Assembly (NCBI GenBank): GCA_029834535.1
Contig: JAQMWT010000022.1
Coordinates: forward strand, 30,137-94,136
From: Chrysophaeum taylorii
Taxonomy: Eukaryota; Sar; Pelagophyceae; Pelagomonadales; Pelagomonadaceae
Length of the DNA stretch: 64,000 bases
Direction: 5' to 3'
Positions within the stretch are counted from its first letter, which is position 1. The number at the start of each line of letters is the position of its first letter. Shown piece by piece: positions 1-64,000 of this stretch. Under the pieces are notes generated by a model. That model did not search any database. It had not been told where the DNA came from and saw only the letters and a program-made list of their open reading frames with translations. The translations under genes and the position numbers were made by a program.

Positions 1-110
1 CCACACGGATCGCGTCGGATCTGTCTCATCAGTTGTCATCGCTAGGCCCCCCGCAAAGTAGATTTTACGATTCTCACGATCGGTTGTGTTGCCGTAGTGC
101 GTGCTTCCAC

Positions 111-389
111 CTAATCCAACGAGGTCGATCGGCATGGCTGACGGCTCTTCCTACTGGCCGTTTTTTGGTGCCGCCCTCCTCGATTGGAGTCCACTTCCAT
201 GTTTCCCTGTCCATGGCCGAAATAATTGACACCTCTTATCGAGCTCGTATCGGCATATAGGGGTAATTCGGGCGCGAGGTCGTCCGTCTCATCACTTTTG
301 GGCAATCGAGTCACCACCAAAACTTGCCCGGCAACCATGCCTGCCGAAGAGAGCACCATGAGCGCCAAGCACACGGGACACATCGTCAC
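111..389 (-). CDS. Possible small secreted protein
   Basis: A 92-residue open frame on the minus strand starts with a good signal-peptide-like leader: MTMCP followed by an uninterrupted hydrophobic stretch and a small-residue site (MVAG|Q). An acidic segment and then a basic tail with no recognisable domain follow. Only the first ~50 residues look like protein-coding sequence. The rest is Arg/Ser-rich and may be intron or intergenic, so this could be exon 1 of a gene running left out of the window. I do not recognise a family. Confidence 0.25.
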   Translation of the reverse strand: MTMCPVCLALMVLSSAGMVAGQVLVVTRLPKSDETDDLAPELPLYADTSSIRGVNYFGHGQGNMEVDSNRGGRHQKTASRKSRQPCRSTSLD

Positions 390-1570
390 GCGGCGACCAA
401 TGACTCTTCAACAATTAATGACGTGTTTCGAGGGACCTCCCGTAATTAAATTTGCAGTGCACCATTGATACAGTTTTTAGTTTTTGTGCGGGGATATGTT
501 CGGACACATAAGGGATTGATGATGACGAAGTATCCGTAACTGTCCTTCAACAGTATTTTGTTTCGTTCGCGAACAAAAGAACACTGAGCGCAACTCCCAA
601 ATCTTCCGACTGACCAGTCCAATATAATAAGCCTTGTGCGTCGTCGTCTGACACCATTATTGAGTTCTTCACGACGACAAGGTTGACGACGCCAAAATTC
701 CCTAGCAAACGTGATTCAAGGTTGACGCTTCGCCCAACAAAAGTTAGAATTCGTGGCACACGAAGCCGAGTCCGGGACGGATAGGTCACACAACGGGAGG
801 AGGCTTTGATCGCGCGTGAAAGCAAGCGCTCAAATAGACACCGCGGACGTACGATGAAGAGCGCGTCTACAGCTTGGAGGAGGCCACGTCGCAGAAAGGC
901 GGTTGCGGGCGGCGTCGACGGCTTCGACGCTCGGCAACTTGAGCGAGACCTCGAATATGTCCATTAAGGATATCCTGGAGTTCGTCGACGCCACGAAAGT
1001 CCGCGCACCGCATGCCCGTTTGCTGGTCGACGACATTATTAGTCTGTGCCTTGGCATTTCCCTCTGCGAGGATTTGCGACACAATCGACAGGGTCGACGC
1101 GAAGAAGCGGGCGGCAAGGCCCGCATATGGTCTGAATAAGGCTCGCCGCGCCCCGGATCTCACTCCGTGTGATTCTAGCCCTCTGAGCTCTTCTACCGTT
1201 CCTTTCGTTTCCAGAGCGGTCTCACTGCGCTCTGAAGGCCACGCCGACCCTGATGGCCGAGGGCCTTGCGGATGACGACCCTCGACCCCAAACGTCGGCG
1301 GAGCCCCGCCGAGTGTGGTCACCACCTGAGGAGCACGGGGCAATGGCCCGACAGGGAGGGCATTGTGGTAATATGGCAACGAAGCATAGCAGGAAGCAAA
1401 GAGAATGACCCAGCAAAGACAGAGGAGGAGCTACGTGGACGGAAGGAGTTTCTATCTCTCGAAAGCGAAGGCTAAGACTCCTGCGTTTTGCCGACAGAAA
1501 AGTTATCATATGCGATGCACGATTCACGACGACAGAAAGCATGTTGATGAAAAGGGGGGGTAAATGGTGA

Positions 1571-1860
1571 ACTAACTAACTAACTTCAGACCTCGCCCGA
1601 GCATGGGAGCCAGGCCGGACCGGCAGGAGCCAGTCCGGAATCACGGGCCTGTAGACAAGGAGCGCCGAAAGGTCGGTCGGCGGAGAGTGACCATCAAGCT
1701 TGTAGCCTTGCGACGAGGAGACCGCGATGTGACCGACAACCATCTCGTCGATAACCTTCCGTCTTCGCCCCCCCGCCATACCCCGTCCCACTGCGAACGT
1801 TCCGGCTGCCAACCGGCCCGCCCGGGAGGCGAATAGGTGCCAACCTACGCCGGGAGGGCG
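1571..1860 (+). repeat. Dispersed repeat family, copy 1 (longest)
   Basis: The copy begins with a TAACT-type tandem (ACTAACTAACTAACTTCAG) followed by CCCGAGCATGGGAGCCAGGC, and ends in a GC-rich part containing CCAACCGGCCCGCCCGGGAG and CCAACCTACGCC. The same beginning recurs at 50240-50300 (plus) and, inverted, at 55444-55523. The same end recurs at 33100-33262 and, diverged, at 50488-50540. No coding capacity or tRNA-like promoter boxes were seen. It is best read as a short non-autonomous mobile element. Confidence 0.7.
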
Positions 1861-2523
1861 GTGGGGGTGCTTGTGGGTGCTTGAAGGTTTCGGTGCGGTG
1901 TGTGGGGGTATGAAGGATGTGCCTGAAGGAAAGTTTCATTATAATGTTGTTGTTGGTCCAGTCCAATGCATAATTTTGCTTTCCCAGCTCGCTGCTTAAC
2001 TCTATCCAATACCAGCCGCCGGCAAGCAATAGGTAGGTTAAAATTCGTTGCCAATAACGAGTGCTCATGGCGAAAGTAGATGGCGGCTAGGTGGCCGCCC
2101 AGTCACAAGCAGACCGCCCCGGCCGCGCCGGCTCAATCCGACGAGCGGTGCCATCGTAGCAGCTTGATTCATAACATAAAGATAGTCGTGCAAGTCCGCC
2201 AGGCCGAGCTCCGCTAGCGTCGCGTCGTCGACATGGGCGAAACAGTCGCCGTCCGCAGGCACGTCCTGCGCGTCTCAGGAGCGTGCGATGTCTCGGACCT
2301 GAACCTCCCCGTCGCGCACGGCCTTCAGATCGTTTCATTGATCATTTGCTCGCCTGCGTGTGTGGCGTTTGGCGATGCTGTCGGCCGCGGTGTCGGCCAC
2401 CTCATTTCGAAAAGTTAAAACGGGCGGAAAAGTCGGGCTTGGGGTTGTCGAACTGCACTCGCACAAGACCGTTCCGTTCACTCTCGCGCCGCAAGCGACA
2501 TCGATGCCTCCCGAACACGCGCT

Positions 2524-2935
2524 TTAGCACACGTCACAGCATGTGTAGGCGATCTGAATCCTCCACTCGTCGTTCGGCATGGCGCACTGGATTCTCGAGT
2601 GTCTCCGGACTCCCATCGTGTTCGCCGCACGTCCGACGAAGATCTTTATCTTCTCGCGCGTGATGATGAACTTGGCGACACACTTACTCCAAGCGCTGTT
2701 GGCCGTTTGAGCAGCCGTCGATGTGCCAGGGCGCAACGAGCTGGTCGTCGTCGCAGCAACGACGAATTGGTCGAGTCTACCGGCGGCAGTGCACTTTACA
2801 CAGCTCTACACCTGAGTGGTGCAATACCCGTCTCAGCTCTCGTACGACGCCACGTTGTTGTCCATGTTCACGCGACATGACTCCTCGGACTCGTCGCACG
2901 TCAAGGCAGCATCCGTCGTCCATGGCGCGTTTGCG
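2524..2935 (-). pseudogene. Decayed cysteine-rich coding remnant
   Basis: Read on the minus strand, one frame gives a protein-like sequence with several cysteines (TCDESEESC, SCVKC, a final CCDVC) ending at a stop near 2524. It is interrupted by two in-frame stops (TGA then TAG) within about 30 nt, near 2815-2850. The final CCDVC recalls the CxxC ends of the secreted proteins at 23.5-40.4 kb, but overall similarity is too weak to claim homology. Short introns could alternatively remove the stops. Family unknown. Confidence 0.25.
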
Positions 2936-3048
2936 CACGCCCGTCAACCAGTCGCGCATAATATCACGAGCCACGAAAACCCTAATATGTTGCATTCCAC
3001 GTCATCCCTCATAACCGTCACAAGACGATATCCTATCCATATCTTATC

Positions 3049-3758
3049 ATGACGACGCCGACGAGACCGTGGACGGCGTTCGACAAGGCGCGGTCCGTGC
3101 CGCCGGAAATGGGTCACGTGAGCGGCTACGGGGGCTTTGTGAGGTTGCATCATGTTGGCGTCCCATCGAGGGTATGGCGCGCGCGCAGGTACCCAAGGCA
3201 GCGAACTACTTTGGCAAGCCATACCCAGAACTGACGGCCCTTGCCTTGTCGCCGCGAGCGTCTACGGCGGGGCCGGCGTCACGGCGAGGCCCCAGGTCAC
3301 CGCGCACCCAAGTCCCCGGATACGCCGGCCATTTGGGGGGCGAGAGATTCCAGTTCGCCGCGACATTCGGAAACACCGTCAAAGACCTCCACAGCGGCGT
3401 AAAAATCGAAAAGCCGACGCACCTCCAGAAAGATATTCCCGGGTATTCGGTACGGATTTTCATTTAACGAGTGTCATTCATTCGGTCCCAGGGCTTTGTG
3501 CGCTCCGGCATGCACTTCGTCGGAAACACCTTTGCCCAGCACGCGCGCGCGGCCGACGCGACGGGCTACCGCTTTCGCCAAGGGCCAGAGATGGCCGAGA
3601 GCGAACACATCCTCGCGCGCAAGAAACTTCCAGTCGAGGGCCGCCGCCCAGGGTACGCGGGCTTTGTCGGTGGTGCCCGAGACCAGTTCGGAAAATCGTA
3701 CGGCCACGTCACCGGTGCCCTCGTGTCCCGCGACAACAAAACCACCACCACCTCCTAG
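3049..3758 (+). CDS. CIMIP2/FAM166-like ciliary microtubule inner protein
   Basis: Three exons, 3049-3138, 3189-3449 and 3492-3758 (205 residues), are separated by GT-AG introns of 50 and 42 nt. Splicing restores repeats of the motif GYxGF/H-V/L: GYGGFVPK is created by joining exons 1 and 2, PGYAGH lies in exon 2, PGYSGFVR is created by joining exons 2 and 3, and PGYAGFV lies in exon 3. Most are followed by phenylalanine-glycine segments (FGKPYPE, FAATFGN, FVGNTF, FGKSYG). This is the signature of the CIMIP2 (FAM166, DUF2475) family, whose members bind inside axonemal doublet microtubules. That both junctions rebuild the family motif strongly supports the model. The stop lies about 105 bp from the convergent dioxygenase. 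The gene implies the organism builds a motile flagellum. Confidence 0.75.
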
Positions 3759-3863
3759 CCGTGCCGTTTGCTGTTCGAGTTCGGGGGTCGCCCGTTCCTT
3801 TCCGTCGTACGAGCCAGCAAGCTAGCGACTCCGCCCGCTTACACATCACGGCGTAAAAAAATA

Positions 3864-4625
3864 TTATGCGGGGGGGGGGCTCGGGGTGGTGGTGGTGGCG
3901 GCAAAGTGCGCTCGACGAGTTCGCGCGCCGGGTCTGTCGGTCGCGCAGAGGCGCGTCGAGGAGTGTGTCGAATAGCCAGCTCTAAAATCGGAGACGAGCC
4001 AGAGCGTGAGGGCGAAACGGTGATCGTCGTCGGCCGCGGTGGGCAGGACCTCGTGGACGAGGCGGTCCGCATAAAAAGCGACGAAGGTGTCGGCGGCGGG
4101 CGCAACGTCGAGCGGGCGTCCACGCGGGGAAGTCGTCGGATCGTCGAGCCATAGCCTGAGGTCGCCCCCCTTGGGGCTCTCGTTGAGGTAGTAGATGCAC
4201 GTGATCCACCGGAGATCGTGCGGGAGGCCCGTGGCGTCGCAGGTGCAGGCGTTGTCGACGTGCTTGGGATAGGCAGCCCCCGGCATGGTGACGGCGAGCT
4301 TGGTACCGTAGACGTTCGTCGAAACGTCGTCGAGTTGCGCGGGCAGCGTCGCGAGAAGGTCGACCGTGTAGGCGAGGAGACTCGGGGCTGCGTGGAAATC
4401 GCCGGCCTCGAGCTCACAGCTCTCGACCCCTGGTTTCTCGAAGGCGAGGCCGTCTGTTCCCACGCTCAGTGACGGTCCGAATCTGCCACTCGCACGCAGT
4501 CGCATCGCCTCGGCGCGCATCTCGCGCCATGTCGAATCCCGGAGCAGCCCCTCGCGCACGAAGTACCCCTGTCTCTCGAGCCCGTGCCGCAGCTCGGGGC
4601 CGATGCTCTTCAAGGCGCCGCGCAT
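3864..4625 (-). CDS. Prolyl 4-hydroxylase-like 2OG-Fe(II) oxygenase (EGLN/PHD type)
   Basis: A 253-residue protein. The double-stranded beta-helix motifs are clear: iron ligands H and D in KHVDN (about residue 120), the strand WITCIYYLNE and GGDLRLW, the distal iron ligand His in DRLVHEVLPT, and the 2-oxoglutarate-binding Arg in RFALTLW. This arrangement (HxD...H...R with YYLN) matches the PHD/EGL-9 branch of prolyl hydroxylases, which hydroxylate proline in proteins using O2, Fe(II) and 2-oxoglutarate. The start MRGALKSIG is the first Met of the frame. The final ~35 residues are Thr/Pro-rich, and the gene ends in a low-complexity G-run on the plus strand, so the true C-terminus is uncertain. 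No targeting peptide is evident. Confidence 0.85.
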   Translation of the reverse strand: MRGALKSIGPELRHGLERQGYFVREGLLRDSTWREMRAEAMRLRASGRFGPSLSVGTDGLAFEKPGVESCELEAGDFHAAPSLLAYTVDLLATLPAQLDDVSTNVYGTKLAVTMPGAAYPKHVDNACTCDATGLPHDLRWITCIYYLNESPKGGDLRLWLDDPTTSPRGRPLDVAPAADTFVAFYADRLVHEVLPTAADDDHRFALTLWLVSDFRAGYSTHSSTRLCATDRPGARTRRAHFAATTTTPSPPPA

Positions 4626-4699
4626 GGGCTCGATGCTTCCTTACCCCAGAACCCTGCCTTGTGTGGTGAAATGGTCTTGTCTGAGGGTGGATCATGATT

Positions 4700-6600
4700 T
4701 TGCTTGCAGTTTTTTGAATGTGTCTTGCTAAAGACCCCGGCAGCGACCCAACTGCGGGCGCGCTTGGAGGCGGCGTTCCGGGAGGAGAGTATCTTCCGAG
4801 GGAGACGATTCCCTGCCGGCATGTTCTCCCAGCGGAGCTGGCGGCGAGAGATGTAGGTATCCACACTTTCAAGACCACCACGACGCTGCACAAAGGTGGA
4901 AGCTTAAGCATGTGTTTGGTGTCGTGTGATGCGGTACGTCCGCGAACGCAAAAATGCGACACGTCAGCCGACGCGAAAGCAGCAGAGACGACTGAAGACA
5001 ACAACTGTGCAGTTAGGCACCATGATTCCGCAACGTGGAAGAGTAGGATGGCAGGATGAGACCGACGTAGACAGTTCTTTTGGATCTTCCAAAGACATAC
5101 TTCGAAGCGAAAATGTGTTGACGAATCGCACCGAAAGCCGATGCTGACTTCTTCAGACGAGAGTCGACGTCTACAGCGCCACTTAATGTCGTGAGAACGT
5201 CGTATAGAGCCCGAATATTTGAACGTCGTCTTCACTACTGGAATGACGACAGTCACCTACGTCGATATCGGGAAGGTCGGCATCATCGCATGGCGCAGTA
5301 TTTCATTGTAGAGCATGACTGGCTTGCTAAAACGAAAGGTATCTTGGATTTCGAGTCTTTCCCGGCTTGTTTTCGGTCGCCTGTGTGGACAGACTTCGAT
5401 GCCCCACCTCGCAGTGCGTGATGAGATGAAGCGTCTCCTCACCCGCAATGCGGCGGGAGCGCCACATTATCTACATACCTTGCTTGCTTCTTCAAACGCA
5501 AAAGTATTCCTCTACATCGCGTTTTGTATTGCACTAAAATCCCGAGCGTACATCATCCCGCATCGTCTTGAGAACGCACGGCCGACCTTCTCATCGTCGC
5601 CGTGATGTAGTCGAAGCTTGCGCCTTTTACAAAACGAAAACAACCGTACCGAGAACATCCCCCTGTTTCACGCAGATGAGGAAGTCGATCCAAGTGGTAG
5701 CACCGAAAACTGAGAACCTGCACCTGGGCTTGGACGAGGCGCACGAGTTTCTGTGTACTTCGATAGCACTTGCCATGATAGTTCCCGAAGGACCCTGTCG
5801 AAAGCGCGGACGAAGTCAATAAACAGGGCCAACGTTTCCAGGCTGTGCTCGCGGCGCTTTTTCGGTGCTTATTGCTTCAAACTGCAGGCTGCGTCGGAAC
5901 TTCCGCATTCCGGTCGAGTGCCGCCGCACTGCGATTCGTGGTCGAGCTCGGCGGAAATTGGAATACCATGGCGCGCGCGCATGATGCTGGAAGCACTTTT
6001 TTCCGTTACCGCGAGCATGATTATGCCACGATGTTTTCCTGGCAGCGAATTGAAGCCGCCTTTAGGTTTTAAAATACCAAGAAGGCCGATGTCCCATTCC
6101 CCCGGTTGTTTTTTTTTGTTCTCGGACGACTAGAAATCATGCACGACTGTTCGGAGGATCCAATCGTTAGCTGATTGATGACCAGCAAGCGTCCGCCATA
6201 CCTCCGCAAGTACTACCCCCGTTTCTTTCAACAAACTGCAAGGTTCTAACATGCTTTGCGCTAGAAAACAAGGATTGTTTTTTTTTTCAATAAGAAGGCA
6301 ACGGAGGTAGTTCACCCGATACTCGAGCTGCTCGAAGGCTGGGATGTCGGAAAGCACTACGGATCTCATCGTCCGACGATACAACGCCGAGTTCAGCACG
6401 AATAATTGGTCCTAGCGCAGTTTTCTCGATGATTTCTGGGCACCTCAAAGCAAGGTTGACGACCCTATAGTTGTACACGAACCACGTACATGAGCGTCTG
6501 ACGCGACGACCAGTTCCTGGACAAACCACGCTTGAGACGGCCGACGCTCTTCCAATACCGTCACGTTCCACCAAACGAATCGCAACCTGTCATCACACAT
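4700..6600 (-). mobile_element. Decayed non-LTR retrotransposon (LINE) reverse transcriptase
   Basis: Read on the minus strand, 6090-5640 gives a LINE reverse transcriptase: EWDIGLLGILKPKGGF, then HRGIIMLAV, then LALFIDFVRAFDRVL (motif A, Asp in FIDF), then after a frame change ICVKQGDVLG. One in-frame TAA separates the second and third parts. Further downstream on the same strand (about 5250-5320) FKYSGSI recalls the post-RT region, and near 4730-4880 a RRQLRW...NRLPRKILSS stretch resembles the C-terminal tail of such ORFs and is also present at 31.7 kb. Several frame changes and stops show it is dead. Upstream (6130-6574) coding-like minus-strand sequence may be its N-terminal side. Confidence 0.75.
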
Positions 6601-7131
6601 CGAGCAGATCCATTGCTTCTATCTCAGGCGTGGAAACAGCACAACGAGCAAACAGCAAAGGAGCAAGCGATGTGCGTGTCGGGCGAGAATGCTGCCGTGA
6701 ACGCTGCGAAAGCCGAATTGCGCGCTTGAATCAGAGGTGAAAGCGTCTCTGAAGCGGCAGTGAACCATGCTGGTTTCAGACGCGCACATCCAAAATCTTA
6801 AGCAAAAACTTGCGACAGCTTGGAGTTGGTGGGGCAAGATCGAACGAGGATGCACCAGCCATGGTTTGGTTTCGCGAAGAAGGTGCCGGTTCCCGTGTAG
6901 CGAGAAAGGTGTACATCCGGCGTGTGGGCCGCATACATGTCAGTCATCCATATCAACGCGGACTTGCCGACGCTGGCGTTCCCACCCCCCCCCAATATTT
7001 GGACGCCGTGACGCTGTTGTTTTCAGGCGTGTGTCCTCCCTCCACGCCAACAACCGGCGCATGAGTACACTGTGAAGGACGCTTCGAATTTTAAGCCGTG
7101 CACGAAGCGCGCGGGTAATAAGTAATTGTTG
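6600..7131. other. Intergenic, nothing recognised
   Basis: This stretch lies between the LINE remnant and the PhyH-like gene. Short open frames exist on both strands but none has a recognisable motif or the GC-rich third positions typical of genes here. Confidence 0.5.
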
Positions 7132-7827
7132 ATGATGTTGTTCCTCGTTGTTGTGACGTCGTTGGGCGGTTGTTTCGACGAGTCCGCGCTGCGGGCGCTG
7201 CGGCGAGACGGGGTCGCCGGCGTGCGGGGCCTGGTTGGCCAGCCGCCGAGCCCCGAGTGGGCCGCGGCGGCCGCGCTGGAGGCGGTCGCGGAGGTCGACG
7301 ACACGTCGGGCGAGTTCCGGACAAAGAGAGTGTGTCGACGCGGCGCCGGGCGGGTCGACCTCAAGCTGGTGGCCGAGGAGGCGCGCGTTCGCGAAGTGGC
7401 GACGAGAATCGAAGAGGTGTTTGGGGGTTTGGGTGAGCTGTCGAGCGTGGGGTGCGTCGTCGCGTATCCCGGGGCCGAGGCCCAGCATCTCCACGCCGAC
7501 GGGAACGCCGAGGGGTTCTACAACGTGTTCGTGGCGCTGCGCGACGTGACGCGCGCGCTGGGGCCTACCGAGTTCGCGTTGGGGACGCACCGCGACCCCC
7601 ACGCCATCTCGCGAGCGCCGACCCTCGAATACGAGGAGAACGTCCGCCTCGCCGCCCCCCTCCTCGCGGCGGGCGACGCCCTCGTCTTCGACTACCGCGT
7701 CTTGCACCGCGGGCTCGCCAACACGGGGCTAGTCCCGCGACCGGTGGTCTACGGCGTGCTCTCGCCGCCCGGAGTTAGCGATAGAGTCAACTTTCCCATG
7801 GCGTGGTCGGCGGTGGAGACGGTGTAG
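7132..7827 (+). CDS. Phytanoyl-CoA dioxygenase (PhyH)-family protein with signal peptide
   Basis: A 231-residue protein starting at the first ATG of the frame (MMLFLVVVTSLGGCF), which gives a signal-peptide-like leader. Iron ligands are visible as H-x-D in HLHADG (about residue 120) and the distal His in VLHRGLANTG, followed by the cosubstrate-binding Arg in RPVVYG. This is the PhyH arrangement of 2-oxoglutarate/Fe(II) oxygenases. FALGTHRDPH fits the usual loop preceding the distal His. The substrate is unknown. The leader suggests entry into the secretory pathway or, in a secondary-plastid alga, the plastid. The 3' end overlaps the 3' end of the convergent CSL4 gene by 79 bp of coding sequence, so the two transcripts must be partly antisense. 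Confidence 0.8.
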   Translation: MMLFLVVVTSLGGCFDESALRALRRDGVAGVRGLVGQPPSPEWAAAAALEAVAEVDDTSGEFRTKRVCRRGAGRVDLKLVAEEARVREVATRIEEVFGGLGELSSVGCVVAYPGAEAQHLHADGNAEGFYNVFVALRDVTRALGPTEFALGTHRDPHAISRAPTLEYEENVRLAAPLLAAGDALVFDYRVLHRGLANTGLVPRPVVYGVLSPPGVSDRVNFPMAWSAVETV

Positions 7828-8219
7828 CGGAGGTTGTCGTCGGCGGTGTTGATGACGCGCGCGGCGATGATGTCGCCGCCTTTGAAAACGGTTCGGAGGT
7901 CGACCGTCGCGGGATCAACGCTCTCCCGGAAGACGTCCTCGCGGCGCAGCGCGGCGCGGAGCGGGGCGTCGGTGACGACGCCGTCGACGGCGAGGACGTC
8001 GAGGAATGCCTTGGTGATGTCGAGGCGCGTGACGCGCCCGAGCACGACGCTCCCCTTGTCGACCGCCGGCACCGGTCGTCGCGGGCGCACGCTCGGGACC
8101 GGCGTCTCGACGAGGTCGCCACTCACCGAGGCCCACAGCCTGCCGCGCGCTTCGTAGACGCCGCCGCCAAAAGCCCGCCTCTCGCCGAGGTCGTCGCCGG
8201 TCACGACTACCCTTTGCAT
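7749..8219 (-). CDS. CSL4: Exosome complex component CSL4 (EXOSC1-like)
   Basis: A 156-residue protein, RNA-binding cap subunit of the RNA exosome. The N-terminal part VVTGDDLGE...GGGVYEARG.LWASVSGD matches the CSL4 N-terminal domain. The S1 domain follows with GSVVLGRVTRL near residues 57-67 and the typical end FKGGDIIAARVINTADDNLRYTVSTAD. The conventional C-terminal zinc-ribbon cysteines are absent: the frame ends shortly after the S1 domain (LTPGGESTP). I chose the Met at 8219 because the canonical N-terminus begins there, although the frame remains open for another 125 codons upstream, over the divergent hydrolase gene. Its start codon lies only 12 bp from that gene's ATG, and its end overlaps PhyH. 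Confidence 0.8.
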   Translation of the reverse strand: MQRVVVTGDDLGERRAFGGGVYEARGRLWASVSGDLVETPVPSVRPRRPVPAVDKGSVVLGRVTRLDITKAFLDVLAVDGVVTDAPLRAALRREDVFRESVDPATVDLRTVFKGGDIIAARVINTADDNLRYTVSTADHAMGKLTLSLTPGGESTP

Positions 8220-8231
8220 ACCTACCCACCT

Positions 8232-9434
8232 ATGCAGCAGCTTTTGTTGTTGTTGTTGTTGTTGGTGTGGTCGTGCGGCGCGGTCGTGATGGTCCCGAGC
8301 GTGGCCGAGGCACGGGCGCGCGGCATCACCGAGAAAGCCGCGCTCGAGTGGCTGGGGCGGTACGAGGTCGCGGTGCTGCCGTCGTCGTCGACCGCATTCG
8401 TGCGAACGCGGCCCGCAACGAAGCGCCGCGGGCTCCCGCTTGTCCTGGTCCACGGGTTCGACTCGAACGCGCTCGAGTTCCGGCGGCTCCTGGAGGCCCT
8501 CGAGGCCCGAAGCGTCGAGGCCTATGCCCTCGACGTCAGGGGTTGGGGATTCTCGGAAGGCGGCGACGCGTCTACCGACGCCAAGCGGACGCAACTCCGC
8601 GAATTCGTCGAATTCCTAAACCTCTCGGAGTTCGCGCTCGCGGGGGCCTCGCTCGGAGGCGCCGTCGCGATCGACTTCGCGCTCGCGACAAAGCCGACGA
8701 CGCGGCTCGCGCTCGTCGCGCCGCAGTGCTTGGTCGACGGCACGCCCGACGTCCCGGCCGTACTCGCGAGACTCGGCGTCCGCGTGCTCAAGAGCCGCCC
8801 GCTTCGCGCCGCGGCGACGCGCCTCGCGTACCACGACAAGGCCTTGGCGACCTCCGAGGCTATCGAAATCGGAGGCCTCCACCTCGACCGCGCGGGCTGG
8901 GCCGACGACCAGGTCGACTGGCTCCTCGGGGAGGGGTACGCGCTCTCGGGCCGCCTCCAGCACCTCGAGGAGCCCCCCGCCATTTTCTGGGGCCGCCAGG
9001 ACCAGATCCTCCCGCCCCAAGACAGCGTCCCGCGCTTGGAACTTATCTTTCCGACGGCCGACGTCACCACCTACGACGCCTGCGGCCACACCCCACACCT
9101 GGAGAAGCCAGCTGCCCTCGCCGACGACCTCCTCCGCCTCCTAGACGATGCCAATACTCTCCCGCCGCCGCCGGCGGCGGCGGGGGCGGGGGGGAAAAAA
9201 AAAAAGAGCAGCACGGTCTTCGACTGGGCCAGAGCCCCCGAGTTTCCGACCGCCAAAAGGACGCCGCGCCCAAAAACCGACATGATCTCCGTCGAGTGGA
9301 ACAAGCCCGTCACCATCGCCGGCCTCCTCTTCTTCGTCCCTCTCTTCTCCGCCGAGCTCTTCTTCGCCATCTCGCGCCAGTTCATCTGCCCGAGCGCGGT
9401 CCTCGCCATCGCCGACCTCTGCAGCCCCGTCTAA
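8232..9434 (+). CDS. Alpha/beta hydrolase with signal peptide and C-terminal membrane segment
   Basis: A 400-residue protein. The start at 8232 gives a leucine-rich leader (MQQLLLLLLLLVW). Fold motifs: LVLVHGFDSN (oxyanion-hole HG), nucleophile elbow GASLGG (Ser, about residue 145), acid in WGRQDQILPP, and catalytic His in CGHTPHLEKP. The triad is therefore complete. A Pro/Ala/Gly linker with a lysine run follows, and then a hydrophobic segment (ITIAGLLFFVPLFSAELFF) near the C-terminus that probably anchors the protein in a membrane. The substrate cannot be deduced; epoxide hydrolase-like and lipase/esterase activities are both possible. The frame is open upstream, antisense to CSL4, but those residues look non-native. 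Confidence 0.8.
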   Translation: MQQLLLLLLLLVWSCGAVVMVPSVAEARARGITEKAALEWLGRYEVAVLPSSSTAFVRTRPATKRRGLPLVLVHGFDSNALEFRRLLEALEARSVEAYALDVRGWGFSEGGDASTDAKRTQLREFVEFLNLSEFALAGASLGGAVAIDFALATKPTTRLALVAPQCLVDGTPDVPAVLARLGVRVLKSRPLRAAATRLAYHDKALATSEAIEIGGLHLDRAGWADDQVDWLLGEGYALSGRLQHLEEPPAIFWGRQDQILPPQDSVPRLELIFPTADVTTYDACGHTPHLEKPAALADDLLRLLDDANTLPPPPAAAGAGGKKKKSSTVFDWARAPEFPTAKRTPRPKTDMISVEWNKPVTIAGLLFFVPLFSAELFFAISRQFICPSAVLAIADLCSPV

Positions 9435-9626
9435 CATTCGTCGTAGTCTCTTTCGCAATATCTTTGTTGTCGGCGAGTGTCAGCAGCAAGACCGGCGGGA
9501 CGATCGGGAAATGCTGCGCGCGCGCCGCGTAGGTGGTGGTGGGAGGCGACTGACTCCCAAAACGGACGGACGACAAGGTCGCTACCGCAGCAGAGGGGTT
9601 GTGGCAAAAAAATAGCCTCGGCAAAG

Positions 9627-10562
9627 ATGATCTTTGTTGTTGTTGGGTTGTTTCTCGTTGGCGCGACGGCCATGATCGAGGAGCGCGACGTGTGTCCCAC
9701 GCGGATGCGGGACGCCCACCTGTTTCCGCGCGACGTCTTCTACACGGGCCTCTTTGACTCCTTCCTTTGGAACTCGACGCTGTGGCCCGTTGGCTACCGG
9801 TTCCACTTCTTCGACAACGAGCAACTCGAGGCCTCGGCGCGGAATCTCTCGGCCATCCTCGAAAGGAACAACGTCACGGGGCTCTACGAGGCCTTCACCG
9901 CGCTCCGACCCTGGGCCTTCAAGTCCGACCTCTGGCGCTACGCAATTCTGTGGGCTTGCGGCGGCTTTTACGTCGACTCGAAAATGAAGTTACGACAAAA
10001 TATGGACGGTTTCCTGGAGAGAAGCGGCTGGGAAAAGAGCACCCAGGAGGGCCCACTCCTCATTAGTTGCCGCGATCTCACGGCGACCGCGAAGGACCGC
10101 TTCCACAACATCACGGCAATCTGGCAGGGTTTCATCGTCTCCGAGCCGAGACATCCCGACTTGATCAAGGTGCTGAGGAGTGCGATCGACAACGTGCTCC
10201 AGCGAAGATATTTCGAGGATGAAGGGGTTCTCAGGATGCTCTACATCACGGGTCCCAACGCGATGGCGAGGGCGATCCAGACCGACCCCGACTGGCACAA
10301 GAGGGTCAAGCTTCCGTGTCGCTGGGGAAACCACGGCAACGAGCTTCGCACCGTCTTCGGGGGTCGGCCCCCCGGCACGGGCACCCTTCTCTGGATGGAC
10401 CAGAAGCTCCACAACACGCTCCGCAACGGGGCGATCCACTCCTACTCGAACCTCTACAAAGCCCACCGCGTCTACGTCGACGACCCTCCTTGCGCTCAAA
10501 ATTGCCATCTCATAACCGATCCTCGCCACCACCACCCCCGGCTACCGGAGGCTCCGCGATGA
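9627..10562 (+). CDS. GT32-like glycosyltransferase (Och1-type), secreted/Golgi
   Basis: A 311-residue protein from the Met at 9627, which begins a hydrophobic signal/anchor (MIFVVVGLFLVGATAM). The core AFKSDLWRYAILWACGGFYVDS is the conserved 'KSDLWRY...GG-Y-D' motif of DXD-containing sugar transferases of the GT32 type (Och1, alpha-1,4-galactosyl- and inositol phosphoceramide mannosyltransferases). Such enzymes act in the Golgi lumen on glycoproteins or glycolipids. Here the usual D-x-D reads D-S-K, so metal binding may be altered. Further matches are ITGPNAMARA and a late IHSYSNLYKAHRVY. Its stop codon is 23 bp from that of the convergent helicase gene. Confidence 0.75.
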   Translation: MIFVVVGLFLVGATAMIEERDVCPTRMRDAHLFPRDVFYTGLFDSFLWNSTLWPVGYRFHFFDNEQLEASARNLSAILERNNVTGLYEAFTALRPWAFKSDLWRYAILWACGGFYVDSKMKLRQNMDGFLERSGWEKSTQEGPLLISCRDLTATAKDRFHNITAIWQGFIVSEPRHPDLIKVLRSAIDNVLQRRYFEDEGVLRMLYITGPNAMARAIQTDPDWHKRVKLPCRWGNHGNELRTVFGGRPPGTGTLLWMDQKLHNTLRNGAIHSYSNLYKAHRVYVDDPPCAQNCHLITDPRHHHPRLPEAPR

Positions 10563-10585
10563 CTACAAAACCACCACCACCCACC

Positions 10586-13051
10586 TTACGACGACGACGA
10601 CACCACCTCATCATCCGTAGTAGCACTCGTCGCAGCAGTAGCAACAACCCCGGGGGGTACGGCGGGAGAGCGGATGACGAACCACGAGTCTCGTCTAGAA
10701 AAAGTGGCGGATTTAAGGGCGGGGTCGTGGACGACCTCAACTCCGCACTCCACGTGGAGCTTGCGTATCCGGTCGGGCGTCATCGCAGTCCCGCCTCTCT
10801 CGATGCAATGGAGCCATTCCCCGAGCTTGGAGTGCCGCAGAGGGTAGGTTCGACACCCGTCGGCCGCGCGACGGAAATCGCAGAGTTCCGCAATCCGCTG
10901 GTCGAAGACTCTCGCGCGCTCGTCAAAAACAAAACCCACCGCCTCGAGGCTCCGCAATTTCTCGGCATCGAGGCGGCCCGCTTTGTAGTCAATGCGCACC
11001 CGACGTACCCACTTCCCGAGATCGACGACGACCGGGCGCGCCTTTCGGTCGTCGTCGTCGTCGTCGTCGTCGTAAACGATCGGCACCTTGCACCTCGTGG
11101 GCACGTGGCCATGGGCTCTTTTGTGATTTTCGTACGCGGCGAGACCCGCGTCGAAGATGTCATAAAACCTGGGCGCCTTGGGCCTCGACTTGGGCTTTTT
11201 TGTCTCGAAGCCGACGCGCCTGAGCTCCTTCAACCGCTCGGGCAAGATCATGCCGTCGGCGAAGCGACGGTTCTGGTTGCGGACCCAGGACCCGAGGCGG
11301 GTCGAGCGTGCCACGCGCGGATTTTTGCGCTTTGCCTCGGTATAGGCCTGCCAATCCTCCAAGTTTAACTGCCATTGAGCCGCTTTCGTGTCCCAGACCA
11401 TCCCGAGCGCGTCCAGTTTCGCCACCTGGTCGGGCATCAGCTTGCCCTGCTTGAAATCGACTCGCTGCCGCGACACCCAGGAGCCCAGGCGGTTTTCCTC
11501 CATATACGCGAACGGCACCATGCAGTGGCCGTACTGCGCGTGGAAGCGCACGAGTCCTTCGTACCTTTCGTCCCATTTCGACGTCAGCCGCAGCACGGCC
11601 GCCCTCACGAGGTCGTCGAGCGCCTTGGCCATGCCCGGGACCTTGGCATCCACGATGATGCGCGGTTCCTTCTTTGGTTCATTCTGGTCGTCCGAAGAAA
11701 CACCCGGCAGCACCAGCCCGTCATCCCTGATTACGGCGCGCCAGTCCTCCGCGTCGCCGACCGCCCGGAGGACGGCCAACACCGTCCCGAAGTCGCTCTC
11801 GTCCACGTCGTCCATCGTGATTTCCTCGTCCTCCTCCTCCTCCTCGTCGTCGTCGTCCGGGTTGTGTGTTCTTCTTCTTCTTCTTCTTCTGGTCGCGCGG
11901 ACCGGCACGACCACGAGTCCCCTGGTTTTGCCGGGGGCCGCTCGCGCCGCGCGCGCGGCCATCTGCGCGATGTCGAGGTGAGATCTCCTCGGTTCGGCGA
12001 CGACGACGGCGTCGATCGACGGCACGTCGACGCCCGTAGCGAGCAACCGCGCGTTCGTTAGGAGGTGCTTTTCAACGGCCGAATTGCTCTCGCGCACGAC
12101 CCTCAGGATACCCTCGCGCTCCTCGGGCGACATCCCGCCTTCGACGTACGTCGTCTTTACCTCGGGCCGGTCGACGACCTTGAAGACGACGCCGGCCGCG
12201 GCCGTGAACGCCTTGACGCGGACCGTGCGGTTGAGGAAGCACAAAGCGCGGCTCACGCCGTAGTCGTCGTATATCCGCTTCAGCACCAGCGCAATCTCGA
12301 CGTCGTCGGCCTGCTTGTCGGCGACGCGCGGCGAGTCGACGACGACGACCTGGAGGGGCACCGTTACGCCGCTCGCCGCGGCAGCCTCGCGCGACATCTC
12401 GAACACAACCTCTCCGTACGAGGTTTTGTCGTCCATCGAGTGCCGCGACCGGTCGGCCATGGGGACGCGCGTCGCGATGCGCGGCGTCGCCGTCATAAAC
12501 AGCCGGAACCGCGCGCGGAATTCGTCCGAGACCGCCGCTCCGTACCCGCTCGGTTTATGCTTCCGAGTCACGTACGTCGTCACGTGCGCCTCGTCCAGCA
12601 CCGCAATGTCGACCGTGCGCCTCGAGCGCGCGAGGGCCTCGACGAGCTTGGGCAGCGACCGATACGTCGACACGATCAGTAGTAACCTCTTCTCTTCTCC
12701 CGACGACGACAACGCCTCGCGCAGCGCGTCGACGCTCGTCGTCCGAAGCACGTCCCCCGCCGCGCGGCTCGCGACCACTAGAGTTGTATCGAGCAGCTCG
12801 GGCGACCATCGCCGGTACTCGCGCAGCGTCTGGTCAACGAGCGCGAGCGTAGGGACGACGACCACGCCGATTGACTTGGCGAGCGATGCGACCACGCGGG
12901 CGCCCACGAGCGTCTTGCCCGCGCCCCCGGGCAGCACCACCGTGGCGCGAGTGGCGCCTCCTCTCGCGTGCGAAACGACGGCCTCGATGGCGGCGGCCTG
13001 GTGCGGCCGCGGCGTGCACAAAAACCGCCGAACCAACACGCCACAACGCAT
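10586..13051 (-). CDS. Superfamily 2 DEAH helicase with four C-terminal helicase-associated (HA) repeats
   Basis: About 821 residues from the Met at 13051 (MRCGVLVRRFLC, possibly an organellar leader). Helicase motifs: PRPHQAAAI (Q-like), PGGAGKTLVG (Walker A), VLDEAHVTT (Walker B, DEAH), FMTATPR (motif III), LLTNARLLATGVDVP (motif V) and QMAARAARAAPGK (motif VI). An acidic run (DDDDEEEEEDEE) follows. The C-terminal third then contains four repeats of the HA type, each with LGSWV/LGKWV/LGEWL and a following L..L...G pattern (LGSWVSRQRV, LGSWVRNQNR, LGKWVRRVRI, LGEWLHCIER). HA repeats are thought to bind nucleic acid and occur in bacterial plasmid helicases and in large numbers in some algae. 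The frame runs further upstream over the divergent DDX42-like gene, but the region before 13051 looks non-coding. Function unknown. Confidence 0.85.
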   Translation of the reverse strand: MRCGVLVRRFLCTPRPHQAAAIEAVVSHARGGATRATVVLPGGAGKTLVGARVVASLAKSIGVVVVPTLALVDQTLREYRRWSPELLDTTLVVASRAAGDVLRTTSVDALREALSSSGEEKRLLLIVSTYRSLPKLVEALARSRRTVDIAVLDEAHVTTYVTRKHKPSGYGAAVSDEFRARFRLFMTATPRIATRVPMADRSRHSMDDKTSYGEVVFEMSREAAAASGVTVPLQVVVVDSPRVADKQADDVEIALVLKRIYDDYGVSRALCFLNRTVRVKAFTAAAGVVFKVVDRPEVKTTYVEGGMSPEEREGILRVVRESNSAVEKHLLTNARLLATGVDVPSIDAVVVAEPRRSHLDIAQMAARAARAAPGKTRGLVVVPVRATRRRRRRRTHNPDDDDEEEEEDEEITMDDVDESDFGTVLAVLRAVGDAEDWRAVIRDDGLVLPGVSSDDQNEPKKEPRIIVDAKVPGMAKALDDLVRAAVLRLTSKWDERYEGLVRFHAQYGHCMVPFAYMEENRLGSWVSRQRVDFKQGKLMPDQVAKLDALGMVWDTKAAQWQLNLEDWQAYTEAKRKNPRVARSTRLGSWVRNQNRRFADGMILPERLKELRRVGFETKKPKSRPKAPRFYDIFDAGLAAYENHKRAHGHVPTRCKVPIVYDDDDDDDDRKARPVVVDLGKWVRRVRIDYKAGRLDAEKLRSLEAVGFVFDERARVFDQRIAELCDFRRAADGCRTYPLRHSKLGEWLHCIERGGTAMTPDRIRKLHVECGVEVVHDPALKSATFSRRDSWFVIRSPAVPPGVVATAATSATTDDEVVSSSS

Positions 13052-13110
13052 TTGGTTCAAGCTGCGTGCCACTGCCAGCGTAATATACTTGTGTAGCTTG
13101 CAGACACGAA

Positions 13111-15048
13111 ATGTGGCGGCGGCGAGCCGGTGGCGGAACCTACAATCCGCCGCAGTCGAAAACCGTGGCGAGGCCGGGGGAGGAGGCGTACGTCGCGAGC
13201 TCGCGCGCGAAGCACGACGCGAGACCCAAGTCATACTTTGACGAGGAGAGCGACGACGACGACGAGGAAGTCTCGAAAAAAACGAAGGAGACAGAAGACT
13301 TTGAAGAAGTCACGAAAAACAACGGCTTCGAAGACGAGGAAGACCCGCTCGACGCTTTCATGGCGGGGGTGAACGCGAGCCTGAAGAAGAAGACGGAAAA
13401 AAAGAGCCCGCGGCCCGAGCGGCTGGACCTGGCGGCGCGCGACGCGGTAGACGAGGCGGCGTTCGCGGAGCGCGAAATCGAGGATGACCACGCGAAACGC
13501 GAGAAGAAGAATGAGGAGGAGGAGGAGGAGGAGGCAAGGTTCGTGGACGGTCGGCTCGTCGTCGACCGCGAAACGAAGAAAAGGAAGATCGCCGCTTTTA
13601 AGGTGACCCACGAAGGTCGCGAGTATCCGGCGTTCGTACCGACGACGACGGCTCGGGCGTGGAACGGCGACGCGCTCGAGGCCGAAGACTGGCCGCGGTG
13701 CGCGGAAGCCGCCGTGCGGCCGATGCGCGATTTCGGGGACCTGCCGATCGCGTGGCTGCGGCGGGCCATCGAGCGCCGCGGACTCTCGAAACCTACGGAC
13801 GTCCAGGCGGTCGCGGTGCCGGCCGCGTTGTGCGGGTTCGACGTGCTGGCAACAGCGCAAACCGGGTCGGGGAAAACTCTCGCCTACGGCTGGCCGATGC
13901 TCGCATACGTCGCCGCGCAGCCGCGTAGCCAGCAGGACGAGGGGCCAATCGGGCTAGTGGTGTGCCCGACGCGAGAACTAAGCGATCAGGTCTCTCGATC
14001 GCTGAGAAAGTTCGCGCCAGAAAACGTAGACGTCGTCGCCGTCTTTGGCGGCGCGGGCAAGTGGGAGATGGGCCGCGCGTTGCGGCGCGGCGGCGACATC
14101 GCCGTCGCGACCCCGGGTCGGCTGTTGGAACTGGCCGCGGAGATCCCAAATCTGCTGCGATCGCGGTGCTGCGTCGTCGCCGTAGACGAGGCCGATCGCA
14201 TGTGGGAGCTCGGTTTCCACGACCAGCTCGCGTCGATCATAAAGGCCGTGCGGCCCAAGGAGCGCCAGCTCGTAGTGTGTTCGGCGACGATGCGCCACGA
14301 TTTGGAGTTCCTCGCGCGAGGTTCGATGCGCGGCAGGTGGACGTGTAGGCTCGCTGCGCGCGAAAACCAAATCTCGGATCGCGTCTCGCAGCGAGCGGTG
14401 GTGCTGGGCTCGGACGACGAGAAAACCGTGTGGCTCCAGAGATACTTGCCGAGTCTTGGGGGTAAGCCTCTCGTTTTCGTGTCTCAAAAGGCGCGAGTCG
14501 ACGACTTTGTCTCGCGCTTTGGCTGTCTCGGTCTCCACGGTGACAAGGACGCGCGCGAGCGCGGCGAGATATTGGCCGCCTTCAAGCGCCGAGGGGTAAG
14601 GGCCATGTTGGTGGCGACGGATCTTGCGGCGAGGGGGCTCGATCTCCACGTGACCGCTGTGGTCAACTTGGACGTGCCCAAGTCCATCGAGGACTACGTC
14701 CACCGGGTCGGCCGCGCCGGCAGGCGAAGCGAGGACGGCGTTGCCTACACCCTCCTCGCCCCAAAGGACAAGCCCTTCGCAAGGCTCCTCGTCAAGAAGC
14801 TCCTCATGACCGCCGGTGGTGCCAACAATACAAACCGGCCTTCGATGGACCTCCTGCAGTTTGCCGACCTCAAGTACGTCGCGACCGACGATTCGTCCGA
14901 CCGCGGCTTCGGGGCCGAAGTAGCCCCGCCCCCCTCCTACCCCCCTTCGTTTCCTGCCGCCCCGACCGCGGGGAGTGATGGGACGGCCGAGGCCATCGCA
15001 CGGGCCCGGGAAATTGCCCTCCGCCTCCGAAAACCCACCACCTCCTAA
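13111..15048 (+). CDS. DDX42: DEAD-box RNA helicase, DDX42-like
   Basis: A 645-residue protein. An acidic/lysine-rich N-terminus contains EEDPLDAFMAGV, the DPLDAFM motif typical of DDX42 and Prp5/DDX46. The core shows the Q-motif region (KPTDVQAVAVPAAL), ATAQTGSGKT (about residue 248), VCPTRELSDQ, ATPGRLLE, VDEADRMWELGF (DEAD, about residue 359), SATM, FVSQKARVDDF, LHGDKDARER, ATDLAARGLD and HRVGRAGR. The line GGAGKWEMGRALRRG and the end (VAYTLLAPKDKPFARLLVKKL) resemble DDX42 most. DDX42 (SF3b125) is an RNA-dependent ATPase linked to the U2 snRNP and pre-mRNA splicing in the nucleus. Its ATG is 59 bp from the divergent helicase start, implying a shared promoter. Confidence 0.9.
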   Translation: MWRRRAGGGTYNPPQSKTVARPGEEAYVASSRAKHDARPKSYFDEESDDDDEEVSKKTKETEDFEEVTKNNGFEDEEDPLDAFMAGVNASLKKKTEKKSPRPERLDLAARDAVDEAAFAEREIEDDHAKREKKNEEEEEEEARFVDGRLVVDRETKKRKIAAFKVTHEGREYPAFVPTTTARAWNGDALEAEDWPRCAEAAVRPMRDFGDLPIAWLRRAIERRGLSKPTDVQAVAVPAALCGFDVLATAQTGSGKTLAYGWPMLAYVAAQPRSQQDEGPIGLVVCPTRELSDQVSRSLRKFAPENVDVVAVFGGAGKWEMGRALRRGGDIAVATPGRLLELAAEIPNLLRSRCCVVAVDEADRMWELGFHDQLASIIKAVRPKERQLVVCSATMRHDLEFLARGSMRGRWTCRLAARENQISDRVSQRAVVLGSDDEKTVWLQRYLPSLGGKPLVFVSQKARVDDFVSRFGCLGLHGDKDARERGEILAAFKRRGVRAMLVATDLAARGLDLHVTAVVNLDVPKSIEDYVHRVGRAGRRSEDGVAYTLLAPKDKPFARLLVKKLLMTAGGANNTNRPSMDLLQFADLKYVATDDSSDRGFGAEVAPPPSYPPSFPAAPTAGSDGTAEAIARAREIALRLRKPTTS

Positions 15049-15560
15049 CGCGCTTCTACGGCTGCCGCAGCCTCGACCTCTTCGAAGAGAGAGTCTTCGG
15101 GGGCCAGACTGATCAGAGCGGCATAGATCCTGGGGTGCTCAAGGGAGGCGGTATCACAGCAAAGACGCATGCCGCTTGCAGAAGACGGACGGACGGACGG
15201 CAGACCGCGAGGAGCGTTTTGTGTCGGGAAAAGAGAGCCGCCGCTCGCTCGCAGAGAACGGCAGAGCGCGAGCAAGCCCCTAGGCAGACAGACAGACAGA
15301 CAGACGGACGGGCGTAGGGGCCGTCGGCGTTGCTGTAGGCGTCCTGGCGATCACGGAAGCCGCTTGTGAGTAGTGTTGGAGACCGCACTTCTTCTTAGCC
15401 CTCTCTCGCCCAGGTCTCCTCCCCTCGACCTTCCTTCCGACCCCCAAGAAGAATAATCTGATCTGTCCTTCTTGAGTTTACTCGAAGAAACCTGACGTAA
15501 CCGCGCCCTAACCCTCTCTCTACTGGTGTCGTCGCCGAGTCCTTGGCGACTGCTAGTAGG
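15049..15560. other. Intergenic / RPL10A 5' region, AGAC microsatellite
   Basis: An (AGAC)n tract lies at about 15284-15309. On the minus strand 15129-15045, a short frame after a CCCCAG acceptor-like site reads IYAALISLAPEDSLFEEV and could be the last exon of an undefined small gene; I could not find its other exons. The part nearest RPL10A is pyrimidine-rich, as expected for a ribosomal-protein leader. Confidence 0.4.
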
Positions 15561-16250
15561 ATGTCCAAGCTTAACCAGGAGATCATCAGCCAGGCTGTGG
15601 ACAAGATCCTCGCGTTCGCCGCGGGCGATGAGGTGACCCACGACGGCAAGCCCAAGCAGGGCAAGAAACGCAAGTTCGTTGAATCGATCGACCTTCAGAT
15701 AGCGCTCAAGAACTATGACCCGCAGCGCGACAAGCGCTTTTCCGGAACTTTCAAGCTCCCCGAGGTACCTCGCCCCAACATGAAAGTCTGCGTCATCGGC
15801 AACGCCGTCCACTGCGAAGAGGCCGAGCGCGTCGGCGTCGACAAGATGTCCGTGGACGACCTCAAGAAGTTTAACAAGAACAAGAAAATTATCAAAAAAT
15901 TTGCCAAGAAGTACGACGCCTTCCTCTCTTCCGACAACCTCATCAAGCAGATTCCGAGGCTTTTGGGTCCGGGCTTGACTAAGGCGGGCAAGTTCCCGAC
16001 CCTCATCGAATCCGGCGCCGACCTCACCGAGCGCATCGACGCCGTCAAGGCCACCATCAAGTTCCAGATGAAAAAGGTCATGTGCCTCAACGTCGCCGTC
16101 GCCAACGTCGGCATGACCAAGGAGGCAATCTGCCAGAACATCTCCCTCTCGGCCAACTTCCTCGCCTCGCTCCTCAAGAAAAACTGGCAAAACATCAAAG
16201 TCCTCTACATCAAGTCCACCATGGGACCTCCCACCCAAATCTTCTTCTAA
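15561..16250 (+). CDS. RPL10A: 60S ribosomal protein L10a (uL1)
   Basis: A 229-residue, single-exon protein starting at MSKLNQEIISQAVDKIL. It is collinear with eukaryotic L10a/uL1: KRKFVESIDLQIALKNYDPQ, DKRFSGTFKLP, RPNMKVCVIGNAVHCEEA, IPRLLGPGLTKAGKFPT, and the end VLYIKSTMGPP. uL1 forms the mobile L1 stalk of the large subunit next to the E site. The C-terminal residues (PPTQIFF) differ from the usual short basic end but the length is normal. The preceding leader is rich in CTCT/TCTT pyrimidines. A (TTC)n tract follows the stop at about 16283-16303. Confidence 0.97.
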   Translation: MSKLNQEIISQAVDKILAFAAGDEVTHDGKPKQGKKRKFVESIDLQIALKNYDPQRDKRFSGTFKLPEVPRPNMKVCVIGNAVHCEEAERVGVDKMSVDDLKKFNKNKKIIKKFAKKYDAFLSSDNLIKQIPRLLGPGLTKAGKFPTLIESGADLTERIDAVKATIKFQMKKVMCLNVAVANVGMTKEAICQNISLSANFLASLLKKNWQNIKVLYIKSTMGPPTQIFF

Positions 16251-18718
16251 TCATCTAATAAGTGAGACGATGCCAGATCCTTTCTCTTCTTCTTCTTCTT
16301 CTTCCGGGATCTGGGATATCTCTGCATCGCGCCACTCGGGGCTTTCGTCCTGTGAGTACCGGGTCGAAAAGCGATTATGGCCCTCTAGAAACTAACAACA
16401 TTTAGCAAGAAGGAAGGAAATGAAAGGAAGGAAGAAATACAACACCGCCGTCGGTGCGGGCGCTTTTGCCTCCTAAGCGGGGCGGATCGACATTCCCCTC
16501 GCTAAGAGAAAGAGAGGTCATCTCATGCCCAGAGATCTCCGAGAAGATTGGTGCGGCGAGGCCGACACGTCGTCACCCCATTGCTCCGCGTGGCGTCGGC
16601 CAATGCGACGCCGTTCGCACACAGTACAAGTGGCTCGTAGCACCGCGCCCCGCTGATGAGCTTAGAATAGAACCTCGGCGACTTCCATCCCACCGAAGAA
16701 GGAGCAACGTTTGTCTTCTGTGCCCTGATAACATTGGAGTCGTGGCGAATCTGAGATGTTGACCCGCCGCAAGGTTTCAGGCCAAAATAAAATGGTAGCA
16801 ATACAAAACTCGAAGGTCGACCGTGCCTGCGTCCTGGCGGAAGCAAGGCACGGTGATTTGGAGAGGGTGCATGCCCTCAGCCCTCAGAGAGAGACACTGA
16901 ACAACACGCATCGCAGCGTCATCGTTGGGACAGCACCGTCGCCCCCACTTTTGCAATCAATCAATCAAGGCCCTGCCTTTGACAAACAAAACAGGAGCCC
17001 GATGCATGATTAGAAGGGGAGAAGCGAGACGACAGAGACGCACCGGCGATAAGCGAAGTGTGGCACGGAGGATATATAGACAAAGAGCTAGGCCAATCAG
17101 CGAGCTCCCCGATGCTGCACCCAGGAAGAGAACAGGAGCACGACGCTAGACTAATGTGAATGGCCAGCATCAGGATACGGCCGAGCAGCAAGCAGCGTTT
17201 GCAACCGGGAGGCTGGCAGCAAAAAGGGTGGGTTGTGGGGTCAAGAGTGGCACCAGGCGGACCACGCGCGTCGACTGGTGGAGGCAACGATGATTTGATT
17301 TGCATCAAATACCACTCAGAAGAAGATGCACTGGATGTAGTTTCTTTGTCGCCATCTCCCGCAACCAACAATCCAACGGGCTCCTCTGGCGCTGCTTAGA
17401 GATCGTCAATGGCAAACGCCGCAGCTGCCGAGGATCGCAACAGCTGCTTCATCATCGCACACTTGAGTGACATGACATTGCGACTCGAGAGGACTCTGAA
17501 ACATCGAGTGCCCCGTTCTAAAAAAAGGTGCGGTGAGTTCTGCGGCGGAGCACCGCATATCCCAGGGGGGTGAGGAGAGCTTGGTAACTACAAGTCATCA
17601 ACTCTCTCCTACCTGCCCGGTATTTGCGCCCATCGTAGTTTCTCGCGCTTCTCTCTCCAGGATGATGAAGGAATTATATTGCCAAGGCCCCTTCAAATCG
17701 AGAGCCTCAGTGCTGTCGCGACGAAGAGGCATAGAATCGCCTTTCGGAATCCAGGGACAGCAGCACCTCTCAGTGCGGTTCGCGCGGGAGCCCAGTGGCT
17801 CTGGCTCGTCGTCAACGGATACGATGGCGGGTATGGCTCGTCGAATTCCGAGTTTTCGTTCAATAATCGGTGTCGCTTTGAACAGGGAGGTTTGACCCTT
17901 CGCGAGAGTGGCCCCCGGGTCGGTGTCTGTTGAGCCTTTTTTAGTGCGGCTTTGTGCCTCGATCGGGACCCCCTGTCCATTTCCACCGCTCTTTTTTTTG
18001 CACCGGTTCCGGGTGGAATCGCCTGCTCCATGACGCACGTCGAGACCTTATGAGCGTCGCTACACATACGAATCCACAACAATTGACGAAAAATACCAGG
18101 GCTTTGGGTGAGAGGCGCAGTAAATAAAATTGAGTCGTAGTAGGTGATAATAATAAACTTTCCAAGGCTCCTCCTCTACGGACGGCCACATGCGCAATGC
18201 GAGCGACGTCGTCGCCTCGCCCGACGCCATGATGACCTCGCGGCGGCGGCGGCGGCGGCGGCTTCGGGAGCATTAGCTTCGAGAGGGGAAGGACCACCCC
18301 CCCCACTTTGGCGGTGGTGGCAGCGGTCGTCCGTAGTTAGGCTCAATAGCAGCAGTCTTGGTTGAACACACGAACTAGTAGTTGGGATGACAACTCGTGC
18401 TCTCGTCCGTTTCCCCCTTTTCCGTAATTGCCACGAATTGCGAGGAGTGATTACCACCTTGCCACGTCATCGAAAATGAGGCGAACCCGCGTGATGACGT
18501 GTCGAGTTGAAAATTTCGCGGGATGAGGCCGTTCAAACGGATTTCAAAAACGAAACATCTATTTGGTGCGGTAAGTAACTAGAGGTTGAAGAGTTTCGAA
18601 AGGCTTCTGTAATTGGCGCGCGTCATCGAGTTGGGATTGGAAGAGGGCCGATTTCTGTTCATTTGTATTTGGCGTATTTGGCGAATTTTTGAGAGCGCCT
18701 TCCGGGAAGGAGAAGGTA
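16251..18718. other. 2.5 kb intergenic stretch, no gene recognised
   Basis: Contains simple repeats: (TTC)n just after RPL10A, and GGC/CGG runs near 18240-18262. Several short open frames exist on both strands (for example the minus strand 17598-18038), but none shows a domain or the codon bias of neighbouring genes. No tRNA, 5S or spliceosomal snRNA core sequence was recognised. Confidence 0.4.
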
Positions 18719-19417
18719 ATGAAGCGCGCGCGCGAGCTAGAGGACGAAGAGCTCAAACGAGACGAGGAGGCCGAGCTCAAGCGGCTTCGGGCGGAGTTGG
18801 AGCGCGAGGAGGCCGAAAAGGAAGCGGCGCTCGAGGCGGCGCTCATTAAGGCGGCCCAAAAGGAGAAGAAGCAAGATATCGCTGCCTTGGTCCTGAAGAC
18901 TGACACGCCGCCGCTCGAAGAGAGTGCTCCCGTAGAGGAGACTGAGGAGGAGGAGGAGGAGGAGGAGGATGACGATGCGACCGAGGATGATGAGGAGGAG
19001 CCCGAGGACGCATTGGAGGCGGCGATGGCGGCGCACGCCGCAAAGCTCAAAAAGGAGCAGAAGCTGCGCGACGAGGAGGAAGAGGAAGCGATGGCGGAGG
19101 AGATGCGTAAGATTGCCGAATTGGAGCGCGAGGCCGAGGCGATCGAGCGAGAGGCCAAGGCCTTCGAGCAGCAGCGCATGGAGCAGCTCGAGCGCGAGGC
19201 CCAGGCCCTCGAACAAGCCGCCGTAGCTGCTGAGGCCTCGAAACTCGCCATGCTTCAGCGCGAAAGAGAGGAAGCCTTTTCGGTGCACTTCGCCGTCGGA
19301 CCACGCTGGGCGATCAATCCTGGCGCGCCGCCCCCCCGTCCCACGATCCGCGTGCCGTCGCCGCCCCCCAACGTCGTTACGCCTGCTGTAGTCAGCCCCT
19401 TCTCGCCCTTCGTCTGA
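18719..19417 (+). CDS. Glu-rich coiled-coil protein of unknown function
   Basis: A 232-residue protein from the ATG at 18719 (MKRARELEDEELKRDEE). It is highly charged: residues 1-55 and about 100-185 form long alanine/glutamate/arginine heptad-like stretches expected to be coiled coil, separated by an acidic Glu/Asp run (EEEEEEEEDDDATEDDEEE). The last ~45 residues are Pro-rich (PPPRPTIRVPSPPPNVV). No catalytic domain is seen. Because such low-complexity sequence can arise on either strand, the call rests on the strand with a sensible start, consistent codon bias and non-repetitive ends. The minus-strand frame is a serine-run artefact. Confidence 0.6.
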   Translation: MKRARELEDEELKRDEEAELKRLRAELEREEAEKEAALEAALIKAAQKEKKQDIAALVLKTDTPPLEESAPVEETEEEEEEEEDDDATEDDEEEPEDALEAAMAAHAAKLKKEQKLRDEEEEEAMAEEMRKIAELEREAEAIEREAKAFEQQRMEQLEREAQALEQAAVAAEASKLAMLQREREEAFSVHFAVGPRWAINPGAPPPRPTIRVPSPPPNVVTPAVVSPFSPFV

Positions 19418-20273
19418 GGGGCGACCGCACCTACTTCCCCACGTCCATCTCGATCCCGATGCTTTCCCCCTTGGGGAACGCCACCGCAACCAGCCCGCGC
19501 GCGACGACGAAACGCGATTGTCACCGGGTCGCGCGCTGGGCCGCTGTAGACATCTTTCTCCACAACATCGCGTGCATGCTGCATTCCCACTCTTTCGACT
19601 CCCTGCGTCTTCTCATCGACGCAGGTGGCCCGCGCGAGGTATCGCGCGAATTTTGATTGTCGTTGCTCTTTGTCGGTCGTCGCGCGAGGCGTCGCGCGAG
19701 CTCCCATGATTCCGCTGCCTGTCTTTGTTTCTTTCTCCTCCCCTGAGCAGCACCAGCAGCAGCGATGAAACGCTCTTCACATCGGGATCTATTTTTTTTT
19801 TTTGGCGAGAGTTTGATTTATGAGAGTGAGACCTTGTTGCATCTCGTCGAGGTGCATTTTGACCCGTGGCCGGCCAGACGGGTCCTTTTCCCCTTTCATG
19901 ATGATGATGATGATGATTCTTTTTTGCCATGTTCCTTTCTCACATCGTTTCTTCGTCCTTAAAGTGGGGCCCGGGGCGCATCCTACTGCGGTTCGACTGC
20001 CCCGCCCCTTGTTTTCTTTCTTTCTGTCTGTCTGTCTGTCTGCCAGTGTGAGACTCGAGGTGGCATCCTGTTTAGTATATAGCTTGGTGGAGGGAAAAAA
20101 AATCACAAACTACTAGCCGCGCGGCTCCGACACTTTAGAAATACATAAACACCGGCGTCGAGTGGCGCCGAGTGTGTCTCCCACAAGCAGCAAGAAACAG
20201 GAGACCAAGATGGGAGGAAAAAAAGATAACGACCATTGGCGCGAAGGGAGCTGGGTGGGCATCGACGTCAGCT
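19418..20273. other. Intergenic, CTGT microsatellite
   Basis: Contains a (CTGT)n tract at about 20022-20042, an ATGATG tract near 19898-19917 and a T-run at 19789-19802. No supported gene or RNA. Confidence 0.5.
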
Positions 20274-20939
20274 CTAAACGTCGACCTCGTCGTCTTCGGG
20301 GTTGGGGTCCGCGTTCGGGGTGTAAAAAGCCACGACTTTTGCCTTGAGCCAATTCCAGGCTACCGAGACGCCTCGCGTCGTGTGTTCCAAGCCCACCGCG
20401 ACCCCTCGCGCCGTGTGCTTCATGCTGACTCTGGCCTTGGCACTGATGTACGTCGCGGCAATCTCGGTTTTCTCTCGAAGATGCCACTCTTCGCATTTCA
20501 CTTTACAGAAGCCGAGCACCTTGGGCCCGAATCGCGCCCCCGCGGCGACACCATACAAACCCGTGCCGAGCGCGACCTTGGTCGCCGCGACGGGGAGCTG
20601 GACGAGCTGTCCCGCCTCGAGCGACGAGATAATACCCTTGGCGCCGTGGTTAGTATCGACGGCGCGAATGTGATCCGCGAATTTTGAAAAATGGTCCTTG
20701 GACTGCGCCACGAGCTCGTTGCCGTGGGAGGCACACCCGACCACCACGTCCTCGGCGCTCAGGTCAGCCAACGGCGCGAAGGCGCTGTCGAACTTGCGAC
20801 TTCGCTCCTCGAGGCCCTCCTTCGTGATACCGTCTGGCCGCAGCAGCGACGGCAACGGCAGCTCCTCATCCTCATCCTCCGTGCCCTGGACGCCCTCCAT
20901 CATGCGCGGATACGTCGTCGTTTTCATCTCCGGACTCAT
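20274..20939 (-). CDS. Hypothetical protein with a central Gly/Ala hydrophobic segment
   Basis: A 221-residue protein from MSPEMKTTTYPRMM. I do not recognise the family. The N-terminal third is acidic (EDEDEELPLPSLL). The middle contains an amphipathic run and a Gly/Ala-rich hydrophobic segment (AATKVALGTGLYGVAAGA, about residues 120-140). The C-terminal third has tandem alpha-helix-like segments with a repeated HTARGVAVG / HTTRGVSVA motif, and the end is acidic (NPEDDEVDV). A long mid-hydrophobic hairpin flanked by amphipathic helices is reminiscent of lipid-droplet or peripheral membrane proteins, but that is speculation. Third-codon GC content and the clean Met start support it as a real gene. 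Confidence 0.55.
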   Translation of the reverse strand: MSPEMKTTTYPRMMEGVQGTEDEDEELPLPSLLRPDGITKEGLEERSRKFDSAFAPLADLSAEDVVVGCASHGNELVAQSKDHFSKFADHIRAVDTNHGAKGIISSLEAGQLVQLPVAATKVALGTGLYGVAAGARFGPKVLGFCKVKCEEWHLREKTEIAATYISAKARVSMKHTARGVAVGLEHTTRGVSVAWNWLKAKVVAFYTPNADPNPEDDEVDV

Positions 20940-21014
20940 ATCGTCGTCAGCTCAAAACTGCCCAGCTCCGGTCGCTCGCCGGTTCAAACACTTAGGGTAA
21001 CTAACTAACTGTTA

Positions 21015-22196
21015 TCAGTTCCACCAGAGGAGGGCTTGCTGGAGCGCTAGGGCAATGAAAGTCCCCGAAGCGTAGCCAAGGATGCCGACGAGCAACGCGG
21101 GGAGGACGAGGTCGTCCCAGCGCTTGGCGACGCACATGGCGGCGGCGGTGGTCGGGCCGCCGACGGCAGCGTTGGAGCTCGCCGCGAGCGCCCGGAGCTC
21201 CAACGTGCGCGGAAAGACCCGCCTCGCGGCGAGGATGATGGCGTAGTGGACACCAATCTGGAGCAACGAAAAGACAAAGAGGGCTCGACCGGCGGCGGCG
21301 ACGGCGCGAAGGTCGCCGGCGGCGCCGATGGCGGCGACGAAGAGCTGCATCGCGCAGGTGCCGAGGACGCGGCCCGAGGGAGCGACTCGCCTGCAGAAGC
21401 CGGGTGCGGCGGAGGCGATGGCCACCGCGTACAGCGTGCACAAGGGCAGCAAGAAGGGCCGGGGGGCGAGGGAGGCGACCGCGACGCACGCCAAGCCGAC
21501 GGCGAGGGCGGCCGACGCGTCGACGGCAGTCGCTACGTCCGTCGTCTTATTCCCCACTGCCTCGCCCGCGTCCTTCTCGCCCGCCTTAGTTGTCGCAAAC
21601 AGGAGCGCGAAGTAGGGCGCGACGACCGCGTTGTCGGCAGCGATGCCGGCGGCGACAATGGAGGCGGGGGCGGCGCCGGCGTCGGCGACGGCGACGTAGT
21701 TGACCGCGCCGCCGACGTGTCGCGCCGCCAAGGCCGCGGCGATGGTCGCGCGCACCTCGACGTCCGGTATGGCGCTTTTTAAGGGGGCGAGAGGCCACGC
21801 GACGAGCGTGCCGACGACGGTGCCGGCGCTCGCGACGACAAACGGCAGCAGTAGCTTCCGCCCGTCTCGTCGCACTCTCGCGAGGTCAGCGTCCATCAGT
21901 AGCAACGGAATGGCTAGCGGGACGAGCTTGGCGGTGACGAGCGAGTAAACGGGCGACTTTGCGGGCAGGATGCCGAGGTTCACCAAGGCGAGCGTTGCCA
22001 CCATCGTCACCACGTTCGACGACACGGCCGCGCCCACCTTCGTGTACCGCTCGGCCCACAGACCGCCCGCGGCGCACGTCCCCAAGGTCGCCCAGGTCGC
22101 CTCGGTACTCATCACGCGTCGCACCACGGAGACGCGCTTCGGTGGCTGGGGGACCTGCTGCCAAGCCACCGCGCTCGCAACGACTTGTAGAAGCAT
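21015..22196 (-). CDS. DUF819 family multi-pass membrane protein, probably plastid
   Basis: A 393-residue protein from the first true ATG (MLLQVVASAVAWQQVPQ). It has about ten hydrophobic segments and family-like stretches such as PLAIPLLLMDADL, LAARHVGGAVNYVAVADA, IAADNAVVAPYFALLF and ALAASSNAAVGGPTTAAAM, which match DUF819 (bacterial YjcL; chloroplast proteins in plants). Members are predicted transporters of unknown substrate. The leader is a signal peptide whose cleavage site ASAVA|W resembles the ASAFAP motif used for import into secondary plastids, where +1 is an aromatic residue; a Ser/Arg-rich, acid-free stretch follows, as in a transit peptide. The start is 50 bp from the divergent TMX-like gene. 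Confidence 0.8.
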   Translation of the reverse strand: MLLQVVASAVAWQQVPQPPKRVSVVRRVMSTEATWATLGTCAAGGLWAERYTKVGAAVSSNVVTMVATLALVNLGILPAKSPVYSLVTAKLVPLAIPLLLMDADLARVRRDGRKLLLPFVVASAGTVVGTLVAWPLAPLKSAIPDVEVRATIAAALAARHVGGAVNYVAVADAGAAPASIVAAGIAADNAVVAPYFALLFATTKAGEKDAGEAVGNKTTDVATAVDASAALAVGLACVAVASLAPRPFLLPLCTLYAVAIASAAPGFCRRVAPSGRVLGTCAMQLFVAAIGAAGDLRAVAAAGRALFVFSLLQIGVHYAIILAARRVFPRTLELRALAASSNAAVGGPTTAAAMCVAKRWDDLVLPALLVGILGYASGTFIALALQQALLWWN

Positions 22197-22246
22197 CTTC
22201 AATTTCGGACACACGAACGCGCCTGTTGCTTACCCTAGAGAGAGGG

Positions 22247-22867
22247 ATGAGGTGGTGGGTGGTGGTCTTGCTCCTTGCGAGAAGCCTCGGCGAAGAGGTT
22301 ATCGACGAGGCGGAGGAGGAGCCGCCTCCCCCGCCCGAGAGCAAAGTGGTTGAGCTCGGGGACGACACGTTCGAGCGGCGAACGCAAGCGTCGATCGGTG
22401 CGACCACTGGCGATTGGTTCGTCGCGTTCTGTGTGGAGGGATGTCCCGACGAAGCCCTCGAGGCCGTCGCGAATAGCCTCGACTCGGAGGAGTTCCACGT
22501 CGCGACGGTCGACGCCGACCTCCACCTCGCGCTCGCGACGCGATTTCGAGTCATTAATGATACGCGGATAGCACTCTTTAGCGGCGGAAAAATGTACGAC
22601 TACGTTGGCCCGGAGACTGCTGACGCTATGCTCGAGTTTCTCAACATCACCGATAAGGAGGGCGTCAAGGTCCCGCGAAAGAACGGACCTCTCAAACCCC
22701 TCCACGAGGCCCTCGGCAACTTCTTCGACGTCGTCGACTACCGCGCTCTTTGCATGGGCCTCTGCGCCATCTCGGTTGCCCTTATCCTCATCGGCGCCTT
22801 CATACCCCACGATCCGCCCCCAAAGGACGACAAAAAAGACGACAAGAAAGACGACAAGACCGACTAG
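22247..22867 (+). CDS. TMX-like thioredoxin-domain membrane protein with altered active site
   Basis: A 206-residue protein with a signal peptide (MRWWVVVLLLARSLGEE), a thioredoxin-like domain (about residues 35-140), a transmembrane helix (ALCMGLCAISVALILIGAF) and a cytosolic Lys/Asp-rich tail (repeated KDDKKDD). This is the layout of TMX-type protein disulfide isomerases of the ER. Strand WFVAF is where PDIs read WFVEF, but the CGHC site is replaced by GCPDE: the first redox cysteine is kept, the second is Glu, and an extra Cys sits four residues before. It is therefore unlikely to be a normal oxidoreductase and may act as a chaperone or thiol-trapping protein. DIRVINDTRIALF-like residues follow the usual cis-Pro region, although the proline is not seen. 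Confidence 0.7.
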   Translation: MRWWVVVLLLARSLGEEVIDEAEEEPPPPPESKVVELGDDTFERRTQASIGATTGDWFVAFCVEGCPDEALEAVANSLDSEEFHVATVDADLHLALATRFRVINDTRIALFSGGKMYDYVGPETADAMLEFLNITDKEGVKVPRKNGPLKPLHEALGNFFDVVDYRALCMGLCAISVALILIGAFIPHDPPPKDDKKDDKKDDKTD

Positions 22868-23210
22868 CTCCTTCGTCTTCCTTGTCGGCGTGCTCTGATT
22901 GCTGCTTCGGAGGGTGTCGCTTGATGGAAGTTCTTAAAAGAGGGATCTAGAGACCTCATAAAAATGACACTTCGACTCCCGCGCAGCGTTTTTAACAAGG
23001 AAAGTAGTACTACGACGAACGCGACCGCCAAAGTACAAAAAAATCCACGTGCGGTTCAAGAAGGAGCGATGACGAGGAAGCCTCTTCGCTGCTGCTGCTC
23101 GATACACGACCTCGCGACAGCAGACAACGCAGCAGCGCGTTTTCACAGGAGCAGACGACGCACGGTAGGATCAGGATGGCTCTCTACATATCGGCAGCAG
23201 TGCTCATCAC

Positions 23211-23241
<31 letters not shown>

Positions 23242-23524
23242 GGTGCCGTCATTGGAAAACCCGGTCTGCGTCGGCCACCGTCGAGCAGCGCACGCCTGGC
23301 GACTATGTTTTTTTTGTGCCCGTGGTGGATACTAGTTTCGAACTAGTAGAAGGTGGAACCGTTTCAAGAGTTCACCTCGGTGGTGGTGCCATGATCAAGC
23401 AACGGACGTTCTGCCTCGCGTCGAGAAGAAGTGCTCTAAAAACTTGATGTGAGGGCAACAAAGAAAGATTCTGCCACAAGAGTCGTGTTTCGGAGAAAAG
23501 AGTTCAAGAGCCACAACAAAAAAG
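22868..23524. other. Intergenic with ATC microsatellite
   Basis: An (ATC)n tract spans about 23203-23241. It precedes the secreted-protein cluster. No gene was recognised. Confidence 0.5.
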
Positions 23525-25389
23525 ATGGCATGGCGGATCGTGTTGGTCGCCGGCACCGCCTTGGCGGAGGTGTACACGCCGACACCGCAGCCCGTCTCGT
23601 ACGCACCGACGAGGCTGCCCACCACGGCGGCCATCTGTTGTTTCTACGCGGAGTCGACGCCAGAGCTTAATTTGTTTGTCTTGGTTCGAAAACTACTACT
23701 TTCTCAGGTCGGGTGACCCCTGCACCGACTGCGCGGAGGAGAACCTCCACAGAAGCGGCTACTGTGTGAAGCAGCGTTGAAATCGAATTGATTAAGGCGA
23801 ACTGAGGCGGCGCAGGCGCGGAGAGCGAGGAGAATTGCCTCGATTGTAGCGCGGCGGCAACCTTCTGCGTGCCGACGCCCCGCCCCACGGCATCGCCGAC
23901 GCCGCGGCCCTCGTCGTCGCCGACGACGCCATCACCGACGACGCTGCCGCCGACGCCGCGACCGAGTCGACCGCCGACGCCGCGCCCGACGCCGTTTCCG
24001 ACGCGACAACCATCGCCGTCTCCGACTAAAATCCCGACCAGCGGAAACGTGTGCTGTTTTTACTCGGACACGTCTGATCCTTGCGACTGCGAGCCAGGCA
24101 ATAGCGCCAGGACCGGATTTTGTGTGATGAGCGAGGAAAATTGCCTCGCGTGCAGCCCGACGGCCGCCTATTGCGTCCCGACGCCGCACCCCACGCCATC
24201 GCCAACGCTGCGCCCTTCGCTATCACCGACAACCCTATCACCCACGACGCCGCAACCGACCCCGCGACCCACTCGATCACCGACGCTGCGGCCCACGCAG
24301 TTTCCGACGGTTTCGCCGTATCCGACGATAACTCCAACCACGACGAGCCTTTGTTGCTTCTACTGGGAGTCCTCCGACCCGTGCGACTGCGAGCCCTTGA
24401 ACAGCGCCAAGAGCGGATTCTGCGTGCTGAGCGAGGAAAATTGCCTGATTTGCAGCCCGACAGCCGCCTTCTGCGCAGCGCCGCCGACGCCAATGCTAAC
24501 GATGCCACCAACTCGCCGGCCTACCGCGAAAACGACGACGACGACGACGACGACGACCTGCGCGGACTCGAGTGACTGGTACAAGGCATCCGAGCCTGAG
24601 AAGGACTGCTCGTGGGTCTCCTCGTTTACCGAGGCGCGCTGCGTTGTCAAGGGCGAGGACGAGACTTTTGCGTATCAGTCTTGCCCCTCGAGTTGCTCGA
24701 CCTGCGAAACCGAATGCGAGGGCGACGACCCAGAATTTTATGTCACCGATCCGAGCAAGGACTGCACCTGGGTTGGTCAAGCCAGGACAGTCCGCTGCAA
24801 GAAGGAGGGAACTACTGGCTACGCGTACGCGCAGTGCAAGCACGCGTGTGGTCTCTGCGCCTACGAAGAGTGCACCGACGACGACGATGCCTGGGTGCGC
24901 CTCCACCTCACACCTCATCATCATTGCTTGCGCGCCCGCAGCAAATGCCCGGCGATCCCTCCAAAGACTGCGACTGGGTCGGTGACTTTCGCCAGAATAG
25001 ATGCGTCAAGGTGGGCGCGGACGGAACGTACGCCTACGAAAGCTGGTGAGGACACTCCCTCCTCCTTCGTTGAACGAGACTCCCCGCAGCCGCCACTCCT
25101 GCAAGTCTTGCGCCGAAACGCTGACGGGCTCGTGCAGCGACAGCACCTCGTGGTTCAAGAAGGACGACCCTTCGAAGGACTGTGCGTGGAACCAACTATA
25201 CCCAAAGCGCCGCGTTTGTTGATCGTGCGTGCGAGTAGGCGACTGGGTTGGGAATTTGCTGCCTACACGCTGCGCCGTCAAGGGCGACGATGATACTTGG
25301 GCCTTCGAAGGTTCGTTGTGTTCTCTGATGTGGCACCGTGCTGAACTCGTTATGACACAGCGTGCCCCTTTACTTGCGACGTGTGCTGA
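23525..25389 (+). CDS. Secreted modular cysteine-rich protein without GH45 domain (cluster gene A)
   Basis: Seven exons: 23525-23652, 23708-23775, 23816-24894, 24942-25045, 25090-25181, 25239-25310 and 25361-25389 (523 residues), with six introns of 40-57 nt. After a signal peptide (MAWRIVLVAGTALAE) come three eight-cysteine 'CCFY' modules (CCFY...DPC.DC...GFC..SEENCL.C...FC) joined by long Pro/Thr linkers (PTPRP units). The C-terminal block has four six-cysteine repeats with the pattern C..D...W[YF]....P.KDC.WV......RC..[KG]......[YF]..C..[SA]C..C, an ShKT-like spacing. The end is CPFTCDVC. No catalytic domain is present. The modular layout suggests a secreted polysaccharide- or wall-binding protein. 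The last repeats are almost identical in DNA to those of gene B, indicating recent duplication or conversion. Confidence 0.8.
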
Positions 25390-25645
25390 AAATAAGCACG
25401 GACTGTATTATTATTAGAGGCGGTGCGGCAACGTGTCAGACGTCGTCGTCTCGGGCTGTGGTGACCAGTGGTAGTGATTTCGACACGACGACGTCCTGCG
25501 CCGCAGAAGAGCTCGCGTCTCTGGGCCTAGGGACGGAGGCAAGATAGCAAGATATTATACATGATATTCGATTTTGCCACGACAAAAAAATTTCGATTTC
25601 ATGCTGACGCGATGAAGCCAGAATCGTTCCAGGACATCTGAGAAG

Positions 25646-27997
25646 ATGATGATGATGACATTGTGGGTTGCGCTCACCGGTCACGCCATGGCCGACGACT
25701 GGATCACGGGCACATACACGACAGGTACTCTCACTTTCAAAGTGCTCTAAGTTGTCAGACCGACGGTGAGTTCTGACACCAGGATACTGGGATTGTTGCA
25801 AGCCGTCGTGCGCTTGGAGCGGCAAGGGGAACGTCGATACGCCCGTGCGAAGCTGCGAGGCGGAGACGGGGAACGTGCTGAGCAACCCGAATGTCGCGAG
25901 CGTCTGCGACGGCGGCACCTCGGCGAGCTGCGCCGATAACCAGCCTTTCACGATCAACGACGAGTTGTCGATGGGGTTCGCCGCCGCCGCGGTGGGAGGG
26001 GTTAGTGGGCTTAATGGCGATGAGAATTGCGGCATGTGCTACGAGCTCGTTTGGACAGACGAGGAGTTTGCCTACGGTGGAGGCGCGCACCCCAACATCG
26101 TGGGGAAGCGCCACGTCATCCAAGTGACCAACATTGGCTACGACGTTTCTGGCAGTCATTCCTTCGACCTCCAGATCCCAGGTGCGGGCCAGGGCATCTT
26201 CGACACCGGGTGCGAGATCCAGTTTCCCGACTTGGAGAGCGAAGACTTCGACTGCGGCAACAACTACGGCGGTTGTAGCGATGTTTCGGGCTGCGCTGAC
26301 CTCCCCGTCGATCTCCGAGCCGGCTGCGAGTGGCGCTTCGACAGTAGCGTGTACGGGTGGAAGACTGACAACGGCAAGTCAGACAACCCTTTCGTGCGTT
26401 TTCGCCGCGTAAAATGCCCGTCCGAGCTGGTTGCCATCACCGGCACGACGCCCAACGACGACGACGACTACCCCGTGATCGCGTACGTCACGAGCACGGA
26501 CGCCGGTTCCTCGTCCTCGCCGACGCCGCGGCCTGCGTCCTCGCCGACGCCGCGGCCTGCGTCCTCGCCGACGCCGCGGCCCGTCTCGACGCCAGCCACT
26601 TCGAACGTATGTTGCTTTTACTTGGCGTTCGTAGCATCGCGATTCCGAGCTTTCTTCTTGTTTCAAAGTGCAATTGCTCGCGCGAAAGTTCGACCGCAGG
26701 TCGGGCGGCGATCCGTGCACCGACTGCGGGCCAAACGCCGACAGGAGCGGCTATTGCGCAGAGCAGCGTTGAATCGTCCCAGATCGCGAGTGCTTGAACC
26801 GAGTCGGGGCAGGCGCGGAGAGCGAAGAAAATTGTCTCGGATGTAGTTCGGCAGCTATTTTCTGCGGGCTTGGGTCTACGGCATCATCTGCCCCGGCGCC
26901 AACGCCGCGCGCTGTGTCACCACCAACGCCAAAACCTATTGGGTCGCAGCCGCCGAGACAAACGTCCCCGACGCCGCGCCCGGCGTCGACGCCCGCCGGC
27001 GCATCGAACCTGTGTTGTTTCTATTCAGCGTCGGGTGACGCTTGCAACGACTGTGGCAGTGGCGACAGGAGCGGAGGATATTGCAGCCAGAGCGAAGAAA
27101 ATTGTCTGGCCTGCAACCCCGCGGCCACTTTTTGCGCGTCGTCGACGACCTGCGCGGACTCGAGTGACTGGTATAAGGCCTCCGAGCCTGAGAAGGACTG
27201 CTCGTGGGTCTCCTCGTTTACCGAGGCGCGCTGCGTCGTCAAGGGCGAGGACGAGACTTTTGCGTATCAGTCTTGCCCCTCGAGTTGCTCGACGTGCGAA
27301 ACCGAATGCGAGGGCGACGACCCCGAATTTTATGTCGCCGATCCGAGCAAGGGCTGTACCTGGGTTGGTCAAGCCAGAACAGTCCGCTGCAAAAAGGAGG
27401 GAACTACTGGCTACGCGTACGCGCGGTGCAAGCACGCGTGTGGTCTCTGCACCTACGCAGATTGCACCGACGACGACGACGATGTCTGGGTGCGCCTCCA
27501 CCTTACAACAGCTTATCAATACTTTCGTGGCCTCCGCAGCATATGAACGGCGACCCAGCCAAAAACTGCGATTGGGTCGGCGATTTCCGCCAGAACAGGT
27601 GCGTGAATCAGGGCGAAGACGGCACGTATGCCTACGAAAGCTGGTAAGCGCGCCGCTCCGTTTCACGAAAATCGATAAGAGGCTTAGTCGCCACTCCTGC
27701 AAGTCTTGCGCCGAAACGCTCACGGGCTCGTGCAGCGACAGGACCTCGTGGTACAAGAAAGGCGACCCCGCGAAAGACTGTGCGTCGTCGCCACGCCGAC
27801 GATGCTTTGTTGTTGAAAGTTGACAGACGTATCTGCCTATAGGCGACTGGGTCGGAGGTATGCTGCCTACACGCTGCGTCGTCAAAGGTGACGACGATAG
27901 TTGGGCTTTCGAAGGTACTGCGTTGTGTCCTATGATGAGATTTGGTCACCCCCCTTCTACGCACGCAGCGTGCCCCTTCACTTGCGACGCGTGCTAG
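25646..27997 (+). CDS. Secreted GH45 endoglucanase with cysteine-rich modules (cluster gene B)
   Basis: Eight exons: 25646-25724, 25783-26626, 26700-26767, 26813-27489, 27540-27643, 27688-27779, 27843-27914 and 27969-27997 (654 residues). A signal peptide is followed by a GH45 domain: [12 protein letters not shown] (catalytic base Asp, codon 25791-25793), [46 protein letters not shown] (catalytic acid Asp, codon 26166-26168), LRAGCEWRFD and [19 protein letters not shown]45 enzymes are inverting endo-beta-1,4-glucanases. A linker with three PTPRP units leads to two eight-cysteine CCFY modules, and then four six-cysteine ShKT-like repeats. Both catalytic residues are present, so it should be active, probably on beta-1,4-glucan outside the cell. 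Four ATG codons in a row start the frame; the first is used here. Confidence 0.88.
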
Positions 27998-28289
27998 CTG
28001 GTCGGCACGGATTGACAGAACTCGAGAGTTCTTTCTTAGCAGAGGGCGCTTTCACAGTATGTGATACGCGCAGTCCGGGACTCCTACATAGTATAGGCCT
28101 ACCGCGCACGTAGTCGGGATAAACACCCTCACTACTCGCCGTCTGCCCTCACACACAAAAAAACGAATAGTAGTTTAACGTTTTGCCCCCCCCCGCATAA
28201 AATGTGTCTCTTTGCCGCAAAAAACATGAGAAGAAGAAGAAGAAGAAGAATTTTTTTTCGGAGACAGACAGACCGTTTGGAAGGAACAG

Positions 28290-30593
28290 ATGATGCTATT
28301 GTCGCAGCTGGTGGTCGCGGTCGCCGGCGGCGCCTTGGCGGCGGAGGAGTGGATCACGGGTACCTACACTACGGGTACTCCCTATTCACATCAGACCGCG
28401 CTTGACAGACACCACCACATACTGTAGGGCACTGGAATTGTTGCAAGCCGTCTTGTGCTTGGAGCGGCAGAGGGAGCGTGGACACGCCCGTGCGAAGCTG
28501 CGAGGCGGATACGGGGGACGTCCTGACCGATCCAAATGTCCCGAGTGTCTGCGACGGCGGCACATCGGCGAAATGTGCCGACAACCAGCCCTTCAAGGTA
28601 AGCGAGGAGCTGTCGATGGGTTTCGCGTCCGCTGCCTCGGTTGGCGATGTCGACGGACTTTCCGGCGACGAGAATTGCGGCATGTGTTACGAGCTCGTGT
28701 GGAGCGACGAGGAGAATTTGAGTGCGCGACACGTTATCCAAGTAACGGACGTCTCCGAAGCCGTCGCCGGCTCGTTCGACCTCTTTATCCCGGGAGCGGG
28801 CCGGGGCCTCGGGTGCGAGATCCAGTATCCCGACTACGAGATCGAGGACTTCGATTGCAATAAATCCGGCGGTGGGTGTGACGACATCTCGAGCTGCGCC
28901 GGCCTGCCCGCCGAGCTCTTTCCGGGCTGCGCGTGGCGATTCGACGCGTTCGGGCGGACGACCGACGAGTCCGCGAACGTGCGCTTTCGTCGTGTCAAAT
29001 GCCCGTCCGAGCTGGTTGCCATCACCGGTGCGACGCCCAGCGACGACGACGACTACCCAGAGATCGAGTACGGCACGCAGCGCGCCTTGACAACCGACAC
29101 GAACCTGTGCTGTTTCTATTGGGAGTCTTCGGACCCGTGCGCCGATTGCCAGGCCAGCAACAGCGACACGACCGGGTACTGCGCGGAGCAGTGTTGAAAC
29201 ACGACGCGTCCTGGGACGGTACCTTGTTTACGATTTCGGCGCAGGTTCGCAGAGCGAGGAGAACTGTCTCACTTGCGCCCCGGAAGGCACGTTCTGCACG
29301 CCAACGCATCGCCCGACGCAACGCCCGACGCCCTATCCCACGCCGTCTCCAACGCCGAACCCAACACCATCACCGACCCCGCACCCGACGCCGGCGCCGA
29401 CGCCGCGTCCCACGCATCCGCCGACGCGGTTTCCAACGCCATCGCCGACGACGCATCCCACGCCATTTCCGACGCACGCGCCCACCACCGCGAACGTTTG
29501 TTGCTTCTACTGGGAAGAATCGACCAACCCGTGCTTCGACTGCGATCCCAGCAGCAGCGCCAGGAACGGCTTTTGCGCCACGCCGCGTCCCGATCAGTCA
29601 TTTCGCCTTGACGCGCGCTTTGTTTTTGGCACAGGCGCCGAGAGCGAGGAGAACTGCCTCGTTTGCAGCCCGACCGCTGCTTTCTGCGGGACACCGACCT
29701 CGTCGTCGACGACAACACCCCCGAGTCCTCGACCAACTTCGAGCAGTCAAGCAAAATCCCCGACGACGACTTGCGCAGACTCGAGCGACTGGTACAAGGC
29801 ATCCGAACCTCAGAAGGATTGCGCGTGGGTTTCCTCGTTTTCCGAGGCGCGCTGCGTCGTCAAGGGCGAGGACCAGAGCTTCGCATACAGTAGCTGCCCC
29901 GCGAGCTGTTCAACCTGCGAGACCGAGTGCGAGGGCGACGACGCCAACTTTTACGTCACTGATCCGAGCAAAGATTGTACCTGGGTCGGCCACGCCAGAA
30001 CAGTTCGCTGCAAGAAGACCGGCACGACGGGCTATGCCTACGCCCAGTGCAAGCACGCGTGCGGTCTCTGCTACTACGCGGATTGCACCGACGACGACGA
30101 CGACTGGGTGGGCCTTAAAATTCACTCGTCGCCATCATCACGTTGCGCGCCGCAGCAAATGCCGGGCGACCCCTCCAGGGACTGCGACTGGGTTGGCGAC
30201 TTCCGCCAGAACAGATGCGTAAAGGTTGGCGCGGACGGAACGTATGCCTACGAAAGCTGGTGAGTCGAAGACTCCGACTTTGTGCGTGACTTTCTTTCGC
30301 CTCAGCCGCCACTCCTGCAAGTCCTGCGCGCAAACGCTCGCGGGGTCGTGCAGCGACGACGCCTCGTGGTACAAAAAGGGTGACCCCGCGAAGGACTGTA
30401 TGCCAATGTCCCGAGTCAGCATTGCCGACCGTCCGCACGCAGGCGACTGGGTTGGGAATTTGCTTCCTACGCGCTGCGTCGTGAAGGGCGAAGACGATAC
30501 CTGGGCTTTTGAAGGTTCGTTGTCCCCTCAAATAAAGATGCGCGCTCATCTTCGTGCCGTACAGCTTGCCCCTTTACTTGCGACGTGTGCTGA
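28290..30593 (+). CDS. GH45-like protein with catalytic Asp replaced by Asn (cluster gene C)
   Basis: Eight exons: 28290-28374, 28428-29192, 29245-29586, 29635-30107, 30156-30259, 30306-30397, 30443-30514 and 30565-30593 (653 residues). Signal peptide, GH45-like domain, two CCFY modules separated by a long PTP-rich linker, and four six-cysteine repeats. The GH45 start reads [11 protein letters not shown] instead of [11 protein letters not shown]: the Tyr and the catalytic base Asp (HiCel45A Asp10 position) are both changed, the latter to Asn (codon 28436-28438). The second catalytic Asp remains ([10 protein letters not shown]). The domain is also shorter, losing part of the loop that reads EEFAYGGGAHPNIVGK in gene B. 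Hydrolysis is expected to be lost or very weak while cysteines and fold are kept, so a binding role is plausible. Intact exons argue against a pseudogene. Confidence 0.85.
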
Positions 30594-31606
30594 AGTCGCA
30601 CCCTTCCTCTGATGGTAAGGTTCACTTCTTCTTGTGAGTGACATAGCTGTTTGGCGCCTTGAAAAATCGACGAGGGTGTCATCAATATGGGGGACTTATT
30701 ACCTTGGTAAGCTGGCGGTGCTGGTTTGAGTTGGTCTAAAACAAACACACATGGGTAGGGGATCTGTCTGTCTTGAGCGAGTTGCGTCCTCTTTGAGCTC
30801 ACGCTCCGGGGAGAAAGGGTCAGGGTGGGAGGGTCCTTGCATTAAAGACCGACCACGTGTGACAAACACCGGTCGAGACTGCCTGGAGAGGGGTGGTTTG
30901 CGCGGCACAATGGACTCGGGCTCGATCGAATATTCGCAGACCGGCCTCGACACCGGGCTATATCAAGCCCCGGGTCCACTCTCTCTCCTGGGACAGGCAC
31001 ATTCCCACGGCTTTTTGCTTGAGCCTACCACTATGTACGGACAAGTTGCGCCGCCGCCAGGATGGGGAAATGGACCACGGATTGACTTTCTCTCTTCGTG
31101 GAAGGTAGCGTCGTCACTTGGTCACATCATGTGCTCGGACTTTTAAACTGACAATACGGATATTCTCCTTCGAGACTCACCATATGGCGTGTGGTCCACC
31201 GTCCGGTACTGCAGCAGCAATAGATTATGCGCCCCGCGGTCACGCACATCGTGCACTGCCAAACCGGCACTTCCGGAGGCTGTTGGTGCGATCATGATAG
31301 CACACAGTTGGTACGCCATCTTTTTGACCTGGCATCGACCATGAGCTGTGGACGGCATCGCATCCTAATGTCGCGGAGCACATTCAAATAGTTCTACGAC
31401 GTCACCGAGCGCGCGTGCAGTATTCAGACTCGTCGCTCGCAGGACGAACGAGATTTTCAAATGCGGAACTCCTGAGAGAGAATCAAAAATCGGATATGCA
31501 TGCAACTTTATCAGATACTTCATATTGCATCTCCCAATCATAGTGCCTTACCAAGGTTGTCAACACAATCGCCTACGATGCTTTTCACGCACAGTGCGCA
31601 CGCGCG

Positions 31607-31900
31607 ATGTGCCGCGTTACACGTCGCCAGACCTGGAAACATCAAATCAAGTTTTCAAGACTCCTTCAGCGCCTTGGCCTGGTGAGTATCAATACCTACA
31701 TCTTTCGCCGACCACTCCGCTGGGCAGGCCATGTGGCCCGCATACCCTGGAACCGCCTCCCTCGGAAAATGCTCTCCTCCTGGTGCGCCTCAACAAACGC
31801 CTCCGCGGGTCCCCACAGTTCACATACTGGCGGGGTCTCAGCATGGCACTCCGCAAATTCTACGTACGAACGAAGAGGCGGCACTCCCTCGTTCAAGACC
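31607..31900 (+). mobile_element. LINE 3' coding fragment
   Basis: One plus-strand frame reads RRPLRWAGHVARIPWNRLPRKMLSSW, of which LRWAGHVAR and NRLPRK are the conserved tail found at the end of many LINE reverse-transcriptase ORFs. The residues before it (SINTYIFRR) match the tail of the minus-strand LINE at 4.7-4.9 kb (SVDTYISRR), so the two probably belong to the same family. No RT core is present here. Confidence 0.65.
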
Positions 31901-33099
31901 GTGTCAACAGAAGACAGATATCATCTCGCCCTCAATCCTCTTTTCTATCGATCAATGATTCGTGAGGTTAGCAAAATTATCGTTTGTGGGAAGTGACAGC
32001 CGCGTTTGCGTGAGGGTAAAGCACGCTGGGCCGCTACATGATCTTGATGTCAGTTCCTTCGGTTGTGCGAGCCCGAGATAGGCGAGTCAAAATTGCAGTG
32101 TGAAAAAGAGTTTCCCAACGAGAAACTGGACAAATACGTTGGTTCTCGAGAGGGCCCGCAGCCTCTCTACGAGTCTTCAGAGGCTAAACCAAGAACCAAT
32201 GGTCCATCGCAAGAAGACATTCGATCCTCCATTCTGGCTCGATGAGCCCGGAGTTGCGTGCCAAAATGAAAATACGACACTCTGTGTTGTTCTCGCGACA
32301 TGCTCGCCCGGAATAATTTGCGGCGGCCTGTTTAGGACGTATGGCATTCTCCTGCTGCGACCATCTCCTAGCGTCATCTTCTCGTTTTACTTCACGGTTT
32401 TCTCTCTCTCTGCTTCATTTCTTCTTCTCTCCTCCTCCGTCATTTTGTTCCTGCTTCTGCTTCTTTCTTCGCCCTTCTTCTCCTGCCTGTTCAGTAAAAT
32501 TGTCCTCTATATTTCTCTTTAATTTTTCTTACTTCCGTCCTAGCTCTCCTGGCACCGCTTCTCTCTCATTTTTCTCCATTATCAAATTTTTTTTTGCTCT
32601 CGAGTGCTCTCTTTGCGCATTCTTGATTTCTCTGCACGGTCCTCTCATTCTCTTTTCTTTCACTTCCTCCATAAACTCCTTCTTGGGCCTGGGAGTTGCT
32701 TATTAAGTAATACACTAAGAGACCCCAGCCCAACGCACATGGGGCGTAGGCGAATAATCCAGCGCCGTGGCGCGCGGGATAAGAGTCACGGGCGTTCAGA
32801 CGGAGTTGCTAACAAAAAAAAATAAAAATACAACTAGATGGAAACATGAGAGGCGCAGAGGTCACCCGAACTGACGAGCATGGACAAAGCCGAGGGCACA
32901 AGCCGTCTTGACACGGGCCGCAGGACAACAAAAACGCGTTGTTGTTCGCCGCATGGTTCGTTTGGCATTCAGGTATGAAGATGTATCATCGAACAAGCGC
33001 ATTTTGCGTAGGCTAATCACAATGCGCAGGATCAGAATCACAGGGAAAGAGACGGGGGGCGCAGAACAAAGGGGCGTTGGGGGAGATTAAATTTTGACG

Positions 33100-33262
33100 C
33101 CTGTCGCCATGCGGAGACCGCGATTTGTGCCTGACAATCATCTCCTCGTTGGAACGTTTGCTCCTGCGCCCCACGGCTATCACCCGTCCCACTGCGAAAC
33201 TTCCCGGCTTCCAACCGGCCCGCCCGGGAGGCTAAGAGTGCCAACCTACGCCAGGAGGACGG
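33100..33262 (+). repeat. Dispersed repeat family, partial copy 2
   Basis: Matches the second half of the repeat at 1571-1860: the ACCGCGAT.TG..TGACAA stretch, CCGTCCCACTGCGAA, CCAACCGGCCCGCCCGGGAG and CCAACCTACGCC occur in the same order with small differences. Confidence 0.65.
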
Positions 33263-33546
33263 ATGCCCTCTCACACGGCGCAGCTTCCACCAAGGCACCG
33301 TTTTAGACCATCGAAAGAGGAAAAAGAAAGGCCCCGCGTCGTTATCCGACGTAACGTCAACACGACCGCACCAAGATTTTCCATCGACCGTTAATACGAA
33401 TCAAGGCCCGAGGGTCGAGACTAATAATAAGTAGTCTGATGATATGATGATGATGATGATGACTTGAGGAAGGAAGCGAGGAAACTGCGGGGAACATCCA
33501 CCTCGCGTTTCTTTCCTCAGAGAAGAAGCAGTCTACGAGAACGAGA

Positions 33547-35422
33547 ATGGTGTCGTGGCGGATTGCGCTCGCGATGGCCGGTCGCGCGTTGGCCGACGAG
33601 TGGATCACGGGCACTTATACCACGGGTACAACGACGCCAAATTGTCATCCTTGCAAGGCGCGTGACCATGTGCTTCTTTCTCTTCAGGATACTGGGATTG
33701 TTGCAAGCCGTCGTGTGCTTGGAGCGGCAAGGGGGACGTCGATGCGCCCGTGCGAAGCTGCGAGGCGGAGACGGGAAACGTGCTGAGCGACCCCGACGTC
33801 GCGAGCGTCTGCGATGGAGGTACGTCGGCGAGCTGCGTCGACAACCAGCCCTTCACGATCAACGACGAGCTGACGATGGGGTTCGCGGCGGCCGCGGTCG
33901 GCGGTTCTAGCGGGCTCTCCGGCGACGAGAATTGCGGCATGTGTTACGAGCTCGTGTGGACCGACGAGGAGTTTGACTACGGCGGCGGCGCGCACCCCGA
34001 CATCGTGGGGAAGCGGCACGTCGTCCAAGTTACGAACATCGGGTTCGACGTGACGGGCAGCCACTCGTTCGACCTCCAGATCCCGAGCGCGGGCCAGGGC
34101 CTGTTCGACACCGGGTGCGAGATCCAGTTTCCCGACTATAAAAGCAAACATTTCGACTGCGGCAACAACTACGGCGGCTGCGACGATATTTCGGGGTGCG
34201 AAGATCTCCCGGACGACCTCCGAGCCGGCTGCGAGTGGCGCTTCGACGGTAGCGTTTATGGGTGGAAAACAGAAAACGGCAAGTCGGACAACCCTTACGT
34301 GCGGTTCCGCCGCGTCAAGTGCCCATCCGAGCTTGTTGCCATTACTGGCACGACACCCAACGACGACGACGATTACCCCGAGATCGAGTACGTCACTTTT
34401 ACGCCCGCGCCGACGCTCGGTTACAACCCGTCGCCGCAGCCGACGACCAACGGTGTCTGCTGTTTCTACATCGAAGGCGGCGACGCGTGCGAAGACTGTT
34501 CGCCCGAGAACGGCATACGAGGCGGGTTCTGCATGGAGAGCGAGGAGAACTGTTTGTTTTGCAGCGCGACCGCGACGTATTGCGCGCCGACCGACTTGGA
34601 CGATTGCCCGGACGAAGCCGAGTGGTACAAGGAGGGCGATCAAACAAAAAACTGCTCGTGGGTGTCCGTACTGTCCACAAAACGCTGCAGCGTCAAGGGC
34701 GCGGACGGGAGGTTCGCGTACGAAGGGTGTCGCGGGAGCTGTCAGACGTGCGACAAAGGGTGCGAGGGGGACGACGCGGACTTCTACGTCGGCGATCCGA
34801 GCAAGGACTGCGATTGGGTCGGCAGAGCTAGCACGGTCCGCTGTAAGAAGGAAGGCTCCTCGGGATTTGCATATTCGCGGTGCAAATACGCCTGCGGCCT
34901 CTGCAACTACGAGAACTGCGACGACGACGAGGATTGGGTACGTGTTATTTTTTGAAGACGCGATCGCTCACCACCACCGCAGCAAATGCCCGGCGAACCC
35001 TCCAAAGACTGCGACTGGGTTGGCGACTTCCGCCAGAACAGATGCGTTAAAGTGGGCGACGACGGTTCTTTCGCTTTCGAGAGTTGGTGCGTTCTGTTTT
35101 CTTTCGACGAATCAAAGAAATAAATTTACCCCGCAGCCGCCACTCGTGCCACTCGTGTACGCGAATCATCACAAAAGCATGCAGCGACAGCACTTCGTGG
35201 TACAAGAGAGACGAACCTGAAAAAGGCTGTGAGATGCGTACAAGGCAAAAAGAGAAAATTTTTTTTTCAGGCGACTGGGTCGGAGGTTTCGCGCCCTCGC
35301 GTTGTGCCGTCAGAGGCGAAGACGATAGGTGGGCCTTCGAAGGTTCGTCTCGTCTTTCTGTGCGATAACCACTTTTTTTCTCCCGCGTAGCGTGCCCCGT
35401 TTCCTGCAGCACGTGCTCATAA
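33547..35422 (+). CDS. Secreted GH45 endoglucanase with one CCFY module (cluster gene D)
   Basis: Six exons: 33547-33625, 33688-34937, 34983-35086, 35137-35228, 35271-35342 and 35391-35422 (542 residues). Signal peptide (MVSWRIALAMAGRALADEW), then a GH45 domain with [12 protein letters not shown] (base Asp, codon 33696-33698), [40 protein letters not shown] (acid Asp) and [12 protein letters not shown]. One CCFY module follows a short Pro linker, without the introns that interrupt this module in genes A-C. Four six-cysteine repeats end the protein (CPVSCSTCS). Both catalytic residues are present, so it is predicted active. The 62-nt first intron differs from that of gene F at only two positions, so D and F share a recent origin or have exchanged sequence. 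Confidence 0.88.
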
Positions 35423-36079
35423 TCCTCTCTCCACGATGTGGTGGTGCTTCTTTTGGTGCACGTTTCGTTTTCTTAACCACGAACGACTTCTTGTAAAAAA
35501 AGTGCGGGGGGTGGAATAGGCTTCCTTCTACTTAATTTCAATGCGCGACAGACACTGCGCATTTCGCCGACGACGACGACGTTCGAATGACGGAAGAGCG
35601 CGGGAGCTCGCTCGTCCTAGCGCATTTTCACGCAATCGGAAGGGGCTAGGTATTATTGCCATCGTCGAAGGGACCTTCGTGTCGTTAGCCACAAATGTTG
35701 TAAGAAGGACTATCGTCGGTAGACTTGACACTACTCTTCTTCTTCTTCTTGTTGTTGTTGTTGTTGTTGCGAGTGAATAGATAATATTTTGTGAATGAAT
35801 GCGACACAAGGGAATTGATTGTTAACGGTTCATTCAGGGAGAAAAATAGGCGTCTCGAACCCCTACTAGCACACCATCTTCACTTTCATGCCGTTTGCCA
35901 CAAACGCAAGGAGGACGAACTATCGTTAAAGGTAGAAGAGTTTGACACTCTTCTTCTTCTTCATCTTTCTTTGCGCAAAAAAGAAAGAAGGAATAAATGA
36001 ATGCCACAAGGGCATTGATTTATTATCACCGGGTCATCAGTCCTGTTCCGAGAAAAAGTCGTCTAGGTAGGAGGTGACG
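35423..36079. repeat. Diverged ~190 bp direct duplication upstream of gene E
   Basis: Two similar units lie in tandem, about 35686-35855 and 35886-36065. Each has a GCCACAAA.G.. start, an AGGA..A.CTATCGT stretch, GACTTGACACT/GTTTGACACT with a CTTCTT tract, then GAATGAATGC.ACA.GGG.ATTGATT and a GAGAAAAA(T/G)...CGTC end. The first carries a TTCTTCTTG/TTG microsatellite. The duplication lies in the probable promoter region of gene E. Confidence 0.6.
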
Positions 36080-37284
36080 ATGAGGTGGCTGCTTTTGCTG
36101 GGCGTCGTGGCGGACGATGTGGTGACGGTAAATCTTCGAAGGCATCACGAACCGACGGCGCAACCCGTGTATGAACCGACGCCGAAACCCACTCGTGACG
36201 ACCGGCTCTGCTGCTTTTACTGGGTAACGGAAGATCCGTCACTGGATTAATTAATCTCGATAACGCTCACATAGGAGGACCGCGAAGATCCGTGTGTCGA
36301 CTGTTTGGAGGACAACGGCAACAGGGGAGGGTTTTGCACGGACAGCGAGGCGAACTGCGTCTATTGCAGCCCCTCGGCAGCGTACTGCAAGCCGGTGTCG
36401 GAGACGGCGACGATCTTGACTTGCCCGAACGACGAAAGCTGGTACAAGAAAGACGAAAAGGACAAGGACTGCGCGTGGGTCTCTGGGCGTGCGCCGTCGC
36501 GCTGCCTCGTCAAGGGCAAGTTTCGCTTGTCGTCGCCTCGAACGTGTCGCAGGCGAAGACGACGTTTACGCTTACGAAGCGTGTCCCGGGAGCTGTGACA
36601 CCTGCGACTGGAACGATTGCTTGGGCGACGACACTTCATTCTTCGTCAACACCCCGAGCAAGGATTGTTCCTGGGTCGCCAAAGCCAGGAAAATTCGTTG
36701 CAGAAAGTCGGGCTCGACGGGTTACGCGTTCGCGCGGTGCAAGCACGCGTGCGGCCTCTGCACTTTCAGCGACTGCACCGACGAGGACCAATGGGTACGC
36801 CACGGCATTTTTCCTTTCATCATCTCTGCCCTAGCACATGCTCGACGATACGACAAAGAACTGCAACTGGGCCGGCGAATACCGCCAAAATAGATGCGTC
36901 AGGAAGGGCGCCGACGGCGAGTACGCGTTTGATGCCTGGTGCAGCCAACTTCCGACCATTTGTGACTGACTGACTGAGTGACTCCCCCCGCAGCCGAAAT
37001 TCTTGCCAGGCCTGTGCCCAGACAATCTACGGTAACTGCAGCGACAGTACTGACTGGCACAAGGTGGACGAAGTCGACAAGGACTGTGAGTCCGCGCGAT
37101 CCTCGTCATCTTTCAACCCACGCGTGCTTAGGTCGTTGGGTAGGGGAGCAGGTGCCTGCGCGCTGCGCCGTCAAGGGTCACGACGATACGTGGGCTTTCC
37201 AATGTGCGTTTTGCTTGATGTTGCAGTTTTTTCACCTCCGTACTATCCGTCGCAGCGTGCCCCGTAACGTGCGAAGCGTGCTAA
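36080..37284 (+). CDS. Short secreted cysteine-rich protein without GH45 domain (cluster gene E)
   Basis: Seven exons: 36080-36223, 36275-36515, 36553-36794, 36835-36938, 36994-37085, 37132-37203 and 37256-37284 (307 residues). A leader (MRWLLLLGVVADD), a short Pro-rich segment (EPTAQPVYEPTPKP), one eight-cysteine CCFY module and four six-cysteine ShKT-like repeats make up the protein. No GH45 domain is present. The second intron (36516-36552, 37 nt) begins with GCAAGT, a classic GC-AG donor; using it restores the KGEDDVYAYEACPGSC reading expected from the paralogues. The last exons have exactly the same lengths as in the other cluster genes. It is the minimal member of the family, possibly a binding or structural protein for the same substrate. 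Confidence 0.78.
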
Positions 37285-38519
37285 ACCACATCGCCGGCGC
37301 GGTGAGCCTATCCAGCCTCCCACATACCTCGTTCTACCACGCTCAAGGAGGTTCCTTAAGTCTGGTGATAAAATGTCAGCCTTCGTGGCGACCTCGAGGG
37401 AACCTGCTGCTGCTGCTGCTGCTGCTGCGATGTCAGGATGAGTATAAAGCAGCTCTCAACACCCCATAAATTTTACTTACTAAATGAAGTGACTCGGAAA
37501 AAAAAACCTCCGTTTTTTGGTGAAAAAAACCAACAGACTGGGCTTCGGAGGAGCTTCTTATAAGGAGCGTATCATCTCTGCTTCCGGCACAAACTCGTCA
37601 TGACCAAAGGCAACACCTTGCTGAACGACCTGTTTGTCCTCCTACGCATGAATCGCGACGTTCCCGCCCGGGTCTGGTCCAAGTCTCAAGCCCACAGCGA
37701 CTACCGTGGGACCGGAGTCCTTGGGCCCCTTGGTCCCCATCTCTCTCTCCTTCTTTCTTTCCCTGTCGCGAAAAACGTGAATGGCCGCCACACAACCCAT
37801 TCTTCTTAACTCGCCTCACACCTTGCCAGACACCCTTAGCACGCTGTTTTCCTGGCGTCTTGTCTCCCGCCTCTCCTTTATAGCAGTGGCCTTTCGAAAA
37901 CGTTGTGATCTTGAGCTTGAGCTTGTCTTCTAGCGGCGGACAAGCCGCTCCTTCAAGTTGCTCCTGGACTCGAAAATTTTATTAGACCAACAATGATTTG
38001 GGAAAACAGAATCAATCCTAGCGCTCCCCGAGCTTCATCCAGATGTTCAAGGAGCGCATTGACAAGGCGGAATGAGTGGCCCAAGGGCGAGGCCACCACG
38101 CCTCGCAAGGTCGCGTCGAGGATAATAGATCGTACGATTTTGGCGACCTCAAGCGCGAACATACCTCGTTACGGGGTGCGGAGCAGCGGCCTGCACGCAT
38201 ACCTCGTGCGACTCGACTACAAGGAAGGAACCAAGCTCAACTCAAGAGGATGGATCAGAGCGCGCAAGCGCTGGGCTCCTCGGCCACCAGAACAAGCCAC
38301 CTCTCGCCGTGGAGCGTCCTTTGCCCGCCAAACTCAGACTCTGTACGGTACGCAAGTAGACAAGTGTCAGCATGACGTGGCAATAATAACATGCTGATAA
38401 ACATTTATTTGCCACAAAAGTTGGGGGTTGAGAACAATTTTTTGCTAGTAGGAATGATGAAGAACGTGTGCGTGGCGTGATTTCTCACAACAGGTACACA
38501 GCGCGGAGGCTTGTTCTCG
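37285..38519. other. Intergenic between cluster genes E and F
   Basis: Contains a (CTG)n tract at 37404-37429. Open frames at 37600-37809 (plus), 37953-38162 (minus) and 37993-38397 (plus) have no recognised domain and mixed codon usage. They may be transposon debris. Confidence 0.4.
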
Positions 38520-40387
38520 ATGTGGCTCGCGCTCGTGCTGGCCGGTCGCGCGTTGGCCGACGAGTGGATCACGGGCACTTATACCACGGGTACAACGACG
38601 CCAAATTATCCTCCTTGCAAGGCGCGTGACCATGTGCTTCTTTCTCTTCAGGATACTGGGATTGTTGCAAGCCGTCGTGTGCTTGGAGTGGCAAGGGGGA
38701 CGTCGATACGCCCGTGCGAAGCTGCGAGGCGGAGACGGGAAACGTGCTGAGCGACCCGAACGTCGCGAGCGTCTGCGATGGAGGTACGTCGGCGAGCTGC
38801 GCCGACAACCAACCCTTCACGATCAACGACGAGCTGACGATGGGGTTCGCTGCCGCTGCCGTTGGCGGTTCTAGCGGGCTCGCCGGCGACGAGAATTGTG
38901 GAATGTGTTACGAGCTCGTGTGGACCGACGAGGAGTTTGACTACGGTGGCGGCGCGCACCCCAACATCGTGGGGAAGCGGCACGTCGTCCAAGTTACGAA
39001 CATCGGGTTCGACGTCACGGGCTCCCACTCGTTCGACCTCCAGATCCCGAGCGCGGGCCAGGGTCTGTTCGATACCGGGTGCGAGATCCAGTTTCCCGAC
39101 TACGAGAGCGAAGACTTCGACTGCGGCAACAACTACGGCGGTTGTAACGATATTTCGGGCTGCGCCGATCTCCCAGACGACCTCCGAGCCGGCTGCGAGT
39201 GGCGATTCGACACGAGCGTGTATGGGTGGAAGACCGACAACGGCAAGTCAGACAACCCTTACGTGCGGTTTCGTCGTGTCAAATGCCCGTCCGAGCTGGT
39301 TGCCATCAGCGGCACGACGCCCGACGACGACGACGGCTACCCCGAGATCGAGTACGTCGCGAGCCTCGGCAACCCCAGCCCGGCGCCGACGCCTCGTCCT
39401 GTCTCGTCGTCCGCGACCTCGAACTTGTGTTGTTTTTATTCGGCGTCGGGCGACGCTTGCAACGACTGCGAGCCCGGCGACGGCGACACGACCGGATATT
39501 GTAGCCTGAGCGAAGAAAATTGCTATTCGTGCGGCCAAACGGCCACCTTCTGCTCGTCGACCTGCGCAGACTCGAGCGACTGGTATAAGGCATCCGAGCC
39601 CGAGAAGGGTTGCGCGTGGGTATCTTCGTTTACCGAGGCACGCTGCGTCGTCAAGGGCGACGACGGGACTTTCGCTTACGAATCGTGCCCGGTGAGCTGT
39701 TCGACCTGCCGCGCCACCTGCGAGGGGGACGACGCCGACTTCTACGTCACTGATCCGAGCAAAGACTGCACCTGGGTCGGCCATGCCAGGACAGTCCGCT
39801 GCAAGAAGGCGGGCACGACGGGCTTCGCGTATGCCCAGTGCAAGCACGCGTGCGGTCTCTGCTACTACGCGGATTGCGCCGACGACGACGACGCCTGGGT
39901 GCGCCTTCCAACCCTGGTCGTCGTCCTGACTTTAACGCCCGCAGCAAATGCCGGGGGACCCCTCCAGGAACTGCGACTGGGTCGGCGACTTCCGTCAGAA
40001 CAGATGTGTCAAGACGGGCGAGGACGGGACGTTTGCCTACGACGGCTGGTGCGCGTCGTACTGTCGCGCACCCTCTCACGCCTCCTCGCAGCCGCCACTC
40101 CTGCAAGGCTTGCGCGGCAACATTGACGGGCTCGTGCAGCGACAGCACCTCGTGGTACAAGAAAGACGACCCGGCGAAGGACTGTAGGTGCCCTCCGTCG
40201 TTTCCACCGTTCGAGAGGTTGATCCTATTAGGCGACTGGGTTGGAAAGTTGCTGCCTACGCGCTGCGTCGTGAGAGGCGAGGACACTACGTGGGCCTTCG
40301 AAGGTATTATGCATTTGTTTTGATGATGAGGATCCGTAATGGTCTCCACTCCGCGCAGCATGCCCCTTCACTTGCAATGTTTGCTAA
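38520..40387 (+). CDS. Secreted GH45 endoglucanase with one CCFY module (cluster gene F)
   Basis: Six exons: 38520-38589, 38652-39898, 39945-40048, 40092-40183, 40232-40303 and 40359-40387 (537 residues). Signal peptide MWLALVLAGRALADEW, GH45 domain with [12 protein letters not shown] (base Asp, codon 38660-38662) and SHSFDLQIPSAGQGLFDTGC (acid Asp), a short Pro linker, one intronless CCFY module, and four six-cysteine repeats ending CPFTCNVC. Predicted active endo-beta-1,4-glucanase. The GH45 half is nearly identical to gene D at DNA level, while the C-terminal repeats are closer to genes A-C ([17 protein letters not shown]), which suggests a mosaic formed by recombination inside the cluster. 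It is the last gene of the array; the opposite-strand WD40 gene follows. Confidence 0.88.
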
Positions 40388-40539
40388 ACAAAAAACGCGC
40401 GCCTCTCTGCTGGCTGAAGAGGAGGCAGGCAGGCAGGCAGGCTCTCTACCCCAGACACGATGAGTTTTGGCCGAAAAGGCCCGACGTGTGCATTACATAA
40501 CGCGATGGGTAGCAACTCATGGCTCTCGATAATCTCTCT

Positions 40540-43500
40540 CTATGGAGGGGCCGAAAACGCACCTATGCTCGTCGGTTCTGAAGGCGAAACCGCGGGTGGT
40601 GAGATACCCTCATCATCATCATCATCGTTGGGTCGAAATCCCGATGATGATGATTTGCGTCGTCGTCGGGGGTCGCCGTCTCCGGCGGCGTATCGCTCGT
40701 TGGCGCGCAGGCTCTGGCGGCGGAGGTGGCGCGGCCTGTTGATGCCGAATTTGCTGAGATTGTTCGAGAATCTTCTAGCAGCGCCGCGATAGTACTTGGG
40801 GAGTCTCATCATATTGGGTTGGTCAGTGAAGTTGGTAGCTTTCGAGGACGCGGGCGAGAGGAGGCCGCGGTGATCGTTGAGGCGTTTGCGCTGGGCAACC
40901 GCGAGGGCGATAAGCATCGCTCCAAAGTCGGCAGCGTCGAGCTCCTGGTCCTTGTCGAGAGCGAGAGCGGCGGCGAGCTTGTCGGCGTCGCTCTCCTGGA
41001 GCGAGCCGGCAACGAGAAAGCGCGGCGCGGCATTGAGGAGCGCGGGGACGTCGCGGAGCGTGACTGTTCCGTCGCGACAAGCGTCGAAGACCATGCCGAT
41101 CTCGGTGCTGATCTCGGTGGGGAGAGAGAGGCGGGAAGGATGGTGAACGAAGCTCGCGAAGGCGTCGCGAACGCGTCCGAGCATGTCGAGGACGCCAATT
41201 GTCGCGATGGCGCGGCTGCGCTCATTGCGCGATGCGTGCGGCAGCACCGTCTCCAGGAACGTGTCGAAGCTGCAGGTCGAGGCCTTGGGGACGGCGGCCA
41301 GGAGCGTCTCGAGGATCGCTTTGACCTGGGGTGCCGTCTCGGTGCGCACTTTCGAGCGCATCACGCCCATGTCGATCTCGCCGACGTCCTCGACGTCGAA
41401 TTCGCGGAAGAAGTCCCGACACGCGAGAACCGAATGGACATCGTACGGCCCGAAGCGACCGTATTTCCGTACGAACTCGGTCGGGATGCGCTCGTTCTCC
41501 TCGATTAGGCAAACTTTCTTTTTGGAGATTGTTATGACCGTATTCTTCTTCTTCTTCTTCTTCTTCTTGTTTTTGTCAGGCCGTGCCTTTTTGCTGTTGG
41601 TGGAGCGCGCGTCGTCGTCCGTGAGGAGGGCCTCAAAGCGTTGTCGCACGACCGCAGCCTTGGCGAGCGCCGCCTCGAGCTCCCGTCGGTCCCCCGAGAA
41701 AGCCGGGGTCGAGCACAGAGATGTGTTTTCTTCTTCAACGCTTCCCGTTTCCTCGAAGCTTCCGACCTGCATGCCGTTCGGCAGCGTGTCCGGCGCCGGC
41801 GTGGCGAAGCGCGCACCGTCAGCAGCAGCAGCAGCAGAGAGGGTGCCGCGGCTCCTTCGCCTCGCCAGTGCCGACGGGGGTTGATTGCGCGCGTTCGTGC
41901 TGCGGATAATTGCGGTCAGCAGGTCCTGGGAGCGCAGGTGATAGCACAGCCGCGATGACAGTACGCGTGCGACCTCCGTGGCGTGGTTCTCGTATTCGGG
42001 CTCGGGTGGATCGTCGTCCGGCGTCTCGGGCGCCGTCCTTGGTCGTTGTTGTTGCCAGGAGGAGTGGTCTTTGACGCGCTCGACGCACGCTTGGCGCAGG
42101 GTGGTCCCATTGCTCGTCGATTTTCGGAAGAGGGGAATACCCTCGTGGTCGCAGAAGGATTTGGTGCGCGCCGGAGGAGAAGTCGAGGCCGCAGCCTCGG
42201 CCTCCGCGGCGCGGGCGCACGACTCGGAAAACGGCGCGTCCATCGCGCGGTGGAGCGTGCGGAGGAGCCGGTGCTGCGGAGCTTGGACGTCAAATCTCGT
42301 GGGATTTTCGTCGCCAAAGATGCAGGCGACTGGGGCGAGTTGGAGGTCCCAGAGTCGAATCGAGGCCGTCTTGGCGACGGTGATCAGGAAGTCGCGAGCA
42401 GAAACCCTCGCGAGCTCGATCGCGGCGACGACGTCCTCGTGGCAGCGTCGAGTCAAAGCTGGCTCCACCACCCGCTGGACCTCGCCGAGGTCGAAATTCG
42501 GATGGTTCCTGCGGAGAGCCAAGAACACGGACCGCAGTCCTCCCCATCTTAGCCTTTTTCCGGAAGAGAGCGTCTCGACGTAGTCCGCCGCGTTGAAGGT
42601 CGCCCGCGACGCGTGGAAAAGCTCCCGGTGCTCGGCGAGCCGCCTTTGCAGTGCCTTGCCGCGAGCCCCGCCTCGCACGCTGTCGTGTGGACTTCGCCAC
42701 ACCTGCTCGAGCCTCAGATTATTCTTCTCTGTTGTTGGCTCCTCGAACGGCGACGGGCGTCGCCCGTCGTCGTCCAGTCGCCACATCCTCACGACGCCCG
42801 CCTCGTCGCCGGCGTAGAGCGCGGAGGCCTTCCGCCAGGAAGAAGAAGAAGAATAAGCAGCAGCAGCCATGGAAACGACGACGCTGATTTTGTATGCTGG
42901 GGCAATGAGCCGAACCACGGGAGGAGCCGCCGCCGCCGCCGCCGCCAAGTCCGTCGCGACGGGGAAGACGGTGACGGCGCCCGAAGTCTCGGCGACGACG
43001 AGCGCCGGACGCGGCTCGAGAAACGCGAGCGCCAACGGTTCGCTGTGAATGGCCTCGGCGCTCCAGAGGGCATCGAGTCGGAACGAACAAAAGGCCCAAA
43101 GTCGGACAGAGGAGTCTTGCGACGCGGTGGCCACGTACCGCCGAGGGTAAACGGCAACGCTCGTGATCGCTTGTTCGTGCGCTTTGTAGACAGCGCGAAG
43201 CCGTGTGCGGTCGTTGGCGGCCGACTCGGCAATGCGATCGTCGTTGGCCGACGAGACGCACCCATCGTGCGCCGCGAGAACGTCGGCACCCACGGAGAGG
43301 ACGACGTCGTCGACGAGCTCGAGGTGGACGACGCGCGCGTCGTGCGACGCGTAGCGTGCGACCTGAATTCCCAAGCCGATCGAGTAGGCCGCGACGCCGC
43401 CCGTCGCGTCGCCGACGTAGAGCCGTCTCATGCGCGGACAGCACGCCGCCGCCGTGATCTCTGTCGCGTCCGCGAGCGCGAGGCCGACGTCGATGCCGGG

Positions 43501-45162
43501 CCCGGCAATGTTCCACTGGTGTGGCAGCTTGAGCTGGCCGAGGTTGATGGCGTCGACGAGCGTCGCGCGCCGAGATTCGACGACGCAAAATTGCGCGGTC
43601 CACTCCGAGGCCGCAACTTTCACGCGCACGTGCGCGCACAGCGGATTCGTCTCGTCGTCGGAGTCTCGTCGAAGAGGATTCGTGCTCTCCTCGGAGACGG
43701 CCTCCAGCAGGTAGGCGCGATGACGCGTCGCGGCGACGAGGCATCTGCCGTCGCCCCAAGCCGCGACTAAGAAGCGCGGCTTGGCGACGACGTCGATGCT
43801 GGTTCGGATACTGAACGTCGTCGCGCACGACGCGCGGAGACCGACGTTGTCGTAGCCGCATCTGCTCTTGTCCAGGTCCCAGAGCCGCATCACTCCGTCG
43901 GCGTCCAAGGTAACGACCGTGTCGAGCCAGTCGTCCGACGACGACGGAGATGATGTCGCGGCGGCGGCGGCGGCGGAACGCGCGCGGAGTGGAACGCGGA
44001 CGGCGGCGAGTGCCACGAGAGGCGCGGCGTGGGCGACCAAGCGCATCTGCAAACTCAGGTAGCCGCTGATGTCGGGGTCCCAGCACATGGCCTCGTTCTC
44101 GAAAGAGGCCGACACGAGGAGGCCGAGCGACGGGACAAAAGCGAGGCTGTGGACGGCGTGCTTGTGTATCCCGGCGCCAAAGACCCGACTCGGCTCGAGC
44201 AGCCCCGTCCCGAGTTCCGAGATGACGATGGTTCCGTCGAAGCCGCCGGTCGCAAGCCGGTTAATCTTCGGGATGACGAGCGCCGTCAGAATTCCCGAGG
44301 CGTGCAGCTCGGCGGTCGACGCGAGGCGCCGCGTCGCAACGCACCACGCGCGGACCGCGCCAGAGTCGGGCCCGTACGCCATCACCCTGTCGCAGCATGC
44401 CGCGTAGCACAGGCCTCGGATGGTCTCGCGCGAGGCGAGGCTCGTCTCCTCGTCGCCGACCTCCATATCGACGCGATAGAGTTGCTTGATTTGGCGGTCG
44501 GGCTTGACGTCCCAGAGCGTGACGAGGTTGCTCGCGTGCGCGACGGCGAGGCGACCGTGGCGCGACACGTAGACGACCGCCGTTACCCTCCCTTCGGGGA
44601 GGATATCCTTATCCTCGTCGAAGGCCCATCGCACCGCGACTCCGGGTTTGCGGCACACCGTGAGCCGCGGCGCGTCCTCCTCGACGATCACGAGCGCGTC
44701 GAGGTCCGCCGCGAACGCGAGATCCCGAACGCGAAAGGTGCGGCACATGTCCTCGGTCAGGTCGGGGCGCTGGTTGTACCCGAGCAATTTGAGGAGATCG
44801 TCGCGCTGGACGTGTTGCTTGGACGCCGCTATCCGCACCATGTATGTCGAAAACTGGTCCCATCTCACGCAACCCGTGTCGTCGAGGTCCATCTCGTCGT
44901 AGAGCTGGTGAATGTCGTAGAGGTGTCCCTGGTCGAGGCGTTGGTGCTCGGCGAGGATGGACCGCACGCCCTTGACAAAGGCCTCGCGGCTCAGGCCGCC
45001 GTTGCCGAAGAGGTCGTGGAAGGCGTCCATTTTCGCCTCGTCGAGGCCGTGGAGCAAAATGCCCCGAGCTCTCGCGGCCGAGCTCCTTGGGTTGAGGAGC
45101 TCGGGCCGCAGCCAGACCGCCTTCTTCGCCGCCTTGCGGAGCCGATCCTTGATCGTGCCCAT
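40540..45162 (-). CDS. Large WD40-repeat protein with EF-hands (WDR49/WDR64/EFCAB8-like)
   Basis: A single exon of 1540 residues. The N-terminus (MGTIKDRLRK) leads into EF-hand-like helices, with a loop DLDDTGCVRWDQF at about residue 95. Many WD40 blades follow, for example LVTLWDVK, VRAWCVA, AMCWDPD, MRLWDLD, VRLWAFC, VRMWRLD and SIRLWDLQ. The final part has further EF-hand-like loops (FDVEDVGEIDMG, ALDKDQELDAADF) and a disordered basic end. The combination of EF-hands and a long WD40 array matches the WDR49/WDR64/EFCAB8 family, animal members of which are linked to cilia and testis. A role in the flagellum is plausible and fits the CIMIP2-like gene at 3 kb. An uninterrupted 4.6 kb frame in a genome full of tiny introns is notable. 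Confidence 0.8.
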   Translation of the reverse strand: MGTIKDRLRKAAKKAVWLRPELLNPRSSAARARGILLHGLDEAKMDAFHDLFGNGGLSREAFVKGVRSILAEHQRLDQGHLYDIHQLYDEMDLDDTGCVRWDQFSTYMVRIAASKQHVQRDDLLKLLGYNQRPDLTEDMCRTFRVRDLAFAADLDALVIVEEDAPRLTVCRKPGVAVRWAFDEDKDILPEGRVTAVVYVSRHGRLAVAHASNLVTLWDVKPDRQIKQLYRVDMEVGDEETSLASRETIRGLCYAACCDRVMAYGPDSGAVRAWCVATRRLASTAELHASGILTALVIPKINRLATGGFDGTIVISELGTGLLEPSRVFGAGIHKHAVHSLAFVPSLGLLVSASFENEAMCWDPDISGYLSLQMRLVAHAAPLVALAAVRVPLRARSAAAAAATSSPSSSDDWLDTVVTLDADGVMRLWDLDKSRCGYDNVGLRASCATTFSIRTSIDVVAKPRFLVAAWGDGRCLVAATRHRAYLLEAVSEESTNPLRRDSDDETNPLCAHVRVKVAASEWTAQFCVVESRRATLVDAINLGQLKLPHQWNIAGPGIDVGLALADATEITAAACCPRMRRLYVGDATGGVAAYSIGLGIQVARYASHDARVVHLELVDDVVLSVGADVLAAHDGCVSSANDDRIAESAANDRTRLRAVYKAHEQAITSVAVYPRRYVATASQDSSVRLWAFCSFRLDALWSAEAIHSEPLALAFLEPRPALVVAETSGAVTVFPVATDLAAAAAAAPPVVRLIAPAYKISVVVSMAAAAYSSSSSWRKASALYAGDEAGVVRMWRLDDDGRRPSPFEEPTTEKNNLRLEQVWRSPHDSVRGGARGKALQRRLAEHRELFHASRATFNAADYVETLSSGKRLRWGGLRSVFLALRRNHPNFDLGEVQRVVEPALTRRCHEDVVAAIELARVSARDFLITVAKTASIRLWDLQLAPVACIFGDENPTRFDVQAPQHRLLRTLHRAMDAPFSESCARAAEAEAAASTSPPARTKSFCDHEGIPLFRKSTSNGTTLRQACVERVKDHSSWQQQRPRTAPETPDDDPPEPEYENHATEVARVLSSRLCYHLRSQDLLTAIIRSTNARNQPPSALARRRSRGTLSAAAAADGARFATPAPDTLPNGMQVGSFEETGSVEEENTSLCSTPAFSGDRRELEAALAKAAVVRQRFEALLTDDDARSTNSKKARPDKNKKKKKKKKNTVITISKKKVCLIEENERIPTEFVRKYGRFGPYDVHSVLACRDFFREFDVEDVGEIDMGVMRSKVRTETAPQVKAILETLLAAVPKASTCSFDTFLETVLPHASRNERSRAIATIGVLDMLGRVRDAFASFVHHPSRLSLPTEISTEIGMVFDACRDGTVTLRDVPALLNAAPRFLVAGSLQESDADKLAAALALDKDQELDAADFGAMLIALAVAQRKRLNDHRGLLSPASSKATNFTDQPNMMRLPKYYRGAARRFSNNLSKFGINRPRHLRRQSLRANERYAAGDGDPRRRRKSSSSGFRPNDDDDDEGISPPAVSPSEPTSIGAFSAPP

Positions 45163-45349
45163 CGCGGACGAACGACGACGTATCCTAAAAATATCTCATT
45201 TCTAAAGTCCGAGCCACGTCAGAGAGATGCTGGAGGGTTGACCCACACCAAAGAAGGCTTGTTGAAGCAAGAAAGAACGCGTTTGAAAGGAAGAAGAAAC
45301 GAGCCAAGACAGGTTGGTCCCCGCAGCACCACCACCAGCAGCAGCAGCA

Positions 45350-45802
45350 ATGGGTATCGCCGCGAGTACGGCCTCCGCGCGGAAGAAGAAGCTTCTCATC
45401 GGGAAGCGAATGCACAAGGTGGACATGGTGTCGTTAGTCGTTGGGGTAGTCTCTGACGCGGAGCTCTATGAGGATTCGCTGGACTCGACGCCCAAGAGCG
45501 CCCAAGAGCGGCGGACCTACTCGAGGTACTGTCCGATCTGCTTCAAGTACTACCGTGCGACCCTCGAGTCGACGTGTTGCGGCCACTACTGTTGCGCGCG
45601 GTGCGCGGTCGAGTTCGTGTCTAAGTTCGCCGACGGGAACCGCCCGATCGATCAGCTCCGGTGCCCGAGCTGCAACGTCCCGAACCTCCGCCTTGCTCCC
45701 GTCGACTTGGATTCGCCGCCGCGGAGCTACGAGGACGACCTTCCTTCCGACACCGGCAAACGACGCGAGGACGACCTCCCTCGCGCCGTGCCGGTCTACT
45801 AA
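45350..45802 (+). CDS. RING finger protein with N-myristoylation signal
   Basis: A 150-residue protein starting MGIAASTASARKKK. Gly2 with Ser6 and a following basic cluster is a textbook N-myristoylation plus polybasic membrane anchor. The RING is at about residues 60-110: YCPICFKYY (C-x2-C), TCCGHYCCARC (C..H.C..C) and LRCPSCN (C-x2-C). The CPICF.YY and CC spacing recalls Sip5-type RINGs. Such proteins are usually E3 ubiquitin ligases; the acidic tail (YEDDLPSDTGKRREDD) has no known motif. The start codon is 187 bp from that of the divergent WD40 gene. Substrate unknown. Confidence 0.75.
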   Translation: MGIAASTASARKKKLLIGKRMHKVDMVSLVVGVVSDAELYEDSLDSTPKSAQERRTYSRYCPICFKYYRATLESTCCGHYCCARCAVEFVSKFADGNRPIDQLRCPSCNVPNLRLAPVDLDSPPRSYEDDLPSDTGKRREDDLPRAVPVY

Positions 45803-46066
45803 GCGATTGATTGAGGAAGGAATGGTGGTGGTGGTGAAGAGTGATTCTTCTTGTTGTTGTTATTACTATAAACCCGAGGATGGCATTTACCGACGACGAC
45901 GACCGTGATGACGACCGTGATGCTCGATCGTGCGGTGTTTTGTACGGTACAACCTGATGACGAAAATGGTGTTGGCGCGTGGTTTGGGCGAAGAGACGGG
46001 CCGCGAGGCGATCGAGGACGCCCGTCCGGATGACGCCCGCCCAGATGACGCGGAACGGCGCGGTGC

Positions 46067-47130
46067 GTGCTGATGGTGCTGCTCGTGGTCTTGTGCGCGA
46101 GCGCGGTGATCCATTATTGCTATTTTTGCGCGCGTCGGATGTGGTCGGGACCGCGAAGACGCGGGACGTGCGCGGCGACACGCGGCAGGTGCAGTCGTCG
46201 TCGGTGGAGCGAGAAGTGCGGTGCGTGCGCGGGCGCGCAACGGGCGTTTCGGTCGTCGAGTGCTACGAAGAGACGCTCGACGAGACGTTGTGGTCGCTGC
46301 GGTGCCGCGCGCGGCTCCATCTCGCGGGCCGCGGGTTCCCGAGTCACGTCGACGGGAAGGCGGAGTGCGCGCGGAGCCTTCCGTCGCTGGCGTCGACGTT
46401 CGGGGTGCTTTGTGGATGTGGTGTTCGTCAACGCGCGCCACACGACCGCGCTGGCGCAAACCCTTCGCGTCGCGAAGGTCCCGATTTCGATCGGCTGGCG
46501 GCGCTTAGACGGCGGGGCTCGGTGCCACGTTTTACCGGAGCGCCGTCGTCGACCGCGTGACGCGCTCCTGGCCCCTGTGGGCGTCGTGCTGAGAGATGAA
46601 GGTAACAAGTATCGCGGCGGCCCGCGCGCGCGCCGGCGTACGCGCTCGTCGACCCACAGGACGCGGACGCCGTCGCATCGGCCCGAGAATCTTCGACAAC
46701 CTCTCGCCCTTCGTCGAGACGGCGGCGACCGACGACGACCTTGTTGACGCGTACCTCGGAGACGAAGAGGGACGTCCCCGCGGCGAAATCAAAACCCTCG
46801 ATCTCCGCGAGGGCAAGCGACCGCGCGTCGAGGAGGAAGAGGAGGTCGGCTCGAGCTTCGACGTCGTCGCGCGACGAGTCCCCGGCCTACGCCGGACCCG
46901 TCGCCGCGGGCGCCCTCCCGCCGGCCAACGCCCCTCGACTCGCGCAAGATCCCCTGGCCAAGGTCGAGCGCCTCGTCGGGTCGACGCGCTCGCAAACGTC
47001 GACCCCCGACAACCTCGACCTTCTTTCCCGCTGCGACAAACAACCGCCGGGCCGACCAGGCGCGCAACGCCAAGTGGCGCGACAAAGGCACCCTCTACCT
47101 TCTCGGCCATCACCGCCACCTAATTTTTAG
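46067..47130 (+). CDS. Unresolved multi-frame gene: several tiny introns or frameshifts
   Basis: Convincing coding sequence runs through all three frames. A leader MVLLVVLCASA could be a signal peptide, with a possible intron GTGATC...GGCAG (about 46107-46187) leading to VQSSSVEREVRCVRG and VVECYEETLDETLWSLRC. After a frame change near 46330-46410 come FVNARHTTALAQTLRVAK and VPISIGWRRLDGG. A GT-AG intron 46602-46659 then cleanly joins LRDEG to IGPRIFDNLSPFVETAATDD. Two more frame changes, near 46873 and 47040, are unexplained. I do not recognise the protein. Either more small introns exist or the gene is decaying. Its 3' end meets the convergent bL32m gene. Confidence 0.4.
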
Positions 47131-47467
47131 CTTTAGTTTCGGCGGTCTTTTGGGCCATGGCCTCGAGGCAGCAGGGCCACAGCCGGAGGTGGAGTTTGGG
47201 TTTTCCGCACAATTCGCACACATCAAAGTGGACAATAGGTCTGAGGCCCATCGTCGACGTCCGCTTGCGCTTGCGGGACCGCGACACGCGCTTCTTGGGG
47301 GCTGCGAGCCAGAAAGCGTGCTCCTCTTCCGCAACGAGCCCGCCGCCGCCAATATCCACCACCGTCAAAGCCGCCGCCGGCGGCGCGAGCCTCGACTCGA
47401 GGAGTCCTACCCGCACATCGCGGACAAAGGCTTGGACGCTTTGACCGAGGAGGCGAAGTGCCATCAT
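47120..47467 (-). CDS. MRPL32: Mitochondrial ribosomal protein bL32m
   Basis: A 115-residue protein. After a leader of about 48 residues rich in Arg and hydrophobics (MMALRLLGQSVQAFVRDVRV), which fits a mitochondrial presequence, the core reads WLAAPKKRVSRSRKRKRTST followed by MGLRPIVHFDVCELCGKPKLHLRL. The PKKR.SRSRKR segment and the C-x2-C zinc half-site are the hallmark of bL32. The second cysteine pair is atypical: WPCC instead of C-x2-C, so one ligand seems displaced. The protein belongs to the large mitoribosomal subunit. Its start is 63 bp from the divergent aldolase ATG. Confidence 0.85.
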   Translation of the reverse strand: MMALRLLGQSVQAFVRDVRVGLLESRLAPPAAALTVVDIGGGGLVAEEEHAFWLAAPKKRVSRSRKRKRTSTMGLRPIVHFDVCELCGKPKLHLRLWPCCLEAMAQKTAETKAKN

Positions 47468-47530
47468 AAATAATAACCACAGGGTTTTAGTATCATTGTA
47501 TTAGATCCGTGGCGTCAAGTAGGACGCAGG

Positions 47531-48736
47531 ATGATGTTGTGGTGGGTCGTCGTTGTGGAGGGGTTCGTCAAGCCCGCGGAGGTGCGGTGTAGTAGCGTGC
47601 GCGTCGGGTACGGTCCCGGAACGCACGGCGGCGCGCACCTGAGCGTGTCGGAGAAGGCGCGTCTGGAGGAGATCGCCGCGCGCATCGCGACCCCCGGCAA
47701 AGGGATCACGGCGTGCGACGAAGGACCGGGGACGATCGGGTCCCGGTTCGAGGCGGTCGGTGTGGAAAACACCGAGGAAAACCGGCGGATCTACCGGCAG
47801 ATGCTGTTCGAGACGCCCGACGCGAACGCTCACTTGTCGGCCGCGATCCTGGACCCGGAGACGATATTCCAGAAAAACGACGAGGGCGTATTCTTTCCCG
47901 ACAAGCTCAAGGGTCTCGGGATCTCGCCGGGGTGCAAGCCGCATCTCAAGGTGTACACGCTCCCGGGGACGAACGGCGACACCGTGATGCAAGGACTAGA
48001 TTCGCTGAACGTGCGGCTCGCGCATTACGCGGAAGGAGGGTGCGAATTCGCCAAGTGGCGGTCTCCGCTCGAGATCGACGTCGCTGCGGGACGGCCGTCG
48101 CGGCTTGCGATCGAAGCGAACATGCGGGATCTCGCGCGGTACGCCCTCATTTCCCAGGCCGAGGGTCTGGTCCCGATCGTCGAGCCCGACGTGAGCCTCG
48201 CGGGCGACCACGACCTCGAGACCGCGCTCGCCATAAACACGGCCATCCAGGCCGAGCTCTACCACGCGATGCTCGAGCACGGGGTCTACATGGAGGGCAC
48301 CATCTTGAAGGCGAACATGGTCAACCCGGGGAAGGGGTGCCCGGTCGACGTTTCGGTCGAGGACATCGCCGAAGCCAATCTCCAGCTCCTAAGACGCTGC
48401 ATGCCGGTCGCGATCCGTGGCGTCAACTATCTCTCGGGCGGCCAGTCCCTCGAGGACGCCGCCGCCCGCCTCTCGGCCATCAACAAGGCCAAGCAGCCTA
48501 CCGACCCATGGAATCTCAGCTTTTCCTGGTCCGCCGCGCTCCAGTTCCCTCTCTTCGACCTCTGCATCGGCCAGGGTGGCCAGATGCCCCTAGAGAAGAT
48601 GTCCGCACTCTACGCCGCCGAGCTCAAGATCGCCTCGGACGCGGCCAAGGGCCTCTACGACTGGCCGGGCGCGGACGACGGCGCGCACCTCGCCCCAATC
48701 CAGCAGCAGGAGCCCGTGGCGGCGGGGGCGCGCTAG
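47531..48736 (+). CDS. FBA: Class I fructose-bisphosphate aldolase, probably plastid-targeted
   Basis: A 401-residue protein. GKGITACDEGPGTIGSRF corresponds to the class I aldolase motif GKGILAADES.GTI. EGLVPIVEPDV, HDLETA, MEGTILKANMVNPG (Schiff-base Lys in TILKAN) and VNYLSGGQS are all present. It cleaves fructose-1,6-bisphosphate to dihydroxyacetone phosphate and glyceraldehyde-3-phosphate in glycolysis, gluconeogenesis and the Calvin cycle. The N-terminal extension MMLWWVVVVEG|FVKPAEVRCSS resembles a signal peptide followed by an aromatic residue and a short transit-like segment, so plastid import is likely but not certain. The C-terminus lacks the conserved final Tyr of muscle aldolase, as in many algal class I enzymes. 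Confidence 0.92.
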   Translation: MMLWWVVVVEGFVKPAEVRCSSVRVGYGPGTHGGAHLSVSEKARLEEIAARIATPGKGITACDEGPGTIGSRFEAVGVENTEENRRIYRQMLFETPDANAHLSAAILDPETIFQKNDEGVFFPDKLKGLGISPGCKPHLKVYTLPGTNGDTVMQGLDSLNVRLAHYAEGGCEFAKWRSPLEIDVAAGRPSRLAIEANMRDLARYALISQAEGLVPIVEPDVSLAGDHDLETALAINTAIQAELYHAMLEHGVYMEGTILKANMVNPGKGCPVDVSVEDIAEANLQLLRRCMPVAIRGVNYLSGGQSLEDAAARLSAINKAKQPTDPWNLSFSWSAALQFPLFDLCIGQGGQMPLEKMSALYAAELKIASDAAKGLYDWPGADDGAHLAPIQQQEPVAAGAR

Positions 48737-48794
48737 CAACCCAGGAGGGGAAGCTTTTACTGCTTTCTTTATACTGCTATTATTATTAGGGATC

Positions 48795-51320
48795 GGTCAA
48801 GTTTGGTCAACAAGTTTGGTGAATTTTTCTCATGTTTGCTCGATTTTGATGCATGATTAAGGAAAAACTCACAAGTTTGGTCACTTTCCATAGAAGTTTG
48901 GTCAGTTAAGTTTGGTCACTCCGAAGTTGCATTAAGTTTGATCAATCAACCCTTCAAGTTTGATTAATTTCCTTGTAAGTTTGGTCAACAAGTTTGATCA
49001 CTACTCCTCAAACTTCCACAGTATTGACCAAACTTCGGCTTTTTAAATCAAACTTAAGGAGGCTTTTTAAGGGGGCGCGTGACCGCTTTTGGTGCGAAAA
49101 TGCTTAAAAACGAGAGCTAGGTGCTGCAGCTACGCAGAATCTACCGTGGCGTTAGACGCGCGGCATGGACACCCCCCCCCTTGACTGCCTTAGAAGGAGG
49201 TCCGTCCTAAGACAGCGCCGCGATACGCAAGGAGAGCGGGCAGCGACACGCGGCCCCGAGAGCAGATTCCCACGGCTTGGCGTACTTAAGCTGGGCCCAT
49301 TCTCGTACCTTCCATCGTTCGTAGAAGCCAGCCAAACCGCGACTCACCACGGTGGTGTTGCCGTGGTCGTGCGTCATTCTTCAACAACAAGCGGACATCG
49401 GACACCAGACTTACATGGTCTGCGTGAGACGGATCACCCCATTCTGCATCCCAAAACTCGAGAGGGAGCGCGTCTTTGATAATCGACTCGGGGTCGAGAA
49501 CGCGAAACTCGACGACCTCGAGAAACTGCGTGAGCACCGCCCCGGGAGCACCCAAACATTGTAGTCCCACACTTGTGCGGGGCCGTACAGGACCACGTTC
49601 AGGAGTTCCTCATCGTCACGTACCCGATCCGGAGTTAGCTGTCCAGCTTGATCATGCGACGGCAACGCGAGCACGTGCCGTTACGCCAGCATAAACAACT
49701 CGCACGACCGTAAGTGAACACCTCCTTATCATCCTCCTCCTCGCGCATCTCGACAACCCCTCCCTGCCGCAAGATCTCCCGCTGCTGCTGCACCGTCGAA
49801 CACTGTACGAGAAAGTCGGCAAATACAAGCTGCGGCGCGAAGGGATGTCAAGACGTCGACAGCCTCGTTCCGGAAGATCGCCGACACCACCCCTGTAATT
49901 CTAACCCAGTCATCAGTACGAGTCTAAAATACGACAAGTTTGATGTGATTGTTCGAAATTTGATCACACCAAATTGAATGCCTCCAAGTTTGACCATACA
50001 CACGCATCAACATGCGAACACTCGCAGAACAACACATACAAACAAGGCCTGCGCAAGACAACGCTGATACCACGCTGTTTCGTCGCCCAAGATTATTCGG
50101 ATGCGCCTTATTATAGTTCGATGTTTATGACAGACTACAGCGAACGATCCCGGTTCGTCATCTCGTGCCTTTAGCGGATGACACTGTTGCAGATGTCTAT
50201 CAAACGCATATGCCGAGAAGAGCCGCCTGACAGACTGAATAACTAACTAACTAACTTCAGACCTCTCCCGAGCATGGGAGCCAGGCCGGACCGGCAGGAG
50301 CCGGTGCGGAATCACAGAGGCAAATCACGCAGTTGTGGGGCAGAGGCGAGGGACGAGGACGGACTCGTTGATGGTGGACCGCCACTGCGCGGTCTTGTGC
50401 GAGGTCGTGCAAAAGCGTCGCAGGCCGCGGACGTGTTGGTCCATGAACAATCGACCTGTCCGTCGCGTTCTGCCCAACTGAGCGAACCCCATCCCAGCGC
50501 GGACTTTCCGGGTGCTAACCGGCCAGCGAGCCGCCTGACTTGCCCTCCATAAAGCCCTTGATGAGGACCGACACGGCCTCGCAGAAGTGCTTCTCATGAG
50601 GACCGACACGGCCTCGCAGAAGTGCTTCGCGCGATAGCTGCATCTTTGTCGGCAAGAAGGTTCGGAGCAGGTGTGCCTTTTAGCACACGTGACGGTATTG
50701 CCTAATTGCACATCACAACGAGCAGCACGCACATAAAAGCTGCATCTTGCATATAGCACTTGAACGACAGCGCTGTCGCGCTGTAGACCATGTTGTACGC
50801 GCCGTCAACTTGTGTGACTGCTGCAAGTCGGCCTCGAGAACACACATGCTGGACTTGGCATCTTGGTTAGATCGAGTAAAGTGGTGCCTCGTATTTGCGC
50901 GCTCTGAGCTGCGACAGCGTACTCGGCGATCTCTCACAGTCGTTTACCTTCGTCTGGGCACGCGACTTCTTGTTTTCTTTCTCGGCGTCGTGGTCAACCG
51001 ACGTCGGCGTGTTACCACCACGCTCCCGCTCGACCTGAGCGAAGCCCGCATCGATACCGTGTTCGTTTCGAAGGCGAAGGACGCTCCGGAGTCACAGCGC
51101 GACATACAGAACCGCTGAAAGCTTGATCACGGCGGGCCTTGTTTTGTCTTTAAATGTCGACTGCTAAGAGGGGGTGTGTGTTTTGTCAGCGAACCGTATG
51201 TTTGCTCTCTAAGAGTACAAGTTTAGTCAACCAAGATACGGATTGACCAAACTTAAGTGACCAAACTTGTTGAGGGTTTTCGGTGACCAAACATATATGG
51301 TGGTTGGAAACTTGACTTTG
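48795..51320. mobile_element. Putative DNA transposon / MITE bounded by inverted AAGTTTGGTCA arrays
   Basis: At the left end (48797-49060) AAGTTTGGTCA and variants (AAGTTTGATCA) occur about nine times, mostly in one orientation, turning to the complement (TTGACCAAACTT) at 49022-49060. At the right end (51221-51311) the complement TGACCAAACTT recurs several times after AAGTTTAGTCAACC. Isolated copies occur at 49936-49993. Inverted arrays of a short motif at both ends suit a class II element with subterminal repeats. The interior has a minus-strand coding-like stretch (49290-49674, one frameshift: NVVLYGPAQVWDYNVWVLPG, then LTQFLEVVEFRVLDPESI) that I do not recognise, a copy of the dispersed repeat (50240-50540) and a 33-bp tandem duplication at about 50558-50627. 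Confidence 0.55.
50240..50540 (+). repeat. Dispersed repeat family, copy 3
   Basis: Starts with the AACTAACTAACTAACTTCAG tandem and continues CCCGAGCATGGGAGCCAGGC, then CCGGCAGGAGCC, as at 1571. The distal half (about 50488-50540) is diverged but still aligns to the CCCGTCCCACTGCGAA...CCAACCGGCC part. It is nested inside the putative transposon at 48.8-51.3 kb. Confidence 0.65.
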
Positions 51321-51352
51321 CCCTTATTATTATTACAAGTTGGAGATCATCT

Positions 51353-51375
51353 CATTTCATTTCATTTCATTTCAT
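51353..51375. repeat. CATTT microsatellite before casein kinase
   Basis: Perfect (CATTT)n tract, followed by an (ATC)n tract at about 51431-51449, both in the presumed 5' region of the casein kinase gene. Confidence 0.9.
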
Positions 51376-51461
51376 AATCGTGGGTAGTTGACAGACATCC
51401 TTCTCGAGGGTCGGTCGTCGGCGCGCTCGTCATCATCATCATCATCATGAGATAAGAGAGG

Positions 51462-52586
51462 ATGGGTCCCAACGAGATGCCCGTGCGGCGCGTGCGGGGC
51501 TGGACGCTCGTGAAGAAGATCGGGAGCGGGAGCTTTGGTGAAATTTACCAGGCGAGCAGCTGTGGAGGAGGAGGGGAGCGGTCGGATGACGTGGCCATAA
51601 AGCTCGAGGCGCTGAAGACGAGGCACCCCCAGCTTGATTACGAAGCTCAGGTGTTGAGCGCGTTGCGGGGGAACACGGGGGTCCCCACCGTGTACTGGTG
51701 GGGCACGGAAGGCGCGTACACGGCGATGGTGATCGACCTCCTGGGCCCGTCGCTGGAAGATTTGTTCAACAGGTGCGGACGACGGTTCACTTTGAAAACG
51801 GTGCTGGGCCTCGCGCGGCAACTGATAAACCGCCTCGAGATGGTGCACGGCATGAGCTACGTTCATCGGGACGTCAAGCCCGACAATTTTTTAATCGGCC
51901 GAGGGTCTCGCGCGAGGATCGTCCACGTGATCGACTTTGGCTTGGCCAAAAAGTACCGCGATCCGCACTCCCACCAGCACATTCCTTACCGCGAAGACAA
52001 AAATCTTACCGGTACGGCGCGGTACGCGTCGGTCAGCACCCACCTCGGCATCGAACCTAGCCGTCGCGACGACCTCGAAAGTCTTGGCTACGTCCTCGTC
52101 TATCTCCTCCGCGGATCCCTGCCGTGGCAGGGCCTCAAGGCCGACACCAAAGCCAAAAAGTACGAGTGCGTCTTGCTCAAAAAAATGGAAACGGCCTTCT
52201 CCGACCTCTGCTACGGCTTCCCGCCCGAGTTCTGCCGCTACTTCGACTGCGTCCGCAACTTGCGCTTCGACCAGAAACCTGATTACGATGCCCTCAGGGC
52301 TCTCTTTCGAGACGTCCAGCGTCGGGAGAGCTACGACGCCGACGACGACACCTTCGACTGGCACTTTCTCCCCGACAAGCCTATCCCCTGGGTCGCCGTT
52401 CCCCCCGACGAACCCAAGACCAACAACAACGCATTTTCGCAGCGCGAAGACCACCTCGCCGACCCACCCGCCGACCCACCACGAAGGTCCCCCCGCAAAA
52501 GAGAAACCGTTACCCGCTACGTCGACGCCCCCAATACCAACGCCACCACCAAAAGGACAAAGCTCTACAAATCCCCCGCCGCCTAG
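51462..52586 (+). CDS. CK1: Casein kinase 1 family protein kinase
   Basis: A 374-residue, single-exon Ser/Thr kinase. Glycine loop [10 protein letters not shown], catalytic Lys in [20 protein letters not shown] (catalytic loop), [10 protein letters not shown], and the CK1-specific [33 protein letters not shown] with LPWQGLKA identify casein kinase 1. The domain spans about residues 13-295. The tail is basic and Pro-rich (PRRSPRKRE), with possible nuclear-localisation character. CK1 enzymes phosphorylate primed substrates in Wnt-like, circadian, DNA repair and trafficking pathways; the specific role here is unknown. The 3' flank carries short tandem repeats. Confidence 0.95.
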
Positions 52587-54147
52587 CCCCCCATCTTCGG
52601 ACCAGACGGGACACAAAACAAACATCAAAGACAGAACCGACACCCCCCGACTCACTCGGGGGAACGCGACGCAACGCAACGCAACGCAACTCTACTCAAC
52701 TCAACTCACATAGGGTTCATTTCGGCCCCTTTTCCTTCCCTGGACCCCCCCTCCCCCGCTGCTATGCTGCTCTCTTTGATATAAATTATCTATCATACAA
52801 CTGTGGTTTACCCCCGCCTCGACCGCCTCTCCTCTCCTCTACTCTACTCTACTCTACTCCTGGGGGGCTTCATTCGACGCCCCTCCAGTCTGTGTTATAT
52901 CAATGCCATATATTTTAGGTTGGTTTAGGTTAGGTTGGGATATGTTAGGCAAGCCAACCTGAACTAAACTTAACTTAACCGAACCAGGGCAGGCTAGGCA
53001 GCGTCTCCTCTGTGGCGGCGACATGTAGCTAATCATCACCACCGCCTGGGGCTTGTTCCCGCGTGTTGGTTTGCGGCGCATCGTGCCTTTTCGCCGCTCT
53101 TCCCCAAAAAGAGCCACCAAATATTAGTGCTTGGTTGCCGACTTGCGAAACGAAGTGCGGCGCGAGGACCTCCTTTGGCGAACAAGGCAAAGGGATCTCG
53201 GGCGTTAAGAGAGGCTGCTACGAGGGGCTAGGGAGAGTGGCTAGAGTCCAGAGAGCTACACTATTATGTGTGCGACACTGGAACATTTTCACACCTGTCT
53301 CTACACAAGGGTTTTCTCTCCGTAATACGGCTTTCCCTCTTTCTTCCTTTTCCTTACCCTTCCGCCCTTTCATCTTTCATGACTATGAAGAACCCAGTCT
53401 GAAGCTCTTGTCTGAAGCTCTTTTCCAACATGGAGTAGGCCTCCAGGTGCGTACCGTCAGGTACGGAGTTGTCTGTTTAATTAACAGAGACTTTTCGTTC
53501 CTCGTTGTCAGTGTAAGGGCTTCTATGGGGCCTAATGTCCTTAAGGAGTTAGGACTTAAAGCCCTACCTTGTGTAGTAGCATGTGGCAATCGGAATGGTC
53601 TGTACACGCCTAAGACTGCACGCAGTCTCTACCATGAACCCGGAGAGAGTCAAATCTCTCCAGGTTATGGGCCCAGATACGTAGGTGTGTCAGCCCAACT
53701 GTGTTGTACGTCTAAATCGAATGATCAATTTGCGCCTGATCACGAGTACAATGCGACAATGTGTTTGGCGGTGGTCTACTGTACATATTTGTTGTGTGAC
53801 GGTATGTGCCCACCAGTTAAATTGGTTTGTGACCGAGTTGGGTCGGTCACTGGTCACATGCACTCGCATAACTAATAAAATTAAAATTTTTCCTATACAA
53901 GCCGCGGAAACTTGTACGGGTTTTTACTTCCATTCCCCAACAAAAGACTGACTGCTCGAGAACTAATCCATTCTTCAGTCTCAAGTCACCCTGTTTTAAA
54001 TAGCATGTTGATTTGTTTGGTCTTGTCAATAAGCCCACGTTTAAAAATCGCGTACTGTACATAGAACCCGCACTTGAGAAGCCCTTCATTCTTATGTGTC
54101 GAATCTGTCTATCAATCCTCTAACCTATCCCTTAATAGGCCACAATC
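52587..54147. other. AT-richer flank of the retroelement with microsatellites
   Basis: (CTACT)n at 52829-52859, CAACG/CAACT repeats at 52670-52700, and a TTAGGTTGG/TTAGG-rich stretch at 52914-52950. A 270-codon frame at 53063-53875 has no recognised domain and untypical composition. This may include the 5' LTR and leader of the copia element, but I could not find a matching downstream LTR inside the window. Confidence 0.4.
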
Positions 54148-55436
54148 ATGTCAAAACAAAAAACAATATCTACCACGGATATCTACAAACAAGAACAAAT
54201 CCTCGTTGATAAAATTAACGCAGGATTGCGCTTCCAATATAATTCAACCAAGGTGAGCTTGCAAATTGAAGCGCTTCGCAGGCATATGACAAGTCCATAT
54301 GTGGACGCGTTATTCTGCTTTGATTCATATGAAGCTTACACCCGGAATGCTCCGGAATATAATCAACTTCTTGAACAAGAAGTTGATATTATCTTCGCTC
54401 AATGGAAAGCTGAACAAATTAATGATTTAAACTTACATGATGAAGATGCCCTGCCCGAACATTTAAAGACTTGGCACGTCAACTCTTCCCAACAACTAAC
54501 AGTTGATGCCCGTAATAATCTTGAACGACTTTACTACCAAGAGTCGTACAACCTTGTCCGTCCTGAATTAAATGAGGATGTTAAACATGTCCTCACTTTA
54601 TTAGATACCCGATTTCCTAAATCAATTGTGTATGATTCATCTTTAACTAACATGTCCTTTACGGGTCTCTCTAATGCCGGTTGGATCAAACACTGCGAAG
54701 CTTGTGCTGGTTTCTTGCAAAGCAACTAAATAATGATGAAGCATCAATCCAATTTGATAACTCCATAATCACTCTTAAAGCTCACGAGGAGATCTACCGT
54801 CTATATGCTAATCCCTCGGATCACGAGCGCTATTCTCAATCTTTATTGGAATGGTGTAAACTCTACAAGACACGCTCTAGTAACAACTCGAATCACGATC
54901 CCGAATTGTTAAAGCTAGTTGATCCTAACGACGTTCGTCCACTATTGGAATTCTTGTTAAAGATATATAATGAGACAAAGTTTTCTTCTAACCGACGCTT
55001 GGATAAACCCGCTTCCTGGATCCCTTACATCCCTGGTACTACCGCTACCAAGCCACCTAAGGTATTATTGATGGATACTATTCATCAATCCCACGACTCT
55101 CTAAACAGAGCTTACTCGTTGTTAGCCACTGTAGCTGGACAGTCTGGCTTCAACGCTCGTAAGCTTCGTAATGCAAAAGATAAAGCATCGACAATCTCAC
55201 CCCGTGACACGTCGCACTATCGTTCACCCTCAAATTATAACGTCAAAGGTACCAGCTTCGATCGTCCTGTCTACTCATCTTCGTCTAACCGTAATGCACG
55301 CTCTAATATGTCTCTTATGGACCGGGCTACTTATCAAGTTGATCGTCTTCGCCACCTGTTTGGTAAATTGCAGGAAGCGCTGTGGCGGTCCGCCATCCAT
55401 GCACTTTCATCCCTCGCCTCTACCCCAACTGTGTGA
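54148..55436 (+). pseudogene. Copia gag-like coding region
   Basis: Starts MSKQKTISTTDIYKQEQ and continues in two frames joined near 54700 (a single shift turns GFLQSN into FLAKQLNNDEAS). Gag identity is inferred from position and composition only. It stops just before the dispersed-repeat insertion. Coding-like sequence resumes after it (55551-55886, MVQGEMKSLLSTLW). Confidence 0.55.
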
Positions 55437-55443
55437 TTTTTGC

Positions 55444-55523
55444 TCTGTGATCCTGGACCGGCTACTACCGGCCCAGCCTGGCTCCCATGCCCGAGAGAGG
55501 TCCGAAGTTAGTTAGTTAGTTAG
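55444..55523 (-). repeat. Dispersed repeat family, short inverted copy inside copia gag
   Basis: Reverse complement of the first ~80 bp of the repeat at 1571: it contains GCCTGGCTCCCATGC followed by a GTTAGTTAGTTAG end. The gag reading frame stops immediately before it. Confidence 0.75.
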
Positions 55524-55813
55524 AATCCCAATCCTTCCACCGACTCTAAAATGGTACAGGGGGAAATGAAAAGCTTATTGAGTACCCTCTGGACAACCGC
55601 TTCTCAAGCATCAACACAGTCCTTAGATCCCGATGAAGCCACCCAAGTTCATCTCTACTTATCTCGAGTTGATACTATGTCCAATACCATATCGAACCTC
55701 TTGGAAGCCGATAAGGAATCTCTTGTTTCAGAAGAAAGTATCAAACTGAAACATCTGCTCCTGAAGCGTCCCCCAGTGATGCGGAGCAGAGGGGGACTGC
55801 TGATACAGAGAAA

Positions 55814-56773
55814 ATGTTCCACACTTTCCTGTCCATTAAAGATGATGAAATCGATAACATCCCTCAGCCGCTATTGCAGCACATAAATGCTAAAGCTCAG
55901 AATCGTCGTCAAGCTCGGGAAACTTCTTCGCACTCTGAGCTCCCCAGTAATTTAACCAATGAAGATAATGAAGATGGTGCAGATCCCCCTGTGTTGCTAC
56001 CAAAATTAAATACTGGTTTTACACTCGTCGTTGTGCCTTCCGAACAAACGCAAAGTTTCATGGCACAGTACGTGTTTGGTCAAAGCTCAACACATGCCTG
56101 TTATGCAACAATGCTTAAACTGTACAACGAGTACAATTTGCCGCTAATGACTACGCCAGGATATGCTGACACATGTGCTTCTCAACATGTAATTAACTTT
56201 AAACGTTATGCTGATCCTATCCACATCGTAAAGCTACCCGAGTCCTTATCACCTGCTATCCAGACTGCTACGGATACGCAGAGAATCACACATGCTATGA
56301 TTATAAGGACCGTCATTCCCGCTCTCCCAAAGCATCCAAATGTGGGATATGTAAAGCTAGACGTTGCGCTTTTTCTACCCAAGCAAAACGACCATAACGA
56401 TCCCGATCTGCACATCATCAGTATGACTCAATGGGGAGAAGATAAACTTGGTATACACCTTTATGGAGTTGAATTTAAAGGACAATCATCTATCCAGAGT
56501 AAAATTGATGATAATGTCAAGATTACTTTGTTTAGACTCAGTAACCTGTTGCCAACTCTACCAATTTACTCGCTACAACAAGCAAAAGCGCGCAAAATGG
56601 AACTTCGCTCACTACAGTTCAGACTATGTGCTTTTAATGAACAACGCGAAATGCTCAAACTATATTCCACCCTCATGGAACGAGTAATTTACGTCCCATG
56701 GCTTAAAACCATCCTGGAGTCAATGCATTCGCAGCTGCCTTACATACGCAAGCATTTCCCACCTCCCGTATGA
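55814..56773 (+). pseudogene. Copia aspartic protease-like region
   Basis: A 319-codon frame containing GYADTCASQHVIN, which corresponds to the copia protease active site (D-[ST]-G-A-[ST]-x-H) with Cys in place of Gly, followed by a later TQWGEDKLGIHLYG similar to the end of copia proteases. Upstream residues are spacer between gag and protease. Confidence 0.55.
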
Positions 56774-57067
56774 CGCAAGGTTACAACACGTTTGCTCCAT
56801 ACAGTAACTTCATCTCCTAGCCCACGAATACCTACAGTAACTTTACTTTGCTCTGGGATGTCCACTCCTGCATTCTTGGCTTGCGCTTCTAATGACTTGC
56901 AAATCAACATCAACGTTAAAGTTCTTGTTGAGAGCGACGACAATATCACGCACATGCTACGAAGACGTTTTGGTAATTCCATCGAAGTTTTCCCATCCTT
57001 ACCTAAGTTTTTGACATAACTCCATCGAGCATCGGACGTTGAACGTGCACGATATTACACTGACATA

Positions 57068-59095
57068 GTGGAATTGACATCACCATGCACAAATCGCAAC
57101 ATAATCAATGGGAGATCCATTTCCACCTTCGAGCGCGATATGGATGATTCCTTGTTCCCAAGTGCTCTAAGTGTACTTGAGGTTTTAAAGCCGCTTGTTC
57201 TCTTCATGGAAATGACTCCACCACACTCCGCATCATACGAAGATCATATACGAGTTGCTAATCTCATCTTCTCAACGATGCACTATACGGTGGACATATG
57301 TGACCGATTTCCATGCTATTTATGTGGAGATTATCGAGCCAGAGCAAGATGGATCCTCGTCGCACGCAAATATAACACCGGCCCTCTTGATCTGCTTTCA
57401 TGGCCTAATAAACGAGTCACGTCCTTTCTGGACATTGCAGACCACACTAATTCCATCAGTCGCAAGTTAATAGTCGACGAACCTTGGACGCAGGTCTTTC
57501 CTGACATACCATTTGTGTCCACACCTAAAACCTACAATATTTTCAGTCGCACAGGATCCGTGCGCTTAACTGTGACTGAGCTTGAAACCTTAACTATGCT
57601 GTTCCTTCGTCTGCACTCTAATAAAACAGTCGAACATCAAGATGAAATGGAGGGCATTTCTAACTTTCGCCTGGGATTCTTGACTAATTCAAGAAAACCA
57701 CTTGCTTGCATGAGATCCCCTATTGAACTCAAAGCCTTTGTGCTCCTCTATAATATTATGGGACGATTATTCCCTAAATCCATCACATTACCTGTGTCCT
57801 TTCGTATTACAACTATTGAATCCAACCAACCAGCTCGCAGGTTGTTCTTAAATAAATCCACTACTTCATCCATCATTTACATCACGGGTGGAAGACATAC
57901 AGGCGGAGACATAACAGTTTCTAACTCTTCTTCTAAATACCAGGCACACATAAATGCTTTTGGCGAAACCTACTCCCTTTTAACACACGATGCAGGAATC
58001 GATAAGACTGCTTCTCTCGAACCAGTTACCGGTTTTCTTTGGCTTTGCCAAGCATACCATCATAATGAAAATCAAGACACGCGTCGTCTAGTACAAGCAC
58101 TGGTTTCATATACCTCTCCTGTATTTCACGATTCTTTTGTCTTCTACCCTCAGGAAAATCGTCTTGAATTTATCGACAAAATATTTGCTTTAAGTGACAT
58201 GCATTTGTCCCAAAGCAGATATTTGGGCTTTATAACATCAAGCGATAGGAAGATGGGTGCCAAAGTTCACTCTATATATACTCCCACTCCTACCATTCGT
58301 GGATTTGCAAATATGCTGGTGTACGACCCACGACTCGATCGCATTCGACACTACTCAACTCGCGAATTGGCACGCGCCAATAATTTCACAGCGTACCAAA
58401 TCAATTTTCTTTTGTCTTTGTCCCCTGACCTATGCTGTGATATCATCGCAAATGCTATTCCAGCTGGAACATATCATACAATTTATAAACACTTGTGTCA
58501 GCTTGTTTATGACTTGCGTACATTAACACTATCACCATCGTTTGACCCTGATCACGCTCCTCTAACCAAAAACTATAGGTCAACCTTCTTCACAAATATA
58601 TTCCCAACAGATACATCTTTAACATTACACCAGAGTTCTATTACTATGTTCTACATTTCTAATAAAAAACTCTTATGTTGTGATACTATCACTTCAAACC
58701 ACGAACTTACTTCTTTTCATACTGATTCAGTAGCTCATGCTTTCCTCTCTAACATCTTATCCGCAGATATATCACCTCCTACTAAAGAAAAACAAATACC
58801 CCTTATAACACCAAGACAGCTCCATGAGAAGCATGCGCCCTTCGATAAGAAAGTCCATGCCAGGGGCACCCTTGCATTTCGAGATGCGCAACAACGAGCT
58901 ACCAATTTTCACAACATTCACCATTCCAGTGATTCTCAAGCCATAAAAGCTGTTCAGGTTATTGCCAGTCCTGGACACCACCCATCTGACGTACCCTACC
59001 GTAAGTTCTGTGTGGATTGTACGATTCATAAAAAACTTTCCTCATCCACACCACCTTATCAAGCAACCTTCATTCGAAAAACTTTTTCAACCTGA
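57068..59095 (+). pseudogene. Long unidentified region fused to copia integrase zinc motif
   Basis: A 675-codon open frame. The first ~590 residues match no copia domain I know and contain conserved-looking stretches (YITGGRHTGGDITVSN, TGFLWLCQAYHHNENQDT, FHDSFVFYPQENRLEFIDK). The last part (HHPSDVPYRKFCVDCTIHK) looks like the integrase HHCC zinc-binding site. It is longest-open where a typical copia element would have only a short spacer between protease and integrase. Confidence 0.5.
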
Positions 59096-59600
59096 TGAAG
59101 CTTGGGCATGTGACGGTGGTTACGTATCTGTGCTCTCGGAATGGGGATCCTTTCGACATATCATTGTCTTCAAGTGTCTCATTTCTAAATTTCTGTTAGT
59201 GTACTTTTGTCGTAGCACTAACTCCAGCGAATTTTGTAACGCCCTTGAGTTTGTTCGTAATTTTTGCTCTACTTATGTTCATGTACAACTAAAACAAATT
59301 TATTGTGATTCCTTTAAACCCTATTTATCCCAGCATGTTACAACCCCCTTCCGTGTGGAACATGGTATTAATATGTCCGCGTTCCCCCTTACTTACATGT
59401 CTTTAATCATGAAGTCGAAGCCGCTGTTGGTCACATAGCCACTGCCGCGTCTACACGACTCAGGCATATGCTTAATGTATCCTATAAAGGTAACAGATCC
59501 GGCACCACACTACCCGTGGGCTGTTATACATGCTATCCAATCATATAATCTCCTCCTAACGTTTCCTCGAACGTATTTATAATAAAGTCCTAAGTCCCCA
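58962..59600 (+). pseudogene. Copia integrase catalytic core (shifted frame)
   Basis: After one frame change the core continues as KLFQPDEAWACDGGYVSVLS (first catalytic Asp in CDGG) and QIYCDSFKPYLSQH (second Asp). The third (Glu) region is scrambled near 59400-59520. This is the rve-type integrase of LTR elements. Confidence 0.6.
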
Positions 59601-59663
59601 ACAAGTTTTGTTAGACCAATGTAATGTTCCCCAACAAGACTACCTCAAACCTTTTGGCTCTGT

Positions 59664-60722
59664 TTGTTATTGCATTTGGAACCTAACGAATTTCATAAAT
59701 ATGAACCCCGATGCCGTCCCTACATCTACTTATGCGGTGCTAACGTTATAAACCCCTTAATAACACCCCATGTTGATCATTTAGCCGATGTTGTCCTTAA
59801 TCCTGAAAACGGTCAAGTCCGTGTTTCCTCTAAACTGACTTTCCCCCATCTTATTTCTAAATCTCCTCCTGATTATGAACAACATCCACCTCCCGCACCT
59901 TCACCCGACATTCCCTTCTCTGTTCACAGCACCCCCAATGATGCGGCGCAGAGGGGGAATGCTATGCCTACCGACCCTGACCATGAGAGGGGGACTCCTT
60001 CTTCTCATCTCCACGCCCCCTCTCCCGCTCCCGCATGTGCTCCAGCTGCTCCTGCACCCGCTACTTCCGCCACCACACCTACATCTGAAGTGTCTCCCGA
60101 CACTCTCCCACTTTTACCATCTTATCGGTCTCTCTATTCCCAGGATGTCCTCTGTCTCACCCGTGGTCCTCATCACCCTCAGCCTCGTCGCAAAACCAAT
60201 CTCAAGGATGTTCTAACTCGTATTGCTTCGCCAACTGTTGCCGCTTATAAACAAGCTGGTGGTGCGCTTGCCGACTTCAAGTACGACCTCTCCAAGCAGT
60301 ACATAACATTCTGCGACCCCACCCTCCATTCCCTTCATATCGCTCATGGCATCCACTGGACGGCTATACCTCCAGAGGGGGAATTTACACCATCCCTTCA
60401 TCACCATGTGCACCAAGCGATTTCACAGTCCTCTTCGAGCCATAGCCACCCATCGCCTGATGCTCCTCATGTCCACTTCTACGACGACGTCAACCTTGCC
60501 GACTTTCACCTTCCTCAAGCTCTCGTTCATTTAATTTCTGAACATGCTCACGCCTTTCAAGTTCCTCCCGCTCAATATGCTTATGCTTTGTTCACGCCCC
60601 ACTCCATTTTGATCATAATGACGCTTCTATGGTGCTTCCGAGCCTCATCTCTCCGCCATCGAAGACTATATCACCGTGCAATCATTACATTGAAGCCCAC
60701 CTTGGTGATGCTCCTCTACTAG
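59664..60722 (+). pseudogene. Copia integrase C-terminus to RT linker
   Basis: A 352-codon frame. It begins with a stretch like the copia integrase C-terminal domain (KYEPRCRPYIYLCGAN), passes through a Pro/Ala/Ser-rich linker, and reaches RRKTNLKDVLTRIASPTV, which leads toward the RT. The C-terminal part is disrupted. Confidence 0.5.
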
Positions 60723-60849
60723 TCGTTCAACTCATCGAAGATCCCGATCACGCTCATCTGCCAGATAATGTCGCTTCTTACGCAATTACTCATCTGACGA
60801 CGACTCATGATCCCAGCACGGTTGGTTCGGACGAATACAAGATTCAAGC

Positions 60850-62600
60850 CAAAGATATCAAAATTGATGAATATGAATTGAACTGCCTCAAAGGTCTCTC
60901 AGACGCTGATCGCAAGCTTATGTTGCTGCCATCTCCAAAGAGATTTTTGACATTGTTAAGTTTGGCTGCTTTAAGCTAGCGCTGCCAATGGTCAACTCAA
61001 AGCCATTGACACCCGTCTCGTCCTACGTATAAAAACCAACGCTGCTGGTCAGTACATTAAACATAAAGCACGCCTAGTCCTACGAGGTTCTTAGCCTCTC
61101 TGGGCACCGATTTCTTCAACACATTCAGCCCTATGGCTGGCTTACCGGCATCCGTTGTGTTTTGGCGCTAGCAGCTCATCTGCGACTTCCGTCTATCATG
61201 TCGACGTCCCTAACGCTTTGTTCAAGCTCCCATCGATTCGCATGTCTACGTTAAACTGCCACAAGGCATTTACCTTCTCGATCCCGAGATACTAAATACC
61301 AAGGCCGCCGTCTCCCAAAGCTACTTAAATCTCTATGGATTGCGTCAGAGCCCTGCCCTTTGGAATCAAACCATAAACGCTTCTTTTGATTCATTAGGCT
61401 ATACGATTTCGAACAGACACATGCATTTACGCTAAAGTCCAAGCTGACGCTACATTTCTAATTTACGCTCTCAGTAGACGACGTCATTACTTGTACTTCG
61501 GAAACTCTCGCGTCGTGAGTTCCAGCAAGCCTGAAAAGGAATACTCAGTCGACACCTTCAGGGAAGTCCATACTCCTGGGCATGCGCATAACGCGCAACA
61601 GATGGCTCTATATCACTGGATTGTCAGGCTAAACTTGACGCATTGTTCGAAGAGTACCCCATTTTAATGCAGTTACGTCCCACTTCTACACCGATGTCAC
61701 CATCAACCGTATAAAACTGGAGAGCCATCTTCTGATATGGACAAGTTTATTCTTCAGACTTTTCTATACCTTACTTGGCAAGCTCACGTTTGTCAATTGG
61801 CTTGTCGCCCTGATTTATCCCAAAGCCTTAGTCGTTGCTCGAGGATATAATCCAGCATTTCTGCATGTTCAAGTACTGAAGGAACGCTCCGCTACTTGCG
61901 TAAGCCCGAAAATCGCAATCTTCGCCTCTGGTACTACTCTGGTTCTTCCGCTCTAATGGACCATCTTCGACTTCTTATGGTAATCGTACTGACATGGCCA
62001 CCATGTTGGACTACACTAAAGAACAAGTTAATTCAGTTAATTGTAGTTAGTTGATTAGCGTTGATCCACTGGTCGATGCGTGATCCGATAATGCACCTTC
62101 TTATGAACAAGACCGCAAATCTACAACAGGCTTACGCCATCTTTTTGTTTGGTTCTCTCATCACGAAGTCAAGCTACAGCCTATTACAGCTAGCTACGCG
62201 AGTGAACTTATCGCCCTCAATATGTTGCCGATGATGTGGTTTGGTTACGCAAATTGCTAACGGAAATGGCATTCGTTATAAACCCTCACTTCATCTTCGC
62301 CAACGGGAAAGACACACTAGGATGGATGCTCAAGACAATCCCCCATCGGACATGTCGTTCATACGTAACATCCTATACTTGGAGATTCGGCCTCTGCTAT
62401 TCATCATCAACAATCCCGACAGCGCGACTAAGCACAAAGCATCAGCACACGCTGGTTCCGTACGCGACTACGCAGTTAAAACGATCCGCCTACATCATGT
62501 TTCCGGTACCCATAATATCGCCGATGGATTACCAACCGGCGGAGCTCCACTCTTGCGGATTTCGCACGTTACTCGGCTTACAACAACCCATAGCTCAACA
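60850..62600 (+). pseudogene. Copia reverse transcriptase and RNase H, broken
   Basis: In pieces across three frames: KARLVLRG (about 61065), HVDVPNAF then VQAPIDSHVYVKLPQG (copia 'DVKNAFLHG' motif, 61195-61265), LYGLRQSPALWNQTI (61332-61376), SVDDVITC (the catalytic xVDD box, near 61470), and RNase H with RKSTTG, ASYASELIAL, VADDVVWLRKLLTEM and HHVSGTHNIADGL (62105-62530). Stops and shifts separate nearly every motif. Confidence 0.75.
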
Positions 62601-62690
62601 AGACGGTTAATCATTACCCTCCATTATGTCCGAAATGACTTTAAACTAACCCTGCTATGCACAGGATACTGGCTTGCTAAAATGTGAAAT

Positions 62691-64000
62691 GCTACATAAA
62701 ATGTGATGTGGAGATTCCTCTCATGATGAATCCCACTAAAAACAAAGATGCTGCGAGCCGACGCCACTCTACCATGAACCGTGGTCGCGGTGGTGGTATA
62801 CTGTCTGTGCCACCTTTTAATGCTCGACTCCAAGCGTTGCACCGACCGGTTCCCTAATCGAAACATAAACCTATTGTCGGTGGCGCAAGGACATCAATCG
62901 ACGCCCGTGACGCCCAGGGCGCCCAAGCAGCTGCCCAACAACATGCTAAATCGCAAGCAGCAAAGTCGAGTTTCCTGCTCAAACATTGTAAATTTGACGT
63001 AAGCAGCGATGATGTGGGAACGTTACTGCTCTTGTCATCACCACCCAATTTCCTTATTCCGCAACACAAGGACCCCCAGTGTTGGTTAAGTCTTTGCAGC
63101 AGCTGCTTGCGGAAGCACAACAGACAGAGTTTGTAGACAATGTCCAATATCTCAGCTCCGTGTTGTGTGTCAAGACTAAGCGTATCGAAACGCCCCCGCT
63201 ATATCTCTAACGAGGGTATCCGTCTTCATCGCTTCCACCCATTAAAGGGGTTGTCAAAGTACATGTGACGTGTACAAGTGCTACAATAAAGTTGATGCGC
63301 CAGGCACACCAGTCGTGCTCTCATCATTTGTAATGAAGATGAACTTAAAACTGACAGGATTCGCCAAATCATGGATCATCTCGCGTCTGAGCAACATGCA
63401 TCCCACTGTTTCGACGTACCGCGCCCTTTCTTCTTGTTGATTTGTGCGCTGTGCGATCGGTCACATCATGGGATAGCTTTAATTCGCAACAGTCAGCAGC
63501 CCTTCCAACTTTCTTGCTTTAACGATCCAGCTGCCCACACCAGAGCTATAATCCTCCGCCTTGGAAAGTCATTGCTATTAATAAGCAGCTCAAAGAGGCA
63601 ATCATGCAAACTGCGACATCCCTTAAAGTTGATGCCTCCAAAATCATTGTTAACCCTGACGATAGCAGCATGCTTTTACTTCGGCTGCCCTTTATCTCGA
63701 GTGTAAATCTTGAGATTCTTGTAGCAGCTTGGTCTCTGTTACATTCTGTTGAAGATAAAGTGTAAGTAACCAACCCGGACGAGCTGCTTAATGTGCTTTG
63801 TCGAACGCTTCGTTGATGATGTTTCCCACCAATTTAACGCAATCTCCTCAGAGACGTTACCGCCAAGTAATTATTTTCGTCGACTATCACCTGTGCAGCA
63901 AGCTGCCTTTAAAAATGTGCTAATCAGGTTGGCTACCCTTCGGACATAAAGTGATGTCTTTTCAGATGATACTTCTTCTGAAGATGTTTCACCAGCGCGC
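62691..64000. other. Remnants of a further AT-rich element
   Basis: Short coding-like stretches in different frames (GGARTSIDARDAQGAQAAAQ near 62877; INKQLKEAIMQTATSLKVD near 63575; NPDDSSMLLLRLPFISSV near 63655) are separated by stops. They have the AT-rich composition of the copia element but no recognisable motif. Possibly the gag region of another retroelement running out of the window. Confidence 0.35.

Follow-up and report, generated by a model that had tools for sequence, protein, structure and literature searches.

We report a cluster of six same-strand genes in the marine, colony-forming pelagophyte alga Chrysophaeum taylorii, the source of the 64,000-nucleotide stretch of DNA analysed here (the window); four of the genes carry GH45 domains. 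From gene structures, GH45 membership, catalytic residues, shared modules and an expansion that can all be read directly in the DNA, we infer secreted, modular beta-1,4-glucan-active proteins that arose by lineage-specific tandem expansion. To this reading as a whole, including the presumed secretion, activity, substrate and role and the binding proposed for a shared eight-cysteine module (CC8), we give a probability of about 0.6. Algae are usually seen as makers of cellulose rather than breakers of it, and the cluster hints at an overlooked algal system that breaks or loosens cell-wall glucans.

Gene structures and shared modules

The six genes (g1 to g6, positions 23525-40387; Table 1) have exons that, on our reading of the sequence, join without internal stops. 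Their introns have GT-AG ends and are 40-73 bases long, with the sole exception of one 37-base GC-AG intron in g5. Every gene has a hydrophobic N-terminal start (signal peptides are called from hydropathy only) and four C-terminal six-cysteine repeats, 24 in the cluster, and the ten CC8 modules are distributed 3, 2, 2, 1, 1 and 1 over g1 to g6. Together, these features bear out a first-pass annotation of six same-strand genes sharing eight-cysteine modules and four six-cysteine repeats. Its description of Pro/Thr linkers in most of the genes holds in part: long linkers, rich in Pro, Thr and Ser, occur only in g1-g3, and those of g4-g6 are short. ShK was considered for the six-cysteine repeats and gave no Pfam match in the cluster pieces. 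The protein P0069 does match ShK in Pfam.

Table 1. Genes and selected domains of the cluster, in window positions
Feature	Position	Strand	Description
g1	23525..25389	+	523 aa, 7 exons; three CC8 modules, Pro/Thr linkers, four six-Cys repeats; no catalytic domain, secreted-type
CC8 module, second of g1 (example)	24046..24180	+	single exon; span includes two flanking residues each side
g2	25649..27997	+	653 aa, 8 exons; GH45 (both catalytic Asp), two CC8 modules, four six-Cys repeats
GH45 domain of g2	25785..26444	+	base Asp codon 25791, acid Asp codon 26166
g3	28290..30593	+	653 aa, 8 exons; GH45-like domain with Asn at base, two CC8 modules, four six-Cys repeats
GH45 domain of g3	28430..29029	+	Asn in place of the base Asp (codon 28436); acid Asp intact (codon 28778); several short deletions
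g4	33547..35422	+	542 aa, 6 exons; GH45 (both catalytic Asp), one CC8 module, four six-Cys repeats
g5	36080..37284	+	307 aa, 7 exons, GC-AG intron 36516-36552; one CC8 module, four six-Cys repeats; no catalytic domain
g6	38520..40387	+	537 aa, 6 exons; GH45 (both catalytic Asp), one CC8 module, four six-Cys repeats
CC8 module of g6	39422..39559	+	single exon; span includes two flanking residues each side

GH45 domains

The assignment of GH45 to four of the six genes is confirmed by the Pfam profile PF02015, which matches g2, g3, g4 and g6 at 102.6-152.3 bits (E 3.8e-29 to 2.3e-44; cut-off 27 bits); g1 and g5 are not members, and the main exon of g1 has zero Pfam matches. The three signatures quoted in the first-pass annotation (YWDCCKPSC, FDLQIPGAG and GCEWRFD) are all exact in g2 only, as g4 and g6 read FDLQIPSAG and g3 has none of them exactly. 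A C-terminal expansin domain, which we take to be of the CBM63 type and to follow the barrel, was considered for g3, whose pieces match only GH45 in Pfam.

At an E-value cut-off of 0.01, g6 matches ten PDB sequences, all of them fungal-type or springtail enzymes. In the predicted model of g6 exon 2, 10-residue confidence means are 70-97 across residues 1-230, the GH45 part. The model aligns with ten GH45 chains, including Humicola insolens EGV (2ENG/4ENG), Melanocarpus Cel45A (1OA7), Neurospora 6MVI and springtail 5H4U, at target-normalised TM 0.86-0.89, with 39-42% identity over the aligned model; the corresponding TM of mussel and snail-type GH45s is 0.37-0.40. Thus g6 is closer in both sequence and structure comparison to HiEGV, MaCel45A and 5H4U than to the mussel and snail (B) structures; no subfamily C structure is among the matches listed in either comparison. 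Subfamily A has the catalytic base Asp10 and acid Asp121 in HiEGV numbering, according to the available text of PMC5829257, and both are present in g2, g4 and g6, together with YWDCCKPSC and FDLxIP-type motifs. Judged on these comparisons the four domains are of the subfamily-A type, and g2, g4 and g6 are predicted to be inverting endo-beta-1,4-glucanases. The cluster departs from other subfamily A enzymes in its CC8 modules and six-cysteine repeats, in showing no CBM1 (PF00734) match, up to E 1, across nine pieces translated from the six genes, and in the missing base Asp of g3.

The CC8 module

CC8 has no match in Pfam or NCBIfam and no credible one among PDB sequences, where a single match stands at E 0.88. 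One round with a profile built from the ten window modules found 14 domains in 13 of 256 proteins; iteration, in which the profile is trained on its own matches, raised this to 28 domains in 18 proteins, and each round gave 0 of 512 on reversed or shuffled controls. The module is attached to three architectures: GH45, GH6 with GH5 (a 1009-aa ORF) and LPMO_10 (a 591-aa ORF; LPMO_10 E 6.3e-11, AoAA13 similarity E 3.8e-26), the last two in proteins of C. taylorii. The GH6-GH5 and LPMO modules were first picked up at modest scores (E 0.074 and E 3e-5, respectively), and the counts are biased towards GH45, as the searches began from GH45-attached modules. CC8 is also carried by nine marine protist GH45s (P0001, P0002, P0003, P0005, P0006, P0013, P0053, P0061 and P0101), and it occurs with no known catalytic domain in g1, g5, C495 and C523, which could be structural matrix proteins. 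It is absent from one GH45 and from a further six cellulase ORFs that were scanned, namely one GH7, two GH6 and three GH5. When the CC8 region of the C222-type protein was compared with a large protein database, P0001 was the only one of 546 candidates to reach E 0.01; a search by exact words is not sensitive enough for this module.

The predicted model of CC8 alone is poor (mean pLDDT 62), and this low-confidence model found no structural match in the PDB. With this poor model and no credible PDB match, CC8 is best read, from its association with carbohydrate-active domains, as a candidate carbohydrate-binding-type module that is new, and it offers a ready candidate for a new family. It need not bind cellulose, because the only PDB match of the LPMO is AoAA13, presumably a starch-active LPMO type. 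It is possible rather than probable that CC8 is a new CBM family and the mark of a so far overlooked system by which photosynthetic marine protists degrade glucans. In such a system GH45, GH6-GH5 and LPMO proteins, both secreted and membrane-anchored, would work jointly with module-only scaffolds (g1 and g5) and catalytically dead GH45 paralogues (g3) to open cellulose that such algae apparently do not make.

Cellulase families in the genome and possible roles

A profile search places ten GH45 loci in the C. taylorii genome, along with one GH7 match, 16 GH5 matches, five GH6 matches at four loci, four GH3 matches and an LPMO; GH9 gave 0 matches. C288 probably belongs to the same genome as the window, as the two have a common repeat (392 aligned bases, 79%). 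The cellulose synthase profile PF03552 has no match in the genome, though it matched in three of 14 control genomes, and CelA matches are all far below cut-off, so no cellulose synthase is recognised. Three GT2 proteins, which we take to be CslA/C-like, could make other beta-1,4 backbones. Read from the sequence with no predictor, the C218 GH45 looks membrane-anchored through a C-terminal hydrophobic stretch, and three GH5 ORFs and the GH6-GH5 protein have N-terminal hydrophobic stretches. The absence of a cellulose synthase is weak evidence because assembly BUSCO is about 81% (PMC10366177, available text).

In the mechanism that we propose, g2, g4 and g6 would cleave beta-1,4-glucan internally with inversion, g3 would bind or loosen it, and g1 and g5 would act as module-only proteins. 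CC8 would hold these proteins, and the GH6-GH5 and LPMO proteins, on extracellular polysaccharide, and the six-cysteine repeats, a general module of this genome, would perhaps serve for anchoring in mucilage. Together with the GH6, GH7, GH5 and GH3 proteins, some of them membrane-anchored in look, the cluster would act on beta-glucan, cutting or loosening it at the cell surface or within the matrix of the colony.

The first-pass annotation offered own-wall remodelling, attack on other algae and osmotrophy as candidate roles. Whose glucan would be cut is the point on which two roles diverge. In plants, membrane-anchored and secreted endoglucanases trim the plant's own wall. That these proteins similarly trim C. 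taylorii's own wall or mucilage beta-glucan, with g3, g1 and g5 as structural binders, is quite possible at somewhat under even odds: the apparent anchoring of several cellulase relatives and the CslA/C-like proteins fit such a role, as does the alga's life in secreted mucilage (PMC10366177, available text), but no cellulose synthase is recognised, and several cellulase families plus an LPMO would seem to exceed the needs of wall trimming. The other role, possible but a little less likely, is feeding or attack, in which a fungus-like set (GH45, GH6, GH7, GH5, GH3 and LPMO) would digest cellulose of seaweed, seagrass or dinoflagellate theca, either for carbon or in overgrowing benthic competitors. 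In its favour, a single algal genome contains every one of these families while no cellulose synthase is recognised in it, and the alga is described as a mucilaginous bloom former that outcompetes other benthic organisms (same source). Against it, the alga is photosynthetic, and apparent membrane anchoring suits work on its own surface equally well. A parallel that favours feeding is the protist Goniomonas avonlea, whose GH45 with GH5, GH3 and secretion signals was taken by its authors as a sign of algal prey and its digestion; it is a plastid-lacking cryptomonad with one GH45 listed (PMC6260743, available text).

The co-occurrence of GH45, GH6, GH7, GH5, GH3 and LPMO, with one small cysteine-rich module common to unrelated catalytic domains, resembles fungal cellulase secretomes, which contain CBM1 and LPMOs. 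C. taylorii differs in that its common module is CC8 and not CBM1, in the membrane-anchored look of some enzymes, and in being a photosynthetic alga. A bloom-forming alga in which several of these families are tied together by CC8 makes the choice between dissolution of foreign walls and remodelling of its own matrix testable. The available main text of the C. taylorii genome paper (PMC10366177) does not mention cellulase, glycoside hydrolase, CAZy or GH45, and in the titles and abstract starts searched, with most subscription journals outside that scope, we found no description of GH45 in pelagophytes or of a CC8-like module.

Loss of the catalytic base in g3

The base position of g3 is Asn (HWNCC), a substitution overlooked at first pass, with the acid Asp retained. 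Next to three sisters that look intact, g3 presents the classic GH45 active site with a naturally occurring Asn in place of Asp. Its GH45 dN/dS (NG86) is 0.28-0.36 in the three pairs with g2, g4 and g6, about threefold the 0.09-0.11 among those three, and its tree branch is 0.47, compared to 0.034-0.055 for the other cluster GH45s. In the six-cysteine region the g3 values are 0.09-0.19 against g1, g2, g4 and g6, and 0.35 against the generally divergent g5. Because of the Asn and the faster GH45 domain, g3 is probably a paralogue that does not hydrolyse glucan but binds or loosens it. A lost base, short deletions and a fast-evolving GH45 domain might mark a decaying pseudogene or a sequencing artefact, but this is improbable: each of the eight exons is open and the splice sites are GT-AG, dN/dS stays under 1, the six-cysteine part is conserved, and a Prorocentrum GH45 has the same Asn.

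The base Asp is present in 68 of 69 complete marine relatives, with Asn in one. An apparently frequent loss of the base (YWASCK/YWSSCR in P0030, P0036, P0084 and P0099) was dropped after trimming to the GH45 domain, which left P0074 as the only kept marine domain lacking the base Asp. Among the 120 springtail-query matches listed, the base is Asp in 116 and not read in four; the acid is Asp in 111, another residue in seven and not read in two, which shows that the acid is substituted outside this alga as well.

Relatives, origin and expansion

Among the matches listed, the closest relatives of the cluster GH45s are from C. taylorii itself, Aureococcus and other marine protists, the best 120 being 49-74% identical over the aligned part. 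GH45s of marine protists, namely those of Aureococcus, Prorocentrum and Cymbomonas and of a transcript with the truncated organism name 'Gam...', fall in the same tree group as the cluster; the best 120 are at most 432 aa, compared to 537-653 aa for the cluster GH45 proteins, in a search bounded at 444 aa. All 36 marine entries in the tree split from 42 fungal, animal and bacterial ones (support 100/100) across a long branch, along which intermediates may be missing, as the two tree sets comprise the best 120 of 186 and the best 120 of 908 matches. Recent acquisition of the cluster from fungi or bacteria with later amplification, a seeding by horizontal transfer suggested in the first-pass annotation, would fit the patchy distribution of GH45 and its relatives in myxobacteria and Fibrobacter (bacterial GH45s are 28-41% identical), but is very improbable given the marine protist relatives, this split, the grouping with Aureococcus, the introns in the cluster genes and the viral contigs, in which 13 pattern matches yielded 0 confirmed relatives. 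These points tell against a recent transfer of GH45 and not against an ancient one.

The lineage-specific expansion proposed at first pass is supported by the ten GH45 loci and by the nesting of the tree: the cluster's four GH45s group together (99/93) within a seven-member C. taylorii group (99/87), itself within a 14-member group with Aureococcus (100/98). On this sequence evidence the cluster is a lineage-specific tandem expansion in C. taylorii.

Gene models and module architecture

The genome that holds the window (70.8 Mb in 697 contigs, G000:C22:30137–94136) resembles in size the published C. taylorii NIES-1699 genome, given as 71 Mb in 702 contigs (PMC10366177). Exon joining resolves the cluster into six complete proteins, and the resulting models reproduce exactly the limits, 23525–40387, within which the first-pass annotation had placed six same-strand genes. 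The introns are GT–AG and 40–73 bases long, bar one in g5, which is GC–AG and 37 bases (window 36516–36552). The claimed signal peptides find agreement in a short hydrophobic N-terminal stretch on all six proteins, judged by hydropathy alone.

Exon-joined models of the six tandem genes (window coordinates)
Gene	Coordinates	Strand	Protein length	Model
g1	23525–25389	+	523 aa	exon joining
g2	25649–27997	+	653 aa	exon joining
g3	28290–30593	+	653 aa	exon joining
g4	33547–35422	+	542 aa	exon joining
g5	36080–37284	+	307 aa	exon joining
g6	38520–40387	+	537 aa	exon joining

Regular-expression parsing counts ten eight-cysteine modules (CC8), distributed 3, 2, 2, 1, 1, and 1 over g1–g6, and four C-terminal six-cysteine repeats in every gene. 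The linkers, measured by script and excluding the stretch from last CC8 to repeats in g2, g4, and g6 (absorbed by the pattern), span 26–67 residues with 31–82% Pro/Thr/Ser in g1–g3, and 11–38 residues with 42–45% in g4–g6. The six-cysteine repeats match no Pfam family over a cut-off; since a two-repeat query of the genome returned 70 matches across many contigs, they are a general genome feature and not specific to the cluster. Two stretches of the cluster recur elsewhere: 683 bases over the start of g5 (window 36057–36738) are repeated at 99.4% identity on contig C322, where the remainder of g5 has no DNA match within the 9.5 kb stretch compared, and the intergenic segment 31565–31947, between g3 and g4, has a 79% identical copy on contig C288 and looks like a dispersed repeat.

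GH45 domains and the catalytic residues of g3

Four genes had been credited with GH45 domains, and PF02015 does match g2, g3, g4, and g6, at 102.6–152.3 bits against a Pfam cut-off of 27; no piece of g1 or g5 matched a family over its cut-off. Against PDB sequences, g6 retrieved ten distinct entries at E 0.01 or better, all fungal-type or springtail enzymes. In the structure predicted for g6 exon 2, confidence is high across GH45 (10-residue means 70–97, residues 1–230), falls to 52–72 across the CC8 stretch, and is below 50 at 237–255 and 303–415. The target-normalised TM of this structure is 0.86–0.89 against ten GH45 chains, and only 0.37–0.40 against mussel and snail-type GH45s. Because of these sequence matches and TM values, the cluster GH45 domain, judged on g6, is of the subfamily-A type.

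In the fungal enzyme HiEGV the catalytic base is Asp10 and the proton donor Asp121 (PMC5829257). Asp occupies both positions in g2, g4, and g6; g3 has Asn at the base (codon 28436) and retains the acid Asp. Our survey of marine-protist relatives took in 119 entries from the best 120 of 186, with P0001 omitted as a variant of a C222 gene; 69 were complete enough and 50 were dropped. The base Asp is present in 68 of the 69, the other, P0074 from Prorocentrum cordatum, having Asn, and the acid Asp in all 69. Among domains gathered with a springtail enzyme query (best 120 of 908), the base is Asp in 116 and unread in four. The acid is Asp in 111 of them and unread in two; the remaining seven have Glu, Ser, Ala, or Asn there. 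Each residue is kept in seven of the eight C. taylorii domains examined, the exceptions being g3 for the base and a locus on contig C314 (C314:791k) for the acid. A short g3 query of the PDB scored 4ENG (29.8 bits) over its 210-residue twin 2ENG (27.8 bits), the ranking one would predict if 4ENG carries D10N.

Pairwise dN/dS over GH45 is 0.28–0.36 with g3 and 0.09–0.11 without it (NG86), or 0.12–0.23 and 0.06–0.08 (YN00). In the six-cysteine region, g3 gives 0.09–0.19 against g1, g2, g4, and g6, and 0.35 against g5, whose repeats are divergent generally (0.27–0.34 against other genes too). In a comparison that covers these two regions, the rate change in g3 thus lies in GH45 and not in the repeats. 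The g3 dN/dS remains below 1. On this sequence evidence g3 is probably a pseudoenzyme or binder and not a dead gene.

The C314:791k domain is itself divergent (L035, G000:C314:788500–794500; ORF 2296–3606, minus strand): it has the motifs SWDCC and FNLLLP, the base Asp, Asn at the acid position, and a very long tree branch, and a search of it for CC8 found none.

Expansion and origin of the GH45 genes

The PF02015 search of the genome gave 12 matches, three being exons of one gene, and therefore 10 loci: four in the window, two each on C222 and C314, and one each on C218 and C443. The C222 genes (L032, L033) form a tandem segment duplication, 99.4% identical across 4.1 kb, and C314:161k is 97% identical to them; the cluster copies, with GH45 dS of 0.30–0.73 (NG86), are older than the C222 pair. 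The tree has 78 rows (8 C. taylorii, with C222b and C443 left out, 28 marine matches, and 42 springtail-query matches), hand-picked out of 197 complete domains. The four cluster domains fall together (support 99/93), which with the 10 loci bears out the proposed lineage-specific expansion. Seven of the eight C. taylorii rows group (99/87), C314:791k lying outside them, and a 14-row group (100/98) has Aureococcus as its only named outsiders. A split with 100/100 support and a branch of 1.08 sets all 36 marine rows apart from the other 42 (fungal, animal, myxobacterial, and unnamed), though intermediates may be missing because the input sets were the best 120 of 186 (marine) and of 908 (springtail-query).

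Bacterial relatives (59 loci) are 28–41% identical, with record titles naming Deltaproteobacteria, Myxococcales, Polyangiaceae, Fibrobacter and kin, Chitinispirillaceae, Proteobacteria, and one Planctomycetota; a search of viral contigs confirmed no relative. The tree split, the Aureococcus grouping, the low bacterial identity, and the lack of a confirmed viral relative argue for an old marine-protist family, expanded in C. taylorii, and against the suggested seeding by horizontal transfer, if recent.

GH45 itself is known in protists: one is described in Goniomonas avonlea (PMC6260743), and P0001 (CTAYLR_009548), an NCBI protein of C. taylorii from the same GH45 family as the cluster, is already named a cellulase in UniRef. 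Among the papers listed in our literature search, we found no report of a pelagophyte GH45 expansion, the cluster architecture, or CC8.

The CC8 module

CC8 has a CC pair, two more Cys, an aromatic-Cys, a Ser-rich stretch with Cys, a further Cys, and a final aromatic-Cys. A profile of the ten window modules was run on a set of 256 proteins, 240 of them from the database and 16 of them C. taylorii ORFs, several of these ORFs having been picked because earlier searches showed CC8. The first round gave 14 domains in 13 proteins and the iterated search 28 in 18; 512 reversed and shuffled copies gave none in either mode. CC8 on C531, C495, P0002, P0003, and P0053 was detected only after iteration, where E-values are not independent because the profile is trained on its own hits. 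First-detection E-values were 0.074 for C288, 3e-5 for C531, and 0.065 for C495. Pfam scans of CC8-bearing proteins and an NCBIfam scan placed no family over a cut-off on CC8, and the best E against PDB sequences was 0.88.

The module occurs on nine of the 10 genome GH45 loci (all except C314:791k), on g1, g5, and the partial g5 copy on C322, and on at least nine database GH45s among the best 120 of 186 (P0001, P0002, P0003, P0005, P0006, P0013, P0053, P0061, and P0101). It also occurs on a 1009-aa C288 ORF with GH6 and GH5 (L038, G000:C288:8000–16000; 3505–6531, plus strand), on a 591-aa C531 ORF (L125, 430–2202, plus strand; LPMO_10 E 6.3e-11, AoAA13 E 3.8e-26), on apparently two tandem C523 genes alongside six-cysteine repeats, and alone, in weaker and partial fits, on a 471-aa C495 ORF. 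Searches seeded from GH45-attached modules yield three architectures among carbohydrate-active proteins: GH45, GH6 with GH5, and LPMO_10. The same scan found no CC8 in a further six cellulase ORFs (one GH7, two GH6, and three GH5). A carbohydrate-binding module is usually recognised by its occurrence on unrelated carbohydrate-active domains, and CC8 is therefore read as a candidate for one. The C288 ORF combines two cellulase domains in a single algal protein, which also seems to have an N-terminal membrane anchor; the C531 LPMO_10 domain starts at His-Gly, and two CC8-like modules come after it, one of them clear and the other weak.

Proposed working and substrate

Profile searches of the genome returned one GH7 match, 16 GH5 matches (PF00150, which takes in non-cellulase GH5s as well), five GH6 matches at four loci, four GH3 matches, and none for GH9. 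In the scheme we propose, the putatively active g2, g4, and g6 would make internal cuts in beta-1,4-glucan, CC8 would tether these three to the polymer, g3, g1, and g5 would serve as non-cutting binders, and GH6, GH7, GH5, and GH3 enzymes with the LPMO would finish the breakdown. The coral symbiont Breviolum is reported to have a secreted GH7 that carries CBM1 (PMC10438907).

Two substrates fit about equally well. Remodelling of the alga's own matrix is favoured by enzymes that look membrane-anchored and by its mucilaginous way of life; feeding on foreign cellulose is favoured by the breadth of the enzyme set and by the genome having no recognised cellulose synthase. PF03552 has no match, and CelA TIGR03030 has three only, far below cut-off, in the same proteins as three of the six PF13632 matches; this is suggestive only, because the assembly is given as ~81% complete by BUSCO (PMC10366177).

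Two GT2 synthase-like sequences, L050 and L051 (G000:C556, C667), have an N-terminal extension resembling a sulfotransferase P-loop (WPRSTTNSL, WPRSATRSL). The Pfam scan of L050 matched the GT2 part alone; by their sequences the two are possibly a fused sulfating glycan synthase.

At window 52001–64000, G+C drops from about 0.6 to 0.42–0.53 and GC skew is strongly negative. Its long plus-strand ORFs of 253, 352, 691, and 365 aa had no Pfam match at E 0.01, and the segment is perhaps a mobile element.
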